This document shows positions 1 to 64,000 of a stretch of DNA of 64,000 nt, piece by piece. The DNA comes from Bacteroidota bacterium (lineage in GTDB: Bacteria > Bacteroidota > Ignavibacteria > UBA10030 > UBA6906), in the NCBI GenBank assembly GCA_030835135.1, contig JAUQWO010000076.1, positions 141,102 through 205,101 on the forward strand, given 5' to 3'. Both the position numbers and the translations under genes were made by a program. The notes below the pieces were generated by a model. That model was not told where the DNA came from and did not search any database. It worked only from the letters and a program-made list of their open reading frames with translations. Numbering within the stretch: position 1 is the first letter of the stretch; each line of letters opens with the position of its first letter.

Positions 1-1562
1 ATGAGTACTATCAGCGGCGGAAGGGTCAGATCGATGAACTGGACGCGGTCAACATCATGGCCACGTCACCGATCAACCGTCCGCATGCGTGCGACGGGAA
101 GATCACGAACTCCACACTTGCGTCACGCATGATGTTCCTTGCGCACTATGGCAAGGTCACCCTCCGGGAGAAGGTCGTGGACAAGAACAGTCGGCTGATG
201 CCCGACCTTCCGCATGCTGTTCCCCATCTGACCCTCGGATACACGGTGGTCAACCCCGTGTACGTTGCCGACCGGCTGAAGGGGAAGCGGCCCACCGCGG
301 TGCAGGAGGCGAAAAAGACCGTGAGGTATGCGGAGGTTGAATCGGTGTACACCGTCGCAAAGAAGGGACTCTGGCTGAATACGGTGCTCCCCGCGACGGA
401 CGGAGACAACTGGTTCGTGAGCGGTACTGCTGCCTATTGGCAGATGCTGAATGGACTCGCCACAGACGTGTCCGGCGCGGCGGCCGGATGCAGCGACGCC
501 TTTGCGGATCAGAGCTGCAGGCTTCAATACACGATGGACCATGAAGGACCACTCGCGCCGGCCGATGCGAGGCGGGTGTATGACCGGTACGGGCACTATG
601 TGATACCGCGCATCCGCGGGACATTCGCGCTGCACCAGCTCCGGCTTCTGATGGGGAATGCGTCCTTCCTGGCTTTGATGAATCGTGTGCACGACCAGTA
701 TGCGAACAAGCCCATCACCACGGCACGGTTCCTGGACGCCGTTCAGTCGGCCGGCGGACCCCAAGCCGTGGCGGCCGTGCGTCAGTGGATCACGCGAGAC
801 GACCTCCCCGCACCGGTAGTGTCCGCCTCGGTGGCGGAGACGGGCGATGTCTGGACCTTGACCCTCCGGGTGCAGCAGCCGGGGACCCCGTATACGTTCA
901 TCTCGTCCGTAGCGATCGAGACAGCCGGTGAGACGGAGTGGAAGCCGGTGACGGTCACCGGATCCGACCAGCAGTTCACGTTCACGACGAAGAAGAAGCC
1001 CGTGCGCTGCGTGTTCAATCCCGGGAACGACATTCCGGTCCGCCGCGAGAACAATGCGGTGTATGGGAATCTCTTCGATGATTTCCGCACGGTGCAGATC
1101 GTCTACGGGACAGGGCGGCAGACGGAAGCGCACCACACTCTGGCGTTACGGTATCAGACCATGCTCGCGGACCAATTCGTCGAGTATCTGTTGCCTCTGC
1201 GGCAGGATGCGCAGATCGCGCCGGAGGTGATGCAAGACCACGACCTCGTGGTGCTGGGGGGGGCAGCGGACAATACACTGGCAGACTCGCTGGCGCGAGC
1301 GGCAGGCATCGTGTTGGGCAGGAGCTCATTCCGGTGGAAGGGGAAGACCTATGCGGACCCGGATGACGGGCTGTTCCTCGCGCTTCCGAACCCGTTGGCC
1401 CGGGGGCGGATGGTCTATCTGTTCGCCGGCAACAGCGCCCTGCAGTTGTACCAGATGACGAAGCGGCATCAGTCGCTGCCGACCTGGGCCGTCTTCAAAG
1501 GCGAGACTGTCGTCCTGCGCGGGTACCTCGAACCTGCCGCCATGGGCATCGTGCCGCACTGA
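1..1562 (+). CDS. 3' part of a large (probably secreted) hydrolase-like protein with an M1-peptidase-like tail; 5' end outside the window
   Basis: The reading frame is open from the first base, so the true start lies upstream; 519 residues are visible. The first ~110 residues (around 'DGKITNSTLASRMMF' and 'NTVLPATDGDNWF') resemble the C-terminal part of C45/NAAA-like acyltransferase-hydrolases. This is a weak, from-memory resemblance. The middle ('GTFALHQLRLLMGNASFLALM' through 'DAVQSAGG', then 'RQWITRDDLPAPVVS') looks like the C-terminal helical and beta part of M1 aminopeptidase-like proteins, but no HExxH is in the visible part. The last ~150 residues look like the Rossmann-like tail seen in some secreted esterases ('HDLVVLGGAADNTL', 'FLALPNPLARGRMVYLFAG'). 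The gene converges on plsC, with 21 bp between the two stop codons. It may belong to a peptidase-rich neighbourhood rather than to the glycan locus. Family assignment is uncertain. Confidence 0.55.
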   Translation, partial: EYYQRRKGQIDELDAVNIMATSPINRPHACDGKITNSTLASRMMFLAHYGKVTLREKVVDKNSRLMPDLPHAVPHLTLGYTVVNPVYVADRLKGKRPTAVQEAKKTVRYAEVESVYTVAKKGLWLNTVLPATDGDNWFVSGTAAYWQMLNGLATDVSGAAAGCSDAFADQSCRLQYTMDHEGPLAPADARRVYDRYGHYVIPRIRGTFALHQLRLLMGNASFLALMNRVHDQYANKPITTARFLDAVQSAGGPQAVAAVRQWITRDDLPAPVVSASVAETGDVWTLTLRVQQPGTPYTFISSVAIETAGETEWKPVTVTGSDQQFTFTTKKKPVRCVFNPGNDIPVRRENNAVYGNLFDDFRTVQIVYGTGRQTEAHHTLALRYQTMLADQFVEYLLPLRQDAQIAPEVMQDHDLVVLGGAADNTLADSLARAAGIVLGRSSFRWKGKTYADPDDGLFLALPNPLARGRMVYLFAGNSALQLYQMTKRHQSLPTWAVFKGETVVLRGYLEPAAMGIVPH

Positions 1563-1583
1563 CGCCGCGTTGCGGGGTGGAGA

Positions 1584-2330
1584 TCATCCCCGCGCGACAG
1601 TGATGCCCGTGGAGAGTGATGTGGACATCATCACGAAGGCTTCTTTCGCGAGCTGTGCTGCCGTCTTGCCGCGATAGCTGTCGGGCATGATCGGCGGGAG
1701 TACCCGCACCAGCATCTGGTGACGTCCCCGCAGCATGATGCCCCGTTTCGGCAACGCCTCGCCGGTACCGGTGATCAGGATGGGAAGGATGGGCCGTCTC
1801 ATCCTGATCGCCAGCTCGAACGCCCCCTCTTTGAACGGTCGCATCCGGCCATCCGCGGACCGCGTCCCCTCCGGAAAGATCAGCAACGAATTCCCATCCC
1901 GCAGCGCCATCTCGCAATCCCGCATCATCTTGAGATTGCCACGGATCGATCCACGTTCGATCCTGATGTAGCGGTTCAACCCCATGTTCCACCCGATCAG
2001 CGGGACACGGAAGTTCTCCGCTTTGGAGACCCACTTGTAGTGGATCGGGAGCCGGAACAGGACGAGGATATCAGCGAACGACTGATGGTTGGCGATGATG
2101 ACGGCGGGTGCTTCCACCGAGAGATGTTCCGTCCCGGTGACGGTGATGTCCCACAGGGGATGCGCACGGGTATACAGCGATCCCCAGAACGAGGTGAACC
2201 GGTGGAGGAGCTTCAGCCGCCGGTCGAATGGTGCCGTCGCCACGCGCAGGATCACTGCAAGGGGAAAGAGGATGAGGGAGCTCAGCAACATGAACCCCCA
2301 GAAGTACACGGTCACAAGGAACGAGAGCAT
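1584..2330 (-). CDS. plsC: 1-acyl-sn-glycerol-3-phosphate acyltransferase (PlsC family)
   Basis: 248 aa, the usual length. It transfers an acyl chain to lysophosphatidic acid at the inner membrane to form phosphatidic acid. An N-terminal hydrophobic segment (about residues 5-32) anchors it. The acyltransferase block I motif HxxxxD is present as NHQSFAD (H82, D87). Block III is present as FPEGTRS (152-158), followed by a basic stretch and 'FKEGAFELA'. It is the last gene of a minus-strand group with the M1 and S9 peptidases; the gap to the M1 gene is 37 bp. Nothing links it functionally to the glycan genes. The family call is firm; the acyl donor and exact lysophospholipid preference are not visible. 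Confidence 0.9.
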   Translation of the reverse strand: MLSFLVTVYFWGFMLLSSLILFPLAVILRVATAPFDRRLKLLHRFTSFWGSLYTRAHPLWDITVTGTEHLSVEAPAVIIANHQSFADILVLFRLPIHYKWVSKAENFRVPLIGWNMGLNRYIRIERGSIRGNLKMMRDCEMALRDGNSLLIFPEGTRSADGRMRPFKEGAFELAIRMRRPILPILITGTGEALPKRGIMLRGRHQMLVRVLPPIMPDSYRGKTAAQLAKEAFVMMSTSLSTGITVARG

Positions 2331-2367
2331 CTGTCCATTCTTCTTCGTGATGAACGTCTGAGAGGGA

Positions 2368-4839
2368 TCATTCCGCTTCGATCACTGCCCGGAGCATTGC
2401 GCGCTTCCACCCGGGTCGTGAAGGGTCCGCCAGCTCGCGCTGGAACAGGTTCCGGTTCGCTGCGGCCGCGAGGAAGTGCCGCGCAACATCCGTTGCCGGG
2501 CCGCGCAGGCGGCCATTCGGATGACTCATGGCATCGCAAAGCGAACGCGCGACGTCCTCCGGACAATGGTTCTGGCGCCGGAGCGCCTCGAAGGCATTCA
2601 CCCGGGTCCGGAACTCCTGCTCCGGCCGGGCCAGCATTGCGAGGGTGTCCAGCGATGCGGCTTCACCCATGCCCGCAAGGATCTCGTGGCGGATGATCCG
2701 TATCTGTTGCCCCACGCCCCGGTCACCGGCGGTGCGCGCGCAATAGGACCGTGCCTCATCCGGGAACCGGCGTGCAAGCTTCCGGAGCGCAGTCGCGACC
2801 ACTTCATAGGACGAATCCGCAAGCAGCGTCTCGAGCGTCGGACGTTCTTCGTCCGTTATGGCGTTGATGGCGGTGATCAGTTTCAACCGCACCTCTGCCG
2901 CGGGGTCGCGCACTGCCCGCATGAGCAGGGCCCGGGCGGTGGGGTGCTGATCCGCCGAAAGCTGGGCCACCACCTCGCCCCGCGCTGCGTGGAAGGTCTC
3001 CCGATCATACGCTCGCACGAGCTCGGCGCGCTTCTCCTCCGCCGGCAGCGGCTGCATTGCCGCCAGCGCGTCATACCGGTCGATCATCTGCGGCGCGCGT
3101 GCGGCCTGTGCTGCGAGCCACGCGAAGGGCTTCGGGAACGAGACGGTCTTCAGGATCCAGCTGCCCGGGTCGAACAGGACGAAGGCCACCGGCCGGGCTC
3201 CGGGGTTGGGGATGACGACGGTCTGCGTTTCGTTCCCGATCATCACGCGTGCCGTATCGCGTGATCCATCCGCGTAGTGGACGGCAACGACGACGGGCAT
3301 GCGGAAGAGGCCGACGAGCTCATCGCGCTGATGGGTTTGCCTCACGGTGACCGCCGTGCGCCGGAGTCCGTCGGCGGTGCTCTCTTCCGCGTTCACCATA
3401 TAGTGCGGTTCGCCGCCGCGGTAGATCCATTCCTCGAAGAACCATGCCGGGGACAGACCGAGGACATCCTGGAAGGCCTGGTACAGATCGTTGGTTTCGA
3501 CCGACCCATACGCGTGCTTCTTCAGATAGGCCGCGATGACCTTCCGGACCGGCTCCTCGCCGAATGTGTACCGCATCATGTCGATGACGGCGGATCCCTT
3601 CTGATAGACCCGTTCCGAACCTGCGCCCGAGTGGAGGATCGGATAGCGGTTCCGAGCCGACGCCGCGATCGCCGTTTCCTGTTCCTTGCGGCGGGCCCAC
3701 TGGTACGCGTCTTCACCCTCCATTGACCGGAGAAAGAGCTTGGGATAGAAGCTGGCGAAGCTCTCATGCAGCCATGCGTTGCGCCCGACGCGTCCGGTGA
3801 TGTAGTCGCCGAACCACTGATGCGTCAGCTCATGCAGGTTCACATACACATAGTTGCGGTCGAGATAGCCGCGGGCATCCACCAGGAAGAAATCGCCGAA
3901 CACCGTTGCCGTGGTGTTCTCCATGGCCCCATACAGGTAGTCCTGCACGGGGATCTGGGCATAGGATTCCCATGGATAGGGGATCCCCGTTTCCCGTTCG
4001 AGGAAATCCACCGCTTCGGCGGAATACCGGTAGGTCGGCTCCACGCGGTCACGGTATTCGGGGTAGTAGTACAACGAAAGCGGGACACCGCTCGCACTCC
4101 GCCGTCGCTCGATACCATACTCCCCGATCCCGAGCATGACCAGGTAGGTCGCGTGAGGACGGTTCATACGGTAGTGCCAGCGGACCCGGCCATCGCCGGT
4201 CCGCGTCTCCGACACCAGGACGCCATTGGACAGGACCCGGTACTTCGCGTCGAAGGTCACGATCGTTTCGGTCGTGAGCTTGTCATTCTGCTCATCATAG
4301 CAAGGAAACCAGTGTCTGTTGTCGATCCCCTGTCCTTGCGACCAGATCTGCTTTCTGCTCGTCCCCGAGGGGTCATTCCACCCGATGAAGTACAGTCCCC
4401 GCCGCGGATGTGCCTCGTAACGGATCGTGATGCTGTCTGTCCGGTCCCAGGCCGCGGGAGGATCGAATTTCACCGTCACGCCTTCGTCTGAGGATGTGAA
4501 CGGCGCCGGCTTCCCGCGATACGACACGGAAGCGACCCTGATGCCAGGGCCATTGAGGAACAGGGAGTCCACGCGTGGACGCAACGGCGTGAACCGGTGC
4601 GTGACGGTGCCCCGGACGAGTCCCTCCGTGGGCTCGAACGTCACCTCCAGGCGCATATGGAGCATGTCCACCGGATGCTCCGGCGGTTCGAACTGCGGCT
4701 CATAATACCACCGTGCCGTGGATGCGGAGGTCTGTCCCACGGCAGTGTCCACTGCTCCCATCATCAGGATGGGGAGCGAGGCCGCGCACAGCAGCCCGCT
4801 AACAGACAGCAGTGTCGATCTCATCAGACTCGTGTTCAT
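2368..4839 (-). CDS. Secreted M1-family metallo-aminopeptidase with C-terminal HEAT-like repeats
   Basis: 823 aa with an N-terminal signal sequence (about residues 1-35). M1 aminopeptidases remove N-terminal residues from peptides using one zinc ion. The exopeptidase motif GAMEN is at 304-308. The zinc site HELTH is at 336-340, with the third ligand E359 at the expected 18-residue spacing (HExxHx18E). An N-terminal beta-sandwich precedes the catalytic domain. The last ~200 residues carry HEAT-like helical repeats ('VRDPAAEVRLKLITAI', 'LLADSSYEVVATALRKL'), as in some large M1 enzymes. It lies 20 bp downstream of the S9 peptidase gene, suggesting joint expression for extracellular or periplasmic peptide breakdown. 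All catalytic residues are intact. Confidence 0.93.
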   Translation of the reverse strand: MNTSLMRSTLLSVSGLLCAASLPILMMGAVDTAVGQTSASTARWYYEPQFEPPEHPVDMLHMRLEVTFEPTEGLVRGTVTHRFTPLRPRVDSLFLNGPGIRVASVSYRGKPAPFTSSDEGVTVKFDPPAAWDRTDSITIRYEAHPRRGLYFIGWNDPSGTSRKQIWSQGQGIDNRHWFPCYDEQNDKLTTETIVTFDAKYRVLSNGVLVSETRTGDGRVRWHYRMNRPHATYLVMLGIGEYGIERRRSASGVPLSLYYYPEYRDRVEPTYRYSAEAVDFLERETGIPYPWESYAQIPVQDYLYGAMENTTATVFGDFFLVDARGYLDRNYVYVNLHELTHQWFGDYITGRVGRNAWLHESFASFYPKLFLRSMEGEDAYQWARRKEQETAIAASARNRYPILHSGAGSERVYQKGSAVIDMMRYTFGEEPVRKVIAAYLKKHAYGSVETNDLYQAFQDVLGLSPAWFFEEWIYRGGEPHYMVNAEESTADGLRRTAVTVRQTHQRDELVGLFRMPVVVAVHYADGSRDTARVMIGNETQTVVIPNPGARPVAFVLFDPGSWILKTVSFPKPFAWLAAQAARAPQMIDRYDALAAMQPLPAEEKRAELVRAYDRETFHAARGEVVAQLSADQHPTARALLMRAVRDPAAEVRLKLITAINAITDEERPTLETLLADSSYEVVATALRKLARRFPDEARSYCARTAGDRGVGQQIRIIRHEILAGMGEAASLDTLAMLARPEQEFRTRVNAFEALRRQNHCPEDVARSLCDAMSHPNGRLRGPATDVARHFLAAAANRNLFQRELADPSRPGWKRAMLRAVIEAE

Positions 4840-4859
4840 CGTCTACCCTTTGTTCCAGC

Positions 4860-7685
4860 TTACTGAATGTCGGTTTCCAACCCGAACACCTTTCCTTTGT
4901 TCACCGCCGGGATCCCCTTTGTCATCCACGCGGGTGCCGGGGCATCCTTCAGATAATGATCGAAGAACTGCATGAGTCGCACCGACAGATCCTTCCGGTT
5001 CTTCCTCTGGACGAGGTTGTGGGCCTCGCCATTGTAGGTGAGCATCCACGCCGGTTTGTCGAGCCGGCGTAACGCGGAGAAGAGTTCGATGCCCTGGTAC
5101 CATGGCACGGCGCCGTCCTCATCGTTATGCATGAGCAGTAACGGGGTCGTGATCTTGTCTGCCGCGAACAACGGTGAGTTCTCGATATACAGGTCGCGCC
5201 GTTCCCACAGACTGGCCCCGATGCGGCTCTGGGCGTGTTCATATTGGAACATGCGGCTGACGCCGCTCTCCCAGCGGATGCCGCCATAGGCACTTGTCAT
5301 ATTGGCAACGGCCGCGCCGGCCATCGCCGCGCGGAACATCGGTGTCCGCGTGACGATGAATGCGGTCTGGTACCCTCCCCAGCTCTGCCCTTGAAGTCCG
5401 ATGCGGGAGGGATCCACGAAGCCCGCTGCGATGAGCTTCCTGACGCCGGGGACGATGCAATCCACCGCGCTCTGCCCGGGGTACCCGGTCCGGTACACGA
5501 TATCGGGGATGAAGACCACATAGCCGTTGCTCACGCACCACGCCGGATTGATGGTCGACGCGCTGGGAGCGGGTGCAACGTAGCGGTTCAGGAGATCTGC
5601 GTTGCGTTCGTAGTAATACACGATCATCGGGTACTTCTTCTTCGGATCGAACCCCTCCGGCTTGAAGAGCAGGCCGTCGAGCGCCTTCCCGTTGGCAGCC
5701 TTCCATGAAACGAGCTCCACGGTACCCCAGCGGTACTCCCGTTGTTGCGGGTTGATGTCGCTGATCCGCGTCTGTTCTCTGAACGGCGGACGCGCAACGT
5801 ACAGGTCGGGTGAGGTGACGAAATTGCTCTTCTGGAAGATGAACAGGGAATCCTCCCGGGCCCGGATCGGCGCCGTGTAGTCGAATGCCTGCTTCACGAG
5901 CGTGACGGGCGCACCGGATGCCGGGAGGGATGTCCGCGCATACCCCGCATCCTTGGTCCTGGTGTCGAAGACCCGAAGGAGGATGTCGTTCCCCTGTGTG
6001 AGGAACCGTTCTTCCGGATCGGTGCGGATGTAGCGGTAGCTCACCAGAGCCTTGCGTCCCGCACCGCCGGTGAGGGATACCGGGGCACGACGTCCCGTCG
6101 GGTCCGTGATCCAGATGTCATACCGGTCATAGATCAAGAGCAGGGAATCGTTCGCGGTCCAGCCGAGGAGGCCGTATGCAGAAGGGTCCTCCGGGACATC
6201 ATTGAGCTCATTGTAGAGCGGCACCGTGATGCCCTTTGTCACCTGTGCCGTTGTCCTGGTGGCAACATCCATCGTGAACCAGTGACGGCTCTTCTGGTCG
6301 TACCACGACAGGAACCGGCCGGCGGGGGAGATGCCGGCACTGCCTTTGCGTTTCTCCATCACCCGTGTTGCCGCGCCGGTGCGAACATCGATGAGGTAGA
6401 TATCGTTATAGCCCGTGCCCTCCCACGAGGTGAGCCGGCGGTACGAAACGTCCGAGAGTCCGAGTGCGGTGCCGGCATTGCCTTCGTTCGCGAGGATGAC
6501 GGCCGGGATCGCGAGGGTGCCGAGTTGATGGACTGTTCGCGCCGCGAGATCAACGACCGCCAGATAGGTGCGCTTGCGTTCCTGATCGACATTCTTGTTT
6601 TGCTGGGTCTGGAGGTAGGGGTCCTGCCAGTTCCAGACATCCAGCTTTGCCGTTTCTTCGTCGAAGAGGGTGGTGTCTTCGGGGAGTGGCACCGGGGCGG
6701 TCCCGAAGAACAACCGGGTACCATCGCGGGAGAAATCGGGGGTCCGATGCTCGCTCACCAGCCAGCCATCCGGCACGCCGGCGGTCGTGGTATCGGCCAC
6801 AGGGAGCACGCGGGCCGCGGCCGCGCTCCAGTAGTAGAGGGTGAAATAGCGCTGCTTCGCCTTCGATGTGTCGCGGTCGGCGAGGAACGCTGCCTGCGTG
6901 CCGGCGTCGTCCCACGCGGCACCGCGATAGGTTCCCTTACCGGACATCAACGTATCCACTCCCGCCGTCCGGGTGTCGAAGCGATAGATGCCGGGCGTGA
7001 CAGTCGAGTCCTTCGCCGCGCAGATGAACAGGAGGCCGGTGCCGGTCTTGCTGAACACGTATTCGGTAACGCCGGCGAACCGGAATTCCCGGCCATCATC
7101 GAGTCGGCGGACGACGAGTGGTGCGCCGTCGTTGTTCTTGTCCTTTCCCGCGCTCTCATCGCCGGCATCGGGATCGCGCGCATCCGACTTCTTCGGCTCC
7201 GTTCGCGCAGAGTCCTTCGCGAGCTGCCAGGCGATCCAGCCGCCGGCTTTCGCAGGGAACGTGAAGGATTTGACCCGGGGGATCCGCACGAGGGAGTCTG
7301 CGCCGAACCGGAGGATGGCCAGGGAGTCTTTGGGGAGCTGATCGGATTTCTTTTTTGCGATCTTCGCCTTCCGTGTCTCCGCGAACGGGGCCTTGATGAT
7401 GAAGGCCGCATAGCGCGAATCCCAGGAGATGCGCGGTGCCGAGCCGCGTGCCACGGTGTCCATGGCGCCGGTACGGGTGGTGCGGATGACCAGCGTGGGA
7501 TCGCCCTCCTGCGGCTCGATCACATAGAGGATATGGTTGCCATCGGCGCTGATGGTTTCCCCGCTGATCTTCTTCCACCCATCATACACCGTATGATCGA
7601 GTGGTTTCTTGTCGGCGGCGAAGGCGCACGCCACGAGGAGCGCACTGGAGAGAAGGAGAGAACGAATGGAGGACTGTACGTGCAT
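4860..7685 (-). CDS. Secreted prolyl-oligopeptidase family (S9) serine peptidase
   Basis: 941 aa. The N-terminus is a signal sequence; 'LLVAC' near residue 20 also fits a lipobox, so it may be a lipoprotein. A long beta-propeller-like region (about 60-640) precedes an alpha/beta-hydrolase domain. The catalytic serine sits in GQSWGGY (S768), the aspartate in 'HNDEDGAVPW' (D857), and the histidine in 'GEAHNL' (H889). The order and spacing are those of S9 dipeptidyl/acylaminoacyl peptidases. A lysine- and aspartate-rich insert near residues 150-185 ('KKSDARDPDAGDESAGKDK') looks like a surface loop. It starts the S9-M1-plsC gene group. A GC-rich hairpin lies between it and the upstream rho gene. 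Confidence 0.92.
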   Translation of the reverse strand: MHVQSSIRSLLLSSALLVACAFAADKKPLDHTVYDGWKKISGETISADGNHILYVIEPQEGDPTLVIRTTRTGAMDTVARGSAPRISWDSRYAAFIIKAPFAETRKAKIAKKKSDQLPKDSLAILRFGADSLVRIPRVKSFTFPAKAGGWIAWQLAKDSARTEPKKSDARDPDAGDESAGKDKNNDGAPLVVRRLDDGREFRFAGVTEYVFSKTGTGLLFICAAKDSTVTPGIYRFDTRTAGVDTLMSGKGTYRGAAWDDAGTQAAFLADRDTSKAKQRYFTLYYWSAAAARVLPVADTTTAGVPDGWLVSEHRTPDFSRDGTRLFFGTAPVPLPEDTTLFDEETAKLDVWNWQDPYLQTQQNKNVDQERKRTYLAVVDLAARTVHQLGTLAIPAVILANEGNAGTALGLSDVSYRRLTSWEGTGYNDIYLIDVRTGAATRVMEKRKGSAGISPAGRFLSWYDQKSRHWFTMDVATRTTAQVTKGITVPLYNELNDVPEDPSAYGLLGWTANDSLLLIYDRYDIWITDPTGRRAPVSLTGGAGRKALVSYRYIRTDPEERFLTQGNDILLRVFDTRTKDAGYARTSLPASGAPVTLVKQAFDYTAPIRAREDSLFIFQKSNFVTSPDLYVARPPFREQTRISDINPQQREYRWGTVELVSWKAANGKALDGLLFKPEGFDPKKKYPMIVYYYERNADLLNRYVAPAPSASTINPAWCVSNGYVVFIPDIVYRTGYPGQSAVDCIVPGVRKLIAAGFVDPSRIGLQGQSWGGYQTAFIVTRTPMFRAAMAGAAVANMTSAYGGIRWESGVSRMFQYEHAQSRIGASLWERRDLYIENSPLFAADKITTPLLLMHNDEDGAVPWYQGIELFSALRRLDKPAWMLTYNGEAHNLVQRKNRKDLSVRLMQFFDHYLKDAPAPAWMTKGIPAVNKGKVFGLETDIQ

Positions 7686-7726
7686 GGTGGATCCTTACCT
7701 GTGGACGGGACACCTCGGTCGAGTAC

Positions 7727-7748
7727 GGGCCGCGCGAGTGCGGGGCCC
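7727..7748 (-). terminator. GC-rich hairpin in the rho-S9 intergenic gap (possible terminator)
   Basis: A 9-bp stem with one mismatch (GGGCCGCGC / GCGGGGCCC read on the plus strand) closes a 4-nt loop. It lies 10 bp past the rho stop codon and before the S9 start. No U-tract follows, so it is at best a weak intrinsic terminator or a pause/processing structure. Confidence 0.4.
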
Positions 7749-7758
7749 GGGTCTGCGG

Positions 7759-8910
7759 TCATGTGAATTTGGACAGCAGCATGGCGTTGGTGGGGTACTG
7801 TTCGAGCAGCTTCTGGACCGCCAGCATGGCCTCGCGCGGGCGCATCCGTGAGAGCGACCTCCGCAGCGTCTGATGGCGGTCGATCTCATCGCCGAAGAGC
7901 AGCTCCTCGCGGCGGGTGCCGGAAAGGTTGAGGCTGATCGCCGGGAAGATGCGCTCATCCGCCAGCTCGCGGTCCAGCACCAGTTCCATATTGCCGGTCC
8001 CTTTGAACTCCTGGAAGATCAGCTCGTCCATGCGCGATTCGGTCTGGATCAACGCGGTCGCGATCATGGTCAATGATCCGCCGCCCTCGATCTTCCGGGC
8101 GGCGCCGAACATCCGTTTGGGGATCTCGAGTGCGCGGACATCCACGCCACCGGACATTGTGCGGCCTGTGCCGCGCTGGTGGACGTTGAACGCGCGGCCG
8201 AGGCGGGTGAGGGAATCCATGAGGACGACCACGTCTTTGCCGGTCTCGACCTTTCGGCGGGCATATTCAAGGACGAGCTGGGCCAGGCGCACATGCAGTC
8301 CGCCCTCGCTGTCGCTCGAACTGGCGAAGACCTCACCCTTGATCGACCGGCGCATATCGGTGACCTCTTCCGGCCGTTCGTCGATGAGGAGCACGGCGAG
8401 TTCGATGGCAGGATGGTTCCTGCTGATCGCGTGAGCGAGTTGTTGCATGAGCATCGTCTTGCCGGCCTTGGGGGGCGACACGATGAGGGCGCGTTGGCCT
8501 TTGCCGATGGGGCAGAAGAGGTCGACGACGCGCATCGACCGCTCGCCCAGGCGTCCGGCGACCGTTTCATCGCGCCCTTCGAGCTTCATCCACTCATAGG
8601 GCGAGATCACGTCATGGCTGGTGAAGTCGGGGAGCGCTGCCCATGCACCCGGAGCGAGGCCATTCACGGCATGGAGCTCTTCCATGATCGGATGCGGGTT
8701 CCGTCCCTGTCGCGCAATGCCTTCAAGGACGGAGCCGGGGCGGAGATTGTTGTCGCGCAGTTGCCGCGGTGTGACCATCACATCGCCCGGCTGGGGCTGG
8801 AGGGTCAGGGAGCGGGTGCGGATGTATCCACCACCGCGTGGATCCAGTTCGAGGATGCCGGAGAACGGGAAGGGTGTTGCCTTGATCTGCGTGTGCTGCT
8901 GATGCTGCAT
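7759..8910 (-). CDS. rho: Transcription termination factor Rho, short form
   Basis: 383 aa; typical Rho is about 420 aa or more. Rho is a hexameric RNA-dependent ATPase that ends transcription. The cold-shock-type RNA-binding domain is at about 12-95. The P-loop PPKAGKT is at 146-152, DERPEEVTDM at 177-186, Walker B VVVLMDS at 227-233, and the ring-interface block 'GGGSLTMIATALI' and 'EFKGTGNMELVLDR' follow. What is missing is most of the N-terminal helix bundle, since the protein starts almost directly at the OB fold. A good ribosome site (AAAGGAA) precedes the ATG. The start is 9 bp after the stop of the sugar ABC permease, so rho appears to be the last gene of that transporter operon, an unusual place. 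All motor motifs look functional. Confidence 0.93.
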   Translation of the reverse strand: MQHQQHTQIKATPFPFSGILELDPRGGGYIRTRSLTLQPQPGDVMVTPRQLRDNNLRPGSVLEGIARQGRNPHPIMEELHAVNGLAPGAWAALPDFTSHDVISPYEWMKLEGRDETVAGRLGERSMRVVDLFCPIGKGQRALIVSPPKAGKTMLMQQLAHAISRNHPAIELAVLLIDERPEEVTDMRRSIKGEVFASSSDSEGGLHVRLAQLVLEYARRKVETGKDVVVLMDSLTRLGRAFNVHQRGTGRTMSGGVDVRALEIPKRMFGAARKIEGGGSLTMIATALIQTESRMDELIFQEFKGTGNMELVLDRELADERIFPAISLNLSGTRREELLFGDEIDRHQTLRRSLSRMRPREAMLAVQKLLEQYPTNAMLLSKFT

Positions 8911-8919
8911 GCTGTTCCT

Positions 8920-9888
8920 TTACGCCGCGCCCGATGCCTTGCGGCGTTGCCGCCAGCGGTCCAGCGCGACCGCGATGACAATGATGACGCCGGTGACCAT
9001 TTCCTGGACCCAGTTGGGGAGGCCCATCTGGGCACACCCGGACCGGATGACGGTCATGATGAGCGCGCCGACGATCGTGCCGGCGATCGAGCCTTCGCCG
9101 CCATTGAGGCTGCCTCCGCCGATGACGACGGCGGCGATCACATCGAGTTCGACGCCCGACGCGACGGTGGGATCGCCCACCGTGAGTCGTGAGAATTGCA
9201 GGATGCCTGCGACGCCGGCAAATGCGCCCCCGAGCGAATACACGATCACCTTCACACGGTCCACCGGTACACCGCACAGGCGGGCCGTCTGTTCATTGGA
9301 CCCGATCGCGATGATGTGCCGGCCGAGCCGCGTATAGAGGAGGACGCCGGCAACGAGGAACGCGAGGGCGATGGCCAGCCAGACCCCCCACGGTACGATG
9401 CGCCAGCCTTCGCCCTGCGGAAGAGCAGCCAGCAGTTCCTTCAGCCAGGTGAGCGGGGCATCGATCTTCTGTTCGTGCGCGAACCCCTTGGCCGCACCGC
9501 GCACGACGAGGAGCGTCCCCAGGGTGACGATGAACGGCACGACCTTGAGCCGCGTGACCAGGTAGCCATTGAGGAACCCGCAGAGCAACCCGGTGGCGAT
9601 CCCGCCGAGAGCGGCGACGATGGGGGGGAGCCCGGCCTGGAGCAATGCCGCCGTGATGACCGTGACGAGCGCGATCATGGAACCCACGGAGAGGTCGATG
9701 CCCCCGGCGATGATGATGAGCGTCATGCCGAGCGCCGCAGTGCCGACGATCGCCGTCTGCCGCGCGATGGTCTCGAGATTGTTCAAGGAGGAGAAGCTCG
9801 CCGGTCCCGCGACCGCAAAGAGCGCGAAGATCAGTATGAGTCCGATGAGCGGACCGAGTGTCTGGGCAAGTGAGGATGAGCGTTTCAT
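8920..9888 (-). CDS. Sugar ABC transporter permease (RbsC-like)
   Basis: 322 aa, inner-membrane permease of a ribose/xylose/galactose-type (CUT2) ABC importer, with 8-10 hydrophobic segments. The family motif 'IIIAGGIDLSVGSMIAL' lies near residues 57-73, and a second conserved block 'VIGGGSLNGGEGSIAGTIVG' lies near the C-terminus. I place the start at 9888 because its ATG overlaps the TGA of the ATPase gene (ATGA), giving translational coupling. A longer frame running further upstream lies wholly inside the ATPase gene. Substrate is not readable; pentoses such as arabinose or ribose are plausible from the GH51 enzyme upstream. Confidence 0.92.
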   Translation of the reverse strand: MKRSSSLAQTLGPLIGLILIFALFAVAGPASFSSLNNLETIARQTAIVGTAALGMTLIIIAGGIDLSVGSMIALVTVITAALLQAGLPPIVAALGGIATGLLCGFLNGYLVTRLKVVPFIVTLGTLLVVRGAAKGFAHEQKIDAPLTWLKELLAALPQGEGWRIVPWGVWLAIALAFLVAGVLLYTRLGRHIIAIGSNEQTARLCGVPVDRVKVIVYSLGGAFAGVAGILQFSRLTVGDPTVASGVELDVIAAVVIGGGSLNGGEGSIAGTIVGALIMTVIRSGCAQMGLPNWVQEMVTGVIIVIAVALDRWRQRRKASGAA

Positions 9889-11414
9889 GCGGGCGTCCCC
9901 TGTCCTGTCGCTGCGAGCAGCAGCGTGTGTTCGGTCCATGCTGATGCCGGGCGTGCGGGTCCGAGCGTACCACGGTGCATCACCGCGATCCGGTCGCACA
10001 CGCCGAGCAGTTCCGGCAGATAGCTGCTGACCAGCAGGATGGCCCTCGGCTGGATGTCATGCTCCGGGTCGCCCGCCGCCAGACGGTCGATCAGTTCGTA
10101 GATCTGTGATTTGCTCGCGACATCGATGCCGCGTGTCGGTTCGTCGAGGAGGAGGATATCCACCTTCTCATGCAGCAGTCGGGCGATCGCCACCTTCTGC
10201 TGGTTGCCGCCGGAAAGCGTGCGGACCTCCTGGTCCGGTCCGCGGGTGCGGATGCCGAGCCGATCGATCCACTCCCGTGCCACCGTCTCGATGTGCCGCG
10301 GGTGGACGATGCCGAGCGGGCTGGCATCGTGCGACAGATTCATCGTGATATTGCTGGCGATGCTCAGCGATCCCGCGAGGCCCTCGGTGGCACGGTCCTC
10401 GCTCACCATGCCCGCCCCCTGCTGCCAGCGATCTCTCGGCGTGGCCCATCCGCTATGTACCCGGACGGTGATCTCACCGCTCGCGACCGGATCGAGTCCG
10501 AACAGCGTACGGAGCAATTCGGTGCGGCCCGCGCCCACGAGTCCGGCGAGACCGAGCACCTCACCGCGGCGCAGGTCGAAGGTCGCGTTCACGGGTTTCG
10601 GGGCGGCGCCGATCCCGACGGCATGGATCATCACCTCGCCGGGCGTGCGCGTCGAGCGGGGATACAGCTGCTCGAGCTTGCGGCCGATCATGAGGTTGAC
10701 GATCTCTTCGATGCTGTGTTCCGCGATCGCGCCGGACCCGGCGGTCTGACCATCGCGCAGGACCGTGAACTTGTCCGCGATGCGTTTCACTTCTTCGAGG
10801 AAATGCGAGATGTAGACGATCGCGTGTCCCTTGCTGCGGAGCGTATCGAGGACACCGAAGAGGTGATCGATGTCGGCGAGCGTGAGACTGCTGGTCGGTT
10901 CATCCAGGACGAGGATCTTGCACCCCACCGCGAGGGCACGGGCGATCTCGACGACCTGGCGTGTCGCGATCGGGAGGTCGCCCACGCGCGTCCGGGGCTC
11001 GAGCGAGCCATAACCGAGCATGGCAAGCGCCTCATGCGCACGGTCCCGGATCGCGGTGCGGTCGCGCAGACCGAACCGGATCGGCTCCATCCCCAGCATG
11101 ATGTTGTCCTCGACCGGGAGGTGCGGGGCGAGCGAGAGTTCCTGGTAGATCATGGCCACGCCGGCTTCGCGCGCGGCCTGTGTCGTCGCGGGAGCGAACG
11201 GTTGACCGTCCAGCAGCATCTCGCCTGCGTCGGGGCGGATGGCGCCCGCCAGCACCTTCATCAGGGTGCTCTTGCCGGCACCGTTCTCGCCGATGAGCGC
11301 ATGCACTTCGCCGGGCGCGACGGCAAGGTCCACGCCCTGCAATGCCGCGGTGGCACCAAAGCTCTTACGGATCCCCCGCATCGCGAAGCGGGGGGCCGGT
11401 GTCGCCTGCGTCAT
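9885..11414 (-). CDS. Sugar ABC transporter ATPase with two nucleotide-binding domains (RbsA/XylG-like)
   Basis: 509 aa, a fused tandem ATPase of the CUT2 family. The first P-loop is GENGAGKST (42-50) and the first Walker B is 'ILVLDEPTSSLT'. The second domain has a degenerate Walker A ('GLVGAGRTELLR') and an intact signature LSGGNQQKVAIARLL, the normal pattern for RbsA-like proteins. The ATG at 11414 overlaps the stop of the binding-protein gene (ATGA) and is preferred over a GTG at 11423. It also overlaps the permease gene by 4 bp at its 3' end. Gene order is binding protein-ATPase-permease. Confidence 0.93.
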   Translation of the reverse strand: MTQATPAPRFAMRGIRKSFGATAALQGVDLAVAPGEVHALIGENGAGKSTLMKVLAGAIRPDAGEMLLDGQPFAPATTQAAREAGVAMIYQELSLAPHLPVEDNIMLGMEPIRFGLRDRTAIRDRAHEALAMLGYGSLEPRTRVGDLPIATRQVVEIARALAVGCKILVLDEPTSSLTLADIDHLFGVLDTLRSKGHAIVYISHFLEEVKRIADKFTVLRDGQTAGSGAIAEHSIEEIVNLMIGRKLEQLYPRSTRTPGEVMIHAVGIGAAPKPVNATFDLRRGEVLGLAGLVGAGRTELLRTLFGLDPVASGEITVRVHSGWATPRDRWQQGAGMVSEDRATEGLAGSLSIASNITMNLSHDASPLGIVHPRHIETVAREWIDRLGIRTRGPDQEVRTLSGGNQQKVAIARLLHEKVDILLLDEPTRGIDVASKSQIYELIDRLAAGDPEHDIQPRAILLVSSYLPELLGVCDRIAVMHRGTLGPARPASAWTEHTLLLAATGQGTPA

Positions 11415-12409
11415 TCCAGCCACCGTGTCAGGTCCGGTTCAATGAGGTCCTTCATGTCAGGCCTGTTGATGTTTTCCGGCGTCACCAGGGTGACACCGGT
11501 ATCGATGCGCTTCTCGACCTTCTCTCCGCGCAGATGACTGATCACGGTCTTGACGCCGATATATCCCATGGACATCGGATTCTGGACCACGAATGCGTTC
11601 AGCTGGCCGCTCCGGAGGGCTTCCACGAGCTTGGGCGAGGCATCGAAGCCGACGAACGTGATCTTGCCTGCGTGGCCACCATCCTGGAGGGCACGGAGCA
11701 TGCCGAACGTCGTGGATTCATTCGGCGTGAAGATGCCGTCGATCGTGAGGGCGCCCGACTTGTCCGTCAGCGGTGCAAGGACATTCTCGCTCATGCGGTA
11801 GGCCGACTCGACCGTCGGGCCGCCGTACTGATTCGAACTGACCACGGTGATCCCCGGTGCCTCGGCGATCGTCTCGAGGAACCCGCGCTCGCGGTTCGTG
11901 GTGCTTGCGCCGCCTTCCATCACCCGGAGCATGATCACTCTGCCTTTGCCGTGCAACAGCCGGATCAGTTCCTGGGCCCCCATCTTTCCACCGAGGTAAT
12001 TATCCGTGGCCGCGAAACTGACGTAGTCGTCGCTCTTGAGGTCGGAGTCGATGATCACGACCGGGATCCCTGCGGCCCTGGCGTTCGCCACCGGACCGCG
12101 GAGGGCGATGTCGTCGAGAGGTGCGAGCACGATCCCTGAAACGCCGCGGCTGATGAAATCCTCCATCACGGAGATCTGTTGCTCCCGGTCGTCCTCCCGC
12201 ATCGGGCCTTTCCAGATGATCTCGACGTTCATTTCGCGTCCGGCCTTGACCGCACCCGCATGGATGGACCTCCAGAATTCGTGGGTCGTGCCCTTCGGCA
12301 CGACGGCGATGGTCAACTTCCCGGATGTTGCGGAACCTTCACGTTTGCCGCAGCCTGCCATCATGACCACGGTCAGGAGGATGAAAGGCACAACGAGGCG
12401 GAACTTCAT
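11411..12409 (-). CDS. Periplasmic sugar-binding lipoprotein of a CUT2 ABC transporter (RbsB-like)
   Basis: 332 aa. The signal peptide ends in a lipobox, MAGC with C20 as the lipidated residue. The rest is a type I periplasmic-binding fold, with LacI/RbsB-like blocks such as 'GTTHEFWRSIHAGAVKAG' near residues 40-57, 'GVSGIVLAPLDD', 'VIIDSDLKSDDYVSFAATDN' and 'GFDASPKLVEALRSGQLNAF'. It delivers a monosaccharide to the permease encoded downstream. It is the first transporter gene and lies 56 bp past a small membrane-protein gene, within a long minus-strand run of glycosidase genes. Ligand identity cannot be read directly. Confidence 0.92.
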   Translation of the reverse strand: MKFRLVVPFILLTVVMMAGCGKREGSATSGKLTIAVVPKGTTHEFWRSIHAGAVKAGREMNVEIIWKGPMREDDREQQISVMEDFISRGVSGIVLAPLDDIALRGPVANARAAGIPVVIIDSDLKSDDYVSFAATDNYLGGKMGAQELIRLLHGKGRVIMLRVMEGGASTTNRERGFLETIAEAPGITVVSSNQYGGPTVESAYRMSENVLAPLTDKSGALTIDGIFTPNESTTFGMLRALQDGGHAGKITFVGFDASPKLVEALRSGQLNAFVVQNPMSMGYIGVKTVISHLRGEKVEKRIDTGVTLVTPENINRPDMKDLIEPDLTRWLE

Positions 12410-12465
12410 GAGTGAACCCTTTCGCCAATGAAGAGATCGTGTGTGTACACCGTGTGTCGCCAGGT

Positions 12466-12918
12466 TCAGGGGCCGTAGAGCAGGTACGTCACCACGCTGG
12501 CGACGTAGGCCGACAGGCCAATGACCAGAAGGCCAAGTTCAACGAAGTACAGGCGCGTCTTGTGATTCCGGTAGCGGATGATCCGGACCAGGGTCTCCCG
12601 GGAGTCATCGCCGAGGAATTGCGTGGTCCACCGGATCCGGAGGCCTCCCAGGAGCAGGATGACCACGGCCGAAAGGACGAAGACGATGCCGAGTGCCATA
12701 CTATATCTGGCGAACAGATTCGTCTGCGCGATCTTCGGCCCGGAAAACCCCGTGATCGTCAGCGCGAGTGTCGCAAGGGTGAGAAGCAGCTGGGACCGTG
12801 CCTGGATGACGTCGAAGTGATGACGCATGAATTCGATCGCTTCGCCAAGCCGGCGCTCACCCGTGAACAGGTCCAGGAGGCGGGATGCCTCCTCTTCGGC
12901 ACCGAGCGGGCGGTCCAC
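12466..12918 (-). CDS. Small membrane protein of unknown function
   Basis: 150 aa with two clear hydrophobic blocks, about residues 45-60 plus 70-93 and 122-147, connected by a basic segment (RIIRYRNHKTR). The N-terminal ~35 residues are charged and probably cytoplasmic. It begins with GTG, two bases after the stop of the GH47 gene, so it is probably co-transcribed. The frame is open further upstream inside GH47 without an ATG, so the start is tentative. I do not recognise the family. Confidence 0.6.
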   Translation of the reverse strand: MDRPLGAEEEASRLLDLFTGERRLGEAIEFMRHHFDVIQARSQLLLTLATLALTITGFSGPKIAQTNLFARYSMALGIVFVLSAVVILLLGGLRIRWTTQFLGDDSRETLVRIIRYRNHKTRLYFVELGLLVIGLSAYVASVVTYLLYGP

Positions 12919-12920
12919 GA

Positions 12921-14288
12921 CTACCAGGTCTTTCTCAACGGATGGGCCTCTGTATTGAAGAAGAGTCCATCGAGGTTCACTGTATTCTCGGGCGCGAACA
13001 GGAGATAAAGATACTTCAGTGTTTCAGCAAGGAAGTAGGTCTCCATCCGGTCCATCTTCTCCTTCGTGACCACATTCTTCAACTCCGCATATCCGCCATC
13101 GGTGCGGCAATATGCTTCCAGGCTGTCCAGGAAGACCTTGCCCATTGCCAGATAACGCTGATCTCCGGTGGCCCGGTACAGGTAGAACGCCGATTCCATG
13201 ATCTCCGGGTTCAGATAGTATCCGGGCTTGACCGCTTTCATCGTGGTGTAGTCGAACTCCGCCGGTTCAAGGCCATGGCGCTTCCACATCGTGAAGAACG
13301 ACTCCTGGAGCGCGGCCGCCTGCTTCGAGTCGCCCGCCAGGACCAACACCGCGGGATAGAATGCATCCAATGCGCCGGCGATGGTTGCCGTGCGCTTGCC
13401 GGTGTTCATATCCACGCGGCCATACCAGAGTCCCGATGCTGTGGAATCCGCAACGTACGTCTTCAGTGCCGCTTGTGCCTCACGCCAGATCGCCAGGCAA
13501 TCCGTATCCTCGAACATGAGGGCACCCTTGACGAGATACTCAAAGTACGAATCGATGCACGCGGAAATGTGGGAAGTCGTTCCCGTCCATTCCCCGGACA
13601 CGCAGTCGATCCCGTCGCCATAGAGTCCGATATCCGATCGGCGTTCATACAGGTTCAGCAGCGCATACTTCGCATAGTTGTAATACTTTGCCTCTCCCGT
13701 GAGCCGCGTGAGCGTCCCAAACTCGATCAGGTAGGTGCCGATCTCCGCGGGATTGGTTTTCGTGCCACGGACGGCGCCGGTCCTGAGATTGACCTCCACG
13801 TACGGCAAGCCGGTGGGCGACTGGAAGATCGGTATCAATCTGTCCCCGAGATCCCGGGCAAGCTTCAGGAACCGCTCGTCTCCCGTGAGCTGGTAGCTCG
13901 AAAGGAGCCCCCCCAGGAGACGGATATTGATCTCGAACGCCTTCACGTACATGTCGTGATCGAACGACAGGTGGGTGAGGATGTATTCGCGGGTGGAATC
14001 GGCCTCGGCCTTGAACCCCATCAGGATCATGGTATCCAGGGCATCGATCTGGGCCATCAGCAGGGGGGCGCTGTACCAATTGAACCCGGTCTTGCTGATG
14101 GGCCGGAGGGCATCGTGGCCCCACGCATACTTCTTGTAGCCGGTCCAGGCATGGGCGAATTCCTCGCGCACGCTCGCAGCGAGGCGTTCTTTCTCCTCGG
14201 GGGAAAATGTGCTCTGTGCCGTGGCCGTCGGGGCACCGGCGCACAGAATGATGCTCAGCAGGATGAGGGCAGAGGCCGTCGAACGCAT
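12921..14288 (-). CDS. Secreted class I alpha-1,2-mannosidase (GH47)
   Basis: 455 aa with a signal peptide ending near residue 24 (TATAQ). GH47 enzymes are inverting, calcium-dependent exo-alpha-1,2-mannosidases on an (alpha/alpha)7 barrel. The N-terminal signature 'HAWTGYKKYAWGHDAL' is at 46-61. Candidate catalytic residues match the family: E119 in 'AFEINIRLLGGLL', D246 in 'ACIDSYFEYL', and E365 in 'PEIMESAFYLYRATGD'. The calcium-binding threonine is T446 in the C-terminal NTEAHP. The start is the ATG at 14288; the frame extends far upstream but only into the previous gene. GH47 is mostly eukaryotic and is scattered in bacteria, so a complete, secreted copy is notable. It suggests that mannose-bearing glycans or glycoproteins are among the targets. 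Confidence 0.93.
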   Translation of the reverse strand: MRSTASALILLSIILCAGAPTATAQSTFSPEEKERLAASVREEFAHAWTGYKKYAWGHDALRPISKTGFNWYSAPLLMAQIDALDTMILMGFKAEADSTREYILTHLSFDHDMYVKAFEINIRLLGGLLSSYQLTGDERFLKLARDLGDRLIPIFQSPTGLPYVEVNLRTGAVRGTKTNPAEIGTYLIEFGTLTRLTGEAKYYNYAKYALLNLYERRSDIGLYGDGIDCVSGEWTGTTSHISACIDSYFEYLVKGALMFEDTDCLAIWREAQAALKTYVADSTASGLWYGRVDMNTGKRTATIAGALDAFYPAVLVLAGDSKQAAALQESFFTMWKRHGLEPAEFDYTTMKAVKPGYYLNPEIMESAFYLYRATGDQRYLAMGKVFLDSLEAYCRTDGGYAELKNVVTKEKMDRMETYFLAETLKYLYLLFAPENTVNLDGLFFNTEAHPLRKTW

Positions 14289-14356
14289 GGGACACTTCCG
14301 GAATGGAGAAAACTGGTGTTTCAGAATATACATAAAGAAAGGTCTCGGGGAAACTG

Positions 14357-16990
14357 TTATCTTTTGCGAACGAACGTGAAGGACACCGCCCTGCCGGGGG
14401 GGATCTCGATGGCGGCAGCATCTCCTCCGGATACCGGACGGAAGCCAAGAGCCCGAAGAGACTCCAGGTGCAGCACCACCCGGCTCCGGCCGTTCAGACC
14501 CTGCACCGGCCCGATCTGTACGGTCGCTGCCTCTCCGTCCGCCGCGATGTCGAGCGATAGATCCACGCGGCCGAGGAGCGACCCCCCCTTCGCTATCGAA
14601 GTCCGTGCACCGGGTACGAGCCACGCTGCGGGGATCCCATCGAGGAGGTGCAACGTGGTGCCGCGTTCACGCATAACGAACGAGCGCACGGCCTGGACAA
14701 AGAACGCCGCAGCTTCGGCATTCGCCATGTCACCGGACGTCCCGGGACCGACCTCCCTGGGCTGCTGCTCTTCGACCCATGTCCCCAGCGGCGTTGCGTG
14801 GTCCGCATAGGCCTGGAGCAGCGCATAGGCCGTGGCCCCGTTCCGCCGGTATACGTGTGCGAGCGCATGGATGCCACCCAGCCACCCCCAGATCCCGTCC
14901 TGCATCCAACCGCTTCCCACAATGATCCCCTCACGCGTGGTGCTGTCCAGCATGGTGAGCGTCGACCGCACGGCGCTTTCGACAACGGGGTCATCGCTAT
15001 AGAAGATCTCGGCGTACGGGATCGGAAGGAGGAAGGCGTACTGTCCACGCTGCGGCGGGATCCCCTGTGTCGTATCGCCGATTCCGACGGGAAGGTAGGG
15101 AAGCCCGCGGGCATCCACGGTCATGTCACGCCGGATCGCGATGCGCGCTGCGTCGGTCATGCTCTGGCGGAGGGTGGACCAGTGGGCCACATCACGCACG
15201 AATCCGAGGCGCGATCCCGCTTCGATGGCATGATCGAGAGCGATCAGGGTCCACCAGACCGTCCCGAAGTCCGCGGTGCGGTGTGCGATGCCGCCATCGA
15301 CGAACCCCGGAGGCATCAACCCTGCATACGGCGCGTCCGGCACGTCGCGCGTCGTGCGCTGCACGTCATCGATCCAACCGATGCCCGCCCGCACGACATC
15401 CCAGTGACGGTGCAGCCATGCGTCGTTCCCGGCGAAGGAGGCATAGCGGCACATCATCGCGATGAAGACCGGCGTTTCGTTCAAGGCCTCCGAGGGACGG
15501 AGGACGACGAACTGTCCGTTCGGCCTCTGGAACTTCATGCCGTGCTCGAGCGCGCCGCGCACGGATGCCGTATCGCCCAGCATCAGCGCAACACTCCCGC
15601 TCAGGAACACATCGCCAAGCCAGAGGCCACGGTACACGCTGGGTCCGGGCTGGAATTGGATGCCGCCGTCCACACGGTCCCGGATCTGATAGATCGTCCG
15701 TGTGCTCGTCTCGAGAAGGTACTGCAAGCGGGGGTCCGGCACATGGATCACGCCGGCGGGGATGGTGCTCTGTGTGGTCCAATACCGGATCGCCCTGGCC
15801 TGCTCCTGCGCTGCATCGGGCATGCTGATGGGTCCGGAGGGCGCCGGCTTCCCCGTGAGGATCATCGCCGTCACGTGTTCCGAGCCCCGGGGGAAGTACA
15901 ATTGCAGGGTGTCGCCCGTCCGTGCGATGCGCGCGGCCTTCGGCTCGGTGACGACGAACGGCGCATCACCGGACAGCACCGCCCCCGTCCTGGCGTCGAT
16001 GCTGAGCGGTCGGCGTGACCGGATCGAGAGCATGGGCTGTCCGTTGCCTATGGTCCTGGCCACCAGCAGATCCTTCCGGGTCACCGGGGCCCACGCTTCC
16101 CATTCGCTCCCGCATTCGTGAACGAGCTCCGCGGATCTCCGCGCCGCTCCGGAGATCACATCCCCGGGGGTGACCGCAGCACCGGACGGAAAGATCCAGA
16201 ATGCATTCAGGATCACATTCGGATCGGGGCTCTCCGGTGCGGCATGGACCTCGATGGTGAGCCAACCGTTGCGGTCAGCATCCTTCCCCGTGAACAGATG
16301 GACCGATGGTGCGTTCCGTTGCCCGTCAGGCATGGGATCCACGACACGTGCAGGAGCACCCTCGACTTCCAGCGACTCGAGACGGGCCCGCCGTGTCCCC
16401 TTGTACGGTTCACAGAATCCGAGCGCTACGAGACGGCTCGATCCGGGTGGAACCTGGACCCGGTAGCGGATCGGACGGTTCGTCCCCCAGGCCACCGCAC
16501 GAAATGCAGGATCGGTCCCTGCCGGTGGCGACGCCCAGTACCGGGTTCCATTCAATCCGCCTGAACGTTGGATCCTTCCGCGTGCCGCCGGGAACGCCGA
16601 CGGAGCAGCGCGGGGAGGGATGATGGTGAATGCTTCTGCAACCAGTCCTTCGGCACCACGCCGTCGCTCTGTGCACGCGATGGGGACGTGGGGGTCATCA
16701 TACCACTGCGAGGTCACGGTGTCGGAGCCGTCCTTCAGGTGGAATCCGATCTCTGTGAGGGGTGTGGCGTACGGCCCGGGAGCGAAATCGTAGGCGAGCG
16801 AGCCGTCGCCGGTCACGAGCGGTTTGTGCCAGTCATCGGGCAACCCGATCGCATTCATGTGCCGTGCCGGCGCGAAGGGGAACGAGAGGCGGGCATCGCC
16901 GGTGCCGTCCCCGCGGGCCCACGCGGCCACGCTGATGAGCAGGAAACAGGTAATGAAAGAATACCGGATGGCGTGTGACCTGGAAGTCAT
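14357..16990 (-). CDS. Secreted six-hairpin glycosidase-like protein, family not identified
   Basis: 877 aa. The ATG at 16990 begins a typical signal peptide ('SFITCFLLISVAAWARG'). The N-terminal half is beta-rich, with a carbohydrate-binding/sandwich look. The C-terminal half from about residue 400 is an (alpha/alpha)6 toroid, with tryptophan-rich helices such as 'TVWWTLIALDHAIEAG' and 'GWMQDGIWGWLGGIHAL', and a 'SGDMANAEAAAFFVQAVR' block like that near the end of GH78-type enzymes. It then closes with a small beta domain. The arrangement resembles rhamnosidase-like or glucoamylase-like clans, but I cannot assign a GH family. It lies between the GH51 and GH47 genes (gaps 34 and 68 bp) and probably acts with them outside the inner membrane. 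Confidence 0.75.
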   Translation of the reverse strand: MTSRSHAIRYSFITCFLLISVAAWARGDGTGDARLSFPFAPARHMNAIGLPDDWHKPLVTGDGSLAYDFAPGPYATPLTEIGFHLKDGSDTVTSQWYDDPHVPIACTERRRGAEGLVAEAFTIIPPRAAPSAFPAARGRIQRSGGLNGTRYWASPPAGTDPAFRAVAWGTNRPIRYRVQVPPGSSRLVALGFCEPYKGTRRARLESLEVEGAPARVVDPMPDGQRNAPSVHLFTGKDADRNGWLTIEVHAAPESPDPNVILNAFWIFPSGAAVTPGDVISGAARRSAELVHECGSEWEAWAPVTRKDLLVARTIGNGQPMLSIRSRRPLSIDARTGAVLSGDAPFVVTEPKAARIARTGDTLQLYFPRGSEHVTAMILTGKPAPSGPISMPDAAQEQARAIRYWTTQSTIPAGVIHVPDPRLQYLLETSTRTIYQIRDRVDGGIQFQPGPSVYRGLWLGDVFLSGSVALMLGDTASVRGALEHGMKFQRPNGQFVVLRPSEALNETPVFIAMMCRYASFAGNDAWLHRHWDVVRAGIGWIDDVQRTTRDVPDAPYAGLMPPGFVDGGIAHRTADFGTVWWTLIALDHAIEAGSRLGFVRDVAHWSTLRQSMTDAARIAIRRDMTVDARGLPYLPVGIGDTTQGIPPQRGQYAFLLPIPYAEIFYSDDPVVESAVRSTLTMLDSTTREGIIVGSGWMQDGIWGWLGGIHALAHVYRRNGATAYALLQAYADHATPLGTWVEEQQPREVGPGTSGDMANAEAAAFFVQAVRSFVMRERGTTLHLLDGIPAAWLVPGARTSIAKGGSLLGRVDLSLDIAADGEAATVQIGPVQGLNGRSRVVLHLESLRALGFRPVSGGDAAAIEIPPGRAVSFTFVRKR

Positions 16991-17024
16991 GGCGTTCTTC
17001 TTTCTTGCAGTGCACTGCCCCGGA

Positions 17025-18506
17025 TCAGGGAATGGTGATCCGGAGATGCAGTATGGAAAGAGGCGGCATCGTCGCAACGATGGAGTCTCCGGCAACCACG
17101 GGCGTCACGGCATGCGGCACGATCCGCCCGGGGTCGGCAACGGTGTTGCAGGCATTGGGGTCAGCGTCAGCGATCTCTTCACCCGTGACCGCTCCGATGG
17201 ATGCGCCGGCCAGCTGCATCCGGATCGTGCGCGTCACCTCAGGGTCAGGGTTCGCGCATGTCACCACCACGGTGCGGTCGTCGCGCGATGCGGAAACCGA
17301 CAGTTCCCGTGATGGTGAGAGTGGGGATGCGATGCGCACCGCCGTCCTGTTCCGGTGTTCCTGCATCAGCATGAGGGTGTGGTAGGTCGGGGTACGGAGA
17401 CAGGCCTCCCCCGAAGTGAGGAGCGAGGCGTGCAGTACGTTCACGATCTGCGCGAGGTTGCACATGCCGAGTTTGTCCGCCTGCCGGTGAAAGAGATTGA
17501 GCCCGAGCGCGGCGGCGACCGCATCGCGCAGCGTGTTCTGTTGCCAGAACAATCCGTGTGCATCCTCGGTCTCCTGCTCGCTCAGGTCCCACGTGCCCCA
17601 CTCATCCACGAGCAGATCGATGGGCGGGATGCCCGCCCGTTCCGCGAACATGTTCAGGTAGGCACGCTGCTCGATGATGGCATGTTCCATGCCGTCGAAG
17701 CTCGCGAACTGGCTCCTGATCGCATCCGGGGTGTACCGGGTGGGGGCGCACCTCCCCCAACTATAATAGTGCATCGCGAAGCCATGGATCCGGGGCGTGA
17801 ACATCCGGCCGGTGGCCAGGGCTGTGAAGAACCTGCGTGTCCAGTCGGTGTCGTTGTTGTTCGGGCCGACGGCGATCAGGTACGGCGTCGTGCCGCCGCA
17901 CGTGGGGACGAACGTGCTGAACCGGGCATAGTGGGCCGCGTACTCTTCCGGGGTCATGTTCCCGCCGCACGCCCAGCTCTCGTTGCCGATGCCCCAGTAC
18001 CGCACGCCGAACGGCTCGCGCGCGCCATGAGCGATGCGCAGTGCCGCGAGTGTACTTCCTCCCGGGAGATTACAATATTCGACCCAGTCGCGCACTTCGG
18101 ACGGGGAACCGCTCCCCATGTTCGCCGCCACGTAGGGGCGAGCGCCGATGAGGGAACACAGGTGCATGAACTCGTGGGTCCCGAATCCATTGTCCTCGAT
18201 CGTGCCGCCCCAGGTGTGGTTCACGGTGTGCGGGCGTTGATCCGGCGGCCCGATCCCGTCGCGCCAGTGATACGCATCGGCGAAGCATCCACCCGGCCAC
18301 CGCAGCACGGGGACAGCGAGCGCACGGAGGAACTCCACGGCGCTTGCCCGGAGGCCATCGATGTTGGGGATCAGGCTGGTGCGCCCGACCCATATCCCGC
18401 CGTAGGTGGCCGTGCCGAGATGTTCGAGAAAATGTCCGTGCAACTCCGGCCGGATGAGGCCGATGGCATCGTTCACATGGACCGTGATCGGCGTTCGCAT
18501 CGTCAT
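17025..18506 (-). CDS. Alpha-L-arabinofuranosidase (GH51)
   Basis: 493 aa, the usual GH51 length, without a signal peptide, so cytoplasmic. It removes arabinofuranosyl residues from oligosaccharides after uptake. The acid/base glutamate is E176 in 'YWGIGNESWACGG' and the nucleophile is E302 in 'LLVDEWGTW'. The N-terminal 'GHFLEHLGTATYGGIWVG' and 'LRWPGGCFADAYHW' blocks are GH51 hallmarks. A C-terminal beta-sandwich follows. The ATG at 18506 lies one base past the stop of the sugar transporter gene, so transporter and enzyme look like one unit: import of arabino-oligosaccharide or arabinose followed by cleavage. Confidence 0.95.
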   Translation of the reverse strand: MTMRTPITVHVNDAIGLIRPELHGHFLEHLGTATYGGIWVGRTSLIPNIDGLRASAVEFLRALAVPVLRWPGGCFADAYHWRDGIGPPDQRPHTVNHTWGGTIEDNGFGTHEFMHLCSLIGARPYVAANMGSGSPSEVRDWVEYCNLPGGSTLAALRIAHGAREPFGVRYWGIGNESWACGGNMTPEEYAAHYARFSTFVPTCGGTTPYLIAVGPNNNDTDWTRRFFTALATGRMFTPRIHGFAMHYYSWGRCAPTRYTPDAIRSQFASFDGMEHAIIEQRAYLNMFAERAGIPPIDLLVDEWGTWDLSEQETEDAHGLFWQQNTLRDAVAAALGLNLFHRQADKLGMCNLAQIVNVLHASLLTSGEACLRTPTYHTLMLMQEHRNRTAVRIASPLSPSRELSVSASRDDRTVVVTCANPDPEVTRTIRMQLAGASIGAVTGEEIADADPNACNTVADPGRIVPHAVTPVVAGDSIVATMPPLSILHLRITIP

Positions 18507-18507
18507 G

Positions 18508-19866
18508 TCACGGCATCCAGGACCGCTCGATCTCTTCGAGGGTCTTCCCTTTGGTCTCGGGCAGGGATCGCCACACCATGACGACGGTTGCCACGCAGAA
18601 CACCGCATACAGCCAGAAGGGGAACGCGTGGTGGAAGTGTGCGATCAGGAATTCGTTCGCATCCAGCATCGGGAACGTCTGGGAGATGATGTAGTTCGAG
18701 GTCCAGAGGAGGAACGTAGCGACCGCCATGGCGCGTCCGCGGATGCGGGTCGGGAAGATCTCCGCGAGGACGACCCAGACGACCGGTCCCATGGACAACG
18801 CGAAGCACGCGATATACCCGATGATGAAGACCAGCGTCCACCCCGCCGTGGTCGATGTGTACGCGCTCCACCCCAATCCGGCGAGCGTGGCACCCATGCC
18901 TGCGGCGCCGATCATCAGCAGGGGGCGACGTCCGAGCCGGTCGACGCTCCGTATCGCCACGACCGTGAACAGGACGTTGCATGCGCCAATGACCACGGTC
19001 TGGAGCAATGCGGTGTCGGTCCCCGAGCCGAGGGATTTGAAGATCTCGGGAGCGTAGTAGAGGAAGACGTTGATGCCGGTGATCTGCTGCAGCACCGCGA
19101 GGGACAGCCCGATGACGAGGGTCCGGCGGATCCCGGGCCGGAGGAGGTCGCGCATCGATGAGCCTTCCAGAGCGATCGCGTCGGTGATCTCGCGTACCTG
19201 CTGCTGTGCGTTGCCGTGCGTGGACAGCCGGGTCAGTATGGCCGTAGCTTCGTCGACCTTCCCCTGCTTGATGAGCCACCGCGGGCTTTCGGGGATGGCG
19301 ATGAGCGACAGCATGAACAGGAGGGCGGGGATCGTCTCGGATCCGAACATCCACCGCCAGCCCGTCGATGTGTTCCATGCCTGGTCGCCGAGCCCGGCGA
19401 TCCCGTAGTTCACGAAGTAGACGAGCAGGATACCGGTGACGATGGCGAACTGGTTGAAGGAGATGAGGCGTCCGCGGATCTCAGCCGGCGCGATCTCGGC
19501 GATGTACAGCGGCGACAGCATGGAAGCCATGCCGACGCCCACGCCGCCGATGATGCGGGCGATGTTGAATTCCGTGAGGGATGTGGGGATGGCGGACCAG
19601 ACCGCGGAGACCGTGAAGAAGAGCGCCGAGAGGAGGAGGGCGCGCCTCCTGCCGAACCGGTCGCTCAGCGTTCCAGCCCCGGCCGCCCCAACGATGCACC
19701 CGAGGAGCGCGCTGGATGCGGCGAAACCCGTTTCCGCGGCATCCAGCGCGAAGTGGTCGCGCAGGAACCCGATCGCACCCGCCACCACGGCCGTGTCATA
19801 GCCGAACAGGAGTCCGCCGAGCGCGGCAACGGTGCTGAGTAAGGATGCGTACTGCGAGGGTCGCAT
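18508..19866 (-). CDS. Sugar/H+ symporter of the MFS sugar porter family (XylE/AraE-like)
   Basis: 452 aa with 12 predicted membrane helices. Family signatures are intact: 'GGLLFGYDTAVVAGAI' in helix 1, 'DRFGRRRALL' in loop 2-3, 'PESPRWLIKQGK' after helix 6, 'DRLGRRPLL' in loop 8-9 and the C-terminal PETKGKTLEEIE. Residues 'QQITGINVFLYYAPEIF' form the helix-7 sugar-binding region. A GTG at 19875 would also serve as start; I prefer the ATG at 19866. Coupled to GH51 downstream and PhyH upstream, it probably imports a pentose or a small product of the glycan. Confidence 0.92.
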   Translation of the reverse strand: MRPSQYASLLSTVAALGGLLFGYDTAVVAGAIGFLRDHFALDAAETGFAASSALLGCIVGAAGAGTLSDRFGRRRALLLSALFFTVSAVWSAIPTSLTEFNIARIIGGVGVGMASMLSPLYIAEIAPAEIRGRLISFNQFAIVTGILLVYFVNYGIAGLGDQAWNTSTGWRWMFGSETIPALLFMLSLIAIPESPRWLIKQGKVDEATAILTRLSTHGNAQQQVREITDAIALEGSSMRDLLRPGIRRTLVIGLSLAVLQQITGINVFLYYAPEIFKSLGSGTDTALLQTVVIGACNVLFTVVAIRSVDRLGRRPLLMIGAAGMGATLAGLGWSAYTSTTAGWTLVFIIGYIACFALSMGPVVWVVLAEIFPTRIRGRAMAVATFLLWTSNYIISQTFPMLDANEFLIAHFHHAFPFWLYAVFCVATVVMVWRSLPETKGKTLEEIERSWMP

Positions 19867-19875
19867 GGGGTCCAC

Positions 19876-20646
19876 TCATTTCCACCGTTCGCATCCGGTG
19901 AAGGCCATATGGACCCCCTCCTGATAGCGCGGCCGAGGGCGGTAGTCGTTGACGCCCGGGACGGCCTTCCCGCGCAGGAGGAAGGGTGCCGCCGCCTCGG
20001 GCTTCAGGAGACGCGTGCTGGTCGGGATGTAGCGGATGGTCAGACCCATGCGCCAGAGGTCGGAGGTGTTCGCCTCCGAGCCGTGGATAATGTTGGGATG
20101 GTGGATCGACAGATCTCCTGCTTTCAGGATCACATCGATGGCCTTCGCTTCATCCACGAACTCATCCCTCATCGCGGAACCCAGCACGTTGTCCACGTCC
20201 TGACGCTCCTCGTGCTGCTCGAGGACCAGATGATGGGTGCGCGGGATGACGCGCATGCATCCGTTCGCGGGGAGGGAATCGGATACGGCGAGCCACATGG
20301 TGATCACGTTCATCGGTTCGATGGGCCAGTAGCTGCCGTCCTGATGCCAGAGCACCGCCTGCCCCGTGCGGGGCGGTTTGCAGATGTAGTGTGTCGCGAA
20401 CAGTGCGATGTCGGGTCCGACGAACTGCTGCGCAATGTCCAGGAGCCGGTCGTCGCTGATGAGCCGGACCCAGAACGGGTCGTTCCACGCGAGATGGGCG
20501 TGGAGGTGTTCCGGCCGGACGCCGGGGTTCTTTTCGAGGAGCCAGTGGACATGCCGTTGGGCCTCTTCGACGAGTGCACCATCGATGGCCTCGCGGACGA
20601 CAACGTAGCCTTCCCGATCGTAGATCTCCTTCAGGTCCTTCTGCAT
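19876..20646 (-). CDS. Phytanoyl-CoA dioxygenase (PhyH)-family Fe(II)/2-oxoglutarate-dependent oxygenase
   Basis: 256 aa, cytoplasmic. The iron-binding triad is present: H101 and D103 in 'LWHQDGSYW', and H188 in 'PNIIHGSEAN'. R205 in 'MGLTIRYIP' is suited to bind 2-oxoglutarate. The start is the ATG at 20646 with GGAGAT upstream. It heads the PhyH-symporter-GH51 unit. PhyH proteins of this size hydroxylate or demethylate small molecules; beside sugar genes the substrate may be a modified (for example O-methylated) sugar or sugar acid, which is inference. A second PhyH gene of different sequence lies at 37773-38564 on the other arm of the locus. Confidence 0.88.
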   Translation of the reverse strand: MQKDLKEIYDREGYVVVREAIDGALVEEAQRHVHWLLEKNPGVRPEHLHAHLAWNDPFWVRLISDDRLLDIAQQFVGPDIALFATHYICKPPRTGQAVLWHQDGSYWPIEPMNVITMWLAVSDSLPANGCMRVIPRTHHLVLEQHEERQDVDNVLGSAMRDEFVDEAKAIDVILKAGDLSIHHPNIIHGSEANTSDLWRMGLTIRYIPTSTRLLKPEAAAPFLLRGKAVPGVNDYRPRPRYQEGVHMAFTGCERWK

Positions 20647-20723
20647 CGCGGATCTCCAATGATGTGCAAGAGGGGACAGCGCGGTGGGCTTCCTACAAGG
20701 GGAGATACGGGAAATTGTGCTCG

Positions 20724-20742
20724 AATGCAACGGCGTTTCAGA
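20724..20742. promoter_or_regulatory. Third, weaker KdgR-box-like operator
   Basis: The 19-mer AATGCAACGGCGTTTCAGA matches the gamma-proteobacterial KdgR box as I remember it (AATGAAACANTGTTTCATT) at 13 of 18 defined positions. It shares AAC...GTTTCA with the two stronger sites in this window. It lies about 80 bp upstream of the PhyH start and overlaps a larger inverted repeat. A weak minus-strand promoter (TTGCAT, 17 bp, TATCTC) would have its -35 box inside the site. Confidence 0.45.
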
Positions 20743-20759
20743 TGAGAAACGCCGTTGCA
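20726..20759. repeat. Perfect 14-bp inverted repeat with a 6-nt loop
   Basis: The arm TGCAACGGCGTTTC (20726-20739) and its exact reverse complement (20746-20759) flank AGATGA. It sits in the 126-bp gap between the AGE epimerase stop and the PhyH start. Neither side has a U-tract, so a standard intrinsic terminator is unlikely. It may be an operator, or a structured boundary that separates the two minus-strand units. Confidence 0.85.
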
Positions 20760-20772
20760 CAGGTGGAAAGCC

Positions 20773-21951
20773 TCACCGGGAGCGCGGAGCGGTCGGGTCA
20801 AGCATCTGCATGCACATGAACAGACAGCGGGGGACGTGGTAGCACCCCTTCCATTTGCTGCCCTTCAGCGGGAGGGAGACCTCGCCACGGCGGTTGAGAT
20901 ACCCGAACCATTCGCCGTGCGCGGGATCGGGATAGTGCGACCAGGTATAGTCGTGCACCTTCTCGAACCACGCGCGGCAGTCCGTCCGCCCCAGGCGTGT
21001 CTCTGCCATGAGCAGTGCGACGAGCGTTTCGATGTGCGCCCACCAGAACTTCTGGTCCCACTCGAGCTTCTCGCACGGCTTCCCGCGGGCATCGAGGAAT
21101 CCGAAGATACCGCCGTATTCCTTGTCCCACGAGAACTCAAGGATCCGCAGCAGGGAATCCGCCGCACGGTGGGCGAGCGCAGTGTCACCCCGCCCGAGCG
21201 CGGCATCCATGAGGAACCACATGCCCTCCAGGCCATGTCCCGGGTTCAGCAACCGGCCTTCGAAGGTATCGGGGTGGCTGCCGTCCGGTGCTACGTTCTC
21301 ATACACCAGGCCGCTCTCCCTGTCGATGAACAGCGTCGCGATATCGTTCATCCACCGCGTGGTGTTCTCTTCGAACAGGTCTGCCGGAAGCAGCCACTGG
21401 AGTTCGTGCGCGACGTGGAGGAACATCATCGGGAACGCGAACGAGCGGAGCGGCCGCGTACCGGGATATGCCTTGGTGTAGACCCCCTTCGGGAATGATT
21501 CCCGGCGGAGCATGTTGCGGTAGGCGCGGTGGGCGATGTCCTTCGCTTCTTCATCCCCGGACGCCAGCGCGTACTGGCTGAAGCCGACCGCCGCGAAGCA
21601 TTCGCTGAAGACATTGTAGGGTTGGACGAGCGGTGCGCCGTTGCGGTCCAGCGAAAAGTACCACTCGCCGTTCGCATCACGCCCGTGCGCACGGAGAAAG
21701 TCCGCGCCGTGCTTTGCCATCGCCAGCCATTCCGGCCGCTTCTCCAGGCGGTTGTACAGCATGGCATACGTCCACGTCTGACGCCCCTGCAGCCAGATGA
21801 ACTTGTCCGTGTCGTAGACGTTCCCCATGCGGTCGAGACACGTGAAGAAGCCACCCTGCGGGTCGCGCGAATGACGGTCCCAGAAAGGCAGGACATCATC
21901 GAGCAACGCGGAACGGTACTGCTGATACAGCGTGTGGTTTCCGGGCAGCAT
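20773..21951 (-). CDS. N-acylglucosamine 2-epimerase (AGE) family sugar epimerase/isomerase
   Basis: 392 aa, the usual length for AGE-family (alpha/alpha)6 barrels. It acts on the C2 carbon of a hexose, hexosamine or disaccharide. Typical blocks are seen: 'DKFIWLQGRQTWTYAMLYN' near 49-67, 'PYNVFSECFAAVGFSQYA' near 111-128, 'NPGHGLEGMWFLMDAA' and a C-terminal 'HGEWFGYLNRRGE'. No signal peptide, so cytoplasmic. The start is 3 bp after the stop of the Gfo/Idh/MocA gene. In this setting it could interconvert glucose/mannose-type or cellobiose-type sugars. The exact substrate is not decided by the sequence. Confidence 0.9.
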   Translation of the reverse strand: MLPGNHTLYQQYRSALLDDVLPFWDRHSRDPQGGFFTCLDRMGNVYDTDKFIWLQGRQTWTYAMLYNRLEKRPEWLAMAKHGADFLRAHGRDANGEWYFSLDRNGAPLVQPYNVFSECFAAVGFSQYALASGDEEAKDIAHRAYRNMLRRESFPKGVYTKAYPGTRPLRSFAFPMMFLHVAHELQWLLPADLFEENTTRWMNDIATLFIDRESGLVYENVAPDGSHPDTFEGRLLNPGHGLEGMWFLMDAALGRGDTALAHRAADSLLRILEFSWDKEYGGIFGFLDARGKPCEKLEWDQKFWWAHIETLVALLMAETRLGRTDCRAWFEKVHDYTWSHYPDPAHGEWFGYLNRRGEVSLPLKGSKWKGCYHVPRCLFMCMQMLDPTAPRSR

Positions 21952-21954
21952 GGG

Positions 21955-23124
21955 TCACCCTTTCTGGACGATCTTCAGGTCGGGGAGCGGGATCCATTTC
22001 CTCTCCTTCCAGGATTCGATGCCCTTCTCCGCGAGCTGCACCCCCTTCGCGCCTTCCAGCAGGTCCCAGGGGAATGGTTCGTTGCCTGCGATGTGGCGCA
22101 GGTACAGCTCCCACTGGATCTTGAATGCGTTGTCAAAGGCCTGCTGCGACGGGACGGTCATCCACTGATCCGGGAATGTGAACGGATTGTCGATATCCGG
22201 ATTCCATGTCGGCCGGGGTGTGGCATGTGCAGGCTGGATCCAGCATTCGCGCAGACCCGCCACCGCGGAGCCGAGCGTGCCATCGACCTGGATGGTGAGG
22301 AGATCGTCGCGGCGGACACGTGTCGTCCACGACGAATTGAATTGCGCCACGATGCCATCAGCGAGTTCGAAGGTGGCATAGGCGGCATCGTCCGCCGTGC
22401 ACGCATAGGGCTTGCCCGCCTCGTCCCACCGCGTGGGAACATGCGTGGCACCGAGGCAGGAGACGCTGCGGACGGGCGCGATGACGTTATCCAGGACGTA
22501 GCGCCAGTGGCAGAGCATGTCGAAGATGATGCCGCCGCCATCCTCGACGCGATAGTTCCACGATGGCCGTTGTGCGGGGATGTGCTCTCCCTCGAAGACC
22601 CAGTAACCGAAGTCGCCCTTGACCGAGAGGATGCGGCCGAAGAATCCGCTGTCCCTGAGCAACTGCAGCTTGAGGAGTCCGGGAAGCCACAGTTTGTCCT
22701 GCACCACGCCATGCTTCACGCCCTTCTCCTGGGCGAGAAGATACAGATCGTATGCTTCATCCGTCGTGAGGGCGGTCGGCTTCTCACAGTAGATATGTTT
22801 CCCCGCCTTGATGGCCGCACGGATGGCCGGGACACGCAGGTTCGTGACCTGGGCGTCGAAGTAGATCGTGTTGTGTGTGTCGGCAAGGGCCTTGTTCAGG
22901 TCCGTGGTCCACCGGACGATGCCGGAGCTTGCCGCGAGGTGTTCCAGGCGCTGGGCATTGCGGCCGACGAGGATCGGATCGGGCATGATCACTTCCCGGT
23001 CGTTCAACCGGACGCCACCCTGGCGCATGATGGCCACGATGGAACGCATGAGGTGCTGATTGGTCCCCATGCGACCCGTGACCCCGTTCATGATGATGCC
23101 GACGTGATGTGTTGTTGTTGACAT
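21955..23124 (-). CDS. Gfo/Idh/MocA-family NAD(P)-dependent sugar oxidoreductase
   Basis: 389 aa from the ATG at 23124, which has GGAG nine bases upstream; an in-frame TTG at 23139 is less likely. The N-terminal Rossmann fold has the glycine-rich 'MNGVTGRMG'. The family's EKP signature appears in 'IYCEKPTALTTDEAYDL', and the C-terminal substrate domain follows. These enzymes oxidise or reduce sugars, inositols or sugar acids, often as the redox step in glycan-derived sugar conversion. It lies between the cupin (27 bp) and the AGE epimerase (3 bp). Together with the isomerase it suggests a short oxidative or epimerising route for an unusual monosaccharide. Confidence 0.92.
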   Translation of the reverse strand: MSTTTHHVGIIMNGVTGRMGTNQHLMRSIVAIMRQGGVRLNDREVIMPDPILVGRNAQRLEHLAASSGIVRWTTDLNKALADTHNTIYFDAQVTNLRVPAIRAAIKAGKHIYCEKPTALTTDEAYDLYLLAQEKGVKHGVVQDKLWLPGLLKLQLLRDSGFFGRILSVKGDFGYWVFEGEHIPAQRPSWNYRVEDGGGIIFDMLCHWRYVLDNVIAPVRSVSCLGATHVPTRWDEAGKPYACTADDAAYATFELADGIVAQFNSSWTTRVRRDDLLTIQVDGTLGSAVAGLRECWIQPAHATPRPTWNPDIDNPFTFPDQWMTVPSQQAFDNAFKIQWELYLRHIAGNEPFPWDLLEGAKGVQLAEKGIESWKERKWIPLPDLKIVQKG

Positions 23125-23151
23125 GTCAGAATTCTCCAAGACACCTCTGGT

Positions 23152-23601
23152 TCACTGCGTTGGTGGTTCCGTACACTGTGCGCGGGCGCCGGCGGGGAGC
23201 GGCGGTGCTTCCTGTCCGGCGTGTGGGAGTGTTCCGCTGAGCTCCTGTCGCCAGTGGGCGACGTCGCCGCCGGGGGCGTAGCAGTAGATCATCCGCATCG
23301 GAGTGAACCCGATGTTCGTGATCTGGTGGAAGACCCCGGGGGGGATGTACGCGGCCTGGCCGGTCTTCAGGACCTGTCGTTCCTCGCCGAGACACATTTC
23401 GGCGGTCCCCTCTATAATATAATACACTTCTTCCTGTTCCTGATTATGCCATGGGACCTGCCCGCCGTTCGGGTCAAGGGTGACGTGCCCCATGGCGAAG
23501 TTCATGGCCTGGATGGGGGAGACGCCCCCGACAAGGTTCTGGGTCCGGCGCCGGGCCGGGTAGCGGCGTCCTTCGATGACACCCAGGTCTGCTATGATCA
23601 T
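23152..23601 (-). CDS. Single-domain cupin protein
   Basis: 149 aa. A double-stranded beta-helix is indicated by 'VPWHNQEQEEVYYIIEGTAEM' (cupin motif 1: H, Q, E ligands) and 'GQAAYIPPGVFHQITNIG' (motif 2, with the PxG and the last ligand H). It lacks a signal peptide. Such small cupins in sugar loci are often sugar isomerases or lyases, or metal-dependent sensors. A GGAGAG ribosome site precedes the ATG. It is co-directional and tightly spaced with the isomerase (31 bp) and the Gfo/Idh/MocA gene (27 bp). The C-terminal ~20 residues are proline-rich and probably disordered. Confidence 0.85.
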   Translation of the reverse strand: MIIADLGVIEGRRYPARRRTQNLVGGVSPIQAMNFAMGHVTLDPNGGQVPWHNQEQEEVYYIIEGTAEMCLGEERQVLKTGQAAYIPPGVFHQITNIGFTPMRMIYCYAPGGDVAHWRQELSGTLPHAGQEAPPLPAGARAQCTEPPTQ

Positions 23602-23632
23602 GATGGTACTCTCCGATACGCGGTGATGTGGG

Positions 23633-24463
23633 CTACGATACGGGCAGGCACAACGGCTGCAGCCGCCTGCGAAGCTGATGCATCATGTGGATCACGATCT
23701 CCCGGATGTCCGTCACGGGCTGACGCGTGAACGGCAATGCGGGCATGTATGGCGCCGGACCGAATTCCGGGCAGACGGCAAGGAACGGTGCGCCGCGACG
23801 GGCATGGTCTGCCGCGATCCGTTCCCACCACTGCATGTGCCGCTCCACCTCGGCATTCCACTCCGGCGCCCGCGGGTCATTCACCTGCGGACCTTCCATG
23901 TGTCCGACGCGTGCATGGATGTACGACGCCCGCGCGATGGCCAGCGTCATCGCATCTTCCTGATCATGGAGAAGCGACTCATGCACACAGCACCAGTGCG
24001 AGAAGTCGGCATTGATACGGAGCTCCGGCATCGCCTCGAGCACCTCCCGCGTTGCGATCGCACTGTACGTTGCGCGCCCGCGATGGGTCTCATGACAGAT
24101 GGTGATGCCTGCTTCCTTTTCGAGCGCGCGTGCCGTGCGGAAGATCCTGAGGTTCTCGTCCCTGGTGAAGATGTCGCGGCCGGTATGGCAGTTGACCAGC
24201 AGGGGACGGTAGCGCACCGCGGCGCGGTAGCGTTCTTCGATCGACCGGCAGTGTTCTTCCACGGTCGATCCCTCGCTCGTGATCATGGCCACGAAGGTGA
24301 GTCCGTGCTTCTCGTGAAGAGCACGACACTCTTCCGGTGACGCATGCAGCGACGGGAGATGGATCTCCGTGCCGTCAAACCCCGCACCCCGGGCATACAC
24401 GAGGAAGTCCTCGAACGGCAGCGCATCGAGGTCCCATTTGGACCGCGTGATGATCAGGCGCAT
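23633..24463 (-). CDS. Sugar phosphate isomerase/epimerase-like TIM barrel (xylose isomerase-like superfamily)
   Basis: 276 aa from the ATG at 24463, preceded by GGGAGGA. The TIM-barrel fold of the AP-endonuclease-2/xylose-isomerase-like superfamily is suggested by 'GFDGTEIHLPS', 'LVNCHTGRDIFT', 'GITICHETHRGRATYS' (a metal-ligand glutamate and histidine) and 'RINADFSHWCCVHESL'. It probably isomerises or epimerises a ketose or inosose using a divalent metal. It is the second gene after the GH78 rhamnosidase (49-bp gap) and is followed by the cupin and dehydrogenase. A second, distinct member lies at 47866-48675. Confidence 0.88.
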   Translation of the reverse strand: MRLIITRSKWDLDALPFEDFLVYARGAGFDGTEIHLPSLHASPEECRALHEKHGLTFVAMITSEGSTVEEHCRSIEERYRAAVRYRPLLVNCHTGRDIFTRDENLRIFRTARALEKEAGITICHETHRGRATYSAIATREVLEAMPELRINADFSHWCCVHESLLHDQEDAMTLAIARASYIHARVGHMEGPQVNDPRAPEWNAEVERHMQWWERIAADHARRGAPFLAVCPEFGPAPYMPALPFTRQPVTDIREIVIHMMHQLRRRLQPLCLPVS

Positions 24464-24512
24464 CGTGCATCCTCCCGTCGTAGACTCTTGATGTGGTCCC
24501 GTCCCTGCATGC

Positions 24513-27155
24513 TTAGGTGTACCTGAGATGAAGTGTGTGCGGAGTGCCCGACGGGAACCGGTACCGGCGCAGGTTTCCGTCCACCGGACCTTCGGCCTGC
24601 GGGAACGCGATCTGTTCCCGTTCATCGAGGATGAGATCGGCGGTGCAGCCGCGGGGGACTTCCAACCGGAGGGTACGCTCACCGCGGGTGCCCGTACACG
24701 CGAATGCGATCGGACCCTGCGGCGTGGGGACCGTCACCGCGACATCGGCAAGGTCCGCGGGTTGCGGCCTCACCGTGCACTGTGTGAATCCGGGTGCCGT
24801 CGGTCGGATGCCCGCGATGCCCTGGGTCAGGAGGTAGAGCGGCACGACGGCGCAGTGGCTCCAGAGGTCGCCACTGTCGGGCGCTGCCGTCCAGTTCTCA
24901 AAGATGGTGTTGTTCTCGATCACCGACGGCATCGTTGCCCAGCGCTCGCGGAAGTCGCGAATGATCACATCCGTACGTCCGCCGCGGGCGAGCGCCCAGT
25001 AGCGCCAGCATGCGTTCGCCGGGTAGGAGATCCCCATGTGCGGTGGCGGCGCTGCGAGCGCATCGATCGCGGGACGGTTCCGGCCACCGGGGCACTGGTC
25101 GAAGATCACGGCCGTGGCGAGTGACCGGTCGCAGAGGCGCGGCGCTTCGCCGGCGCCAAGCCAGGGGCGGTTGACGATGAAGAGTCCCTCGGCGTCGCTC
25201 CAGAATGCACGGACGGCAGCCTCGATGATCGACGCCGCGAAGCCTTCGGCGAAGTCCGCCCAATCGGTATGGTCCAGCACGCGTGCAACGGGGGCGAAGG
25301 CGTGGCGGAGCATTGCCGCCGCATAGAGGTTGAAGGCGCACTGCTTGTGCAGCGGTTTCCCCGTCTCGTACGCGACATGGTCGATCCATACCGCCGGCGT
25401 GCCGAGGTTGGTCACCGGTATCAGACCGTCTTCCTGTCGGATCCTGTGGAGATACCGGACGAAGCGCTGATACCGGACGAACGGTTCACGGACGGCGGCG
25501 GCATCGGCGGTGTACAGATGATGGTGGAAGATATCGAATCCGAACCCGACGCTATGGTCGAGCAGCGGGCCCCATGGCGTCAGATCGAGGTGTCGTTCCA
25601 TCACGCGGGCGAGACGGTCGTACGCCGGCCAGCAATCGAAGAAGTATCCGTCGAGCATCAACCCCTGACCGAACGTCGCGATGAAGCGTGCGCCGGGACG
25701 GGGTTCGCCGAAGGTCATGTACGCCGCGTGGAGCTGGTGTGCGCCGTCGCCGCTGTACTGCTGGCGCTCGCGGCCCATCCCATCCACCGCCGTCTCCTGC
25801 GTGCTGTTGTACAGCGTGTTCACGCAGGCATCCAGGAGCCGCTGCAGGGCAGGCTCGCCGACGGAAGCGTGGGGCTCCACGGGCCAGGGGAAGACGCGCC
25901 GGAGCATCCCGACGTTCCGGATCGTGACGGTTCCTGCGGTGCCGCGAATATGCAGCTGGATCCATCGCGCAGCTTCATAGTCGAGCGTCTGGAACGTCTG
26001 GACGCCACCGGCGCAGATGAACCGTGCCCAGGCGTGGAAGTGGGTGTTCAGCAACGCCGGCCCGCCGGGGGTGTGTCCTTCCTGCACCATCAGTTCGACG
26101 ATCGTGCCGGGAGGGGCATCGATGGTGAAGAAGGGGAATCCGACATGCTGATCGTGCAGGGCGAACGTCAGAGCGCGTGCCGTTGTGCCGTCGAGTGCGA
26201 TGGTCCACGATCCCGCGGCGCTGCCCGTCACCGTCAGTGGTGTGGCTGTGAACGCGTTCGGCGGGAGGACGTCGAAATACTCTTCCGCGGGCCGGTGCCA
26301 GTCGATGGTGTATGCTTCCACGAGTCGTTCGACCGCGACCGGATGTTCGCGCAGCAGGGGAATGCTGCGGGGGATGAGGCACGATCCGTCCCGGGTCGCC
26401 CGGGTATCGAGCAGGTAGTCGGGATAGGACGAGCATGAAGGGGGAAGGGACGGGGGGCAGTCCACGAGCATCGCCTGCACCCACCTGCCATCCGGCGTGA
26501 AGCCGTTCGTGTCCCAGCCGTACGGGTGTTTGCGCGCGTCGAACATCTCCTGGAAGGCGCGGAGGTACCAGCGTTTGTAGTTGCCGGCTGGCCAGGCGGT
26601 GCTGAGATGGGCGTGCCAGGAGTCGTCGGAGACGAGGCTGGTGGAGTTCCCGGTGGCGGTTGTGGTGGTCAGGGTGAAGATGAACCCGGGTTTGCCGACG
26701 GGGTGTGTCCCATCGCCCCCTCCATAATAGAGGACGGTCACGCCGATGGTATGGTCGCCCGGCGTGAGGAGGCGCTGCAGTTCCAGCGGATCCACTTCCA
26801 TTCTGCGGGGATCCGCCGGTGCCGGTCCCCACTGGACGCGTCTGCCGTCGATCGTGAGGAGGTACCGGCTATCGGCCGCGATCCAGCCGTTGGCTGATCG
26901 CAGGGGAGCCGGGATATGGATGGTGTGCCGGAACAGAACGACGGTATTGGGGAGCGTCCGTTCGGACGGATACCAGATCCAGTGTGCCGGCGCAAGGTCG
27001 AGCCGGAGCGGTGCATCCGGGAGGGACAGCGGTGAAAGGTCAGGCATCGGATCAGAGGGTTGAAGGCTGTGAGCGTGTGCGACTGGTACCGGGAGAAGGC
27101 CGAGGAGAGCACTGCCTCCGGCGGCCTGTGTCAGAAATCGTCGTCGTGTGGTCAT
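24513..27155 (-). CDS. Tat-exported GH78-type alpha-L-rhamnosidase
   Basis: 880 aa from the ATG at 27155. A twin-arginine signal (MTTRRRFLTQ) followed by a hydrophobic stretch points to Tat export in folded form. N-terminal beta domains (about 50-430) precede an (alpha/alpha)6 catalytic barrel. The block DGMGRERQQYSGD (458-470) matches the GH78 acidic motif (usually D-G-x-x-R-[DE]-R-x-x-[WY]-x-G-D). A C-terminal beta-sandwich ends the protein. The enzyme should release alpha-L-rhamnose from rhamnogalacturonan, glycosides or similar glycans. It is the first gene of the left arm, transcribed from a strong promoter (27184-27212) with a leader of only about 22 nt. Confidence 0.88.
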   Translation of the reverse strand: MTTRRRFLTQAAGGSALLGLLPVPVAHAHSLQPSDPMPDLSPLSLPDAPLRLDLAPAHWIWYPSERTLPNTVVLFRHTIHIPAPLRSANGWIAADSRYLLTIDGRRVQWGPAPADPRRMEVDPLELQRLLTPGDHTIGVTVLYYGGGDGTHPVGKPGFIFTLTTTTATGNSTSLVSDDSWHAHLSTAWPAGNYKRWYLRAFQEMFDARKHPYGWDTNGFTPDGRWVQAMLVDCPPSLPPSCSSYPDYLLDTRATRDGSCLIPRSIPLLREHPVAVERLVEAYTIDWHRPAEEYFDVLPPNAFTATPLTVTGSAAGSWTIALDGTTARALTFALHDQHVGFPFFTIDAPPGTIVELMVQEGHTPGGPALLNTHFHAWARFICAGGVQTFQTLDYEAARWIQLHIRGTAGTVTIRNVGMLRRVFPWPVEPHASVGEPALQRLLDACVNTLYNSTQETAVDGMGRERQQYSGDGAHQLHAAYMTFGEPRPGARFIATFGQGLMLDGYFFDCWPAYDRLARVMERHLDLTPWGPLLDHSVGFGFDIFHHHLYTADAAAVREPFVRYQRFVRYLHRIRQEDGLIPVTNLGTPAVWIDHVAYETGKPLHKQCAFNLYAAAMLRHAFAPVARVLDHTDWADFAEGFAASIIEAAVRAFWSDAEGLFIVNRPWLGAGEAPRLCDRSLATAVIFDQCPGGRNRPAIDALAAPPPHMGISYPANACWRYWALARGGRTDVIIRDFRERWATMPSVIENNTIFENWTAAPDSGDLWSHCAVVPLYLLTQGIAGIRPTAPGFTQCTVRPQPADLADVAVTVPTPQGPIAFACTGTRGERTLRLEVPRGCTADLILDEREQIAFPQAEGPVDGNLRRYRFPSGTPHTLHLRYT

Positions 27156-27183
27156 CGCGGGATTCCAATTCCCCAAGTTTTTG

Positions 27184-27212
27184 AGTATGCCAGAAAGGGA
27201 TGACAATGTCAA
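27184..27212 (-). promoter_or_regulatory. Sigma70-like promoter for the left arm
   Basis: On the minus strand, TTGACA (27212-27207), a 17-bp spacer, then CATACT (27189-27184). The start codon of the GH78 gene is about 29 bp beyond the -10 box. It lies back-to-back with the plus-strand promoter; the two -35 boxes are about 52 bp apart. Confidence 0.75.
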
Positions 27213-27264
27213 GATGGAGCGGGGAGTATTTGCAGATTCGTGCAGAAGTTTTTTTCTGTGGCAC

Positions 27265-27293
27265 TTGACAATACAGCGCGTCCTTCGTAATAT
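27265..27293 (+). promoter_or_regulatory. Strong sigma70-like promoter for the receptor triad
   Basis: TTGACA (27265-27270), exactly 17 bp, then TAATAT (27288-27293), near-consensus at both boxes. Transcription would begin around 27300, inside the operator-like site that follows. This is the best promoter match in the window. Confidence 0.82.
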
Positions 27294-27299
27294 ACCCCT

Positions 27300-27318
27300 G
27301 ATAAAACGCTGTTTCACA
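27300..27318. promoter_or_regulatory. KdgR-box-like operator over the transcription start of the receptor triad
   Basis: GATAAAACGCTGTTTCACA contains half-sites TAAAAC and GTTTCA separated by 3 nt, the layout of the KdgR box of IclR-family repressors. It shares 15 of 16 core positions (ATAAAACGyTGTTTCA) with the site in front of the IclR gene at 47050-47068. Its position directly after the -10 box suits repression. Confidence 0.72.
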
Positions 27319-27732
27319 GATGAACCACTCCACGGTAGCGGCATTCCCTCGCACGACCGACGTGTCCTGAGCACCCGCGGTTCATCTGTTGTCGTTTCCC
27401 GATGACGTGATTTCCCATAGTTCTCAATTCCTTCCTCAATCAACTTCGAACGGGTGATGCGTGCCCCGAAAGGAGGTCCTCTTCACGGACAGTACACGCT
27501 GCGTTACTGCCACGTGCACTCACATTCCACTATACGATCATTGTGTCAACGGCCGCTGCGCGACGGGCATCGTGCACGGTCTGGTGTTTCTCACGTTGGT
27601 AGGTAGAAGAGCATGACGCGCAAGAGCCCATCGGGGTGTTTCCCACATGAAGTCCTCTCACCGCTCACCTGCGAAGTGGGCAGTCCTGCGAGAGAGCCTT
27701 CATTCAATACCATACTCCAAAGGAGGAGCGAC
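27319..27732 (+). other. Long untranslated leader of the receptor gene
   Basis: About 414 nt lie between the operator and the receptor start. I see no convincing gene. An in-frame upstream ATG at 27613 would add 40 residues that do not look like part of the protein and would hide the signal peptide. The leader contains a full Shine-Dalgarno-like GAAAGGAGG (near 27469-27476) with no start codon at the right distance. A second real one, AAAGGAGG at 27719-27726, belongs to the ATG at 27733. No known riboswitch is recognisable. Confidence 0.5.
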
Positions 27733-30687
27733 ATGAGGCAACCATGGTACACGCTATTCGCCGTTCTCTTGGTGACGCTTGTTCTCGCGACAAGTGTCAC
27801 GCTTGCGGGGAACGGGAAGATCACAGGATCAGTAATGGGTCCGGACGGGGCAGGTTTGGCAGGAGCCAACGTCGTGCTCGTCGGAACCTCTATGGGGGCA
27901 TCTGCTGATGTCAATGGACGGTTCAATGTGTTGAACGTTCCGCCGGGCACCTATCGTATCCGCGCGGCGGCGGTCGGCTTCACCCCACAGGTCATCACCG
28001 ATGTCCGCGTGGGTTCTGATCAGATCGTCACGCTGAAGTTCGATCTCCAGACCGAAGCAGTCGGTCTGGCCGAGGTTGTGATCCAGGCCGAGCGGCCGGT
28101 GGTGGACAAGAGCCAGACGAGTGCACGGTCGCGTTTCTCGGGAGATGATATCGTCTCCCTGCCGGGCGCGGATCTGCAGGCGATGGTCGCCACGTCGGCG
28201 AGCACCTACAAGGGGTTCGTGCGCGGTGGACGCGTCTTTGAAACGAAGACCCTGGTCGATGGTATCGACGTGACCGACCAGTATGCTGCGTGGTATGCTG
28301 ACGTTGCGGGTGGTTCGACGGCCTATCTGACCTACAACGCCGTCACGCGCACGCGTGATGCGCAGAATTCTTCTCTGGTCGAATTGAGCAGGGCCTCTGT
28401 TGAAGAAGCGAACGTGCTGACCGGTGGTGTCGGTTCCGATTACAGCAGCGCGAGCGCCGGTATCATCTCCTACAACCTGCGCGAAGGCCGCGGTGCGTGG
28501 ACGGTCCGTGCGGAAGCACGCATGGGCGCCCAGGGATACAAGAACCTTGGTCCCGATGCGTACAGCGACGACACGACCTACTTCCGTATCCGCGACAACT
28601 ACGCGAGGAGTGCTGCCGCGACGGACCGCGACAAGGCGGCCCGGTTCACCTACTATCGTGACAAGTATTCCTACAGCAAGAAATTCCCCGACATGACCGT
28701 CGACCTCTCGGCGGGTGGTTCGATCACCGAAGACCTGGGTCTGTATCTGACCGGTCGCTGGTACGACTCGCACGGGTTCCTCCCGAACGAGCATACCCGC
28801 AAGTTGAACATGTCGGCGAAAGCGAACTACAACCTGACGCCGTCCATGAAGCTGAACGGTACGTTCCTTCTGGAAGACCGTGGGAACCTGTTCGGCTGGA
28901 AGAACACCGGGTACTCGGATGACTTCCGGTATTTCCTCGAGGGCGTGCCCACGTGGACCGGGACGAACGTCGTGGGAAGCCTGAAGCTGACGCATGTGCT
29001 TTCGCCGGAGACCTACTACGAAGTGCAGGCCAGCATCGTGAACGATCATTCGCTCCGTGGATTCTCCGATGACGACAATGACGGCATCGTGGAGATCGGC
29101 GAGAATGGCGCGTATCTCGAGTGGGCAGACACCGCACAGGTGAACCGCTACATGGCGAATGCCGGCAACGCGCAGATGAACAAATTCTTCTCGCCGACGC
29201 CGAGGAACGAAACCGCCAGCGAGAACACCGTGATCATGTCCGGCGCCGCGAACCTGAAGATCGCCCGCCCGGGTATCTACTATGAGAACTTCGTCAACCA
29301 GGTGATCACGGCGAAGGCCGATATGACCTCGCAGGTGGACGTGCACCATCAGCTGCGTGGTGGTCTGCAGGCCCGCTTCCACAACCTGGACATGACCCGC
29401 CGCGCGGGCTACATCGGCGGCGTGTTCTCGACGTACAAGAACTACAGTGAAGAGATTTGGAACGTCAAGCCGTCCGAGTACAGTGCCTATGTGCAGGACC
29501 GCATGGAGTATGCCGGGTTGATCATCAACCTCGGTCTGCGTCTGGATGGTCTGAGCCTCGGTGCGGGCGACTTTGCGAACTTCTTCGCGCCGTTCACGGA
29601 CACGAAGGATGCCGCGGGTGGCAGCGTGCGCGTGCCGGTGCGTGGTGCGGATGCCGACATCAAGTGGTTCTTCTCGCCCCGCCTGGGCGTGTCGCATCCC
29701 ATCAGCGACGACGCGGCGATGTATTTCTCCTTCTCGCGCCAGCAGCAGTCGCAGCCGTTCTCCAAGCTGTACACCAACTATGCCGACTTCGGCAATCCGT
29801 CGCTGCCGGTGGAAGTGCGCACGAACCAGGACCCGATCCAGTCCACGAACTATGATCTGGGTATCCAGTGGGCATTCCTCAATGGCTACGGTGTCGATAT
29901 CAACGCGTTCTACAAGGACATCCAGAGCTACGGCGGAACGGGTCTCGTGATCACCCCGCTGGCCCCCTGGAGGAGCTACAACATCAATACCGAATTCGGG
30001 TATGCCGATTCCCGCGGTGTTGAGCTCACGGTCAAGAAGATGCTCATGCCGGTGACGGATTTCCTCGCGATCGGCGGACGCATCGCGTATGCCTACAGCT
30101 ATGTGAAGCAGTCGGTCTATGCAGGCGGCAACCAGACGTCCTATTCGACGGTCGGCGGCGACAGTGCCAAGTATGCCGGTTCGTTGCCGTGGACGGACAT
30201 CAAGTATTGGAACACCATCGAGCGTAACGTGCTCGGCGGCAACAGCACCCTGCTTGGTGGGTACGACCGCACGCACCGTTTGACGTACAACCTCGTCCTC
30301 CGGTTCCCGGAAGAGATCACGCTGTCCAGCATCGGTACGTTCCAGAGCGGCTTCTTCTATCCGCTGACCCTGGGCGATCCGCGCAAGCGCGAACTCGGCC
30401 AGTCGCCGATGACGAAGCAGATCGATTTCCGTCTTGAGAAAGCCTTCACGCTCCCCGGTCTCGGCCGCGTGGCCGCGTACGTGGATGTGCTGAATGCGTT
30501 CGGATGGGAGAACATCATTGCGTACAATAGCACCAACGTTGGTCAGATCGCGTGGGAACGGACCGGTGATCCGACCGGTGGTCCGACGATCAACCGTCCC
30601 ATTGGTATCTCGTCTGCCGGTAACGACGGCTCCATGATCTATGATGTTCCGAGGCAGATCTTCTTTGGCCTGACGGTCAATTTCTAG
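27733..30687 (+). CDS. TonB-dependent outer-membrane receptor (SusC/CirA-like) with carboxypeptidase-D-like N-terminal domain
   Basis: 984 aa. The ATG at 27733 has a perfect ribosome site (AAAGGAGG) and begins a signal peptide (MRQPWYTLF...SVTLA). Residues about 28-110 are a carboxypeptidase-regulatory-like beta-sandwich ('GSVMGPDGAGLAGANVVLVG', 'VPPGTYRIRAAAVGF'). The plug domain follows ('TLVDGIDVTDQY'), then a long beta-barrel rich in aromatic and glycine residues that ends in a terminal aromatic, 'GLTVNF'. It should import a substrate through the outer membrane using TonB energy. It is first in a three-gene unit with the secreted-tail protein (54-bp gap) and a PorV-like protein. No SusD-type lipoprotein follows, unlike canonical Bacteroidota glycan loci. 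Confidence 0.93.
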   Translation: MRQPWYTLFAVLLVTLVLATSVTLAGNGKITGSVMGPDGAGLAGANVVLVGTSMGASADVNGRFNVLNVPPGTYRIRAAAVGFTPQVITDVRVGSDQIVTLKFDLQTEAVGLAEVVIQAERPVVDKSQTSARSRFSGDDIVSLPGADLQAMVATSASTYKGFVRGGRVFETKTLVDGIDVTDQYAAWYADVAGGSTAYLTYNAVTRTRDAQNSSLVELSRASVEEANVLTGGVGSDYSSASAGIISYNLREGRGAWTVRAEARMGAQGYKNLGPDAYSDDTTYFRIRDNYARSAAATDRDKAARFTYYRDKYSYSKKFPDMTVDLSAGGSITEDLGLYLTGRWYDSHGFLPNEHTRKLNMSAKANYNLTPSMKLNGTFLLEDRGNLFGWKNTGYSDDFRYFLEGVPTWTGTNVVGSLKLTHVLSPETYYEVQASIVNDHSLRGFSDDDNDGIVEIGENGAYLEWADTAQVNRYMANAGNAQMNKFFSPTPRNETASENTVIMSGAANLKIARPGIYYENFVNQVITAKADMTSQVDVHHQLRGGLQARFHNLDMTRRAGYIGGVFSTYKNYSEEIWNVKPSEYSAYVQDRMEYAGLIINLGLRLDGLSLGAGDFANFFAPFTDTKDAAGGSVRVPVRGADADIKWFFSPRLGVSHPISDDAAMYFSFSRQQQSQPFSKLYTNYADFGNPSLPVEVRTNQDPIQSTNYDLGIQWAFLNGYGVDINAFYKDIQSYGGTGLVITPLAPWRSYNINTEFGYADSRGVELTVKKMLMPVTDFLAIGGRIAYAYSYVKQSVYAGGNQTSYSTVGGDSAKYAGSLPWTDIKYWNTIERNVLGGNSTLLGGYDRTHRLTYNLVLRFPEEITLSSIGTFQSGFFYPLTLGDPRKRELGQSPMTKQIDFRLEKAFTLPGLGRVAAYVDVLNAFGWENIIAYNSTNVGQIAWERTGDPTGGPTINRPIGISSAGNDGSMIYDVPRQIFFGLTVNF

Positions 30688-30741
30688 GATCTGGACATCC
30701 GGACGACATCAACGGAACTCAATGACAAAGGAAGTTTCACT

Positions 30742-33228
30742 ATGAATACATTTCGAAGCCAACAACGGACTGCCGGTGCCCTGGTTCTCCTGGTGACCGT
30801 GCTGCTGTTGACAGGAGCCAGTGTGGCGGTCCTCGCTCAGAACAAGGTGTCTTCGACACTCGATCCTGCGGCCGGCAAGGGTATGCTGGTTGCCGGTGAG
30901 CTGTGGGATTCGTACATGCCGCTGAACAAGGGACCATTCTACAGCGAAGCGACGGTCGATCTTCTCCGTGTCTTCCGCATCGGGAATTTCGATCGCCAGT
31001 GGTCCTCCCCGACCCACATGTGGCCGGGCGGATGGAATTTCGGTGCGTTCTGGAACAAGAACATGGAATTCACCGTGTGGGATCCGGATGCAACGTTCAA
31101 TCCCGCGACCATCGGCGGTGTGGCCAATCCGTCATACTTCGCGGCAGCGGGTGCGAACTATGCCTACCTGAGCTATCCGAACCTGTCACGCTCAAAGACC
31201 ATCCCGGGTGTCGGCAATGCCCAGCGGGACTATGCGCGCGAGACGAAGTGGGTGGATGCCCAGAAGCGTCACCACGTGATGTATGAGGCCGCCCATCCGA
31301 CGACCGTTGGCGTGGATGTGAAGTACCGGATCTTCCAGTATTCGTTGAACTGGAACAACATGAACGACTTCATCCTCGTCGAGCTCACGTTCACGAACAC
31401 CGGTGTCGTGGATATGAATGCCGACGGCGTCGCCGAGAAGACCAACCATGTGATCGAAGGTCTGGCGATGTCGCTGCACGGCGAATATATGTCAGCGTAT
31501 TCTCTGAACGAAGGTGCCGGCCGCGGCAACGCATTCTTTGCGCAGCGTGCGATCGGGTACATGGGTGACAACGATGCGAGCGGCGCACCCTGGGCCATGC
31601 ATGTTGCATTCCCTGGTGAGAGCGGCCCGGGTCTCAAGGATATGGGTATCTTCGCAGGCCCGCAGCGTTATGCGGCTGATGTGTGGAGCGCCTGGACGTG
31701 CCTGGGTGCGAAAGATGCGACCGGCACCGATTTCCCGACGCGGTTCGGTACCCCGGCAGTGGGTACGGGCGCGGAGCGCGGTTGGTACATGACCGCCGGC
31801 GTCGGTAAGGGCTTCAGCATCGGCAATGGCGATCCGAAGGACGGCTTCATTGGCGCCATGGGCGCGTACTTCATCGATGGCGGCAAGTCGCTGGACAAGA
31901 CCAAGTTCAATCTGGCCGCGAATCCGAATCTCTTCGACGCAGGGAGCACGGCGGGTGATCTCCGGACGTTCGTGTTGAAATCCTCCGGCCGCACCGCACC
32001 GTCGGGCGATCTGAAGTCCACGAACGGGTTCGTGGTGAATCCGTATGAACCCAGCTGGACGAAGGGCTACACCGCGGCGAACAACTTCGACGGCGACGGC
32101 TTCCTGGGCGTTGGTCCGTTCAAGCTGGAAGTGAACCAGAGCGTCACGATCACCTTCGCCATCGCCGGCGGTTATCGCCTCCAGGGCGTCGCGAATGCGA
32201 TCGGTGCCGCACGCTGGGTCTATCAGAACAAGATCGATGCCGACTACAATCTCCCGACGGCACTCGAGTATCCTGCCGTGCCGGAAATAAAGGTCGACAA
32301 TACGTTGACGAAGTCCATCCGCGTGCGCTGGGACAACCGTGCAGAGACCGGCGACTTCGCGGGCTACAAGGTGTACCGTGCTGGTCTGTCGGAGCAGGTG
32401 GACTGGCTCGCGACCGGTATGCGTGGCCTGGATGAGTACTGGCGCAACATGACGCCGGGTCCGACCCCTGCCAGCTTGCTGAAGCCGATCAACCCGAACT
32501 TCACGGCGCAGTCGTTCGTCGCCGGACGCAATGGCGTGCCCGATGGTTGGGGACCCTACACGCTGATGGCCGTCATTCCGGCCGCCAGCAAGGGGACGTA
32601 TGCCGATGCTTCCGCTCCCGGTTACAACTATTCATGGGAAGACAAGGCCGTCGACGTTGGCTTCAAGTACTGGTACTACGTTGCGGCCTATACGAGCACC
32701 GGCCGTACGATGCCCGGCCTGGTGTCGTTCAGCAACCAGACCACCACGGACTTCGTCGAGACGTCCAACATCAACAGGAACGGCGCGAGCGGTCTGTGGA
32801 TGAACACGTATCCGTTCGCCACGCTGAATACCTTCTTCCCGAAGACCTCCGCGGGCCAGAAGGACATCGGCGCAGGCTTCATCGTGAAGTCCGCCCTTGC
32901 GAATCCGGCAGACCTCGTCTCCGGGAAGACGAAGGTCGTCGTGACGCCGAACCCGTACAAGAAGAAGGCTTTGTTCGACAACGCCACCCTGGCGTATGAC
33001 CACAAGGTGACGTTCATGAATCTGCCCGGCAGGGCGAAGATCACGATCCTTGATGTCTCCGGCCAGGTCGTCGATGTCATCGATTTCGCATCGACCGATC
33101 CGAACAACGGAAGCACCTTCTGGGATATGTTCTCCAAGGATGGTGTTGAAGTGGCCAGCGGCCTCTATATCTACGTCGTGGAGTATGATGGTGGCCAGCA
33201 GGTCGGCTACTTCTCGATCCTGCGCTAA
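30742..33228 (+). CDS. Large secreted protein with FlgD-Ig/type IX secretion-like C-terminal tail, partner of the receptor
   Basis: 828 aa with a signal peptide (about 1-33). Residues ~35-510 form a domain I do not recognise, rich in Trp, Tyr and Gly. Around 515-560 there is a fibronectin-III-like strand pattern ('SIRVRWDNRAETGDFAGYKVYRAG'). The last ~95 residues are a FlgD-Ig or Por-secretion-like tail ('VVVTPNPYKKK', 'ITILDVSGQVVDVIDF', 'GLYIYVVEYDGG'), the kind of signal that sends proteins across the outer membrane by type IX secretion. Ribosome site AAAGGAAG. Placed between the receptor and a PorV-like protein, it may be the surface-exposed substrate-binding partner that replaces SusD; this role is inferred from position only. 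Confidence 0.8.
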   Translation: MNTFRSQQRTAGALVLLVTVLLLTGASVAVLAQNKVSSTLDPAAGKGMLVAGELWDSYMPLNKGPFYSEATVDLLRVFRIGNFDRQWSSPTHMWPGGWNFGAFWNKNMEFTVWDPDATFNPATIGGVANPSYFAAAGANYAYLSYPNLSRSKTIPGVGNAQRDYARETKWVDAQKRHHVMYEAAHPTTVGVDVKYRIFQYSLNWNNMNDFILVELTFTNTGVVDMNADGVAEKTNHVIEGLAMSLHGEYMSAYSLNEGAGRGNAFFAQRAIGYMGDNDASGAPWAMHVAFPGESGPGLKDMGIFAGPQRYAADVWSAWTCLGAKDATGTDFPTRFGTPAVGTGAERGWYMTAGVGKGFSIGNGDPKDGFIGAMGAYFIDGGKSLDKTKFNLAANPNLFDAGSTAGDLRTFVLKSSGRTAPSGDLKSTNGFVVNPYEPSWTKGYTAANNFDGDGFLGVGPFKLEVNQSVTITFAIAGGYRLQGVANAIGAARWVYQNKIDADYNLPTALEYPAVPEIKVDNTLTKSIRVRWDNRAETGDFAGYKVYRAGLSEQVDWLATGMRGLDEYWRNMTPGPTPASLLKPINPNFTAQSFVAGRNGVPDGWGPYTLMAVIPAASKGTYADASAPGYNYSWEDKAVDVGFKYWYYVAAYTSTGRTMPGLVSFSNQTTTDFVETSNINRNGASGLWMNTYPFATLNTFFPKTSAGQKDIGAGFIVKSALANPADLVSGKTKVVVTPNPYKKKALFDNATLAYDHKVTFMNLPGRAKITILDVSGQVVDVIDFASTDPNNGSTFWDMFSKDGVEVASGLYIYVVEYDGGQQVGYFSILR

Positions 33229-33282
33229 TACGGCGCGCGAAACGAACAATGATCTCATAGAAATCATGATGAGGCGAAAACG

Positions 33283-34269
33283 ATGAAATCAATAAGGATC
33301 CTGTTGACATGCCTGTTTGCGGTGTTGCTGGTGGCCCAATCGGGCATCGCGCAGAACCGCAAGGCTGGCTTGACCGGGGCGGCCTTCCTGAAGGTCGGCG
33401 TCGGGGCGCGCAATGTCGCCCTCGGTAGTGCAGTGACGGCCCTCCCGGGTGATGTAACGCAAATGTTCTACAATCCTGCCGGCATCGCTCTGAAGGATCA
33501 GACCATGCAGGCATCGTTCACGTACAACAAGTGGATCGCGGATATCGGTCACAATGCCGCCGCCGTGTCGTACAATATCGAAGGGGTCGGCACCGTCGGT
33601 GTCGGCTTCATTTCCTTCGGTCTGTCCGGCATCGAAGCGTCACGTGACAAGACCGATGATGTGACCTCGCCGACCTACGACTATCGTGACATGGCGTATC
33701 AGGTGTCGTTCTCCCGCTATGTCGTGGATCAGCTCGCCCTCGGTATCACCGTGAAGGGGATCAACCAGTCGATCGATGGTGTCTCCGCCTCGGCCATTGC
33801 CCTGGACTTCGGTTCGGTCTATCACATCGGCGTCCTGGACTGGACGATCGGTGCGCGGTTCAATAACCTCGGGTCGGATCTGCTGTACTATGATATCGCA
33901 TCCGCCCTCCCGATGCAGTTCAGCATCGGCACGGCAATCAAACCCTACAAGAATGAGATGATGGGTGTGATGGTTGCCCTGGACGCCGTGAAGCCGCAGG
34001 ACGGACCGCAGTATGTGTACGGCGGTCTGGAACTGAGCTTCATGGATATGGTCGCGCTGCGTGGCGGGTACAAGTTCAACTACTCCGGGACCGACGAGGT
34101 CACCGGGACCGGCTCCAACGCGGTCATCTCGACGATCGAAGGGGTCTCGGCCGGTGCCGGTCTCCGTACGAACTTCGAGGGCTATGCCATCGGCTTCGAC
34201 TACTCGTTCACCCAGATGGATCTGCTGAAAGCAGCGCATCGCTTCACGCTCACAATCGGTATGAAGTAA
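33283..34269 (+). CDS. PorV/PorQ-family outer-membrane beta-barrel protein
   Basis: 328 aa with a signal peptide ending near 'SGIAQ'. The N-terminal block 'GAAFLKVGVGARNVALGSAVTAL' followed by 'MFYNPAGIALKDQTMQASF' is typical of PorV/PorQ and UPF0164 proteins, which form OmpX/FadL-like barrels. In type IX secretion PorV shuttles substrates to the attachment machinery, and related copies are often encoded beside TonB receptors in Ignavibacteria-like genomes. GAGG lies 8 bp before the ATG. As third gene of the triad it likely helps secrete or display the 828-residue protein. A hairpin follows its stop. Confidence 0.88.
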   Translation: MKSIRILLTCLFAVLLVAQSGIAQNRKAGLTGAAFLKVGVGARNVALGSAVTALPGDVTQMFYNPAGIALKDQTMQASFTYNKWIADIGHNAAAVSYNIEGVGTVGVGFISFGLSGIEASRDKTDDVTSPTYDYRDMAYQVSFSRYVVDQLALGITVKGINQSIDGVSASAIALDFGSVYHIGVLDWTIGARFNNLGSDLLYYDIASALPMQFSIGTAIKPYKNEMMGVMVALDAVKPQDGPQYVYGGLELSFMDMVALRGGYKFNYSGTDEVTGTGSNAVISTIEGVSAGAGLRTNFEGYAIGFDYSFTQMDLLKAAHRFTLTIGMK

Positions 34270-34281
34270 CGCCGTATGGCT

Positions 34282-34317
34282 GCCGGCAGGTCAACGTCTA
34301 CCCCGCGACCTGCCGGC
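34282..34317 (+). terminator. Hairpin after the receptor triad
   Basis: A perfect 11-bp stem (GCCGGCAGGTC / GACCTGCCGGC) closes a 14-nt loop, beginning 12 bp after the PorV-like stop codon. No U-tract follows, so termination may be Rho-assisted or partial. Confidence 0.55.
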
Positions 34318-34362
34318 GGTCCTGTGTCCCGAAGGGGTGATCTCCTTGCCGTATATGCGTCG

Positions 34363-34388
34363 AGCGAGGGTGATCGCCCCTTCTCGCT
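34363..34388 (+). terminator. Second, weaker hairpin before the MetE-like gene
   Basis: AGCGAG (34363-34368) pairs with CTCGCT (34383-34388), with a short inner GG/CC pairing, and is followed by two Ts. The 216-bp gap that holds both hairpins shows no other gene or recognisable riboswitch. Confidence 0.3.
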
Positions 34389-34485
34389 TTCGTGCCGTTC
34401 CCCCGGGTGGCACACCGTGAGACACCCGCCGCACGCGCGGCGATCGCGGCCACACCCGGCACCATCACCATGCGAGGCTTGACCC

Positions 34486-35508
34486 ATGCTCCCGCTTCTT
34501 CCTACGACCGTCATCGGCAGCTACTCCTTTCCCTCCTGGCTTGGCAAGGTCAGGGAATTCGGCACCGCCGGCACGCTGACCCCCCAGCAGGCCGCCGAGG
34601 CCCACGATGCCGCCGTGCGCGCCGTCATCCATGACCAGGAACTCGCCGGCGTGGATATCATCACCGATGGCGAGATCCGCCGCGAGACCATGGTGAATTT
34701 CTTCTCCATGCGGATCCATGGCTTCGACATGAGCGGGAAGATGAAAGCCATCGGGAATCTCGATCCGTCCATCCAGATGCTCGACCCCGTGGTGCGCGAG
34801 AAGGTGCGCCGCAAGCAGGGATTGGGCATGGACGAGCACTTCCGCTTCCTGCAGGCCAACGCCCGCCATGCAACCAAGGTCTGTGTCACCGGTCCGCAGA
34901 TGCTCGCCAAACGGGCCACGAATGAATTCTATCCGTCGGACAAGGAACTGATCTTCGATCTCACGGACATCCTGAACGAAGAGCTCCGTGGGCTCGTCGT
35001 CGCGGGGTGCACCTTCATTCAGATCGATGAGCCGATCTGGGTGGGCTATCCGCAGGATATGCCCTGGCTCGTGGAATCGTTCAACCGGCTCATTGCGGGC
35101 GTCAAGGCGAAGATCGCCCTGCATGTCTGCTACGGCAATTACCAGTTGAAGAAACTGTTCACCGGCCAGTATGCCGAGCTGTTCCCGGCGATCCTCGATA
35201 CCAATGCCGACCAGATCAGTCTGGAATTCGCGGTGTCCGACGGTGTCGGACTCGAACTGTTCAAGCAGTACCCGACCACCAAAGAGGTGGTGGTGGGTGT
35301 GATCGATGTGAAGGATGAGGCGGTGGAAACGCCGGCGACCGTGGCCAGCCGCATCCGCCATGCCCTGACATTCATCCCGGCGGAGAAGATGTTCATCAGT
35401 CCGGACTGCGGCATGAAGTTCATGCCGCGCGACCGGGCGTTCGCGAAACTCAAAGCAATGGTCGACGGGGCAGCGATCGTCCGCGCCGAACTCACCGGCA
35501 CACGGTAA
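34486..35508 (+). CDS. MetE C-terminal-like (cobalamin-independent methionine synthase superfamily) zinc methyltransferase
   Basis: 340 aa, the size of the single catalytic domain rather than full MetE (~750 aa). It starts with the family-typical 'LLPTTVIGSYSFP'. The zinc ligands match MetE: H213 and C215 in 'ALHVCYGNY', E247 in 'ISLEFAV' and C308 in 'SPDCGMKF'. 'IQIDEP' (179-183) is the conserved strand motif. Stand-alone proteins of this kind transfer a methyl group to a thiol, but the methyl donor is often unknown because the folate-binding N-terminal half is absent. Here it opens the right-arm gene series after the receptor triad. It could recycle methyl groups released from methylated sugars, which is speculation. 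Confidence 0.85.
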   Translation: MLPLLPTTVIGSYSFPSWLGKVREFGTAGTLTPQQAAEAHDAAVRAVIHDQELAGVDIITDGEIRRETMVNFFSMRIHGFDMSGKMKAIGNLDPSIQMLDPVVREKVRRKQGLGMDEHFRFLQANARHATKVCVTGPQMLAKRATNEFYPSDKELIFDLTDILNEELRGLVVAGCTFIQIDEPIWVGYPQDMPWLVESFNRLIAGVKAKIALHVCYGNYQLKKLFTGQYAELFPAILDTNADQISLEFAVSDGVGLELFKQYPTTKEVVVGVIDVKDEAVETPATVASRIRHALTFIPAEKMFISPDCGMKFMPRDRAFAKLKAMVDGAAIVRAELTGTR

Positions 35509-35538
35509 CATCGTTCCCACGACACAACAGGCAGTCGT

Positions 35539-37725
35539 GTGATAGCACCACAGCAGTCCATCAGCAGCGCACTGGCGGGGACCAGCATGCTCCTCCGTCG
35601 TGCGCACGGTCCGGCCGTCGAGCACGCCGCGGCGGAGCTCTGGACCCGTACGCTCGGACGCGAGATCACTATCGGAGAGGCCACCGGTGCGCCGGCGGAT
35701 CGGCCCGGTGCGCTGCTCTTCGATGCCGGCTCCGGAAGCGCCGATGCATGCGCGTTGTACTTCCGGATGGACGCCAGCGGCGCCGGCGTCATCCGGGCCG
35801 CGCATCCGCGCTTTCTCTATTTCCTCACCGGTCACGTCCTGAAGCACCGGTATACGATCCCGGCCGATGCCGCCGCAGCGGGGATCACGCTCACCCCGTC
35901 CTTCCCCTGGTGCCGGAACCTCAGCGACCTTCTTGTCGGCAGTCAGCGTACTGCGCGGGGGTTTTCGCCCGCGGCCTATTGTGAGCAGATCGCTCTGCAG
36001 GGATTCACCCATGTCTCCGTGAATGCGCTCGGTGTTCCGCATCCGTTCGAGACCGGACCCGCCGGCGATGTGTACGGGGCCTTCTACGACTACAGCCCCG
36101 ATCTCGATCAGTTCGTCGACTCGTCGTTGATCAGAGGATATTATCCGGCCCAGTATCTCGCCGCGAATCTGACGGCCCTGCGCAACCGCGCGGCGCTCGC
36201 GCGCCGCTATGGCCTCGTGCCCGGCCTCCATATCAACTCCCCGCGGTCGATGCCGGAAGAATTCTGGGAGAAGAACGCCTATCTCCGCGGAGCGCGCATC
36301 GATCACCCGCGCGAAAGCTTCCGTCCGCGGTATACCCTGGCCATGTCCCATCCGGTCGTCCAGGAACACTATCGCGAACTCCTTCGCCATCTCCTGGCCG
36401 AAGTGCCCGATCTGGGATTCATTCATATCTGGACCAACGACAGCGGGGCAGGGTTCGAGTATGTCACGTCCCTGTATGCCGGCCGGAATGGCGGACCCTA
36501 TCTCCTCCGTGAATGGAGCTCGCACGAAGCGATCGCGCGGGCGGCTGCGGCGAATGTGCTGTCGTACTATCACCTGTTGCTCGACGAGGCACGGCGCGTG
36601 AACCCGGCGTTCCGTGTCGTGTGCGACCTCGCTCCGTTCTATGAGGAACGGCAGTACATCGTGCCCGGACTGGGTGGGGGTCTGGATGCCGGTGCGTTCG
36701 GCTCGTTCGAAGCGCAGGGGGCTGCGATCACCCGTCGCGATCTGGAAGAACGCGGCGCGTGGGACCACCGGAAGCTCGAGATGAGTCACCTGCATCTTCC
36801 GGGCCTGCCCTTTCCCGGACTCCTGTACGATCTGCTCACGGCAGCGATCGCTGCAAAGGCGAACGCGGTCCTCGGTGCGACCGCGGCACGCTCCCTGGCG
36901 CCGTACGATGTGAACGGTGAGGTGCTGGCAGCACTGCAAGCGGATCCGGCACGGCCGCGGGATGAGATCCTGCGCACGGCCGCAACCGCCATGGCGGGAG
37001 AAGACCGGGCCGAGGATCTCGTCCGCTTCTGGCTGCTCGCCGACGCTGCCGTACGCGCGTATCCGGCGGATATCCCCCTGGGGACATTCGCGTTCGCGTG
37101 GTTCAGGCTGTGGGTCCGGCCGTTCGTTCCGGACATCGATGCCATCCCGGAAGGAGAACGCCGGTACTACGAGCGCTTCCTGCTCGCGACGTTCAACAAC
37201 CCTGCGCGCATCGACCTGAATGCGGACATGCTCTGGCACTATATGACCGTCGAGCAAGCCGCCGAACGGCGCGACCGGATCGATACCCTGGTCGTGCCGC
37301 CCCTGGACCGCGCGATCGGCGGCCTCCGGGTCGTGTGTGCGACAGCAGCGCCCGGTGTATTCCCCGATCTCCTCGACCGGTTGCTGACCGCCCGGACGTA
37401 CTTCATCACCATGAGGAACACGATGGCGTGGACCTCGGCGGTCCATGGGTACGGTGGCGCAGCTACGTCGGACGAGCGTGCCCGCTGTCGCCGGGAGAGT
37501 GTGGCGATGGTCGACGCCGAATGCGCCAATGCGCGCGATCTGTTGGCGCTGTGGGAACGGTCTCCGCGGCATCTGTTCCCCGTATCGGGAACCGCGGAGT
37601 CTCTGCACATCTACGGGGAGAACTTCGGCGAGCTGCTGCGCAAGAAGATCGCGCTGATGGAGCGGCACCGGGAGGATGAGCCGCGGGTGGACGGAAGGTA
37701 CATGTGGAGACGGAAGGAAAATTGA
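35539..37725 (+). CDS. Putative cytoplasmic TIM-barrel glycoside hydrolase, family not identified
   Basis: 728 aa, GTG start, no signal peptide. The first ~115 residues look like the small alpha/beta domain placed before the barrel in GH20/GH67-type enzymes ('AAHPRFLYFLTGHVLKHRY'). A TIM barrel follows: 'AYCEQIALQGFTHVSVNALG', 'GLVPGLHINSPRSMP', 'DLGFIHIWTNDSGAGFEYV' and 'FRVVCDLAPFYEERQYIV'. The last ~250 residues are helical. Acidic residues suited to catalysis sit at strand ends (WTNDSG, FYEER), but I cannot name a catalytic pair. The gene lies 30 bp after the MetE-like gene. Alternative: a non-catalytic carbohydrate-processing protein. Confidence 0.68.
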   Translation: MIAPQQSISSALAGTSMLLRRAHGPAVEHAAAELWTRTLGREITIGEATGAPADRPGALLFDAGSGSADACALYFRMDASGAGVIRAAHPRFLYFLTGHVLKHRYTIPADAAAAGITLTPSFPWCRNLSDLLVGSQRTARGFSPAAYCEQIALQGFTHVSVNALGVPHPFETGPAGDVYGAFYDYSPDLDQFVDSSLIRGYYPAQYLAANLTALRNRAALARRYGLVPGLHINSPRSMPEEFWEKNAYLRGARIDHPRESFRPRYTLAMSHPVVQEHYRELLRHLLAEVPDLGFIHIWTNDSGAGFEYVTSLYAGRNGGPYLLREWSSHEAIARAAAANVLSYYHLLLDEARRVNPAFRVVCDLAPFYEERQYIVPGLGGGLDAGAFGSFEAQGAAITRRDLEERGAWDHRKLEMSHLHLPGLPFPGLLYDLLTAAIAAKANAVLGATAARSLAPYDVNGEVLAALQADPARPRDEILRTAATAMAGEDRAEDLVRFWLLADAAVRAYPADIPLGTFAFAWFRLWVRPFVPDIDAIPEGERRYYERFLLATFNNPARIDLNADMLWHYMTVEQAAERRDRIDTLVVPPLDRAIGGLRVVCATAAPGVFPDLLDRLLTARTYFITMRNTMAWTSAVHGYGGAATSDERARCRRESVAMVDAECANARDLLALWERSPRHLFPVSGTAESLHIYGENFGELLRKKIALMERHREDEPRVDGRYMWRRKEN

Positions 37726-37735
37726 GGATCGTCGA

Positions 37736-37755
37736 TTGACCATTGCAATTGTCAA
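37736..37755. promoter_or_regulatory. Near-perfect 20-bp palindrome upstream of the second PhyH gene
   Basis: TTGACCATTGCAATTGTCAA is symmetric apart from one base pair and is centred on ATTGCAAT. It occupies the 47-bp gap between the putative glycosidase and the dioxygenase. It may be an operator; no clear promoter accompanies it. Confidence 0.45.
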
Positions 37756-37772
37756 TGAACGGAGGAGAGAAC

Positions 37773-38564
37773 ATGTACGGCGGAGAGTACCGGCTCACGG
37801 ATGACCAGATCAGGTTCTATGAAGAGAATGGATTCGTACAGCTGCACAATGTGCTGACGGCGGAGGAGGTGCAGACGCTGCGCGCCGCACTCGACGTGGC
37901 GATCGCCGACCGCGACCGCCTGAAGGCGAACTGGGGCCCGCGTGAGGATGAAGAGTACGCCAAGGTGTTCCTGCAAATGGTGAATGTGTGGGAGCGGTAT
38001 GCGGCGATCGAAGAGTATGTGCTCGGGTCCCGCATCGGCGGCATCGCCCGGCAGCTCACCCGTTCCTCCGCGGTGCGGCTCTGGCATGATCACGCGCTGA
38101 TCAAGTATCCCAAGGACAGCAAGGCCACGGCGTGGCATCAGGACAAAGTCTACTGGCCGATGCGGGAGAACACCGCGCTCTCGTGCTGGATGGCGCTGGA
38201 CGATGTGACGGTGGACAAGGGGTGCATGTGGTTCATCCCCGGCTCCCACAAGCTCGGACCCCTCGACCCGGTGGACCTCGGCAAGGCCGGCGATGAGGAC
38301 CTCCTGGCGTTGTTGCCCATCGGTGGACGGGAGAGTGTGCGGCCGTTCATCGCGGAGATGAAGGCCGGCAGCTGCACGTTCCACCACGGACTCACCTTCC
38401 ACTACGCCGGCCCGAACGTCACCGATGGACCCCGACGGGCGATGGTCACGATCTATATGCCGGCAGGTACCCATTACGCGCCGTTGGCACATCTCATCGG
38501 GGACCGCGGGAACCTCACGGATGGCGAGGAGTTCCATGGTCCGCTCTTTCCTATCATTCGGTGA
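37773..38564 (+). CDS. PhyH-family Fe(II)/2-oxoglutarate-dependent dioxygenase (second copy)
   Basis: 263 aa from the ATG at 37773, with a strong GGAGGAGA site. The iron ligands are H122 and D124 in 'AWHQDKVYWPM' and H210 in 'HHGLTFHYAGPN'. 'DKGCMWFIPGSHKLGPL' is the conserved central block. No signal peptide. It is clearly a different subfamily from the copy at 19876-20646, with little similarity outside the motifs. It sits between the TIM-barrel protein and a six-hairpin glycosidase whose frame begins at or just after its stop. Likely substrate: a small carbohydrate-derived molecule; this rests on context only. Confidence 0.88.
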   Translation: MYGGEYRLTDDQIRFYEENGFVQLHNVLTAEEVQTLRAALDVAIADRDRLKANWGPREDEEYAKVFLQMVNVWERYAAIEEYVLGSRIGGIARQLTRSSAVRLWHDHALIKYPKDSKATAWHQDKVYWPMRENTALSCWMALDDVTVDKGCMWFIPGSHKLGPLDPVDLGKAGDEDLLALLPIGGRESVRPFIAEMKAGSCTFHHGLTFHYAGPNVTDGPRRAMVTIYMPAGTHYAPLAHLIGDRGNLTDGEEFHGPLFPIIR

Positions 38565-38572
38565 ATCCTCTC

Positions 38573-40177
38573 ATGGCACGCACAACGAAACGAACGAATG
38601 TCGTGACATCGCTCCGGACCGGCGACAGCCGGCTGAACGTCCTCCTGCCGCGCATCAAGGGATTCCTGGATCAGGACGTCTCCGAGGTGAACGTCATGGG
38701 CACGCGCATCCGGGGCTACCATTCTCCCGATGGACCGAGCCTCTGGCTCCGCGATCATACGGACATGCTGCGCGGGGTGAAGTACTGGGAACACGATATG
38801 ACCAGCATGGTCGAGTACTTCGCCGACACGCAGACACGCGCGGGCTGGCTGTTCGACTATGTGACGATGACACCCGACAAACTGCCCTGCGAGCGGGAGA
38901 ACTGGGCGAAACATGTGCGTGTCCCCGTGGAAGCGGACGTTGAATACCGGTTCGTGAACGGCGTGTTCCTTGCCTGGCAGGCCACCGGCGACACCGCATG
39001 GATGAAGCGCATGGTCCTCCATTGCGAGCGCGCGCTGGCGTACATCCTGTCCGATCCGTGGCGGTGGGACCGGAAGCACGGTCTGGTGAAGCGTGCCTAC
39101 ACCATCGACACCTGGGACTTCGACTATACCGCGGGAAAACACGAGTGGCTGAACTTCCAGGTCACCGATGACACGTTCTGGGGGATCATGCATGGCGATA
39201 GTTCCGGATACTATCAGGCGTTCCGGCAGATGGCGGTGATGTATGCGGCATTGCGCCAGCGGCCGCGCGCATCGTACTGGGCCACCCTCGCCGAGGAGTT
39301 CCGGAAGCGGGCCAACGCGCTGAGCTTCAACGGGCGTTTCTACACGCATCACGTGCCGCTGGTGCCGGTGCAGATCGAAGGTGTGGACACTGCCGCGCAG
39401 CTCTCCCTGAGCAACCCGATGAACATCAACCGCGGGTTGGCGACGCACGCGATGGCGGCATCGATCATCGAGGAATACCGGACCCGCGGCCAGCGACCCG
39501 GGACCTTCGCGCCATGGTACAGTATCGACCCCCCGTTCCCCGATGGGATCTACGGCGACGAGAAGCTCGTTGGCGGCGCCTATTGTAACGGCGGCATCAT
39601 GCCACTGGTCGGTGGTGAACTCGCACGGGCGGCCTTCGAGCACGGCTTCGAAACGTACGGCGTGGAGCAACTCCTCCGGTATGAAGAGCTCACGGCCGCG
39701 AATGAAACGTATCTATGGTACTTCCCGGATGGACGTCACGCAACGAAAGAGACCAGCACGAGTCCCGAGGCCTATCCCACCGACGGGTGGGGTGCGTCGA
39801 CGATGGTGTACGCGCTCATGGAGGGGCTTGCCGGTGTGGTGGACCAGGCCGACCTGTACCGGAAGGTCCGTCTCTCGCCACGGTGGGTTGGGGCAGGACA
39901 GGACGATGCCCAGGTACGCTGCGCGTACGGCGCATCGGGTGCCTCCATTGGGTACGACTATCATCACGATGCTATCGCGCGTACCATCACGATGCAGATC
40001 GTCGGTGATGCCATGGTGGATCTGCATGTGATGCTCCCTCCGGGAACGGAAGGGCGGAAGGTCACGTGCAACGGCCGGACGATCGCCGCGAACGCTGGGA
40101 AGATACGTGAAAGCAACTATGTGAATGCACCGTGCAAGGTCCGTGGCCGCGCAGAGGTCCGGATCCATTACGCATGA
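38573..40177 (+). CDS. Cytoplasmic (alpha/alpha)6-barrel glycosidase-like protein
   Basis: 534 aa from the ATG at 38573; a GTG at 38561 overlapping the previous stop (GTGA) is the alternative. No signal peptide. The helix-rich sequence carries 'SLWLRDHTDMLRGVKYWEHDM' near the N-terminus, 'GVFLAWQATGDTAWM', 'GGAYCNGGIMPLVGGELARAAFE' and 'PEAYPTDGWGASTMVYALMEG', typical of six-hairpin glycosidases such as GH15/GH63/GH78-like clans, with acidic residues in the D-rich N-terminal motif. A small beta domain closes the protein. I cannot assign a GH family. It overlaps functionally and spatially with the next six-hairpin gene (13-bp gap). Confidence 0.72.
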   Translation: MARTTKRTNVVTSLRTGDSRLNVLLPRIKGFLDQDVSEVNVMGTRIRGYHSPDGPSLWLRDHTDMLRGVKYWEHDMTSMVEYFADTQTRAGWLFDYVTMTPDKLPCERENWAKHVRVPVEADVEYRFVNGVFLAWQATGDTAWMKRMVLHCERALAYILSDPWRWDRKHGLVKRAYTIDTWDFDYTAGKHEWLNFQVTDDTFWGIMHGDSSGYYQAFRQMAVMYAALRQRPRASYWATLAEEFRKRANALSFNGRFYTHHVPLVPVQIEGVDTAAQLSLSNPMNINRGLATHAMAASIIEEYRTRGQRPGTFAPWYSIDPPFPDGIYGDEKLVGGAYCNGGIMPLVGGELARAAFEHGFETYGVEQLLRYEELTAANETYLWYFPDGRHATKETSTSPEAYPTDGWGASTMVYALMEGLAGVVDQADLYRKVRLSPRWVGAGQDDAQVRCAYGASGASIGYDYHHDAIARTITMQIVGDAMVDLHVMLPPGTEGRKVTCNGRTIAANAGKIRESNYVNAPCKVRGRAEVRIHYA

Positions 40178-40190
40178 CAAGGGAAGAACC

Positions 40191-42431
40191 ATGAAACGAC
40201 GTCAATTTCTCGCAGCGCCGGCGATCTCACTGCTGTTGCCCGCGTCCGGTGCGTTGAACTCGATCGCCTCCGCAGGGGAGATCCTCGAAGGGTCACAGCG
40301 GCCGGCGAATCTTGAAAAATTCCCGCAACGGCTTCACCAGGACTTCGTCACCTACCGCCCCGGGGTGGAGTACTTCTTCCTCGGGAACGGCGACATCCAT
40401 GCGATCCTCCAGTATCAGCCCGACCGGTCCGGAGACCTGCCGATGACCTACCTCGGTCTGACATTGATGGATGCGGAGCGGTTCTCACGCAAGTGGTCCA
40501 CGTATTTCTTTCTCCCGGAACGTGGTTTTGAACGGACGATGCTCTCGGTCACCACCGGGGGCAAGGGGTATGGGGCGACGCCTGCGTCCGTCGAGACGGT
40601 GGCATGGACGCAGAAGGAAGGTGTGCCGGTGGTGGTCCTGCAATGGAAAGCCGGCGATCTGACGGTGACGGAGGATTTGTTCGTGCCATCGGAGGGTGGC
40701 TATCTCATCCGGCAGGTGCGGTTGCAGAATACCAGTGCAGTGGCGGCAGAGTGCACGCTCGGGCTCGCGCTGACACCGAACTTCGCGATCTTCGATGATA
40801 TCGGTACGGACCGGAACGAGGGGAGCGTCCATGGACGCGGCTACACCGAGGTGACGCTCCGGTGTCTGGATGGGAAGGTCGAGACCGTGGGCCGGTACGA
40901 TCTCCGTGTGACCCTTCCGACGATCGGAGCGGGGATGGAAGCAACAGCGCGGTTCGTGTATTCAATCCGTCCCGGAACCGCGGCCATGACCGCACGCCGG
41001 CTGCCTGCCGTGTGGAAGAAGACCGTCGCGTACTGGGCGCCCAAACCCGTGCTCCGGTCGGGCAATGCCACGATCGATCATCTCCATGCGGTGGCACGCT
41101 CGGGGCTCAAAGCGCAACTCGCGCGCAGCGGGAAACGCGACAGCGGGTACTGGATGTACAATATGGAATGGGTGCGCGATGACGTGATGATGATGCAGGC
41201 CATGTCCATGGCCGGACTGCATGACGAAGCGCGTTCCATTCTGGAGAAGATCCTGTCGAAGGCGGTCGGCCCTGATGGCTGCGCGATCGAGTCGAGCAGG
41301 TGGTCGGGGTATGATTACACGGAACTCGATCAGAATGGTCAGATCCTGTTCGCCGCGTGGATCTACCTGTGCTGGACCGGCGATACGGGTCTCATCAAGA
41401 AGTACTGGAAGCAGATCGTCCTGGCCGGAGACTTCCCGTTGCTGGACGTATTCCGTGATGCGAAGAGTGGATTGCTCCGGAACAAGCGTGAATTCTGGGA
41501 GCGTGACGACCGTCTCGGCGTGGAAGATGGCTTCGAACTCGTCTATCAGTTCTGGGTCGCCTACGGACTGGAGAAGGGTGCAGCGGTGGCCCGGCTGTTG
41601 GGTGACACCGCTGTGGCGGTCCGTTGGGAGAAGGAATCGGCCCGTCTCCGCCAGGCCATGCTGAACGACCCGGTTTATCGGTTCGTGGAGGAAGGACATC
41701 TGATCAAGCGCCGGAAACGTAATGGCAGCTGGCAGAAGTACTTCATCCCGCCGAACAGGAATGTGCCACCGGCCGGTTCACCTCTGGCGACCGTCGAGAG
41801 ACCGGAAGGGGATCCCGATTCGGGGTCGCTCTATCCTATCATCTACGGTATGGTGGATCCGCGTGGCGAGGTGGGACGGAACACGATCGCGCATATGGAG
41901 GTCCTCTGGGATCAGCGGTGGGATTTTGGTGGGTATGCGCGGTACAACACGGACAGCGAGCCTGATCCGCCCGGCCCGTGGCCGATCGCAACCATGCTCG
42001 TGGCGCGTGCCGCGCTGGAAGCGGGCGATCACGAACGTGTCTGGCGATCGCTGCGCTGGGTCGAAGGTGTTCATGGGGGGCTTTCGGGTGCGTGGTTCGA
42101 GCGGTATGGTCCGAGCATCACGCCGCCGGCGCCTCCGGTGTGCATCGTGGGGTGGGTCTGGGCTGAGATCGAGCTGTTCATGGTCCATCACCTGTTCGGG
42201 TTCCGCCCCGATCTGCAGGGGATCGAGATCCGGCCGAAGCTGCTGGCGGGGGTGGATACGCTTGCCACGCGGTTCACCATTCGGGGTGGCGGTGTCGAGG
42301 TGGAGGTCGTCCGTGGAGGAGTTCCCGGTGCCATGGTCAGCGGTACGAGCACCCCGCTTGTCGATGGTGCCGTCCGGTTGCCATATCCCCGGAAGAATGC
42401 GGTCACGAAGGTCACGGTCACGCTGGAATAG
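40191..42431 (+). CDS. Tat-exported glucoamylase-like (alpha/alpha)6 glycosidase
   Basis: 746 aa from the ATG at 40191 with GGGAAGA upstream. The N-terminus MKRRQFLAAPA is a twin-arginine signal. An N-terminal beta-sandwich (about 40-290) leads into a toroid with 'YNMEWVRDDVMMMQAMSMAGL' and 'ELDQNGQILFAAWIYLCWTGD', which resemble GH15/GH65-type active-site helices (acidic E and D residues at barrel loops). 'EPDPPGPWPIATMLVARAALEAG' and a C-terminal beta region complete it. The GH15-like label is a clan-level guess. Probably periplasmic. Confidence 0.75.
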   Translation: MKRRQFLAAPAISLLLPASGALNSIASAGEILEGSQRPANLEKFPQRLHQDFVTYRPGVEYFFLGNGDIHAILQYQPDRSGDLPMTYLGLTLMDAERFSRKWSTYFFLPERGFERTMLSVTTGGKGYGATPASVETVAWTQKEGVPVVVLQWKAGDLTVTEDLFVPSEGGYLIRQVRLQNTSAVAAECTLGLALTPNFAIFDDIGTDRNEGSVHGRGYTEVTLRCLDGKVETVGRYDLRVTLPTIGAGMEATARFVYSIRPGTAAMTARRLPAVWKKTVAYWAPKPVLRSGNATIDHLHAVARSGLKAQLARSGKRDSGYWMYNMEWVRDDVMMMQAMSMAGLHDEARSILEKILSKAVGPDGCAIESSRWSGYDYTELDQNGQILFAAWIYLCWTGDTGLIKKYWKQIVLAGDFPLLDVFRDAKSGLLRNKREFWERDDRLGVEDGFELVYQFWVAYGLEKGAAVARLLGDTAVAVRWEKESARLRQAMLNDPVYRFVEEGHLIKRRKRNGSWQKYFIPPNRNVPPAGSPLATVERPEGDPDSGSLYPIIYGMVDPRGEVGRNTIAHMEVLWDQRWDFGGYARYNTDSEPDPPGPWPIATMLVARAALEAGDHERVWRSLRWVEGVHGGLSGAWFERYGPSITPPAPPVCIVGWVWAEIELFMVHHLFGFRPDLQGIEIRPKLLAGVDTLATRFTIRGGGVEVEVVRGGVPGAMVSGTSTPLVDGAVRLPYPRKNAVTKVTVTLE

Positions 42432-42483
42432 CGACCGCCGGGGAGAGGGCGGCGATCACTCTCACAGAAACAACGAAGTGCCT

Positions 42484-43764
42484 ATGAAACGCTCAGATTT
42501 TCTCCGTACGTGCTGTACCGGCATCGCCGGCACGGCGCTGCTTCCACAACTCATGCACGCGGCGCCGGACGCTCTGCCCGCGCCGGCGTGGCCTTCCATC
42601 GATCCTTCCGACGAGCGGTTCTGGACGCTCCTGCGTGATCAGTTTCCCCTCACGCGCGAACGTGCATATCTGAACACCGGTGGTCTCGGTGCATCACCCT
42701 ACGTGGTGCTCGAAACGGTGAAGGGGAAGATGGACGAACTCGAACATATCTGCGAAACGGGACACACGGACGAGGCGCTGCACGGGATCAAGGTCAACGC
42801 CGCCGGCTTGCTGGGGTGCGACGCACCGGAGCTGGCGCTGGTCCGGAACACCACCGAGGGCATCAACATCATCGCCCAGGGCGTGACGTGGAAGAAAGGC
42901 GATGAAGTGATCCTCTCGACCCACGAGCATGTGGGCAATTCCATGACATGGATGGCACTCGCGCGGAGCCAGGGGATCGTGATCCGGTTGTTCGAACCGT
43001 CCACGGCTTCGGCGGCGGAGAACCTCGAGCGCATCATGACGCTGACCAACCGCCGCACGCGGATGATCAGCATACCGCACGTGGTGACGACCACCGGGTT
43101 GCGCATGCCGGTGAAGGAGATCTGCGCCTTCGCGCGCTCCCGTGGGATCCTGAATCTCGTGGATGGTGCGCAGACGGCGGGGATGTTCCCGTTCAGCCTG
43201 CATGACATCGGGTGCGATGCCTATGCGACCAGCGGACACAAGTGGTTGATGGGACCGAAAGAGACCGGGATGTTGTACGTGCGAAAGGACATGATGGACA
43301 CGTTCACCCCGCGTTTTGTCGGCGCGTACTCGGATGGCGGGTATGATTTCCTGAAGGGGACGATGGCCTTCAACCCGACCGCGCAGCGGTATGAGTATGG
43401 GACGGTAAGTATGCCTCTCCGCGCCGGACTCGGGGCGGCGTTCCAGTTCGTGCAGCGGATCGGCATCGCGACGATCTGGGAGCGCGACCGCGCGCTGTCG
43501 TCACACCTGGCCGCGGGGCTCCGGGCGATACCACACGTCCGCGTCCACTCGCCGGAAGATCCCGCGCTCTGCAGTGCGATGACGACGTTCGAGCATGACC
43601 GTTTGCCGTCGCTGGAGATCCAGAAGCAGCTCACCGAAAGGAACCTGCGGACCCGTTCCGTGAATGAGGGCGGGATGGCGGCCTTGCGCATCTCCACGCA
43701 TATCTACAATACCTTCGAGGAGGTCGAACGGGTCCTCGACGGCGTTCGCGCCGCGAAATTCTAG
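42484..43764 (+). CDS. Exported class V aminotransferase-fold PLP enzyme (isopenicillin-N-epimerase/cysteine-desulfurase-like)
   Basis: 426 aa. The N-terminus (MKRSDFLRTCCTGIAGTALL...MHA) is a Tat-like export signal with KR in place of RR. The PLP fold is clear: 'YLNTGGLGASP', 'LALVRNTTEGINIIAQG', 'LSTHEHVGNSMTW', 'LNLVDGAQTAGMFPFSL', and the Schiff-base lysine K253 in 'TSGHKWLMGP'. 'ALRISTHIYNTFEEVERVL' is the usual C-terminus. Export of a folded PLP enzyme by Tat is logical, since the cofactor is loaded in the cytoplasm. The chemistry could be epimerisation, C-S or C-N cleavage, or amino-sugar processing; it is not decided by the sequence. Confidence 0.88.
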   Translation: MKRSDFLRTCCTGIAGTALLPQLMHAAPDALPAPAWPSIDPSDERFWTLLRDQFPLTRERAYLNTGGLGASPYVVLETVKGKMDELEHICETGHTDEALHGIKVNAAGLLGCDAPELALVRNTTEGINIIAQGVTWKKGDEVILSTHEHVGNSMTWMALARSQGIVIRLFEPSTASAAENLERIMTLTNRRTRMISIPHVVTTTGLRMPVKEICAFARSRGILNLVDGAQTAGMFPFSLHDIGCDAYATSGHKWLMGPKETGMLYVRKDMMDTFTPRFVGAYSDGGYDFLKGTMAFNPTAQRYEYGTVSMPLRAGLGAAFQFVQRIGIATIWERDRALSSHLAAGLRAIPHVRVHSPEDPALCSAMTTFEHDRLPSLEIQKQLTERNLRTRSVNEGGMAALRISTHIYNTFEEVERVLDGVRAAKF

Positions 43765-43769
43765 TCATA

Positions 43770-43785
43770 TCCGCGTGCGCGCGGA
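43770..43785 (+). other. Small hairpin between the PLP enzyme and the symporter genes
   Basis: TCCGCG and CGCGGA flank a TGCG loop, in the 42-bp gap just after the PLP-enzyme stop. Too short and without a T-tract to be called a terminator. Confidence 0.35.
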
Positions 43786-43806
43786 CAACGAACAACGGAA
43801 GCAGTC

Positions 43807-45729
43807 ATGATCAAAGCAGTCAACATCTACGATTACATCGTCATCGCCGCCTACTTTCTCTTCATGCTGGGGATCGGGTTGTACTTCATGAAGGTGAACA
43901 AGGGGGCAAAGGAGTACTTCGCGGGGGGGAGTATGATCCCGTGGTGGGTCTCAGGGATGACGCTCTACATGGCGAACTTCAGCGCCTGGACCTTCACCGG
44001 TGCAGCGGGGTTCGCTTACGCGACGGGGTGGTTCGCGATCCTGTACTTCAGCACCTGGTCGCTCTCATACCTGGTCGGGTCGCAACTCACGGCCTCGCGC
44101 TGGCGCCGCACCCGGTCCATCTCGCCCGTGGAGTACACCTATACGCGCTTCAACTTCACCACCCAGCAGTTCCTGAGCCTCGTCATTTCGCTCAACTTCA
44201 CGCTCTCGGCGGGTGTCCAGCTTGCAGCGACCTGCAAACTCCTCGCCCCCGTGATGGGCCTGGATATCGTGCTGGTCACACTCGTCACCGGCACCGTGAT
44301 CCTCATCTACACGTTCATGGGCGGCATCTGGGCGGTATCGATCACGGACGTCGTGCAGGGGGTGATCCTGCTCAGTATCACCTTCATCGTCATGCCGCTC
44401 GCCCTGGAGCTTGTCGGCGGCCCCGGCGTGTTGCTCCGTTCGATCCCGCCGCTGTCGTTCGACCATCTCTACAACGGCGTCCACTACACCGAGCACTGGC
44501 TGGTCTCGATCTTCATCATCATGACGTTCGGGACGGCGGCCGGAGCGGCGCAGCGCTTCTACAGCGTCAAGGATGAGAAGGATGCCAAGAAAGTGGGATT
44601 GCTGGCCGGCGGGTTGTTCCTCACCGTCCCGCTCGTGTTCGGCGTGCCGCCCCTTGTGGCCCGCGTTATCTGGCCGGACCTTGCGGCGGTCGATTTCTTC
44701 AAGCCGTACATCGGTTCGAACCCTCAGGATCTGGTCTTCGTGGCACTCTGCCTCAAACTGCTTCCGAATGGCCTGATCGGGGTGTTCATTGCAGCGATGC
44801 TCGCAGCGACCATGAGCACGCTGAGCTCCGTCTACAATCTGGTATCGTCCATCCTGTCGCGCGACATCTATCAGGGATGGATCAGGCCCGACGTGACCGA
44901 TGAGAAACTTCTGACCGTCGGGAGGATCTTCTCGGTCGTGATCGGGTTGATCGTGGTCGGACTGGCCGTGGTGTTCGTCACGAGTCAGTTCGGTATCTTC
45001 AATCTGATGCAGGCATTTTTCACGCTCCTCAACATTCCGGTGGTCGTGCCGACCGCCTTCGGACTGATCTTCCGCCGCGTCCCGAAGTGGTCCGCCGTCG
45101 GTGCCATCACCTGGGGGCTCATCGTTGGCATCACGGTCCGGTACGGTCTCGGGTGGGACATCGGACCGCAGGTCTATCTTGCCTTCGTGAGCACGTTCGC
45201 GATCTTTGCGACCTCGGCATGGACGGGTGAACTGTTCAAGCGGAACAGAATGCTCCTGGGCGTGCTCGCCGTTGGCGTTGCCGGCGTCTATGCCTCGATC
45301 TTCCTCCTCACGCTGGCGCCGGACGCCAGCCAAACGCAGACGTTGTTGGCGTGGGCCGGGGCGGTGTCCCTGGGCGGCAGTCTGTTCGGCTTTGCGAAGC
45401 TCTTTGCCGGTGAGACGGAAGAGCAGCGTGCGATCGTGCGCGAGTTCTTCAAGAAGCTGGACACGCCGGTGGATGTGGCGCGCGAGGTGTTCGGGGCCGG
45501 ACGGAAGCAGATCTCGACGTTCCCGCTGGTGGGCGGCACGACGATCGTCATGGGTCTTCTGATGGGGCTGATCCTGTTCACGGACATCTCCACAACAGAG
45601 AAGTACATCCTCGGGACGATGGTCGCGATCATGGTCCTGTTCGGTGCCCTCATGTGGTTCTTCGGGAAACGGTCAGAGATCCGGAGTGCGGCCCAGTACG
45701 AGGGAGGGAAGGGAGAGACGGCGGAATGA
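43807..45729 (+). CDS. Sodium:solute symporter (SSS family)
   Basis: 640 aa, longer than a minimal SSS protein, with about 13-15 membrane helices. The start has the family pattern 'IYDYIVIAAYFLFMLGIGLYF', followed by 'GAKEYFAGGSMIPWWVSGM' and 'NFSAWTFTGAAGFAYATGW' of helix 1-2. 'MLAATMSTLSSVYNLVSSILSRDIY' is the conserved Na+-site helix (A/S-rich). A cytoplasmic segment near 530-590 and a last helix pair follow. The gene overlaps the LarA-like gene by 4 bp (ATGA), so symporter and racemase are translationally coupled. The imported solute is probably the sugar acid, hydroxy acid or sugar that the LarA-like enzyme handles. Confidence 0.93.
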   Translation: MIKAVNIYDYIVIAAYFLFMLGIGLYFMKVNKGAKEYFAGGSMIPWWVSGMTLYMANFSAWTFTGAAGFAYATGWFAILYFSTWSLSYLVGSQLTASRWRRTRSISPVEYTYTRFNFTTQQFLSLVISLNFTLSAGVQLAATCKLLAPVMGLDIVLVTLVTGTVILIYTFMGGIWAVSITDVVQGVILLSITFIVMPLALELVGGPGVLLRSIPPLSFDHLYNGVHYTEHWLVSIFIIMTFGTAAGAAQRFYSVKDEKDAKKVGLLAGGLFLTVPLVFGVPPLVARVIWPDLAAVDFFKPYIGSNPQDLVFVALCLKLLPNGLIGVFIAAMLAATMSTLSSVYNLVSSILSRDIYQGWIRPDVTDEKLLTVGRIFSVVIGLIVVGLAVVFVTSQFGIFNLMQAFFTLLNIPVVVPTAFGLIFRRVPKWSAVGAITWGLIVGITVRYGLGWDIGPQVYLAFVSTFAIFATSAWTGELFKRNRMLLGVLAVGVAGVYASIFLLTLAPDASQTQTLLAWAGAVSLGGSLFGFAKLFAGETEEQRAIVREFFKKLDTPVDVAREVFGAGRKQISTFPLVGGTTIVMGLLMGLILFTDISTTEKYILGTMVAIMVLFGALMWFFGKRSEIRSAAQYEGGKGETAE

Positions 45730-47000
45730 AGATCGAGATGGCGTACGGCAAGACCGGCATGACGGTGGATGTACCGGAGAAGAATCTTTCGGCACTTCTC
45801 AGCATGCGTGCATCCGCCCCCGTGGAAGATCCCGAGGGTGCGGTGACACGGCTCTTGCGTGCGCCGATCGGTGGGAAACCGTTGGGCGAGCTCGCCCGGG
45901 GCAAGCGGACGGCATGCATCGTGGTGTGCGACATCACGCGGCCGGTCCCGAACCGCGTCATCCTGCCATCGCTCTTCAATGAACTGGAACGTGCGGGCAT
46001 CACGCGCGACCAGGTCACGATCCTCGTCGCCACCGGACTGCACCGGCCCAGTACGCCGGACGAGCTGGTGACCATGCTGGGTGAGGAGATCGCCTCCACC
46101 GTGCGGGTGGTGAGTCATCACGCACGGGAGATCGGGGAGCAACGCTTTCTGGGCACGACGCCGCAGGGTACCCCGGTCTACGTCGATGAGGTCTATTGTG
46201 CCGCGGACGTGAAGATCACCACCGGGTTCATCGAGCCGCACCTGATGGCCGGCTTTTCGGGCGGACGGAAGCTCATCGCGCCCGGATGTGCGGGAGAAGA
46301 AACGATCAAGGCGCTGCACAGTCCGCGGTTCATCGAGCATCCCGGCTGCCGGGAGGGGAGCATCGAAGGGAATCCGTTGCATGCGGAGTTGCTCGAGATC
46401 GCACGGATGGCGGGGCACGATCTGATCGTGAATGTGGCACTCGATGCGGATCGCCGCATCACCGGTATCTTCGCGGGCGACCCGCTCGCGGCCCATGCGG
46501 CGGGTGTTGCGCATGTGCGTGCCGCGGTGACGGCGCAGGTGCCGGCGCCGGTCGATATCGTTGTTACCTCCGCGGCCGGGTATCCTCTGGACCTGACGTT
46601 CTATCAGACGGTGAAGGGGATGACCGCGGCGGCGCCGGTGTTGAAGCCGGGTGGCACGCTGATCATCGCCGCGGAATGTACGGAAGGACTCGGGAGTCCC
46701 GAGTTCACCGAGATGGCCACCACCGTGCGTTCCGCCCGCGCATTCCTCGACGGGCTGCAGGACCGTCCGGTGGTGATCGATCAATGGCAGCTGGAGGAGT
46801 GTGCGAAGGTGGCTGCCGTGCACGATGTGGTGCTGGTGTCGGGGGGGATCGCCCGGGAGCAGTTGCAGAAGTTGTTCGTGCGCAGCATGCCGGACCTGCG
46901 CACGGCGTTGCAGGACGGGTTGCAGCGGCATGGTGCGGACGCGCGTGTCGCGGTGATCCCGCGGGGTCCGTACACGCTGGTCGGTGTTGCCGGGCAGTGA
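45726..47000 (+). CDS. larA: LarA-family nickel-pincer-dependent 2-hydroxyacid racemase/epimerase
   Basis: 424 aa. The ATG overlaps the symporter stop (ATGA). Compared with Lactobacillus LarA, all key residues are present with matching spacing: D69 and R72 (CDITRP), H106 (GLHRP), H172 (EPHLMAGFSGG), K182 (GGRKLIAPG; the lysine that forms the covalent link to the nickel pincer cofactor), and H198 (ALHSP). The family inverts the C2 configuration of 2-hydroxyacids (lactate and sugar acids). No LarB, LarC or LarE cofactor-synthesis genes lie in the window, so these must be encoded elsewhere if the enzyme is active. In this glycan locus a sugar acid substrate is more likely than lactate. Confidence 0.9.
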   Translation: MKIEMAYGKTGMTVDVPEKNLSALLSMRASAPVEDPEGAVTRLLRAPIGGKPLGELARGKRTACIVVCDITRPVPNRVILPSLFNELERAGITRDQVTILVATGLHRPSTPDELVTMLGEEIASTVRVVSHHAREIGEQRFLGTTPQGTPVYVDEVYCAADVKITTGFIEPHLMAGFSGGRKLIAPGCAGEETIKALHSPRFIEHPGCREGSIEGNPLHAELLEIARMAGHDLIVNVALDADRRITGIFAGDPLAAHAAGVAHVRAAVTAQVPAPVDIVVTSAAGYPLDLTFYQTVKGMTAAAPVLKPGGTLIIAAECTEGLGSPEFTEMATTVRSARAFLDGLQDRPVVIDQWQLEECAKVAAVHDVVLVSGGIAREQLQKLFVRSMPDLRTALQDGLQRHGADARVAVIPRGPYTLVGVAGQ

Positions 47001-47016
47001 GCCGGTCAGAATGTGC

Positions 47017-47045
47017 TTGCGATTCCCGTGGGAAGGTAGTACATT
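47017..47045 (+). promoter_or_regulatory. Promoter of the IclR-isomerase unit
   Basis: TTGCGA (47017-47022), 17 bp, TACATT (47040-47045). The operator-like site begins 5 bp downstream of the -10 box, the same arrangement as at the receptor promoter. Confidence 0.62.
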
Positions 47046-47049
47046 TACT

Positions 47050-47068
47050 AATAAAACGTTGTTTCATT
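47050..47068. promoter_or_regulatory. KdgR-box-like operator in front of the IclR regulator
   Basis: AATAAAACGTTGTTTCATT agrees with the KdgR box as I remember it (AATGAAACANTGTTTCATT) at 16 of 18 defined positions. It lies 19 bp before the IclR start codon, at the predicted transcription start, so the regulator probably represses itself. Confidence 0.75.
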
Positions 47069-47086
47069 GACTAAACATCCTTGGTC

Positions 47087-47869
47087 ATGGCACACGAATA
47101 CACCGTTCCCGCAGTCCACCGGGCGGTTCAGGTGCTGGAGATCCTCGCCGGGTCTCATACAGGCTTCTCGCTCGCCGACCTCTCGCGCCAGACCGGCATC
47201 CCCAAGAGCTCCCTCTTCCGCATCCTCCTGACGCTCGAAAAATCGTACATCGTTCAGCTCGACCGTACACGGAACGTGTACAACCTCGGGATGAAGCTCA
47301 TCGATTGGGGCAATCGCGCGCTCGACAAGATCGACCTCAAATCGGTCACGCACCCGCACCTCGTGCGCATGGCCCATGAGACACGCGAGAGTTACTATGT
47401 CGCGATCATGGACGAGCATGAGGTCATCATCATCGACCGGGCGGACACGCCCGAGATCTGGCGGATGGTCGCACGCCTCGGCCAGCGGTCGCCGGTCCAC
47501 GCGACGGCATCCGGACAGATCCTCGTCTCGGAGGCGAATGACGATGTGGTCAGTGCGATCGTGGCGCGAACCGGCCTGAAGCGTTACACGCAGCGCACGA
47601 TCACCTCGATGGCGAAGTTCAAAGAACGCCTCAAGGAGGTCCGGAAGGCGGGCTTTGTGATCGCGGATGCCGAGTACAAGCCCGATCTCTGTGTGATCTC
47701 CGTCCCCATCCGGGACCACCACGGCAAGATCGTCGCGGCGCTGATGACGGCCCTCCCGTCGGAACGCATCCGCCGCACACGCGGCCTGTCCAATGATATC
47801 ATCGAGATCCTCAAGAAAGAAGGTGCGGTCATTTCACGGGAGATCGGCTACCAGGAGCCCCAGGCATGA
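47087..47869 (+). CDS. IclR-family transcriptional regulator (KdgR-like)
   Basis: 260 aa from the ATG at 47087; a TTG at 47081 is the alternative. The winged helix-turn-helix is at about 10-65 ('VHRAVQVLEILAG', 'FSLADLSRQTGIPKSSLFRIL', 'NVYNLGMKLIDWG'). The IclR effector domain is at about 75-255, with the typical 'SPVHATASGQILVSE' loop and 'VISVPIRDHHGKIVAALMTALP'. IclR proteins commonly repress catabolic genes and are released by sugar acids or aromatic acids. Its own promoter carries a KdgR-box-like site, found again at the receptor promoter. It overlaps the sugar isomerase gene by 4 bp. Likely regulator of this locus, with a sugar-acid effector inferred. Confidence 0.93.
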   Translation: MAHEYTVPAVHRAVQVLEILAGSHTGFSLADLSRQTGIPKSSLFRILLTLEKSYIVQLDRTRNVYNLGMKLIDWGNRALDKIDLKSVTHPHLVRMAHETRESYYVAIMDEHEVIIIDRADTPEIWRMVARLGQRSPVHATASGQILVSEANDDVVSAIVARTGLKRYTQRTITSMAKFKERLKEVRKAGFVIADAEYKPDLCVISVPIRDHHGKIVAALMTALPSERIRRTRGLSNDIIEILKKEGAVISREIGYQEPQA

Positions 47870-48675
47870 AGACGCCCCTCGCACTCGGCATCGTCAGCGA
47901 CGAGATCACGAATGATTTCGGCGAGGCACTCCGTCACGGGTCCTCATGGGGGATCGACCGCTACGAGATCCGCTGTCTGACCACGGGACGCATCCCGAAG
48001 GTCGATCCGCAGGAGATCCGCACCGTCGCCGGTCTTGTCCGCGAGCACGGTGTCCGGATCACCGCGCTCTCTCCCGGCATGTTCAAGGCGCATCTGTCGC
48101 GTACGGCCGAACTCGAAGAAGAACTCCGCTCTGTCCTCCCCGCGACGCTGGACCTCGCACGCGAGCTGTCCTGCCCGATGATCATCGTGTTCGGCTTCCA
48201 GCGTGAAGCAGGCGAGCCGGCGGACCGTGAGAAGCTGGCCGTGGAGTACATGCGCCGCGCCGCGGAAGCTGCGGCTGCCGCCGGCGTCCGCATTGCGATC
48301 GAGAACGAACCGGGATTCTGGTGTGACTCGGGCGTGAACACGCTGCGCATCATCACGTCGACGGGTTCGGCCGCCATCGGCGCCAACTGGGACCCCTGCA
48401 ACGCGTACGGCACGGACGAGGTGCCCTACCCACAGGGCTATGAGACCCTGCGATCACGGATCATCAACGTCCATGCGAAGGACACAGCCGTCGGTTCGCT
48501 CATCAAATGCGTCCCGATCGGCGACGGTGCATTGGACTGGCAGGGACAGGTCACCGCGTTGCTCACGGACCGCCTGGTCGAGCACATCACGATCGAAACA
48601 CACTGTCACCCCCTCATCGAAAGTTCACGGCATAACGTCGATATCCTCCGGCGTATGATGGCGGCCGCACACTAG
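47866..48675 (+). CDS. Sugar phosphate isomerase/epimerase-like TIM barrel (second copy)
   Basis: 269 aa, ATGA overlap with the IclR gene. The xylose isomerase-like barrel is supported by 'GIDRYEIRCLTTG', 'GVRITALSPGMFKAHLS', 'CPMIIVFGFQ', 'VRIAIENEPGFWCDSG' (metal-ligand glutamate), 'AIGANWDPCNAYG', 'INVHAKD' and 'HITIETHCHP'. This is the better preserved of the two copies, with the complete E/D/H/E metal site of this superfamily. Cytoplasmic. Direct coupling to the regulator suggests that its product or substrate is close to the inducer. Confidence 0.92.
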   Translation: MKTPLALGIVSDEITNDFGEALRHGSSWGIDRYEIRCLTTGRIPKVDPQEIRTVAGLVREHGVRITALSPGMFKAHLSRTAELEEELRSVLPATLDLARELSCPMIIVFGFQREAGEPADREKLAVEYMRRAAEAAAAAGVRIAIENEPGFWCDSGVNTLRIITSTGSAAIGANWDPCNAYGTDEVPYPQGYETLRSRIINVHAKDTAVGSLIKCVPIGDGALDWQGQVTALLTDRLVEHITIETHCHPLIESSRHNVDILRRMMAAAH

Positions 48676-48727
48676 AGGAACACGGAACACCCGCTTCAGA
48701 GGGACGTCTCCGGGGAACCTACGGACC

Positions 48728-50746
48728 ATGTCACCTTCACGCAGACAATTCCTCAGACATGGCGCCAGTGCCGCGGCAGGCCTGGCGCTTGTGCCTCATG
48801 CACTCGATGCCATGACCGCCGTTCCCGGAGCGTCCGTGCCGGGCGCCGGACCGCTGCTGTGCGATGCGGCAGACATCGCGCGCATGCGCCGAACGGTCAC
48901 GCTCCCCCGGTTTGCGACCTACTGGCGCTCGCTCACGTCCGCCGATCCCGTACCCGATCACGCATTCCTCCGCGATGAACTCCGGCTGAACAACCACGCG
49001 CACCACATGCTGCGGGCGCGGCAGATCCTCGACCGTTCTTCGTTCGTCTATGCCCTGACGCGCGAGCAGAAGCAGCTCGACCTTGCCCTGCATGCGATCG
49101 AAACAATGCTGGCGTATGAGCGGTGGGATTACTTCATGGAGGCGGGGGAGCACACCATCGGGCTGCAGCGAGCGCCCGAAGCGACGATCGCACTCCTGAC
49201 CGCGATCGAATTTCTTGGCGATGGCATGCCGGCGGCGGTCCGTTCCGCGATCGAAGCGGGGGTCGCTGAAAAGGGCGCCCCGGCCTGCTACCGCACCCTG
49301 TACGGCATGAAGTATCCCGAACGGGTCCGGGGGTGGGGGTTCGACCCCACGGATGTGTACCCATACCGGTTCGACCTGCGGCGCTGGCCGCTCATCCTGA
49401 ACTCGACCAATCTCAAGATCATTCCGGTCGCCGGCCTCATGATGGCGGGCTGCTGGCTGTACGGCCGCCATCCCCAGGCGGAGACCTGGATCACGATGGC
49501 GCTCCAGAGTGCGCAGGCATTCGCAACGATGTATGGACCGGATGGTGCCTACGATGAAGGCGTCGGATACTGGGCGTATACGAGCCAGCATCTTGCACTC
49601 GCCCTCGAGGTCCTCCACCGTCGTCTCGGCCGCGATCACCGCCGCCTGATCAACTTCCCGGGGACCATACGGTACGCGCTTGCCATGGCGATGCCGACAG
49701 TCGGGAACACCCGGGGGTGCGTCAATTTCGGAGACGCGTTCTCGATCGGGGATGTGGCGATCGCCGCATGGGTGGCGCGGACGCATGGCGATCGTGTGGC
49801 GCAATATGTCACACACGCCGTCGGAGAGATCGGGAGCACATTCTCGATCCTCTGGTACGATCCGCGCATCAAGCCCGAAGCCCCCCCGGCATCCCTGAAG
49901 AATGTGCGACTGTCGAACGATCTCGTGATCGGGCGGACGGGATGGGGCGTGAAGGAGAGCGTGGTGGCGTTCCGCAGCGGGTGGCCCGCCAATCACGAGC
50001 ATGCCGACCGGAACAGCGTCATTTTCTCCGCCCATGGCGACCGGCTGTTGCACGATCCCTATCATGCGGCGTATTCGTACACGGATCCGCATTGGGCGCT
50101 CCGCCTCACGCATGCGCATACTGCCGTGCTCATCGACGGCAAAGGGCACCAGTATCACGATGGCCATGAGGGCACCAACGCCTCGTGGGCCGAGGCACAG
50201 GTCGTTGCCTATGAGGAGCGCCGCGGCGACCTGCTCGCCACGAGTGACGCTACCGCGGCATACAAGCTCGTGCTTCCGCGCGTTGGTCTCGTCCGGCGAT
50301 CGGTCATCTTCCTGAAACCCGACATCCTGCTTCTCCTCGACCGGATCCGGTGCGACGGTGATCCCCTGCCTGCCCAGCTCCGCTTCCAGGCGGATAATTT
50401 CGATGGTCAGGGTTCGGTCGCCCTTCTGCCGGCGGGGTTCCGGATCGTTCGTCCGTTGGCTACGCTCGAAGGGGCAACATATGCCGCGTCGGTCCCGGCG
50501 TACAGGACCGGCGTGCTCCCCGTGCCCGCAGACCACGGCGTCCACCCGTTCGTGGAGGTCGTTGCGCCGGCAGCCGGTGAACACACCCTGCTCACCGTGT
50601 GCACCGCTGCGGCCCACGGTGACACTCACGGCACGCTGACCGTGACGCACGCCGGTGCCGCGTTCAGCATCACGGGCACCCATCGCAGCCGGACACTGAA
50701 CGTGCGTATCGACACATCCCATGACCTACCTGTGGTGACCCTATGA
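48728..50746 (+). CDS. Tat-exported heparinase II/III-like protein (putative polysaccharide lyase)
   Basis: 672 aa with a twin-arginine signal (SRRQFLRHG). The N-terminal (alpha/alpha) toroid covers about 40-380 and includes 'DGAYDEGVGYWAYTSQHLALALE' (near 277-299). The C-terminal beta-sandwich contains the heparinase II/III hallmark NHEHADRNSVIF (N422 H423 E424 H425 A426 D427 R428), followed by 'GDRLLHDP'. These folds belong to uronate-polysaccharide lyases such as PL12, PL15, PL17 and PL21. That supports the idea that uronate-containing glycans are degraded here, in line with the KdgR-like boxes. It overlaps the next gene by 4 bp (ATGA). Precise PL family not assigned. Confidence 0.85.
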   Translation: MSPSRRQFLRHGASAAAGLALVPHALDAMTAVPGASVPGAGPLLCDAADIARMRRTVTLPRFATYWRSLTSADPVPDHAFLRDELRLNNHAHHMLRARQILDRSSFVYALTREQKQLDLALHAIETMLAYERWDYFMEAGEHTIGLQRAPEATIALLTAIEFLGDGMPAAVRSAIEAGVAEKGAPACYRTLYGMKYPERVRGWGFDPTDVYPYRFDLRRWPLILNSTNLKIIPVAGLMMAGCWLYGRHPQAETWITMALQSAQAFATMYGPDGAYDEGVGYWAYTSQHLALALEVLHRRLGRDHRRLINFPGTIRYALAMAMPTVGNTRGCVNFGDAFSIGDVAIAAWVARTHGDRVAQYVTHAVGEIGSTFSILWYDPRIKPEAPPASLKNVRLSNDLVIGRTGWGVKESVVAFRSGWPANHEHADRNSVIFSAHGDRLLHDPYHAAYSYTDPHWALRLTHAHTAVLIDGKGHQYHDGHEGTNASWAEAQVVAYEERRGDLLATSDATAAYKLVLPRVGLVRRSVIFLKPDILLLLDRIRCDGDPLPAQLRFQADNFDGQGSVALLPAGFRIVRPLATLEGATYAASVPAYRTGVLPVPADHGVHPFVEVVAPAAGEHTLLTVCTAAAHGDTHGTLTVTHAGAAFSITGTHRSRTLNVRIDTSHDLPVVTL

Positions 50747-51987
50747 GACCGTCGGACAAGCATTTCGAAGAGGCACTGAAACTCATTCCCTGGGGGACGC
50801 AGACCAACGCCAAGCGTCCGTATCCCGCGTTCGAAGAGACGATGCCCAAGTTCATCGAACGGGGAAAGGGATGCCGCCTCTGGGACATGGAAGGGAAGGA
50901 ATACATCGACTTCCGCCTTTCCCTCGGACCCGTGACGTTGGGCTATTGTTACGATGAGGTGGACGAGGCGGTGCGCGCGCAGCTGGCGAAGGGAGTCTTG
51001 TTCAGCATGGCGAGCCCGATCGAACTGGAATGTGCCCGGCTCGTGCACCAGATGGTGCCGAATGCGGAGATGGTGCGCTTCATGAAGACCGGAGAGGACG
51101 CCAACCTCTCCAATATCCGCATCGCACGGGCGTACACGAAGCGCGATATCATCCTGATGAGCGGGTACCACGGGTATCCGGACTGGTTCGCCACGGAAGA
51201 CAGTCCCAACAATGGCGTCCCGGAGTTCATGAAGGAGTACGTGAAGATCATCCCGTGGGGGAATTGCGAGGAGGCGGAACGGCTGATCAACGCCTACGGT
51301 GAGCGGGTGGCCTGCGTCATCGCGATCCCCTATGATTTCAACGAGGACACGAGCGGCGACTACATCCGGTTCCTCCGTGCGAAGACGCGTGAGTTCGGGA
51401 TCCTCCTGGTGATGGATGAAGTGCTCACCGGTTTCCGGCTGGCGAAGGGTGGGGCGCAGGAGTACTTCGGGGTGGAACCCGATCTGGCGAGTTACGCGAA
51501 AGCGATCGCGAACGGCTTCCCCCTCTCCACCTACGTCGGCAAGAAAGAGTATATGGAGACGCTGTACCGTTTCAAGATGACCACGACCTACGCGGGCGAG
51601 ACATTGTCCATGGCCGCGGCGGTCGCGACGATGACGATCATGCAGCGGGAGGACGTGCATGGCCATATCCGCGCGATGGGTGAGCGGTTGATGGCGGGAT
51701 TCAACCGGATCGCCCGGGAGGTCGGCGTCGAGGGACGCGCGGTGGGCATGGCGGTCGCGCCGTTCCTGAAGTTCATCTCCTCCGATCCGTCGTTCCATAG
51801 CCGTCTGGAGTTCCTGTGGCACCGGGAGCTGTACCGCGAGGGGATCTTCATCAATCCCCGGTGGTTCATTTCGTATTCCCACACAGCGGCAGACATCGAT
51901 GAAGCAGTGGAGAAGGCCGGCCGTGCACTACGCCGGGCGGTAGAAGCAGAGGCACGAGAACGAGATGTGAAACCATTCTGGTGGTGA
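50743..51987 (+). CDS. Class III aminotransferase-fold PLP enzyme (glutamate-1-semialdehyde-aminotransferase-like)
   Basis: 414 aa, cytoplasmic, start overlapping the lyase stop (ATGA). The PLP lysine is K253 in 'SYAKAIANGFPLSTYVG', and the cofactor-nitrogen aspartate is D225 in 'LLVMDEVLTGFR'. 'RFMKTGEDANLSNIRIARAYTKRD' is the phosphate-binding region; in GSAM relatives this is S/T-G-T/S-E-A. Similar proteins occur in sugar and amino-sugar gene clusters, where they transaminate a keto-sugar or handle a sugar amine. Coupling with the downstream amidohydrolase gene (gap 2 bp from stop to ATG) suggests consecutive steps. Confidence 0.9.
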   Translation: MRPSDKHFEEALKLIPWGTQTNAKRPYPAFEETMPKFIERGKGCRLWDMEGKEYIDFRLSLGPVTLGYCYDEVDEAVRAQLAKGVLFSMASPIELECARLVHQMVPNAEMVRFMKTGEDANLSNIRIARAYTKRDIILMSGYHGYPDWFATEDSPNNGVPEFMKEYVKIIPWGNCEEAERLINAYGERVACVIAIPYDFNEDTSGDYIRFLRAKTREFGILLVMDEVLTGFRLAKGGAQEYFGVEPDLASYAKAIANGFPLSTYVGKKEYMETLYRFKMTTTYAGETLSMAAAVATMTIMQREDVHGHIRAMGERLMAGFNRIAREVGVEGRAVGMAVAPFLKFISSDPSFHSRLEFLWHRELYREGIFINPRWFISYSHTAADIDEAVEKAGRALRRAVEAEARERDVKPFWW

Positions 51988-51989
51988 CC

Positions 51990-53612
51990 ATGGCGCAGCG
52001 TATCTTTATCGACGCAAATGCATGGGTCGGACGGCGTGGACTGAAGGATGTGGAGACGCCCTATGAGACGGAGACCCTGCTGGAGGAGATGGCGTGGTGC
52101 GGGATCCAGGGTGCGCTGATCGCGCACGCGCTGGGGAAGGAATACACGCCGGACTGGGGCAACCGTGCGTTGCTGCAGGAACTCAAGAAAAGTCCGCGCC
52201 TCTATGGCGTGTGGACCGTGATGCCGCACCATACGGGCGAGATGGCGCCGCCGCGTGACGTGATCCGGCAGATGCGGGACAATGACATCCGGGCGGCGAA
52301 GATGTATCCACGCACGCACCACTACTTCTTCAACGAAGAGAGCTGTGGCCCGCTGCTTTCCGCACTGGAGGAAGAGGACATCCTGTTGATCCTGGAAGGT
52401 GGCGGCATGTACGGCCCGGACATCATGGACCCGGCGAACCAGGTGCTGCTGAGCGAACTCGACGCGATGCTCACGCTGCATCCGCGCCTGCCCGTTCTCC
52501 TGCAGAACTCCCGGTGGGATGCAACCCGCTACCTGCACACGCTGATGGCGAAGCACCCCCGGCTGCATATGGAGTTCTCGAACCATCAGGGGAATCATGC
52601 GCTCGAGGAGTTCGCCGGCTGGTTCGGCGTCGAGCGCGTTCTGTTCGGATCGGGTGCGCTCGACAAGTCGCCCGGAGCCGCCAAGGCATTCGTGGACTAC
52701 TGCACGCTCACCGACGAACAGAAGATGCTCGTGGCCGGCGGGAATATCGCACGCCTCCTGAAGTTGAAACAGGGTCCTCCTCTGTATCGCGCACAGCGCA
52801 CGAAGGACACGATCCTTGCTGCCGCCCGTGCGGGCAAGCCGATCCGTGACGCGCTGGTCATCGACGCGCATGCGCATATCGCGCATGATGGCGCGGTGGG
52901 CGTCGGGTTCCTGCATCAGCCGTTCTCCGATGCGCAGTCGATGTGGGAGCGGGCGAAGCTGATGGGCATCACGCAGATCCATATGAGCGCGTGGTTGTCG
53001 GTGTGGTCGGGTCACGACGATGGGAATCGCGTCGTCGCCGATGCGATGAAACGCTTCCCTCGATTCTACCATGGCTATGCGGCATTGCATCCTGCGTATG
53101 TGAAGGACTGGAAGAAGGAGATCGCGCGTGTGCACGGCAGATACCGTATGGCGGGACTCAAGCCCTACCATCCGCGCACGGACCTCGGGTACAGCGACCC
53201 TGCGTGGGAGACGTGGTTCGAGTATGGCAACCGCCACCGCATGTACACCTTGCTCCATCCATCCCCGAACTTCGGGCCGGAGCTCGATGTGATCCTTCCG
53301 AAGTATCCGGACATGATGTTCATCCTCGCGCACCAGGGCGGCTCGTTCAAGGAAGCCCGGCGGGGCGTCGAGTATGCGCAGAGGTACAAGAACGTCGCGC
53401 TCGAGATCACACTGACCGCCGCAACGTACAAGGTCATCGAGTTCATGGCGGAGCATGCCGGGGCGGACCGCGTGCTGTTCGGGACGGACCAGCCCATGCG
53501 CGATCCCATCCCGCAATTCGGGTGGATGGCATACACGCACTGTTCGCCGGAAGCGAAGCGACGGATGTTCGGGCTCAATATGAAGAAGATCCTTCAGCGG
53601 GTGAGGTGGTGA
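51990..53612 (+). CDS. Tandem amidohydrolase-2 protein, N-terminal half apparently inactive
   Basis: 540 aa, about twice the usual length. Residues 1-265 and 288-540 are two amidohydrolase-2-type TIM barrels. The second has the metal-binding HxH (IDAHAHIA, H294 and H296), 'LLHPSPN', 'LAHQGGSF' and the catalytic GTDQP. The first lacks HxH (FIDANAW) and has 'FGSGALDKS' where GTD is expected, so it looks like a degenerate pseudoenzyme half. The ATG at 51990 follows the aminotransferase stop by two bases; GTG at 51984 could also start it. Probable role: hydrolysis or decarboxylation of a small ring compound or lactone. Confidence 0.88.
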   Translation: MAQRIFIDANAWVGRRGLKDVETPYETETLLEEMAWCGIQGALIAHALGKEYTPDWGNRALLQELKKSPRLYGVWTVMPHHTGEMAPPRDVIRQMRDNDIRAAKMYPRTHHYFFNEESCGPLLSALEEEDILLILEGGGMYGPDIMDPANQVLLSELDAMLTLHPRLPVLLQNSRWDATRYLHTLMAKHPRLHMEFSNHQGNHALEEFAGWFGVERVLFGSGALDKSPGAAKAFVDYCTLTDEQKMLVAGGNIARLLKLKQGPPLYRAQRTKDTILAAARAGKPIRDALVIDAHAHIAHDGAVGVGFLHQPFSDAQSMWERAKLMGITQIHMSAWLSVWSGHDDGNRVVADAMKRFPRFYHGYAALHPAYVKDWKKEIARVHGRYRMAGLKPYHPRTDLGYSDPAWETWFEYGNRHRMYTLLHPSPNFGPELDVILPKYPDMMFILAHQGGSFKEARRGVEYAQRYKNVALEITLTAATYKVIEFMAEHAGADRVLFGTDQPMRDPIPQFGWMAYTHCSPEAKRRMFGLNMKKILQRVRW

Positions 53613-55985
53613 ATGCGGGCGTACCGCCTGATCGCGACCATCGGCGTGCTGGCGATCCTTGCCGGTCAGGGGGCCGCCGCCGAGGCACAGCGCGTGGAGA
53701 TCGCGAACACGCATCTCCGGGTGATCGTCACGCGGAGCGGGGGGCGGTGGAGCGAAGCGTTTGAGGCGAGGTCGGATCGTCAGTGGGTTCGCCTGTTGAA
53801 GGCCGGTCACCGGCTGAGGACGGACCCATCGATCGTTACCGGCGGCACAGAGAAGGACCCGGGATACACCGTCGTCCGGCGGTCGACATCCGCAGGTGGG
53901 GTGCAGGAAGTGGAACTGGCAGCGCGGACCGGAGGGCTCGCCGTATGGAAACGCATTTCCCTCGCTCCGGACGACCCCTACGCCCATGTGACCGTTCGTG
54001 TGACCGTCCATGGTCGCGCAGATCTCAGCAGACTGGTGGCGGCCTATACCGCGTTCCCGCTGGATGCGCAGGCGTTCCGGGGTGTGCCCCCGGAATTCGT
54101 CTATACGCCGGCATTGCGGCCGGAAGCGGACGACGTGATCGGGGACCATGTCTTCCGGTCCCCTGCGTTGATGATGCAGCGGGGCAGGGGATTCGTTGCG
54201 GTCGTACCTGACCCCGACCTGATGAACACGCCGCGGGCGCGGGTGCGGACCGCAGCCGATGTGCAGATGGATGATGGCGGGTCGCCGCTGATCGCGTACG
54301 GCTTCATGCCGTGGACGGTGCGCGGGCACGTGTACTACCGGCACACCGATTCCATGAGCGTCCCGCTGGCGGATACCACGATCGCGTTCGGCTACTATGT
54401 GTTCTGCTCTGCCGCGGCTCCGGAGCGCGAAGGGTACCGTGGCGTGGTCCGCTTCCTGTGGGATCGTTTCGGTCACGCGGCATTCGCCGGACCGGGTGGG
54501 CCGCAGCACGAACCGTTCTCTTCGTATGTGCGGAAGGCATGGGACGACTACCTCCCCTCGGTGGCGATGGCAGCGTCGCACAACGGCCAGCCCATCACGC
54601 TGCTGCGCCAGGGGCGCCTTGCGTGGAGCAACCGTCTCCCGCGCCAGGCGGACAATGACAGTTGGTTCAACGTCTGGTTCAACTCCCTGCGCACCGCGTA
54701 CGGGATCGCATTCTACGCTGACCGGTCGGGTCGGCCCGAGCTCTCGCGGCTGGCTGATGGCGTGTTGAATCTCGCTCTCAACGCACCGCAACGGGAGGGG
54801 ATCGCCCCGAGCATCTTTTATCTGGACAGTGTGGGCATCGGCCATTGGGTCGGCGACCATGCATGGGGTGGGATCGGGCAGGGAGAGTATCTCCCGATGT
54901 TCCACAATGCGTGGACGGGCGTGTGGCTTCTGCGCTGGGCAGGGCTGCGGCCCGGCCGGTGGCCGGAGATCCTGGCGTACACCGGGCGGCTCTCAACGTT
55001 CCTGGTGAAGAACCAGCATGCCAGTGGAGTCATCCCATCCTGGTACGAACCCGCGACCTTGCAGCCCGCCGATGCGTTCCGCGATGAGAATGCGGAGACC
55101 GCCGGCGCTGCGCTGTTCCTCGCCGAGTTCGCGCGGAAGACCGGTGATAAGGAGGCGCGCGCGGCGGCAGAAAAGGCGATGGCGTATGTGTTCCGGGAGA
55201 TCGTGCCGGACCGCAGGTGGTTCGATTTTGAGACGTTCTTTTCGTGCTCCCGTAAACCGCTCGGCTTCTTCGATCGATACACTGCCCAGCATCCACAGAA
55301 TACGCTCTCGATGCACCAGGCGGCCGAAGCTTGCCTGTCGTTGTACGAGCTCACCGGGAAGAAGGAGTATCTGGGCCGCGGTGAAGCCATTCTGGATTAT
55401 CTCGGGCTGTATCAGCAGGTCTGGAGTCCGCGGTGGCTGTCGTGCGACCTCTTCGGTGGATTTGGCGTACAGAACACGGATGGGGAGTGGAGCGATTCGC
55501 GTCAGGGGTACTTTGCGGAGACGTATGTCCGCTACTTCACCGCGACCGGAAAGCGTGAGTACTTCGAGCGGGGCATCGCCGCATTGCGTGCCATGTTCTC
55601 CCTCTTCGAATCGGCCGCGTCACCGCGCACCGCGGAGAACTATGCGCATGGAGGCACCGATGCGCCAGCGGGCGTGACGGGCCTTCACTGGGGGACAGGG
55701 AGTTCGGTCGTGACCGCGCATCTTGTCACGGCCACGTATGGCGACGCGTATGTCGATGCCGCCGGGCGGTGGGGTGTCGGGATCGATGGGTGCAGGGTGA
55801 CCAGGGTGTCGATCCGAGGGGACCGTCTCGCGTGCACCCTCCGGGATGATGTGTCATCGCCGCGGACACTCCGGCTGGTGGTGGGCCATGCCGCACCGGC
55901 GGGATATCGGGTGACGGTGAATGGTACAGCGTATGGAAAGTTCGATGCCGCGGCTTTACAGAAAGGGATCAATGTTGAGATCTGA
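53613..55985 (+). CDS. Secreted (alpha/alpha)6-toroid protein with N-terminal beta domain, unknown family
   Basis: 790 aa. The ATG follows the previous stop directly, with no gap. Signal peptide 'YRLIATIGVLAILAGQGAAAEA'. Residues ~25-300 are beta-rich. From about 330 on, helices with 'AWDDYLPSVAMAA', 'NDSWFNVWFNSLRTAYGIAFY', 'DENAETAGAALFLAEFARKTGD', 'LSMHQAAEACLSLYELTGKKEYLGRG' and 'GYFAETYVRYFTATGKREYFERG' form a toroid. A C-terminal beta-sandwich follows. The organisation is that of polysaccharide lyases or glycosidases, but I do not recognise the family. Encoded last in the coupled set lyase-aminotransferase-amidohydrolase. Confidence 0.7.
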   Translation: MRAYRLIATIGVLAILAGQGAAAEAQRVEIANTHLRVIVTRSGGRWSEAFEARSDRQWVRLLKAGHRLRTDPSIVTGGTEKDPGYTVVRRSTSAGGVQEVELAARTGGLAVWKRISLAPDDPYAHVTVRVTVHGRADLSRLVAAYTAFPLDAQAFRGVPPEFVYTPALRPEADDVIGDHVFRSPALMMQRGRGFVAVVPDPDLMNTPRARVRTAADVQMDDGGSPLIAYGFMPWTVRGHVYYRHTDSMSVPLADTTIAFGYYVFCSAAAPEREGYRGVVRFLWDRFGHAAFAGPGGPQHEPFSSYVRKAWDDYLPSVAMAASHNGQPITLLRQGRLAWSNRLPRQADNDSWFNVWFNSLRTAYGIAFYADRSGRPELSRLADGVLNLALNAPQREGIAPSIFYLDSVGIGHWVGDHAWGGIGQGEYLPMFHNAWTGVWLLRWAGLRPGRWPEILAYTGRLSTFLVKNQHASGVIPSWYEPATLQPADAFRDENAETAGAALFLAEFARKTGDKEARAAAEKAMAYVFREIVPDRRWFDFETFFSCSRKPLGFFDRYTAQHPQNTLSMHQAAEACLSLYELTGKKEYLGRGEAILDYLGLYQQVWSPRWLSCDLFGGFGVQNTDGEWSDSRQGYFAETYVRYFTATGKREYFERGIAALRAMFSLFESAASPRTAENYAHGGTDAPAGVTGLHWGTGSSVVTAHLVTATYGDAYVDAAGRWGVGIDGCRVTRVSIRGDRLACTLRDDVSSPRTLRLVVGHAAPAGYRVTVNGTAYGKFDAAALQKGINVEI

Positions 55986-55998
55986 ACGGCGGTCGGCG

Positions 55999-57000
55999 AT
56001 GCAACGATGCAGTGTTCTTCTTCCCCTCCTCCTCCTGCTTCTCCTGTCGGATGGCGGAGGCGCAGCGAATGCCCTGGCCGGTGAGACCATCTACATGTCG
56101 GTCCTGAGTTCCCGCGCGCATGCCTGGGGAAAGAATGACTATCCTGTCATCGGACTGTTCGTCAGTTCCGATGCGGGCACGACATGGGTCCACCGGGGGT
56201 GGCGCGAGTACATCCGGATGTTCTACACGGAAGCGGGACCTGACGGCGTTCTCTGGTCGGCATGCGGGAATGGCGTCCTCCGGTCGAAGGACGATGGCGC
56301 CACATGGCGTATCACCACGGGCTCCGATGTGACGGAGGTGATGCGGTTGTGCGTGGACAAAGGCGATGCGCGCCGTATCGTTGCGGCAACCGCCTACGGC
56401 CCGATCCTGAGCACCGATGGCGGGGAGCGGTGGCGGTTCATCACGGAAGGGCTGCCTGCGCGGTTCTCCGGCGACATCATCATCGACCGTGTGAACGGCA
56501 CGTTGCTCGTCGCGACGGAGCACGGGATCTTCGTGCGGTCGGCGGCGGACCGCATGTGGCGTCGGTCGTCCATGACGAAAGATACCCGGACGATCGTCCA
56601 GCATGCGACCGAACCGAGGGTGTTCTTTGCCGGGACTGAGGAAGACGGGATATGGCGATCCACTGATGGCGGGCGGACATGGAAGGCGCGCAATGAGGGG
56701 CTCGGGCACACGACCGTGTACGCCCTTGCGACGGCGCCAGGAACCTCCGGCGCTGTGTATGCGGCGACGTTCGGAGGTGGTATCTACCGATCGGATGACG
56801 GTGGCAACAGTTGGCACCAACGGTCGGCGGGACTCACGGTCCTGGACTGCCATGCGGTCCAGGTGCTTCCGTCGGCACCGCGGACCGTCTTTGCGGGGAC
56901 ATTGAATGGCGGCCTGTTCATCAGTACGGATGCGGGTGAAACCTGGAACTTCAACAGCCAGGCGGACGGTCAGGTCTGGGGTTTGTGTGTACGCAACTAA
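55999..57000 (+). CDS. Secreted BNR-repeat beta-propeller protein (Ycf48/sortilin-like), copy 1
   Basis: 333 aa from the ATG at 55999; an ATG at 55972 overlapping the previous gene is the alternative. Signal peptide 'SVLLPLLLLLLLSDGGGA'. At least six repeats with the S-x-D-G-G-x-T-W Asp-box pattern are visible ('SSDAGTTWVHRG', 'SKDDGATWRIT', 'STDGGERWRF', 'STDGGRTWKARN', 'SDDGGNSWHQRS', 'STDAGETWNFNS'). Such propellers bind glycans or act as scaffolds, and a few are glycosidases (sialidase clan). It is related to the copies at 60183 and 61200. No catalytic residues can be assigned. Confidence 0.85.
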   Translation: MQRCSVLLPLLLLLLLSDGGGAANALAGETIYMSVLSSRAHAWGKNDYPVIGLFVSSDAGTTWVHRGWREYIRMFYTEAGPDGVLWSACGNGVLRSKDDGATWRITTGSDVTEVMRLCVDKGDARRIVAATAYGPILSTDGGERWRFITEGLPARFSGDIIIDRVNGTLLVATEHGIFVRSAADRMWRRSSMTKDTRTIVQHATEPRVFFAGTEEDGIWRSTDGGRTWKARNEGLGHTTVYALATAPGTSGAVYAATFGGGIYRSDDGGNSWHQRSAGLTVLDCHAVQVLPSAPRTVFAGTLNGGLFISTDAGETWNFNSQADGQVWGLCVRN

Positions 57001-57073
57001 GAATGAAGAACTAAGGATTCTTAGCTGCGTTGAGAGATGGCAAGTGATGATCGGAAATTGAAAGCAAAGATGA

Positions 57074-58405
57074 ATGGCTGGTGAGCGGACATACGATCGG
57101 CGGCAGTTGAGGGACCGCTGGCAGGAGGCGGATGCACTCATCCGTACCTGGTGGGACGCTGATCTCCGCCAGGCGGGCGAGGCCGAGGTCCGTGATCCAC
57201 GCTGCAACCAGGTCTGGTTCGTGGACGAGGAGCACCGTGCCCGTGAGCAGAAGGGCGCCGCTGCGGACCCGTTCACCCTGCTCTATCTCCCGTTCCCGTA
57301 CGTGTCGGCCGGTGGCAGTGAGGCAGCGTTCCCGGAGATGTATTGCTGGGACACCCCCTTCATCAACCGTGCCCTCCTCATCCATGGCCGTGCGGAGATC
57401 GTGCGCCACCATCTCCTCAATCATCTCTTTCTTATCGATCGGTATGGGTTCGTGCTGACCGGGAACCGCACCTATTACCTCACCCGGTCACAGACCCCGT
57501 TGCTCGCTGATGCCGTGGTGCGGTACGTCCGTCATACCGGCGACCGTGATATGCTCCTGCGGTCGTACCCTTCGCTGCGGCACGAGTACGAGAACTACTG
57601 GACGGCACCGCCCCATCTGACCCCGACGGGCCTTTCGACGAATGTGGACGCCGGTGATACGCGTTTGCGCCCCGAACTTGCCGCGGAGGCTGAGTCGTTG
57701 GATTTCACACCGATCTACGACGGGGATATCCGCCAGTGCATTCCGCTGCAACTGAACTGCGCGCTTGTTCGCTATGAAGAGAGCCTGGCGTGGATCGCGG
57801 AACAGATCGGGCGCCCGGATGAAGAGCAACTGTGGCTCGGGCGGGCCGACAAACGGAAGGGGCTCATCCGTCACTTCTGCTGGGACCCTGCGATGGGTTT
57901 CTTTTTTGAGTACAGCATGACGCACGGCCGTCGGCTCCCGTTTTGGTCTCTTGCCGGATTCTGGGCGATGTGGGCCGGTGTTGCTACGCGCGATGATGCG
58001 GTGGCGATGACCGCGCACCTCCACCGTTTTTTGTTCCCGTTCGGCCTGACCGAGACCGACATCGCGTATGCGAGTCCGCACCCCGAGTTCACCTGGCTCC
58101 AGTGGGGATACCCATCGGCCTGGCCTCCCAGCCAGATGATCGTGCTGGAAGCTCTTGACCGGTACGGCTTTCATGCACTGGCGGAGTCTGTGGCCGGTGC
58201 CTATGCGCGTTGTCAGCTGGAAGAGTTCGAGCGGACCGGCAAGTTCTGGGAGAAGTATAACGGTGTGGAGGGGAGTTCCCGTGTGCCACGGGAACGGACG
58301 CCGTGTGTTCCCATGCATGGCTGGTCAACGGCCTCCGCCGTCTGGCTTGGCCATCGCCTTTTCGGCGCAAACGGTTCACCTGTTGCACCCGGGAATATGC
58401 CATGA
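57074..58405 (+). CDS. GH37 (trehalase)-like glycosidase, cytoplasmic
   Basis: 443 aa, shorter than typical trehalases (~540), with no signal peptide. It matches trehalase blocks: 'AGGSEAAFPEMYCWDTPFI' (signature 1, near 79-97), 'LTGNRTYYLTRSQTPLLADAV' (128-147), 'DAGDTRLRPE' with D195 at the position of the general acid, 'PLQLNCALVRYEE' and 'LQWGYPSAWPPSQ' (signature 2-like). 'FWEKYNG' near the C-terminus holds the general-base glutamate. The substrate could be another alpha-glycoside than trehalose, because the SSRW part of the usual SGWDFSSRW block is replaced. It overlaps the following secreted-protein gene by 4 bp. Confidence 0.85.
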   Translation: MAGERTYDRRQLRDRWQEADALIRTWWDADLRQAGEAEVRDPRCNQVWFVDEEHRAREQKGAAADPFTLLYLPFPYVSAGGSEAAFPEMYCWDTPFINRALLIHGRAEIVRHHLLNHLFLIDRYGFVLTGNRTYYLTRSQTPLLADAVVRYVRHTGDRDMLLRSYPSLRHEYENYWTAPPHLTPTGLSTNVDAGDTRLRPELAAEAESLDFTPIYDGDIRQCIPLQLNCALVRYEESLAWIAEQIGRPDEEQLWLGRADKRKGLIRHFCWDPAMGFFFEYSMTHGRRLPFWSLAGFWAMWAGVATRDDAVAMTAHLHRFLFPFGLTETDIAYASPHPEFTWLQWGYPSAWPPSQMIVLEALDRYGFHALAESVAGAYARCQLEEFERTGKFWEKYNGVEGSSRVPRERTPCVPMHGWSTASAVWLGHRLFGANGSPVAPGNMP

Positions 58406-60186
58406 AACATCTGATGTGTTCAGTGGGTTGTTGTGTTCTTCTTTGTGTCCTCGCTCCGCTGGCGGGTCGCGCTGATGGATTCGAACAGCGCCGCGACCGG
58501 GTTCTCCAGGTGGCAGCCGCGGAGCAGGAATACAACCTGATGACGGTCCTGGCCAAGCTGAAAACACGCACCGATCTCGACCGGGCGTACGTTGTGCTCG
58601 ATTCGATGGCGCACGACCGTGCCATGGGAGGGATGTTCTTCGCGTACAGCATGATGGGTGTGTATCTCCATGCGCACGATGTGCTGCCGGATACTCTCCG
58701 GGTGAAGATCCGGGAGGCGTTCCGCGTGCGGACCATGTACCGTGGCGATACCGAGAATCATTGGGTGATGTACTATACCGGCTTGTATCTCGCCGCGCAG
58801 ACATGGCCCCACGACCCCGGCACGGCATGGTTCAACGGCAAGAGTTCTGACGAGAACCTCGTGGAAGCGGCCGGTTGGTTGAACCAGTGGATGCATACGA
58901 CGGTCACGATCGGGCAGGGGGAGTTCGACTCCCCGACGTATATGACGGTGTTCCTGTGTCCGATGCTTCTCTTGCAGGAATTCGCTCAGGACCCTGCCAT
59001 GAAGACGAAGGCCGGGATGATGGTGGATCTGCTCCTGGCGGATTTTGCCGCGGAACACCTGAACGGGAATTTCGGCGGGGCCCATAGCCGCGACTATCCC
59101 GACGACATCGTCAACCCGCTGTCCGCCCCCAGCACGATGTGGGCCTGGTTCTATTTCGGCCAGCCGGCCATGGAACAGTGGAACGAAGCCCGCTATCGCC
59201 CCCGCCATCGCGGTTCGTGGGAAACGGTCTTCGCCGCGGCAAGCTCATACCGGATCCCGGAGATCATCCGGCATATCGCCACCAACCGTGCGCAACCCTA
59301 TGTTCATCGCGAGAAGAAGCGTGTCCGGAACGTCATCCGGTTCAGCGCGGTGAAGAATCCGCCCGTCTACAAGTACACATTCATGTCGCCCCGCTACGTG
59401 ATCGGATCGATCCAGGGTGGCATCCTCCAGCCGATCCAGCAGCACACCTGGGATGTGACCTTCTCGTCGACGCGCACCCACAATACGCTGTTCTCGCTCC
59501 ATCCGTTCGCGTCCGGTAAGGAACTCGCAATGTTCTTCCCCGAGGAGCAGAAGTTCCTGGCGGGTGAGGTCGACCGGTATCATCTGGTGTATACGAATCC
59601 CGGCAAGTGGAACTCCAGTTCGCCGTACGAACAGACATTTCAGCACAGGAACGACCTGATCGTCCTGTATGATATCGCCGATGGTGTCCGGCATCCGCAT
59701 GCCGACGGCTTTTTCCCGAAGACCCTGGATGAGCGGGTGGTGGACCCCACGGGATGGATCTTCGCACGCTGGGATTCCGTCTACGTCGGCGTATTCCCTC
59801 TCAGCGGCGCGGCGTGGATCGAGGACAGCATCTGCTGGCGCTGGAGAAGCACATCGCGGAGAACGGGTTGGGTGGTGGAGGTGCGTTCCGTTGAAGAAGC
59901 CGGGACCTTCGAGGCCTTCCAGCGGTCGCTCCGGTCCCGCACGCCCGACGCGGAGACATTCATGCGCACCGGGAGCGTGGCGTTCACGACCGCCGGAGGC
60001 GACCGGATGACCTTCGCGGTGAACGGATCGAGGAACCTGAATGGCCAAGCGGTGACGTTCAAGAAGTATCCCCTGTACGATGGGCCGTGGATGCAGGCGA
60101 AGGTCGGCGAAGGGGTGATCCGCCTGACCGATGGCATCCGGACCCGGGTGTTGGACTTCACGACGGGAGAGGTGCGGGAACGATGA
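58402..60186 (+). CDS. Secreted putative glycan-active protein, duplicated family, copy 1
   Basis: 594 aa, ATGA overlap with the GH37-like gene. Signal peptide 'MCSVGCCVLLCVLAPLAGRA'. The N-terminal half is helical with the motifs 'RGDTENHWVMYYTGLYLAAQ', 'TIGQGEFDSPTY' and 'LADFAAEHLNGNF', suggesting an (alpha/alpha) toroid. The second half is beta-rich with 'RKRVRNVIRF'-like, 'NPPVYK' and 'GGILQPIQQHTWDV' blocks. Architecture and the TENHW motif recall polysaccharide lyases, but I cannot place it. The copy at 62227 is very similar in these blocks. It overlaps the next propeller gene by 4 bp (ATGA), so expression is coupled. Confidence 0.72.
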   Translation: MKHLMCSVGCCVLLCVLAPLAGRADGFEQRRDRVLQVAAAEQEYNLMTVLAKLKTRTDLDRAYVVLDSMAHDRAMGGMFFAYSMMGVYLHAHDVLPDTLRVKIREAFRVRTMYRGDTENHWVMYYTGLYLAAQTWPHDPGTAWFNGKSSDENLVEAAGWLNQWMHTTVTIGQGEFDSPTYMTVFLCPMLLLQEFAQDPAMKTKAGMMVDLLLADFAAEHLNGNFGGAHSRDYPDDIVNPLSAPSTMWAWFYFGQPAMEQWNEARYRPRHRGSWETVFAAASSYRIPEIIRHIATNRAQPYVHREKKRVRNVIRFSAVKNPPVYKYTFMSPRYVIGSIQGGILQPIQQHTWDVTFSSTRTHNTLFSLHPFASGKELAMFFPEEQKFLAGEVDRYHLVYTNPGKWNSSSPYEQTFQHRNDLIVLYDIADGVRHPHADGFFPKTLDERVVDPTGWIFARWDSVYVGVFPLSGAAWIEDSICWRWRSTSRRTGWVVEVRSVEEAGTFEAFQRSLRSRTPDAETFMRTGSVAFTTAGGDRMTFAVNGSRNLNGQAVTFKKYPLYDGPWMQAKVGEGVIRLTDGIRTRVLDFTTGEVRER

Positions 60187-61187
60187 CGGCCCGACAGGTT
60201 CTCACAGCCTCGCTGCTGGCAGGGGCTGTCGCCACAGCATATGCGGGCGGTCCTGATCCCGCCCCGCTGCAACGCGTGCACGCGGCAGTCTATCTCGTGC
60301 GTGGCAGCGTCGTCGGATCGAACGTCGGTGCGTACGGTCCGTATGTCCGGGAGTCCGATACCACGTGGCATCGGCTCTCGCGGTCGAACCTCATCACCTT
60401 CGGATTCGGGGCCACGGTCCGGGGACCTGCGCGCCGGCTCTACGTAGCGGCAGGGAATGGGCTGCACAGGTCGACCGATGATGGTGCCACCTGGAAGATC
60501 ATCACCGGTTGGAAGACGATGGAGATCCTGTCTGTTCTCCCCGATGAACGGGATGAGCAACGGATCCTTGTCTCATCCCCCTGGGGGGTGTACAGGACGA
60601 CGGATGATGGTGCTACCTGGCAGGAAAGCATGAAAGGCATGCGGACGTGGTACGTCCGTTCGCTCGTGCCGGATGCATTCTCGCCGCGGACGGTCTATGC
60701 GAGAGCTGAGGACGACATCTATCGATCATCGGACCGGGGGGTGAACTGGCGGCCGATGCGGGCAGGGAAAGGTGTCGTCACGGCGTTCCTTCAGATCCCG
60801 CGAGGACCCGGACGATTCCTGGCCGGCTTCGAAGATCAGGGGATATGTATGACGACCGATGGGGGGAAGACGTGGGGCCAGACGGAAACACCGTCGCGGA
60901 CATCGATCTATGCGATCGCGGCCTCAGCCGATGGCGGCGTGATGTATGCCGGAGGCTGGAGGTCGGGCGTCTGGCGCAGCACCGACGGCGGGATGCATTG
61001 GGAGCAGCGGTGGCGGGATGATGCCGTGGAGAGCTTCTTCTGTTTTCTGGTGGATCCGGCCAACCCGGATCACGTATATGCGGGGACCGATGGGAACGGC
61101 GTGTATGAATCCAGCGATGGAGGCATCCACTGGTCGTTCGCCGGGTTGCGGGGCGGAAAGATCAAACATCTGTATCTCTATCCTTAA
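60183..61187 (+). CDS. Secreted BNR-repeat beta-propeller protein, copy 2
   Basis: 334 aa; ATG overlaps the previous stop (ATGA). Signal peptide 'TASLLAGAVATAYAGG'. Repeats: 'STDDGATWKII', 'TTDDGATWQES', 'SSDRGVNWRPM', 'TTDGGKTWGQT', 'STDGGMHWEQR', 'SSDGGIHWSFA'. The protein resembles copy 3 (61200) most, including 'YVAAGNGLHRSTDDGATW' versus 'YIASGNGLHKSTDGGATW', and copy 1 more distantly. Probably a glycan-binding or assembly propeller working with the 58402 protein; function unknown. Confidence 0.85.
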   Translation: MTARQVLTASLLAGAVATAYAGGPDPAPLQRVHAAVYLVRGSVVGSNVGAYGPYVRESDTTWHRLSRSNLITFGFGATVRGPARRLYVAAGNGLHRSTDDGATWKIITGWKTMEILSVLPDERDEQRILVSSPWGVYRTTDDGATWQESMKGMRTWYVRSLVPDAFSPRTVYARAEDDIYRSSDRGVNWRPMRAGKGVVTAFLQIPRGPGRFLAGFEDQGICMTTDGGKTWGQTETPSRTSIYAIAASADGGVMYAGGWRSGVWRSTDGGMHWEQRWRDDAVESFFCFLVDPANPDHVYAGTDGNGVYESSDGGIHWSFAGLRGGKIKHLYLYP

Positions 61188-61199
61188 CGGAACGTACGC

Positions 61200-62210
61200 A
61201 TGCGCATCTTGACATTCTCATTGATCGCGGCATTCCTGGCCGGTGTGCCGGCGGCTCACGTGGCCGCCCAGGGTCCGGAATCCACGGTGTACATCTCCGT
61301 GGTCGCGACGAAGCTCTTCGTCGTCGGGGCTGCGAACCCGCAGACGGGCATTCACTATCAGCGCCCTTCCGCGGATACGGTGTGGCAGCATACCGGCGCG
61401 GTGAACATCCGGGCGTTCGGTGTCGCCGTCCATCCGGGCTCCGGACAGAAGGTACTGTACATCGCGTCCGGCAATGGCCTGCACAAATCCACGGATGGCG
61501 GCGCAACGTGGAGGATCACGACCGGCTGGAGTATCACCGAGGTCCAGAGCGTGAGTCCTGACCCGTTCGATCCTGATCGGGTCTACATCGGTACACCGTA
61601 CGGCGTGTACCGGACCACCGATGGCTGCCGCACATGGCAGGAGGCGAGCGCGGGGCTGAGCTCCCGGTTCATCTCCCAGGTCACGGCGAGTCCGATCGTG
61701 AAAGGACAAGTGTACTGTGCAACGGAGAGCGGGACGTACATCAGCATCGATGGTGCTTCGACATGGGCACGGATGGGACTGAGCGTGGGTGGGGTGCGGA
61801 CGCTCGTTCAACACCCCCGCGATCCGAAGGTCTTTGCCGCAGGGACGGAGGATCATGGCTTGTACATGTCGACGGATGGCGGGGCCGTATGGACGCGCCG
61901 TGAAGCGGGCATCGATCATCTGACATTCTATGCGATCGCCTTCGATCCGACGGCGCCGGACACGATGTACGCTGCGGGATACGTGACGGGCGTGTACCGG
62001 TCCGTGGACGGCGGGACATCCTGGAAGCGTATGAATGAGGGCCTGTCCGTTCTTTCCTTCAAATGTCTTGCTGTGGATCCGCGCGACAGCCGTCGCGTCT
62101 ATGCCGGTGCGTACTGGGGCGGCGTCTGTGTGACCCGGGACCGGGGGGAGCACTGGCGGTCCGTCGGTCCTCCGGATTCGCAGGTGTGGTCCATTTCCAT
62201 TCAACCGTAG
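61200..62210 (+). CDS. Secreted BNR-repeat beta-propeller protein, copy 3
   Basis: 336 aa, signal peptide 'FSLIAAFLAGVPAAHVAAQ'. Repeats: 'STDGGATWRIT', 'TTDGCRTWQEA', 'SIDGASTWARM', 'STDGGAVWTRR', 'SVDGGTSWKRM', 'TRDRGEHWRSV'. It follows copy 2 after 12 bp and precedes the second copy of the 58402-type protein by 16 bp, repeating the pairing of propeller and putative enzyme. Copies 2 and 3 probably arose by tandem duplication. No catalytic residues recognised. Confidence 0.85.
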   Translation: MRILTFSLIAAFLAGVPAAHVAAQGPESTVYISVVATKLFVVGAANPQTGIHYQRPSADTVWQHTGAVNIRAFGVAVHPGSGQKVLYIASGNGLHKSTDGGATWRITTGWSITEVQSVSPDPFDPDRVYIGTPYGVYRTTDGCRTWQEASAGLSSRFISQVTASPIVKGQVYCATESGTYISIDGASTWARMGLSVGGVRTLVQHPRDPKVFAAGTEDHGLYMSTDGGAVWTRREAGIDHLTFYAIAFDPTAPDTMYAAGYVTGVYRSVDGGTSWKRMNEGLSVLSFKCLAVDPRDSRRVYAGAYWGGVCVTRDRGEHWRSVGPPDSQVWSISIQP

Positions 62211-62226
62211 AGAGTGAGAGCTGCCA

Positions 62227-64000
62227 TGACTGTTCGATCGTTCCTGTGTGTCATCCTTCTTCTCGCCGGCGTCGGCTCCTCCTCTGCGCAGACCCGTGAG
62301 GAGTATCTGAAGGCCTATACCGCGCGTGCCTCGGAGATCCGTCATTCCTTCGACACATCGACCGCGGTGTCGTACTACACCATCGCTGCCCGGTATGCGT
62401 CCCGGCGTGGCATTGCGACCGCCGACAGCCTGTTCCAGATCGCGCTGCGCGAACCGCGGGGCGACATGTTCTGGATGTTCCCCGTGATCGGTGCCTATCT
62501 GCACGGGAAAGACATCATGTCGGGCACGACGAAAGCAGCGGTCCGCAATGCGTGGAAGACCTACGCGCCGTACCGCGGTGACACCGAAAATCACTGGGCG
62601 ATGTATTACTCGACCTTGTACCTGGCGGCCGAGCAGTGGCCGGATCTGCCGGGAACGGAGTGGTTCAACGGCAAGAGTTCGCGGGAAAATCTCGATGAGG
62701 CGCGTGACTATCTTATCCACTGGATGAAGATCACCACCACCATCGGGCAGGGAGAATTCGACTCGCCGGACTACTTCCCGGAATATGCGATCTCGATGAA
62801 CCTGCTATCGCAGTTTGCGCAGGACCCCGTGATGAAGAAGCGCGGCGAGATGATGTACGACTATATCCTCGCTGATTTCGCCGCGGAGCATCTGAACGGC
62901 CAGTACCTGGGTGGGTTCAGCCGTATCTACCAGCCGGCCGTCTATAAGCCGCTTCTCTCCGGGGCATCCGGATTCGCATGGCTCTACTTCGGCACGGGGG
63001 AGGCGCAGGACACGTCCGTGGGACATCTGCCGCCCACGCCCAAGGCCCGGCCACCGGGAGAATCACCCTATTCCGGATGGCAGTTGCTTCCCGCCTTGAG
63101 TGACTACCGTCTCCCCGAGATCATCTATCGTATCGCCACGGACCGGTCGAAACCCTACCTGCACAAGGAGCGGAAACGTGTCCGCAACGTGATCCGGTTC
63201 GGCACCGAAAAGAATCCCCCGGTGTACAAGCAGACCTATGTCACCGCGGACTACGGTATCGGTGCGCTGCAGGGTGGGCTCCTCCAGCCGATCCAGCAAC
63301 ATACGTGGTGCGTGCGGTTCACGGCCGGCCGTCCGTACACGACGATCTTTGGTCTGCACCCGTACTGGTCCAGCTACGAACTCGGCATGTTCTTTCCCGA
63401 GGAGATCAAGCCGCTCATCGCCGATGTGGTGGCGTCCAAAGGGACGTACAACAATCCCGACAAATGGACCGGTGGGTCGCCGTACGAGCGCACATTCCAG
63501 AGCAAGAATACGCTGATCGTCCTGTACGACATCCCGGCAGGAACGATGACGGAACACATTGATGGCTTCTTTCCCGGAACGCTGGACACGCGCACGACCG
63601 ATGCTTCGGGATGGATCGTGTGTAAAGCAGGCAGGACATACGTTGGCTGGTATCCGCTGCAGCCGGCGGAATGGATCCCGGAGACCGACCCCCCGGGACA
63701 GCAGAAGAATGTGATCGGGAGGCCTGAGAGCATGCGCGACCAGAAGACGGGCCCGGTCAACTGGCGCCTGCGCAGTCACAAGCTCCAGAACGGCTATGTG
63801 GTAGAAGTGCGATCCGAAAAGGAGGTCGGAAGCTTCGAGGCGTTCGTTGCTCAACTCCGCACGCACATCCCGCGGGCGACGCTTCTGCCGGGGAAGGTTG
63901 CGGTCGAGTACACATCGATCGGCAAGGACCGGATGGTGTTCGGATTCCCTGAACGCCGCATGCTCAATGGCACACCGGTGGATCTCAGTACGTACCGGCT
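62227..64000 (+). CDS. Secreted putative glycan-active protein, duplicated family, copy 2 (3' end outside the window)
   Basis: The frame is open from the ATG at 62227 to the window end (591 residues visible, no stop). Signal peptide 'SFLCVILLLAGVGSSSAQ'. It mirrors copy 1 (58402): 'RGDTENHWAMYYSTLYLAAE', 'WFNGKSS', 'TIGQGEFDSPDY', 'LADFAAEHLNG', 'RKRVRNVIRFG', 'NPPVYKQTY' and 'GGLLQPIQQHTW' all correspond. Compared with copy 1 it has a longer linker around residues 245-280 ('GTGEAQDTSVGHLPPTPKAR'). The absolutely shared residues are the best guides to an active site. Confidence 0.78.

Follow-up and report, generated by a model that had tools for sequence, protein, structure and literature searches.

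Predicted three-box IclR operators at a glycan-uptake locus and at corrinoid methyltransferase genes of Ignavibacteria-related bacteria

Introduction

Regulators of IclR group 2 recognise the family-wide motif type TGRAACA-N1-2-TGTTYCA, and members from Bacteroidetes/Chlorobi have already been placed in this group (Suvorova and Gelfand 2021, PMC8222616). Operators consisting of three boxes are known for PcaU, PobR and HmgR and were described for 32 orthologous groups (PMC8222616). Core methionine synthases (core-MetE) use methylcobalamin as their methyl donor (PMC7005905, PMC7857596). Our literature search found no work joining Ignavibacteri- with IclR, nothing on IclR control of corrinoid demethylation and no description of an IclR-run coupling of glycan breakdown with B12-dependent demethylation.

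Here we analysed a 64-kb stretch of DNA (the window) from a 4.9-Mb genome that is related to Ignavibacteria/Bacteroidetes, in agreement with its original placement in the FCB group. Two sites in the window, one in front of a TonB-receptor operon and one in front of an iclR gene, had been likened to the KdgR box. With the group 2 operators they share the half-sites, the 3-bp spacing of the first two boxes and the location near the start of the regulator's own gene; they differ by flanks that extend to CTAATaAAAC...GTTTTATTAG and by a third box. Three boxes of alternating direction are also found for PcaU, PobR and HmgR, and the PcaR/PcaU model gave the best NCBIfam score for the regulator studied here. 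In contrast to these systems, the protein stays well below the PcaR/PcaU cut-off, and the predicted regulon deals with glycans and the transfer of methyl groups instead of aromatics. KdgR of gamma-proteobacteria resembles the present system in its family, in the palindrome AAAC-n3-GTTT and in having a target gene of uronate-glycan lyase fold, but the two regulators are not orthologous and the predicted targets include no canonical gene of the KDG pathway. From methyl transfer by MtaABC and RACo the genes for MtaB-like, MtaA-like, two-domain corrinoid and RACo proteins are all present; unlike there, the predicted IclR control is shared with a TonB glycan-uptake operon and the methyl acceptor looks like homocysteine. 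For a glycan locus of Ignavibacteria-related bacteria that is conserved but uncharacterised, the analysis supplies a predicted regulator, its operator and a list of targets. The link of this locus to methyl transfer is new and is the most interesting part. The tie to corrinoid methyltransferases makes an orphan gene set a testable pathway.

Results

The sequence ATAAAACG[C/T]TGTTTCA was present at 27301 and at 47051, in both cases just 3' of a -10 box. Positions 27301-27316 read ATAAAACGCTGTTTCA and positions 47051-47066 read ATAAAACGTTGTTTCA, such that 15 of 16 core positions are identical, as originally stated. With up to three mismatches allowed, these 16-mers were the only matches in the window, where 0.13 were expected; as a control for this count, two matches were obtained in none of 100 shuffles. 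Across the genome, which was scanned by pattern rather than by matrix, the two sites were the sole exact matches and the remainder carried at least two mismatches. Other genome matches with two or three mismatches were set aside, most of them lying within reading frames.

Both window promoters are sigma70-like. The promoter of the TonB-receptor operon (27265-27293, plus strand), as read from the sequence, consists of a -35 box TTGACA (27265-27270) and a -10 box TAATAT (27288-27293) separated by 17 bp; that of iclR (47017-47045, plus strand) consists of TTGCGA (47017-47022) and TACATT (47040-47045) with the same separation. The position of both sites just behind a sigma70-like -10 box, part of the original prediction, was thus borne out. 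Orthologous receptor operators in relatives are preceded by an equal TTGACA-17-TAATAT/TATAAT/TATACT layout. The first site lies inside a divergent gap between a rhamnosidase-domain gene, which starts at 27155 on the minus strand, and the TonB-linked receptor.

Each site extends into three boxes. The receptor operator (27298-27326, plus strand) comprises AAAAC (27303-27307), GTTTC (27311-27315) and GAACC (27322-27326), and the iclR operator (47048-47076, plus strand) comprises AAAAC (47053-47057), GTTTC (47061-47065) and TAAAC (47072-47076). The half-sites alternate in direction, AAAAC-n3-GTTYY-n6-RAAAC, with the third box six bases past the second. All three boxes were common to an alignment of 39 operators from 28 iclR and 11 receptor promoters. 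In these 39 operators the RAAC/GTTY half-sites follow the group 2 consensus, which separates them by 3-4 bp, and the third box stands at GTT-10-AAC from the second, one base short of the published GTT-11-AAC and outside the GTT-11/12-AAC given for three-box operators (PMC8222616).

For scoring we built a matrix from the sites of families f5 and f6 only, i.e. from taxonomic families other than that of the host. The iclR site (31.3) and the receptor site (13.0) ranked first and second in the window, the next place scoring 4.8. Eight simulated genomes contained on average 0.75 places scoring at least 12.9 and none scoring at least 23; scores like that of the receptor site are thus expected about 0.75 times per simulated genome and about 0.01 times per window. 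The iclR site is significant by matrix score alone. The predicted receptor site at 27298 is weak by this measure, and the case for it comes from its positional conservation, which is strong. Three-box matches on contigs C38 and C45 were set aside at scores of 1.3 and 0.5, and a match with one mismatch at C65:69542 (score 5.4), which precedes a TTGACA instead of following a -10 box, was not used.

The original prediction had staked itself on conservation in relatives, and this was found at both promoters. The iclR site occurred in 28 genomes of three families, among them all 13 IclR-bearing genomes of the host's family (up to three mismatches), where it takes the form of a palindrome like CTAATAAAACrnyGTTTTATTAG. 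In families f5 and f6 the form before iclR is CTAATTAAACnnnATTCAATTAG, usually behind TTGACA-17-TATACT, and nearly all matches with at most two mismatches precede iclR. The eight family members lacking IclR had no site, apart from one single-strand match with three mismatches. A stricter three-box pattern gave 17 matches in these 21 genomes, all in IclR-bearing ones, and its reversed control gave one. Twelve genomes, again of three families, carried the receptor site before the orthologous operon: the window genome, G002, G003, G010, G015, G016, G018, G019 and G020, together with G038 of family f5 and G049 and G066 of family f6. Receptor homologues in the IclR-less genomes G012 and G017, as well as a second homologue in G002, had no operator. 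A search of the proposed kind thus gave no other exact match of the 16-mer in the genome and recurrent sites in IclR-bearing relatives. In the class-level relative G100 an operator follows TTGACA-17-TATATT of a symporter-TIM barrel-iclR operon. Three genomes of genus g7 carry an extra GAAAC-n4-GTTTC-n6-GAAAC element with a 4-bp first spacing that faces a divergent TIM-barrel/cupin operon.

The regulator is encoded at 47087-47869 on the plus strand. Both domains of the family, HTH_IclR and IclR_C, were found in the protein (PF09339, 4.6e-12; PF01614, 1e-36; both above cut-off), and it is the only PF01614/IclR-family protein of the genome. Orthologues occurred in 33 of 150 relatives with E values of 1e-60 or better; those with names are 'Ignavibacteriae' and 'Bacteroidetes' metagenome genomes. 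Since it is the sole IclR-family protein, since the presence of the site follows that of the iclR gene and since the sites are conserved at both promoters, we consider the pairing of the predicted operators with this regulator highly probable.

The glycan locus around the two operators has a gene order that three families largely keep, apart from some genes lost or inserted: receptor, 828-aa protein, PorV, short MetE, a protein of unknown function, (PhyH), rhamnosidase-like protein, another unknown, aminotransferase, symporter, LarA, IclR, TIM barrel, heparinase-like protein, aminotransferase and amidohydrolase. Upstream, the rhamnosidase-domain gene (24513-27155, minus strand) keeps its divergent arrangement in relatives. 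The genes of this locus described next are on the plus strand. The TonB-linked SusC/RagA-like outer-membrane protein spans 27733-30687, its start being set by relatives (the ORF opens at 27613); the leader before it (27300-27733) measures about 430 bases, and about 200 in G015. It is followed in conserved order by the 828-aa protein (30742-33228) and a PorV/PorQ-family protein (33283-34269). The short MetE-type protein (34486-35508) has the catalytic domain only, is 62-82% identical in relatives and resembles core methionine synthases (PMC7005905, PMC7857596). The product of 38561-40177 has an alpha-L-rhamnosidase (GH78)-like fold (model pLDDT 66; best PDB matches rhamnosidases); sequence searches of the PDB gave only a marginal match for it and nothing for 35539-37725. 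A sodium:solute symporter (43807-45729) and an ORF for a LarA-type 2-hydroxyacid racemase (45654-47000) precede iclR.

Second in the iclR operon is the gene of a xylose-isomerase-like TIM-barrel protein (47866-48675), which adjoins iclR in most relatives that were read. Next comes a heparinase II/III-like protein with the predicted fold of uronate-glycan lyases and thus a candidate lyase (48728-50746; weak twin-arginine signal match), whose gene is found within the iclR operon in several genera. It matched the oligoalginate lyase Atu3025 by sequence (6.9e-17) and, as a model (pLDDT 75), the Atu3025 alginate lyase in Foldseek (1.3e-26); the model also resembles glycosaminoglycan and heparin lyases and dermatan-sulfate epimerase. 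Its His423, invariant in eight orthologues and a putative catalytic residue, corresponds to His531 of Atu3025 by the alignment offset. A class-III aminotransferase (50743-51987) and an amidohydrolase (51981-53612) follow in conserved order. Elsewhere in the window, the product of 12921-14624 belongs to glycoside hydrolase family 47 (Pfam 2.9e-112), and the relative G015 has a copy of it with 58% identity. This family is best known from eukaryotic mannosidases.

Outside the window, two further three-box sites precede corrinoid methyltransferase genes; counting the receptor operon with its short MetE, this brings to three the separate operator-linked operons that carry methyl-transfer genes. The site at C46:243993-244022 (L163, minus strand) lies 39 kb beyond the window end and has a matrix score of 23.0, a value not attained in the eight simulated genomes. 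Its operon encodes an MtaA-like protein, a two-domain corrinoid protein, a homocysteine S-methyltransferase, DUF1638, RACo and a second UroD-family protein. Its counterpart in G001, G002, G010 and G016 occupies the orthologous position, 14 bp upstream of a TTGATT/TTGCTT-17-CATCTT promoter; in G015, and weakly in G020, a site of this type lies behind a -10-like box. In several of these relatives individual boxes are degenerate. The other site, C31:203530-203560 (L160, score 12.9), is directly upstream of the -35 box (TTGCAT-18-TATATT) of an MtaB-like gene (PF12176, 521 bits). It repeats just before TTGCAT in G001 and G002, i.e. in three genomes of one genus in total, and mtaB orthologues of other genera were without it. 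This putative mtaB site has a chance-level matrix score and draws its support from positional conservation.

Discussion

The original prediction took the sites for KdgR boxes, which would imply a true KdgR regulon that senses 2-keto-3-deoxygluconate and controls pectin/uronate catabolism as in gamma-proteobacteria. Some observations fit this reading: the KdgR consensus RWWGAAACGNCGTTTCAKKA agrees with the sites at about 15 and about 17 of 20 positions, most of its core positions being matched at both, the recognition helices have a KS(S/T) motif in common and a lyase-fold protein is encoded inside the iclR operon. The identity of the regulator speaks against it. The protein scored 147.2 bits with the KdgR model against a cut-off of 275 (PcaR/PcaU: 162 against 285; BhcR: 155 against 350). 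By BLAST it is about equally distant from the E. coli proteins KdgR (28% identity, 113 bits), IclR (29%, 115 bits), AllR (27%, 111 bits) and XynR (26%), and in the tree the Ignavibacteria-related proteins form a separate group (support 93/96) with long branches. On profile score and tree the name KdgR is thus wrong for this protein. The operators point the same way, having a third box and a family-wide consensus of their own in which A or T takes the place of the G of KdgR. The likeness to the KdgR box is common to part of the IclR family, and such a box alone is no ground for naming a uronate regulon.

Of the proposed uronate-type regulon a part is kept. Profile scans of the operator-linked operons found no canonical gene for the breakdown of KDG or uronates, and PF04962 (KduI/IolB) genes lie on other contigs without operators. 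The PF04962 match on C13 was rejected as uronate evidence: its neighbours look inositol-type, suggesting IolB rather than KduI. The cupin at 23152-23601 was dropped as a KdgF candidate, since no KdgF entry was named among its PDB matches. Taken together, a true KdgR regulon is very improbable. The uronate idea survives in another form, namely in the heparinase-II/III-fold protein of the iclR operon. The proposal of an operator that the TonB-receptor operon has in common with iclR, the latter being autoregulated, is likewise supported, as predicted operators conserved in relatives.

Our preferred explanation, which we hold to be probable as a whole, is that both sites are predicted operators of the IclR protein 47087-47869, which would regulate the glycan uptake/lyase locus and the methyltransferase genes. 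At iclR and at the receptor the half-sites of the predicted operators start 2-4 bp behind the -10 box, such that a bound IclR dimer or tetramer would sit over the start of transcription and keep the promoter shut until released by an effector. With the operator covering the transcription start, repression is the simplest reading; iclR would then be autoregulated and the receptor operon co-regulated with it. We regard repression at these two promoters as likely. The putative C46 and C31 operators are placed upstream of the -35 box, a position typical of activation. PcaU-type IclR proteins activate from upstream of -35. By this analogy activation at the methyltransferase promoters is plausible; operators so placed could also act in repression.

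That the same sites might reflect chance resemblance or a common core-promoter element without any regulator would fit the low score of the receptor site taken by itself, but three boxes are kept at both promoters in three families and are missing in IclR-less genomes, and we regard this reading as practically negligible. Hardly more credence can be given to a regulator of another family. The pairing with IclR does come from sequence comparison, yet the half-sites and the first spacing are IclR-family motifs (PMC8222616) and the sites track the iclR gene, the only one of its family in the genome. A more serious alternative accepts the IclR protein and restricts the effector and pathway to a uronate-lyase product, KDG-like or an unsaturated uronate, with the methyltransferase genes being incidental or due to chance. 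The heparinase-II/III-fold gene in the iclR operon of several genera and the chance-level score of the mtaB site fit this reading. Against it stand the C46 site, whose score was absent from the simulations and which is repeated at the orthologous place, and the fact that the two outlying sites fall on partner genes of one corrinoid system. We consider this restricted reading rather unlikely.

Returning to the regulation of both gene sets by one IclR protein, such a regulon would allow the cell to import its substrate, cut it by a lyase and strip it of methyl groups. By gene content the substrate may be a glycan of plants or algae that is methylated and contains uronate and rhamnose; that the regulon is for uptake, cutting and demethylation of a methylated uronate-containing glycan has, in our estimate, a chance approaching even. 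Tentatively, and with somewhat less than even confidence, we propose that the one IclR protein acts as repressor at the TonB uptake/lyase locus and as activator at the corrinoid genes, and in this way couples the breakdown of the methylated uronate glycan with a demethylation that depends on B12 and uses homocysteine as the methyl acceptor.

Several other operator-like sequences were seen. The extra operator-like element of genus g7 described above lies at L079 (about 2050-2090), L083 (about 190-235) and L180. In G003 (C191, L191, 1497-1526) the operator-like TAAAACTACGTTTTGCCAGTGAAAC stands where an Ig-domain protein begins that weakly matches DUF4962, and homologues of window genes are absent from the vicinity of CTAATAGAACAGGGTTCTATCAG at G016:C113:9765. 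Within the window, 20726-20759 is a perfect 14-bp inverted repeat, TGCAACGGCGTTTC-AGATGA-GAAACGCCGTTGCA, located between the minus-strand genes 19876-20760 and 20773-21951. Its core GTTTC-n6-GAAAC equals operator boxes two and three, and the repeat could be a hairpin or an additional operator.
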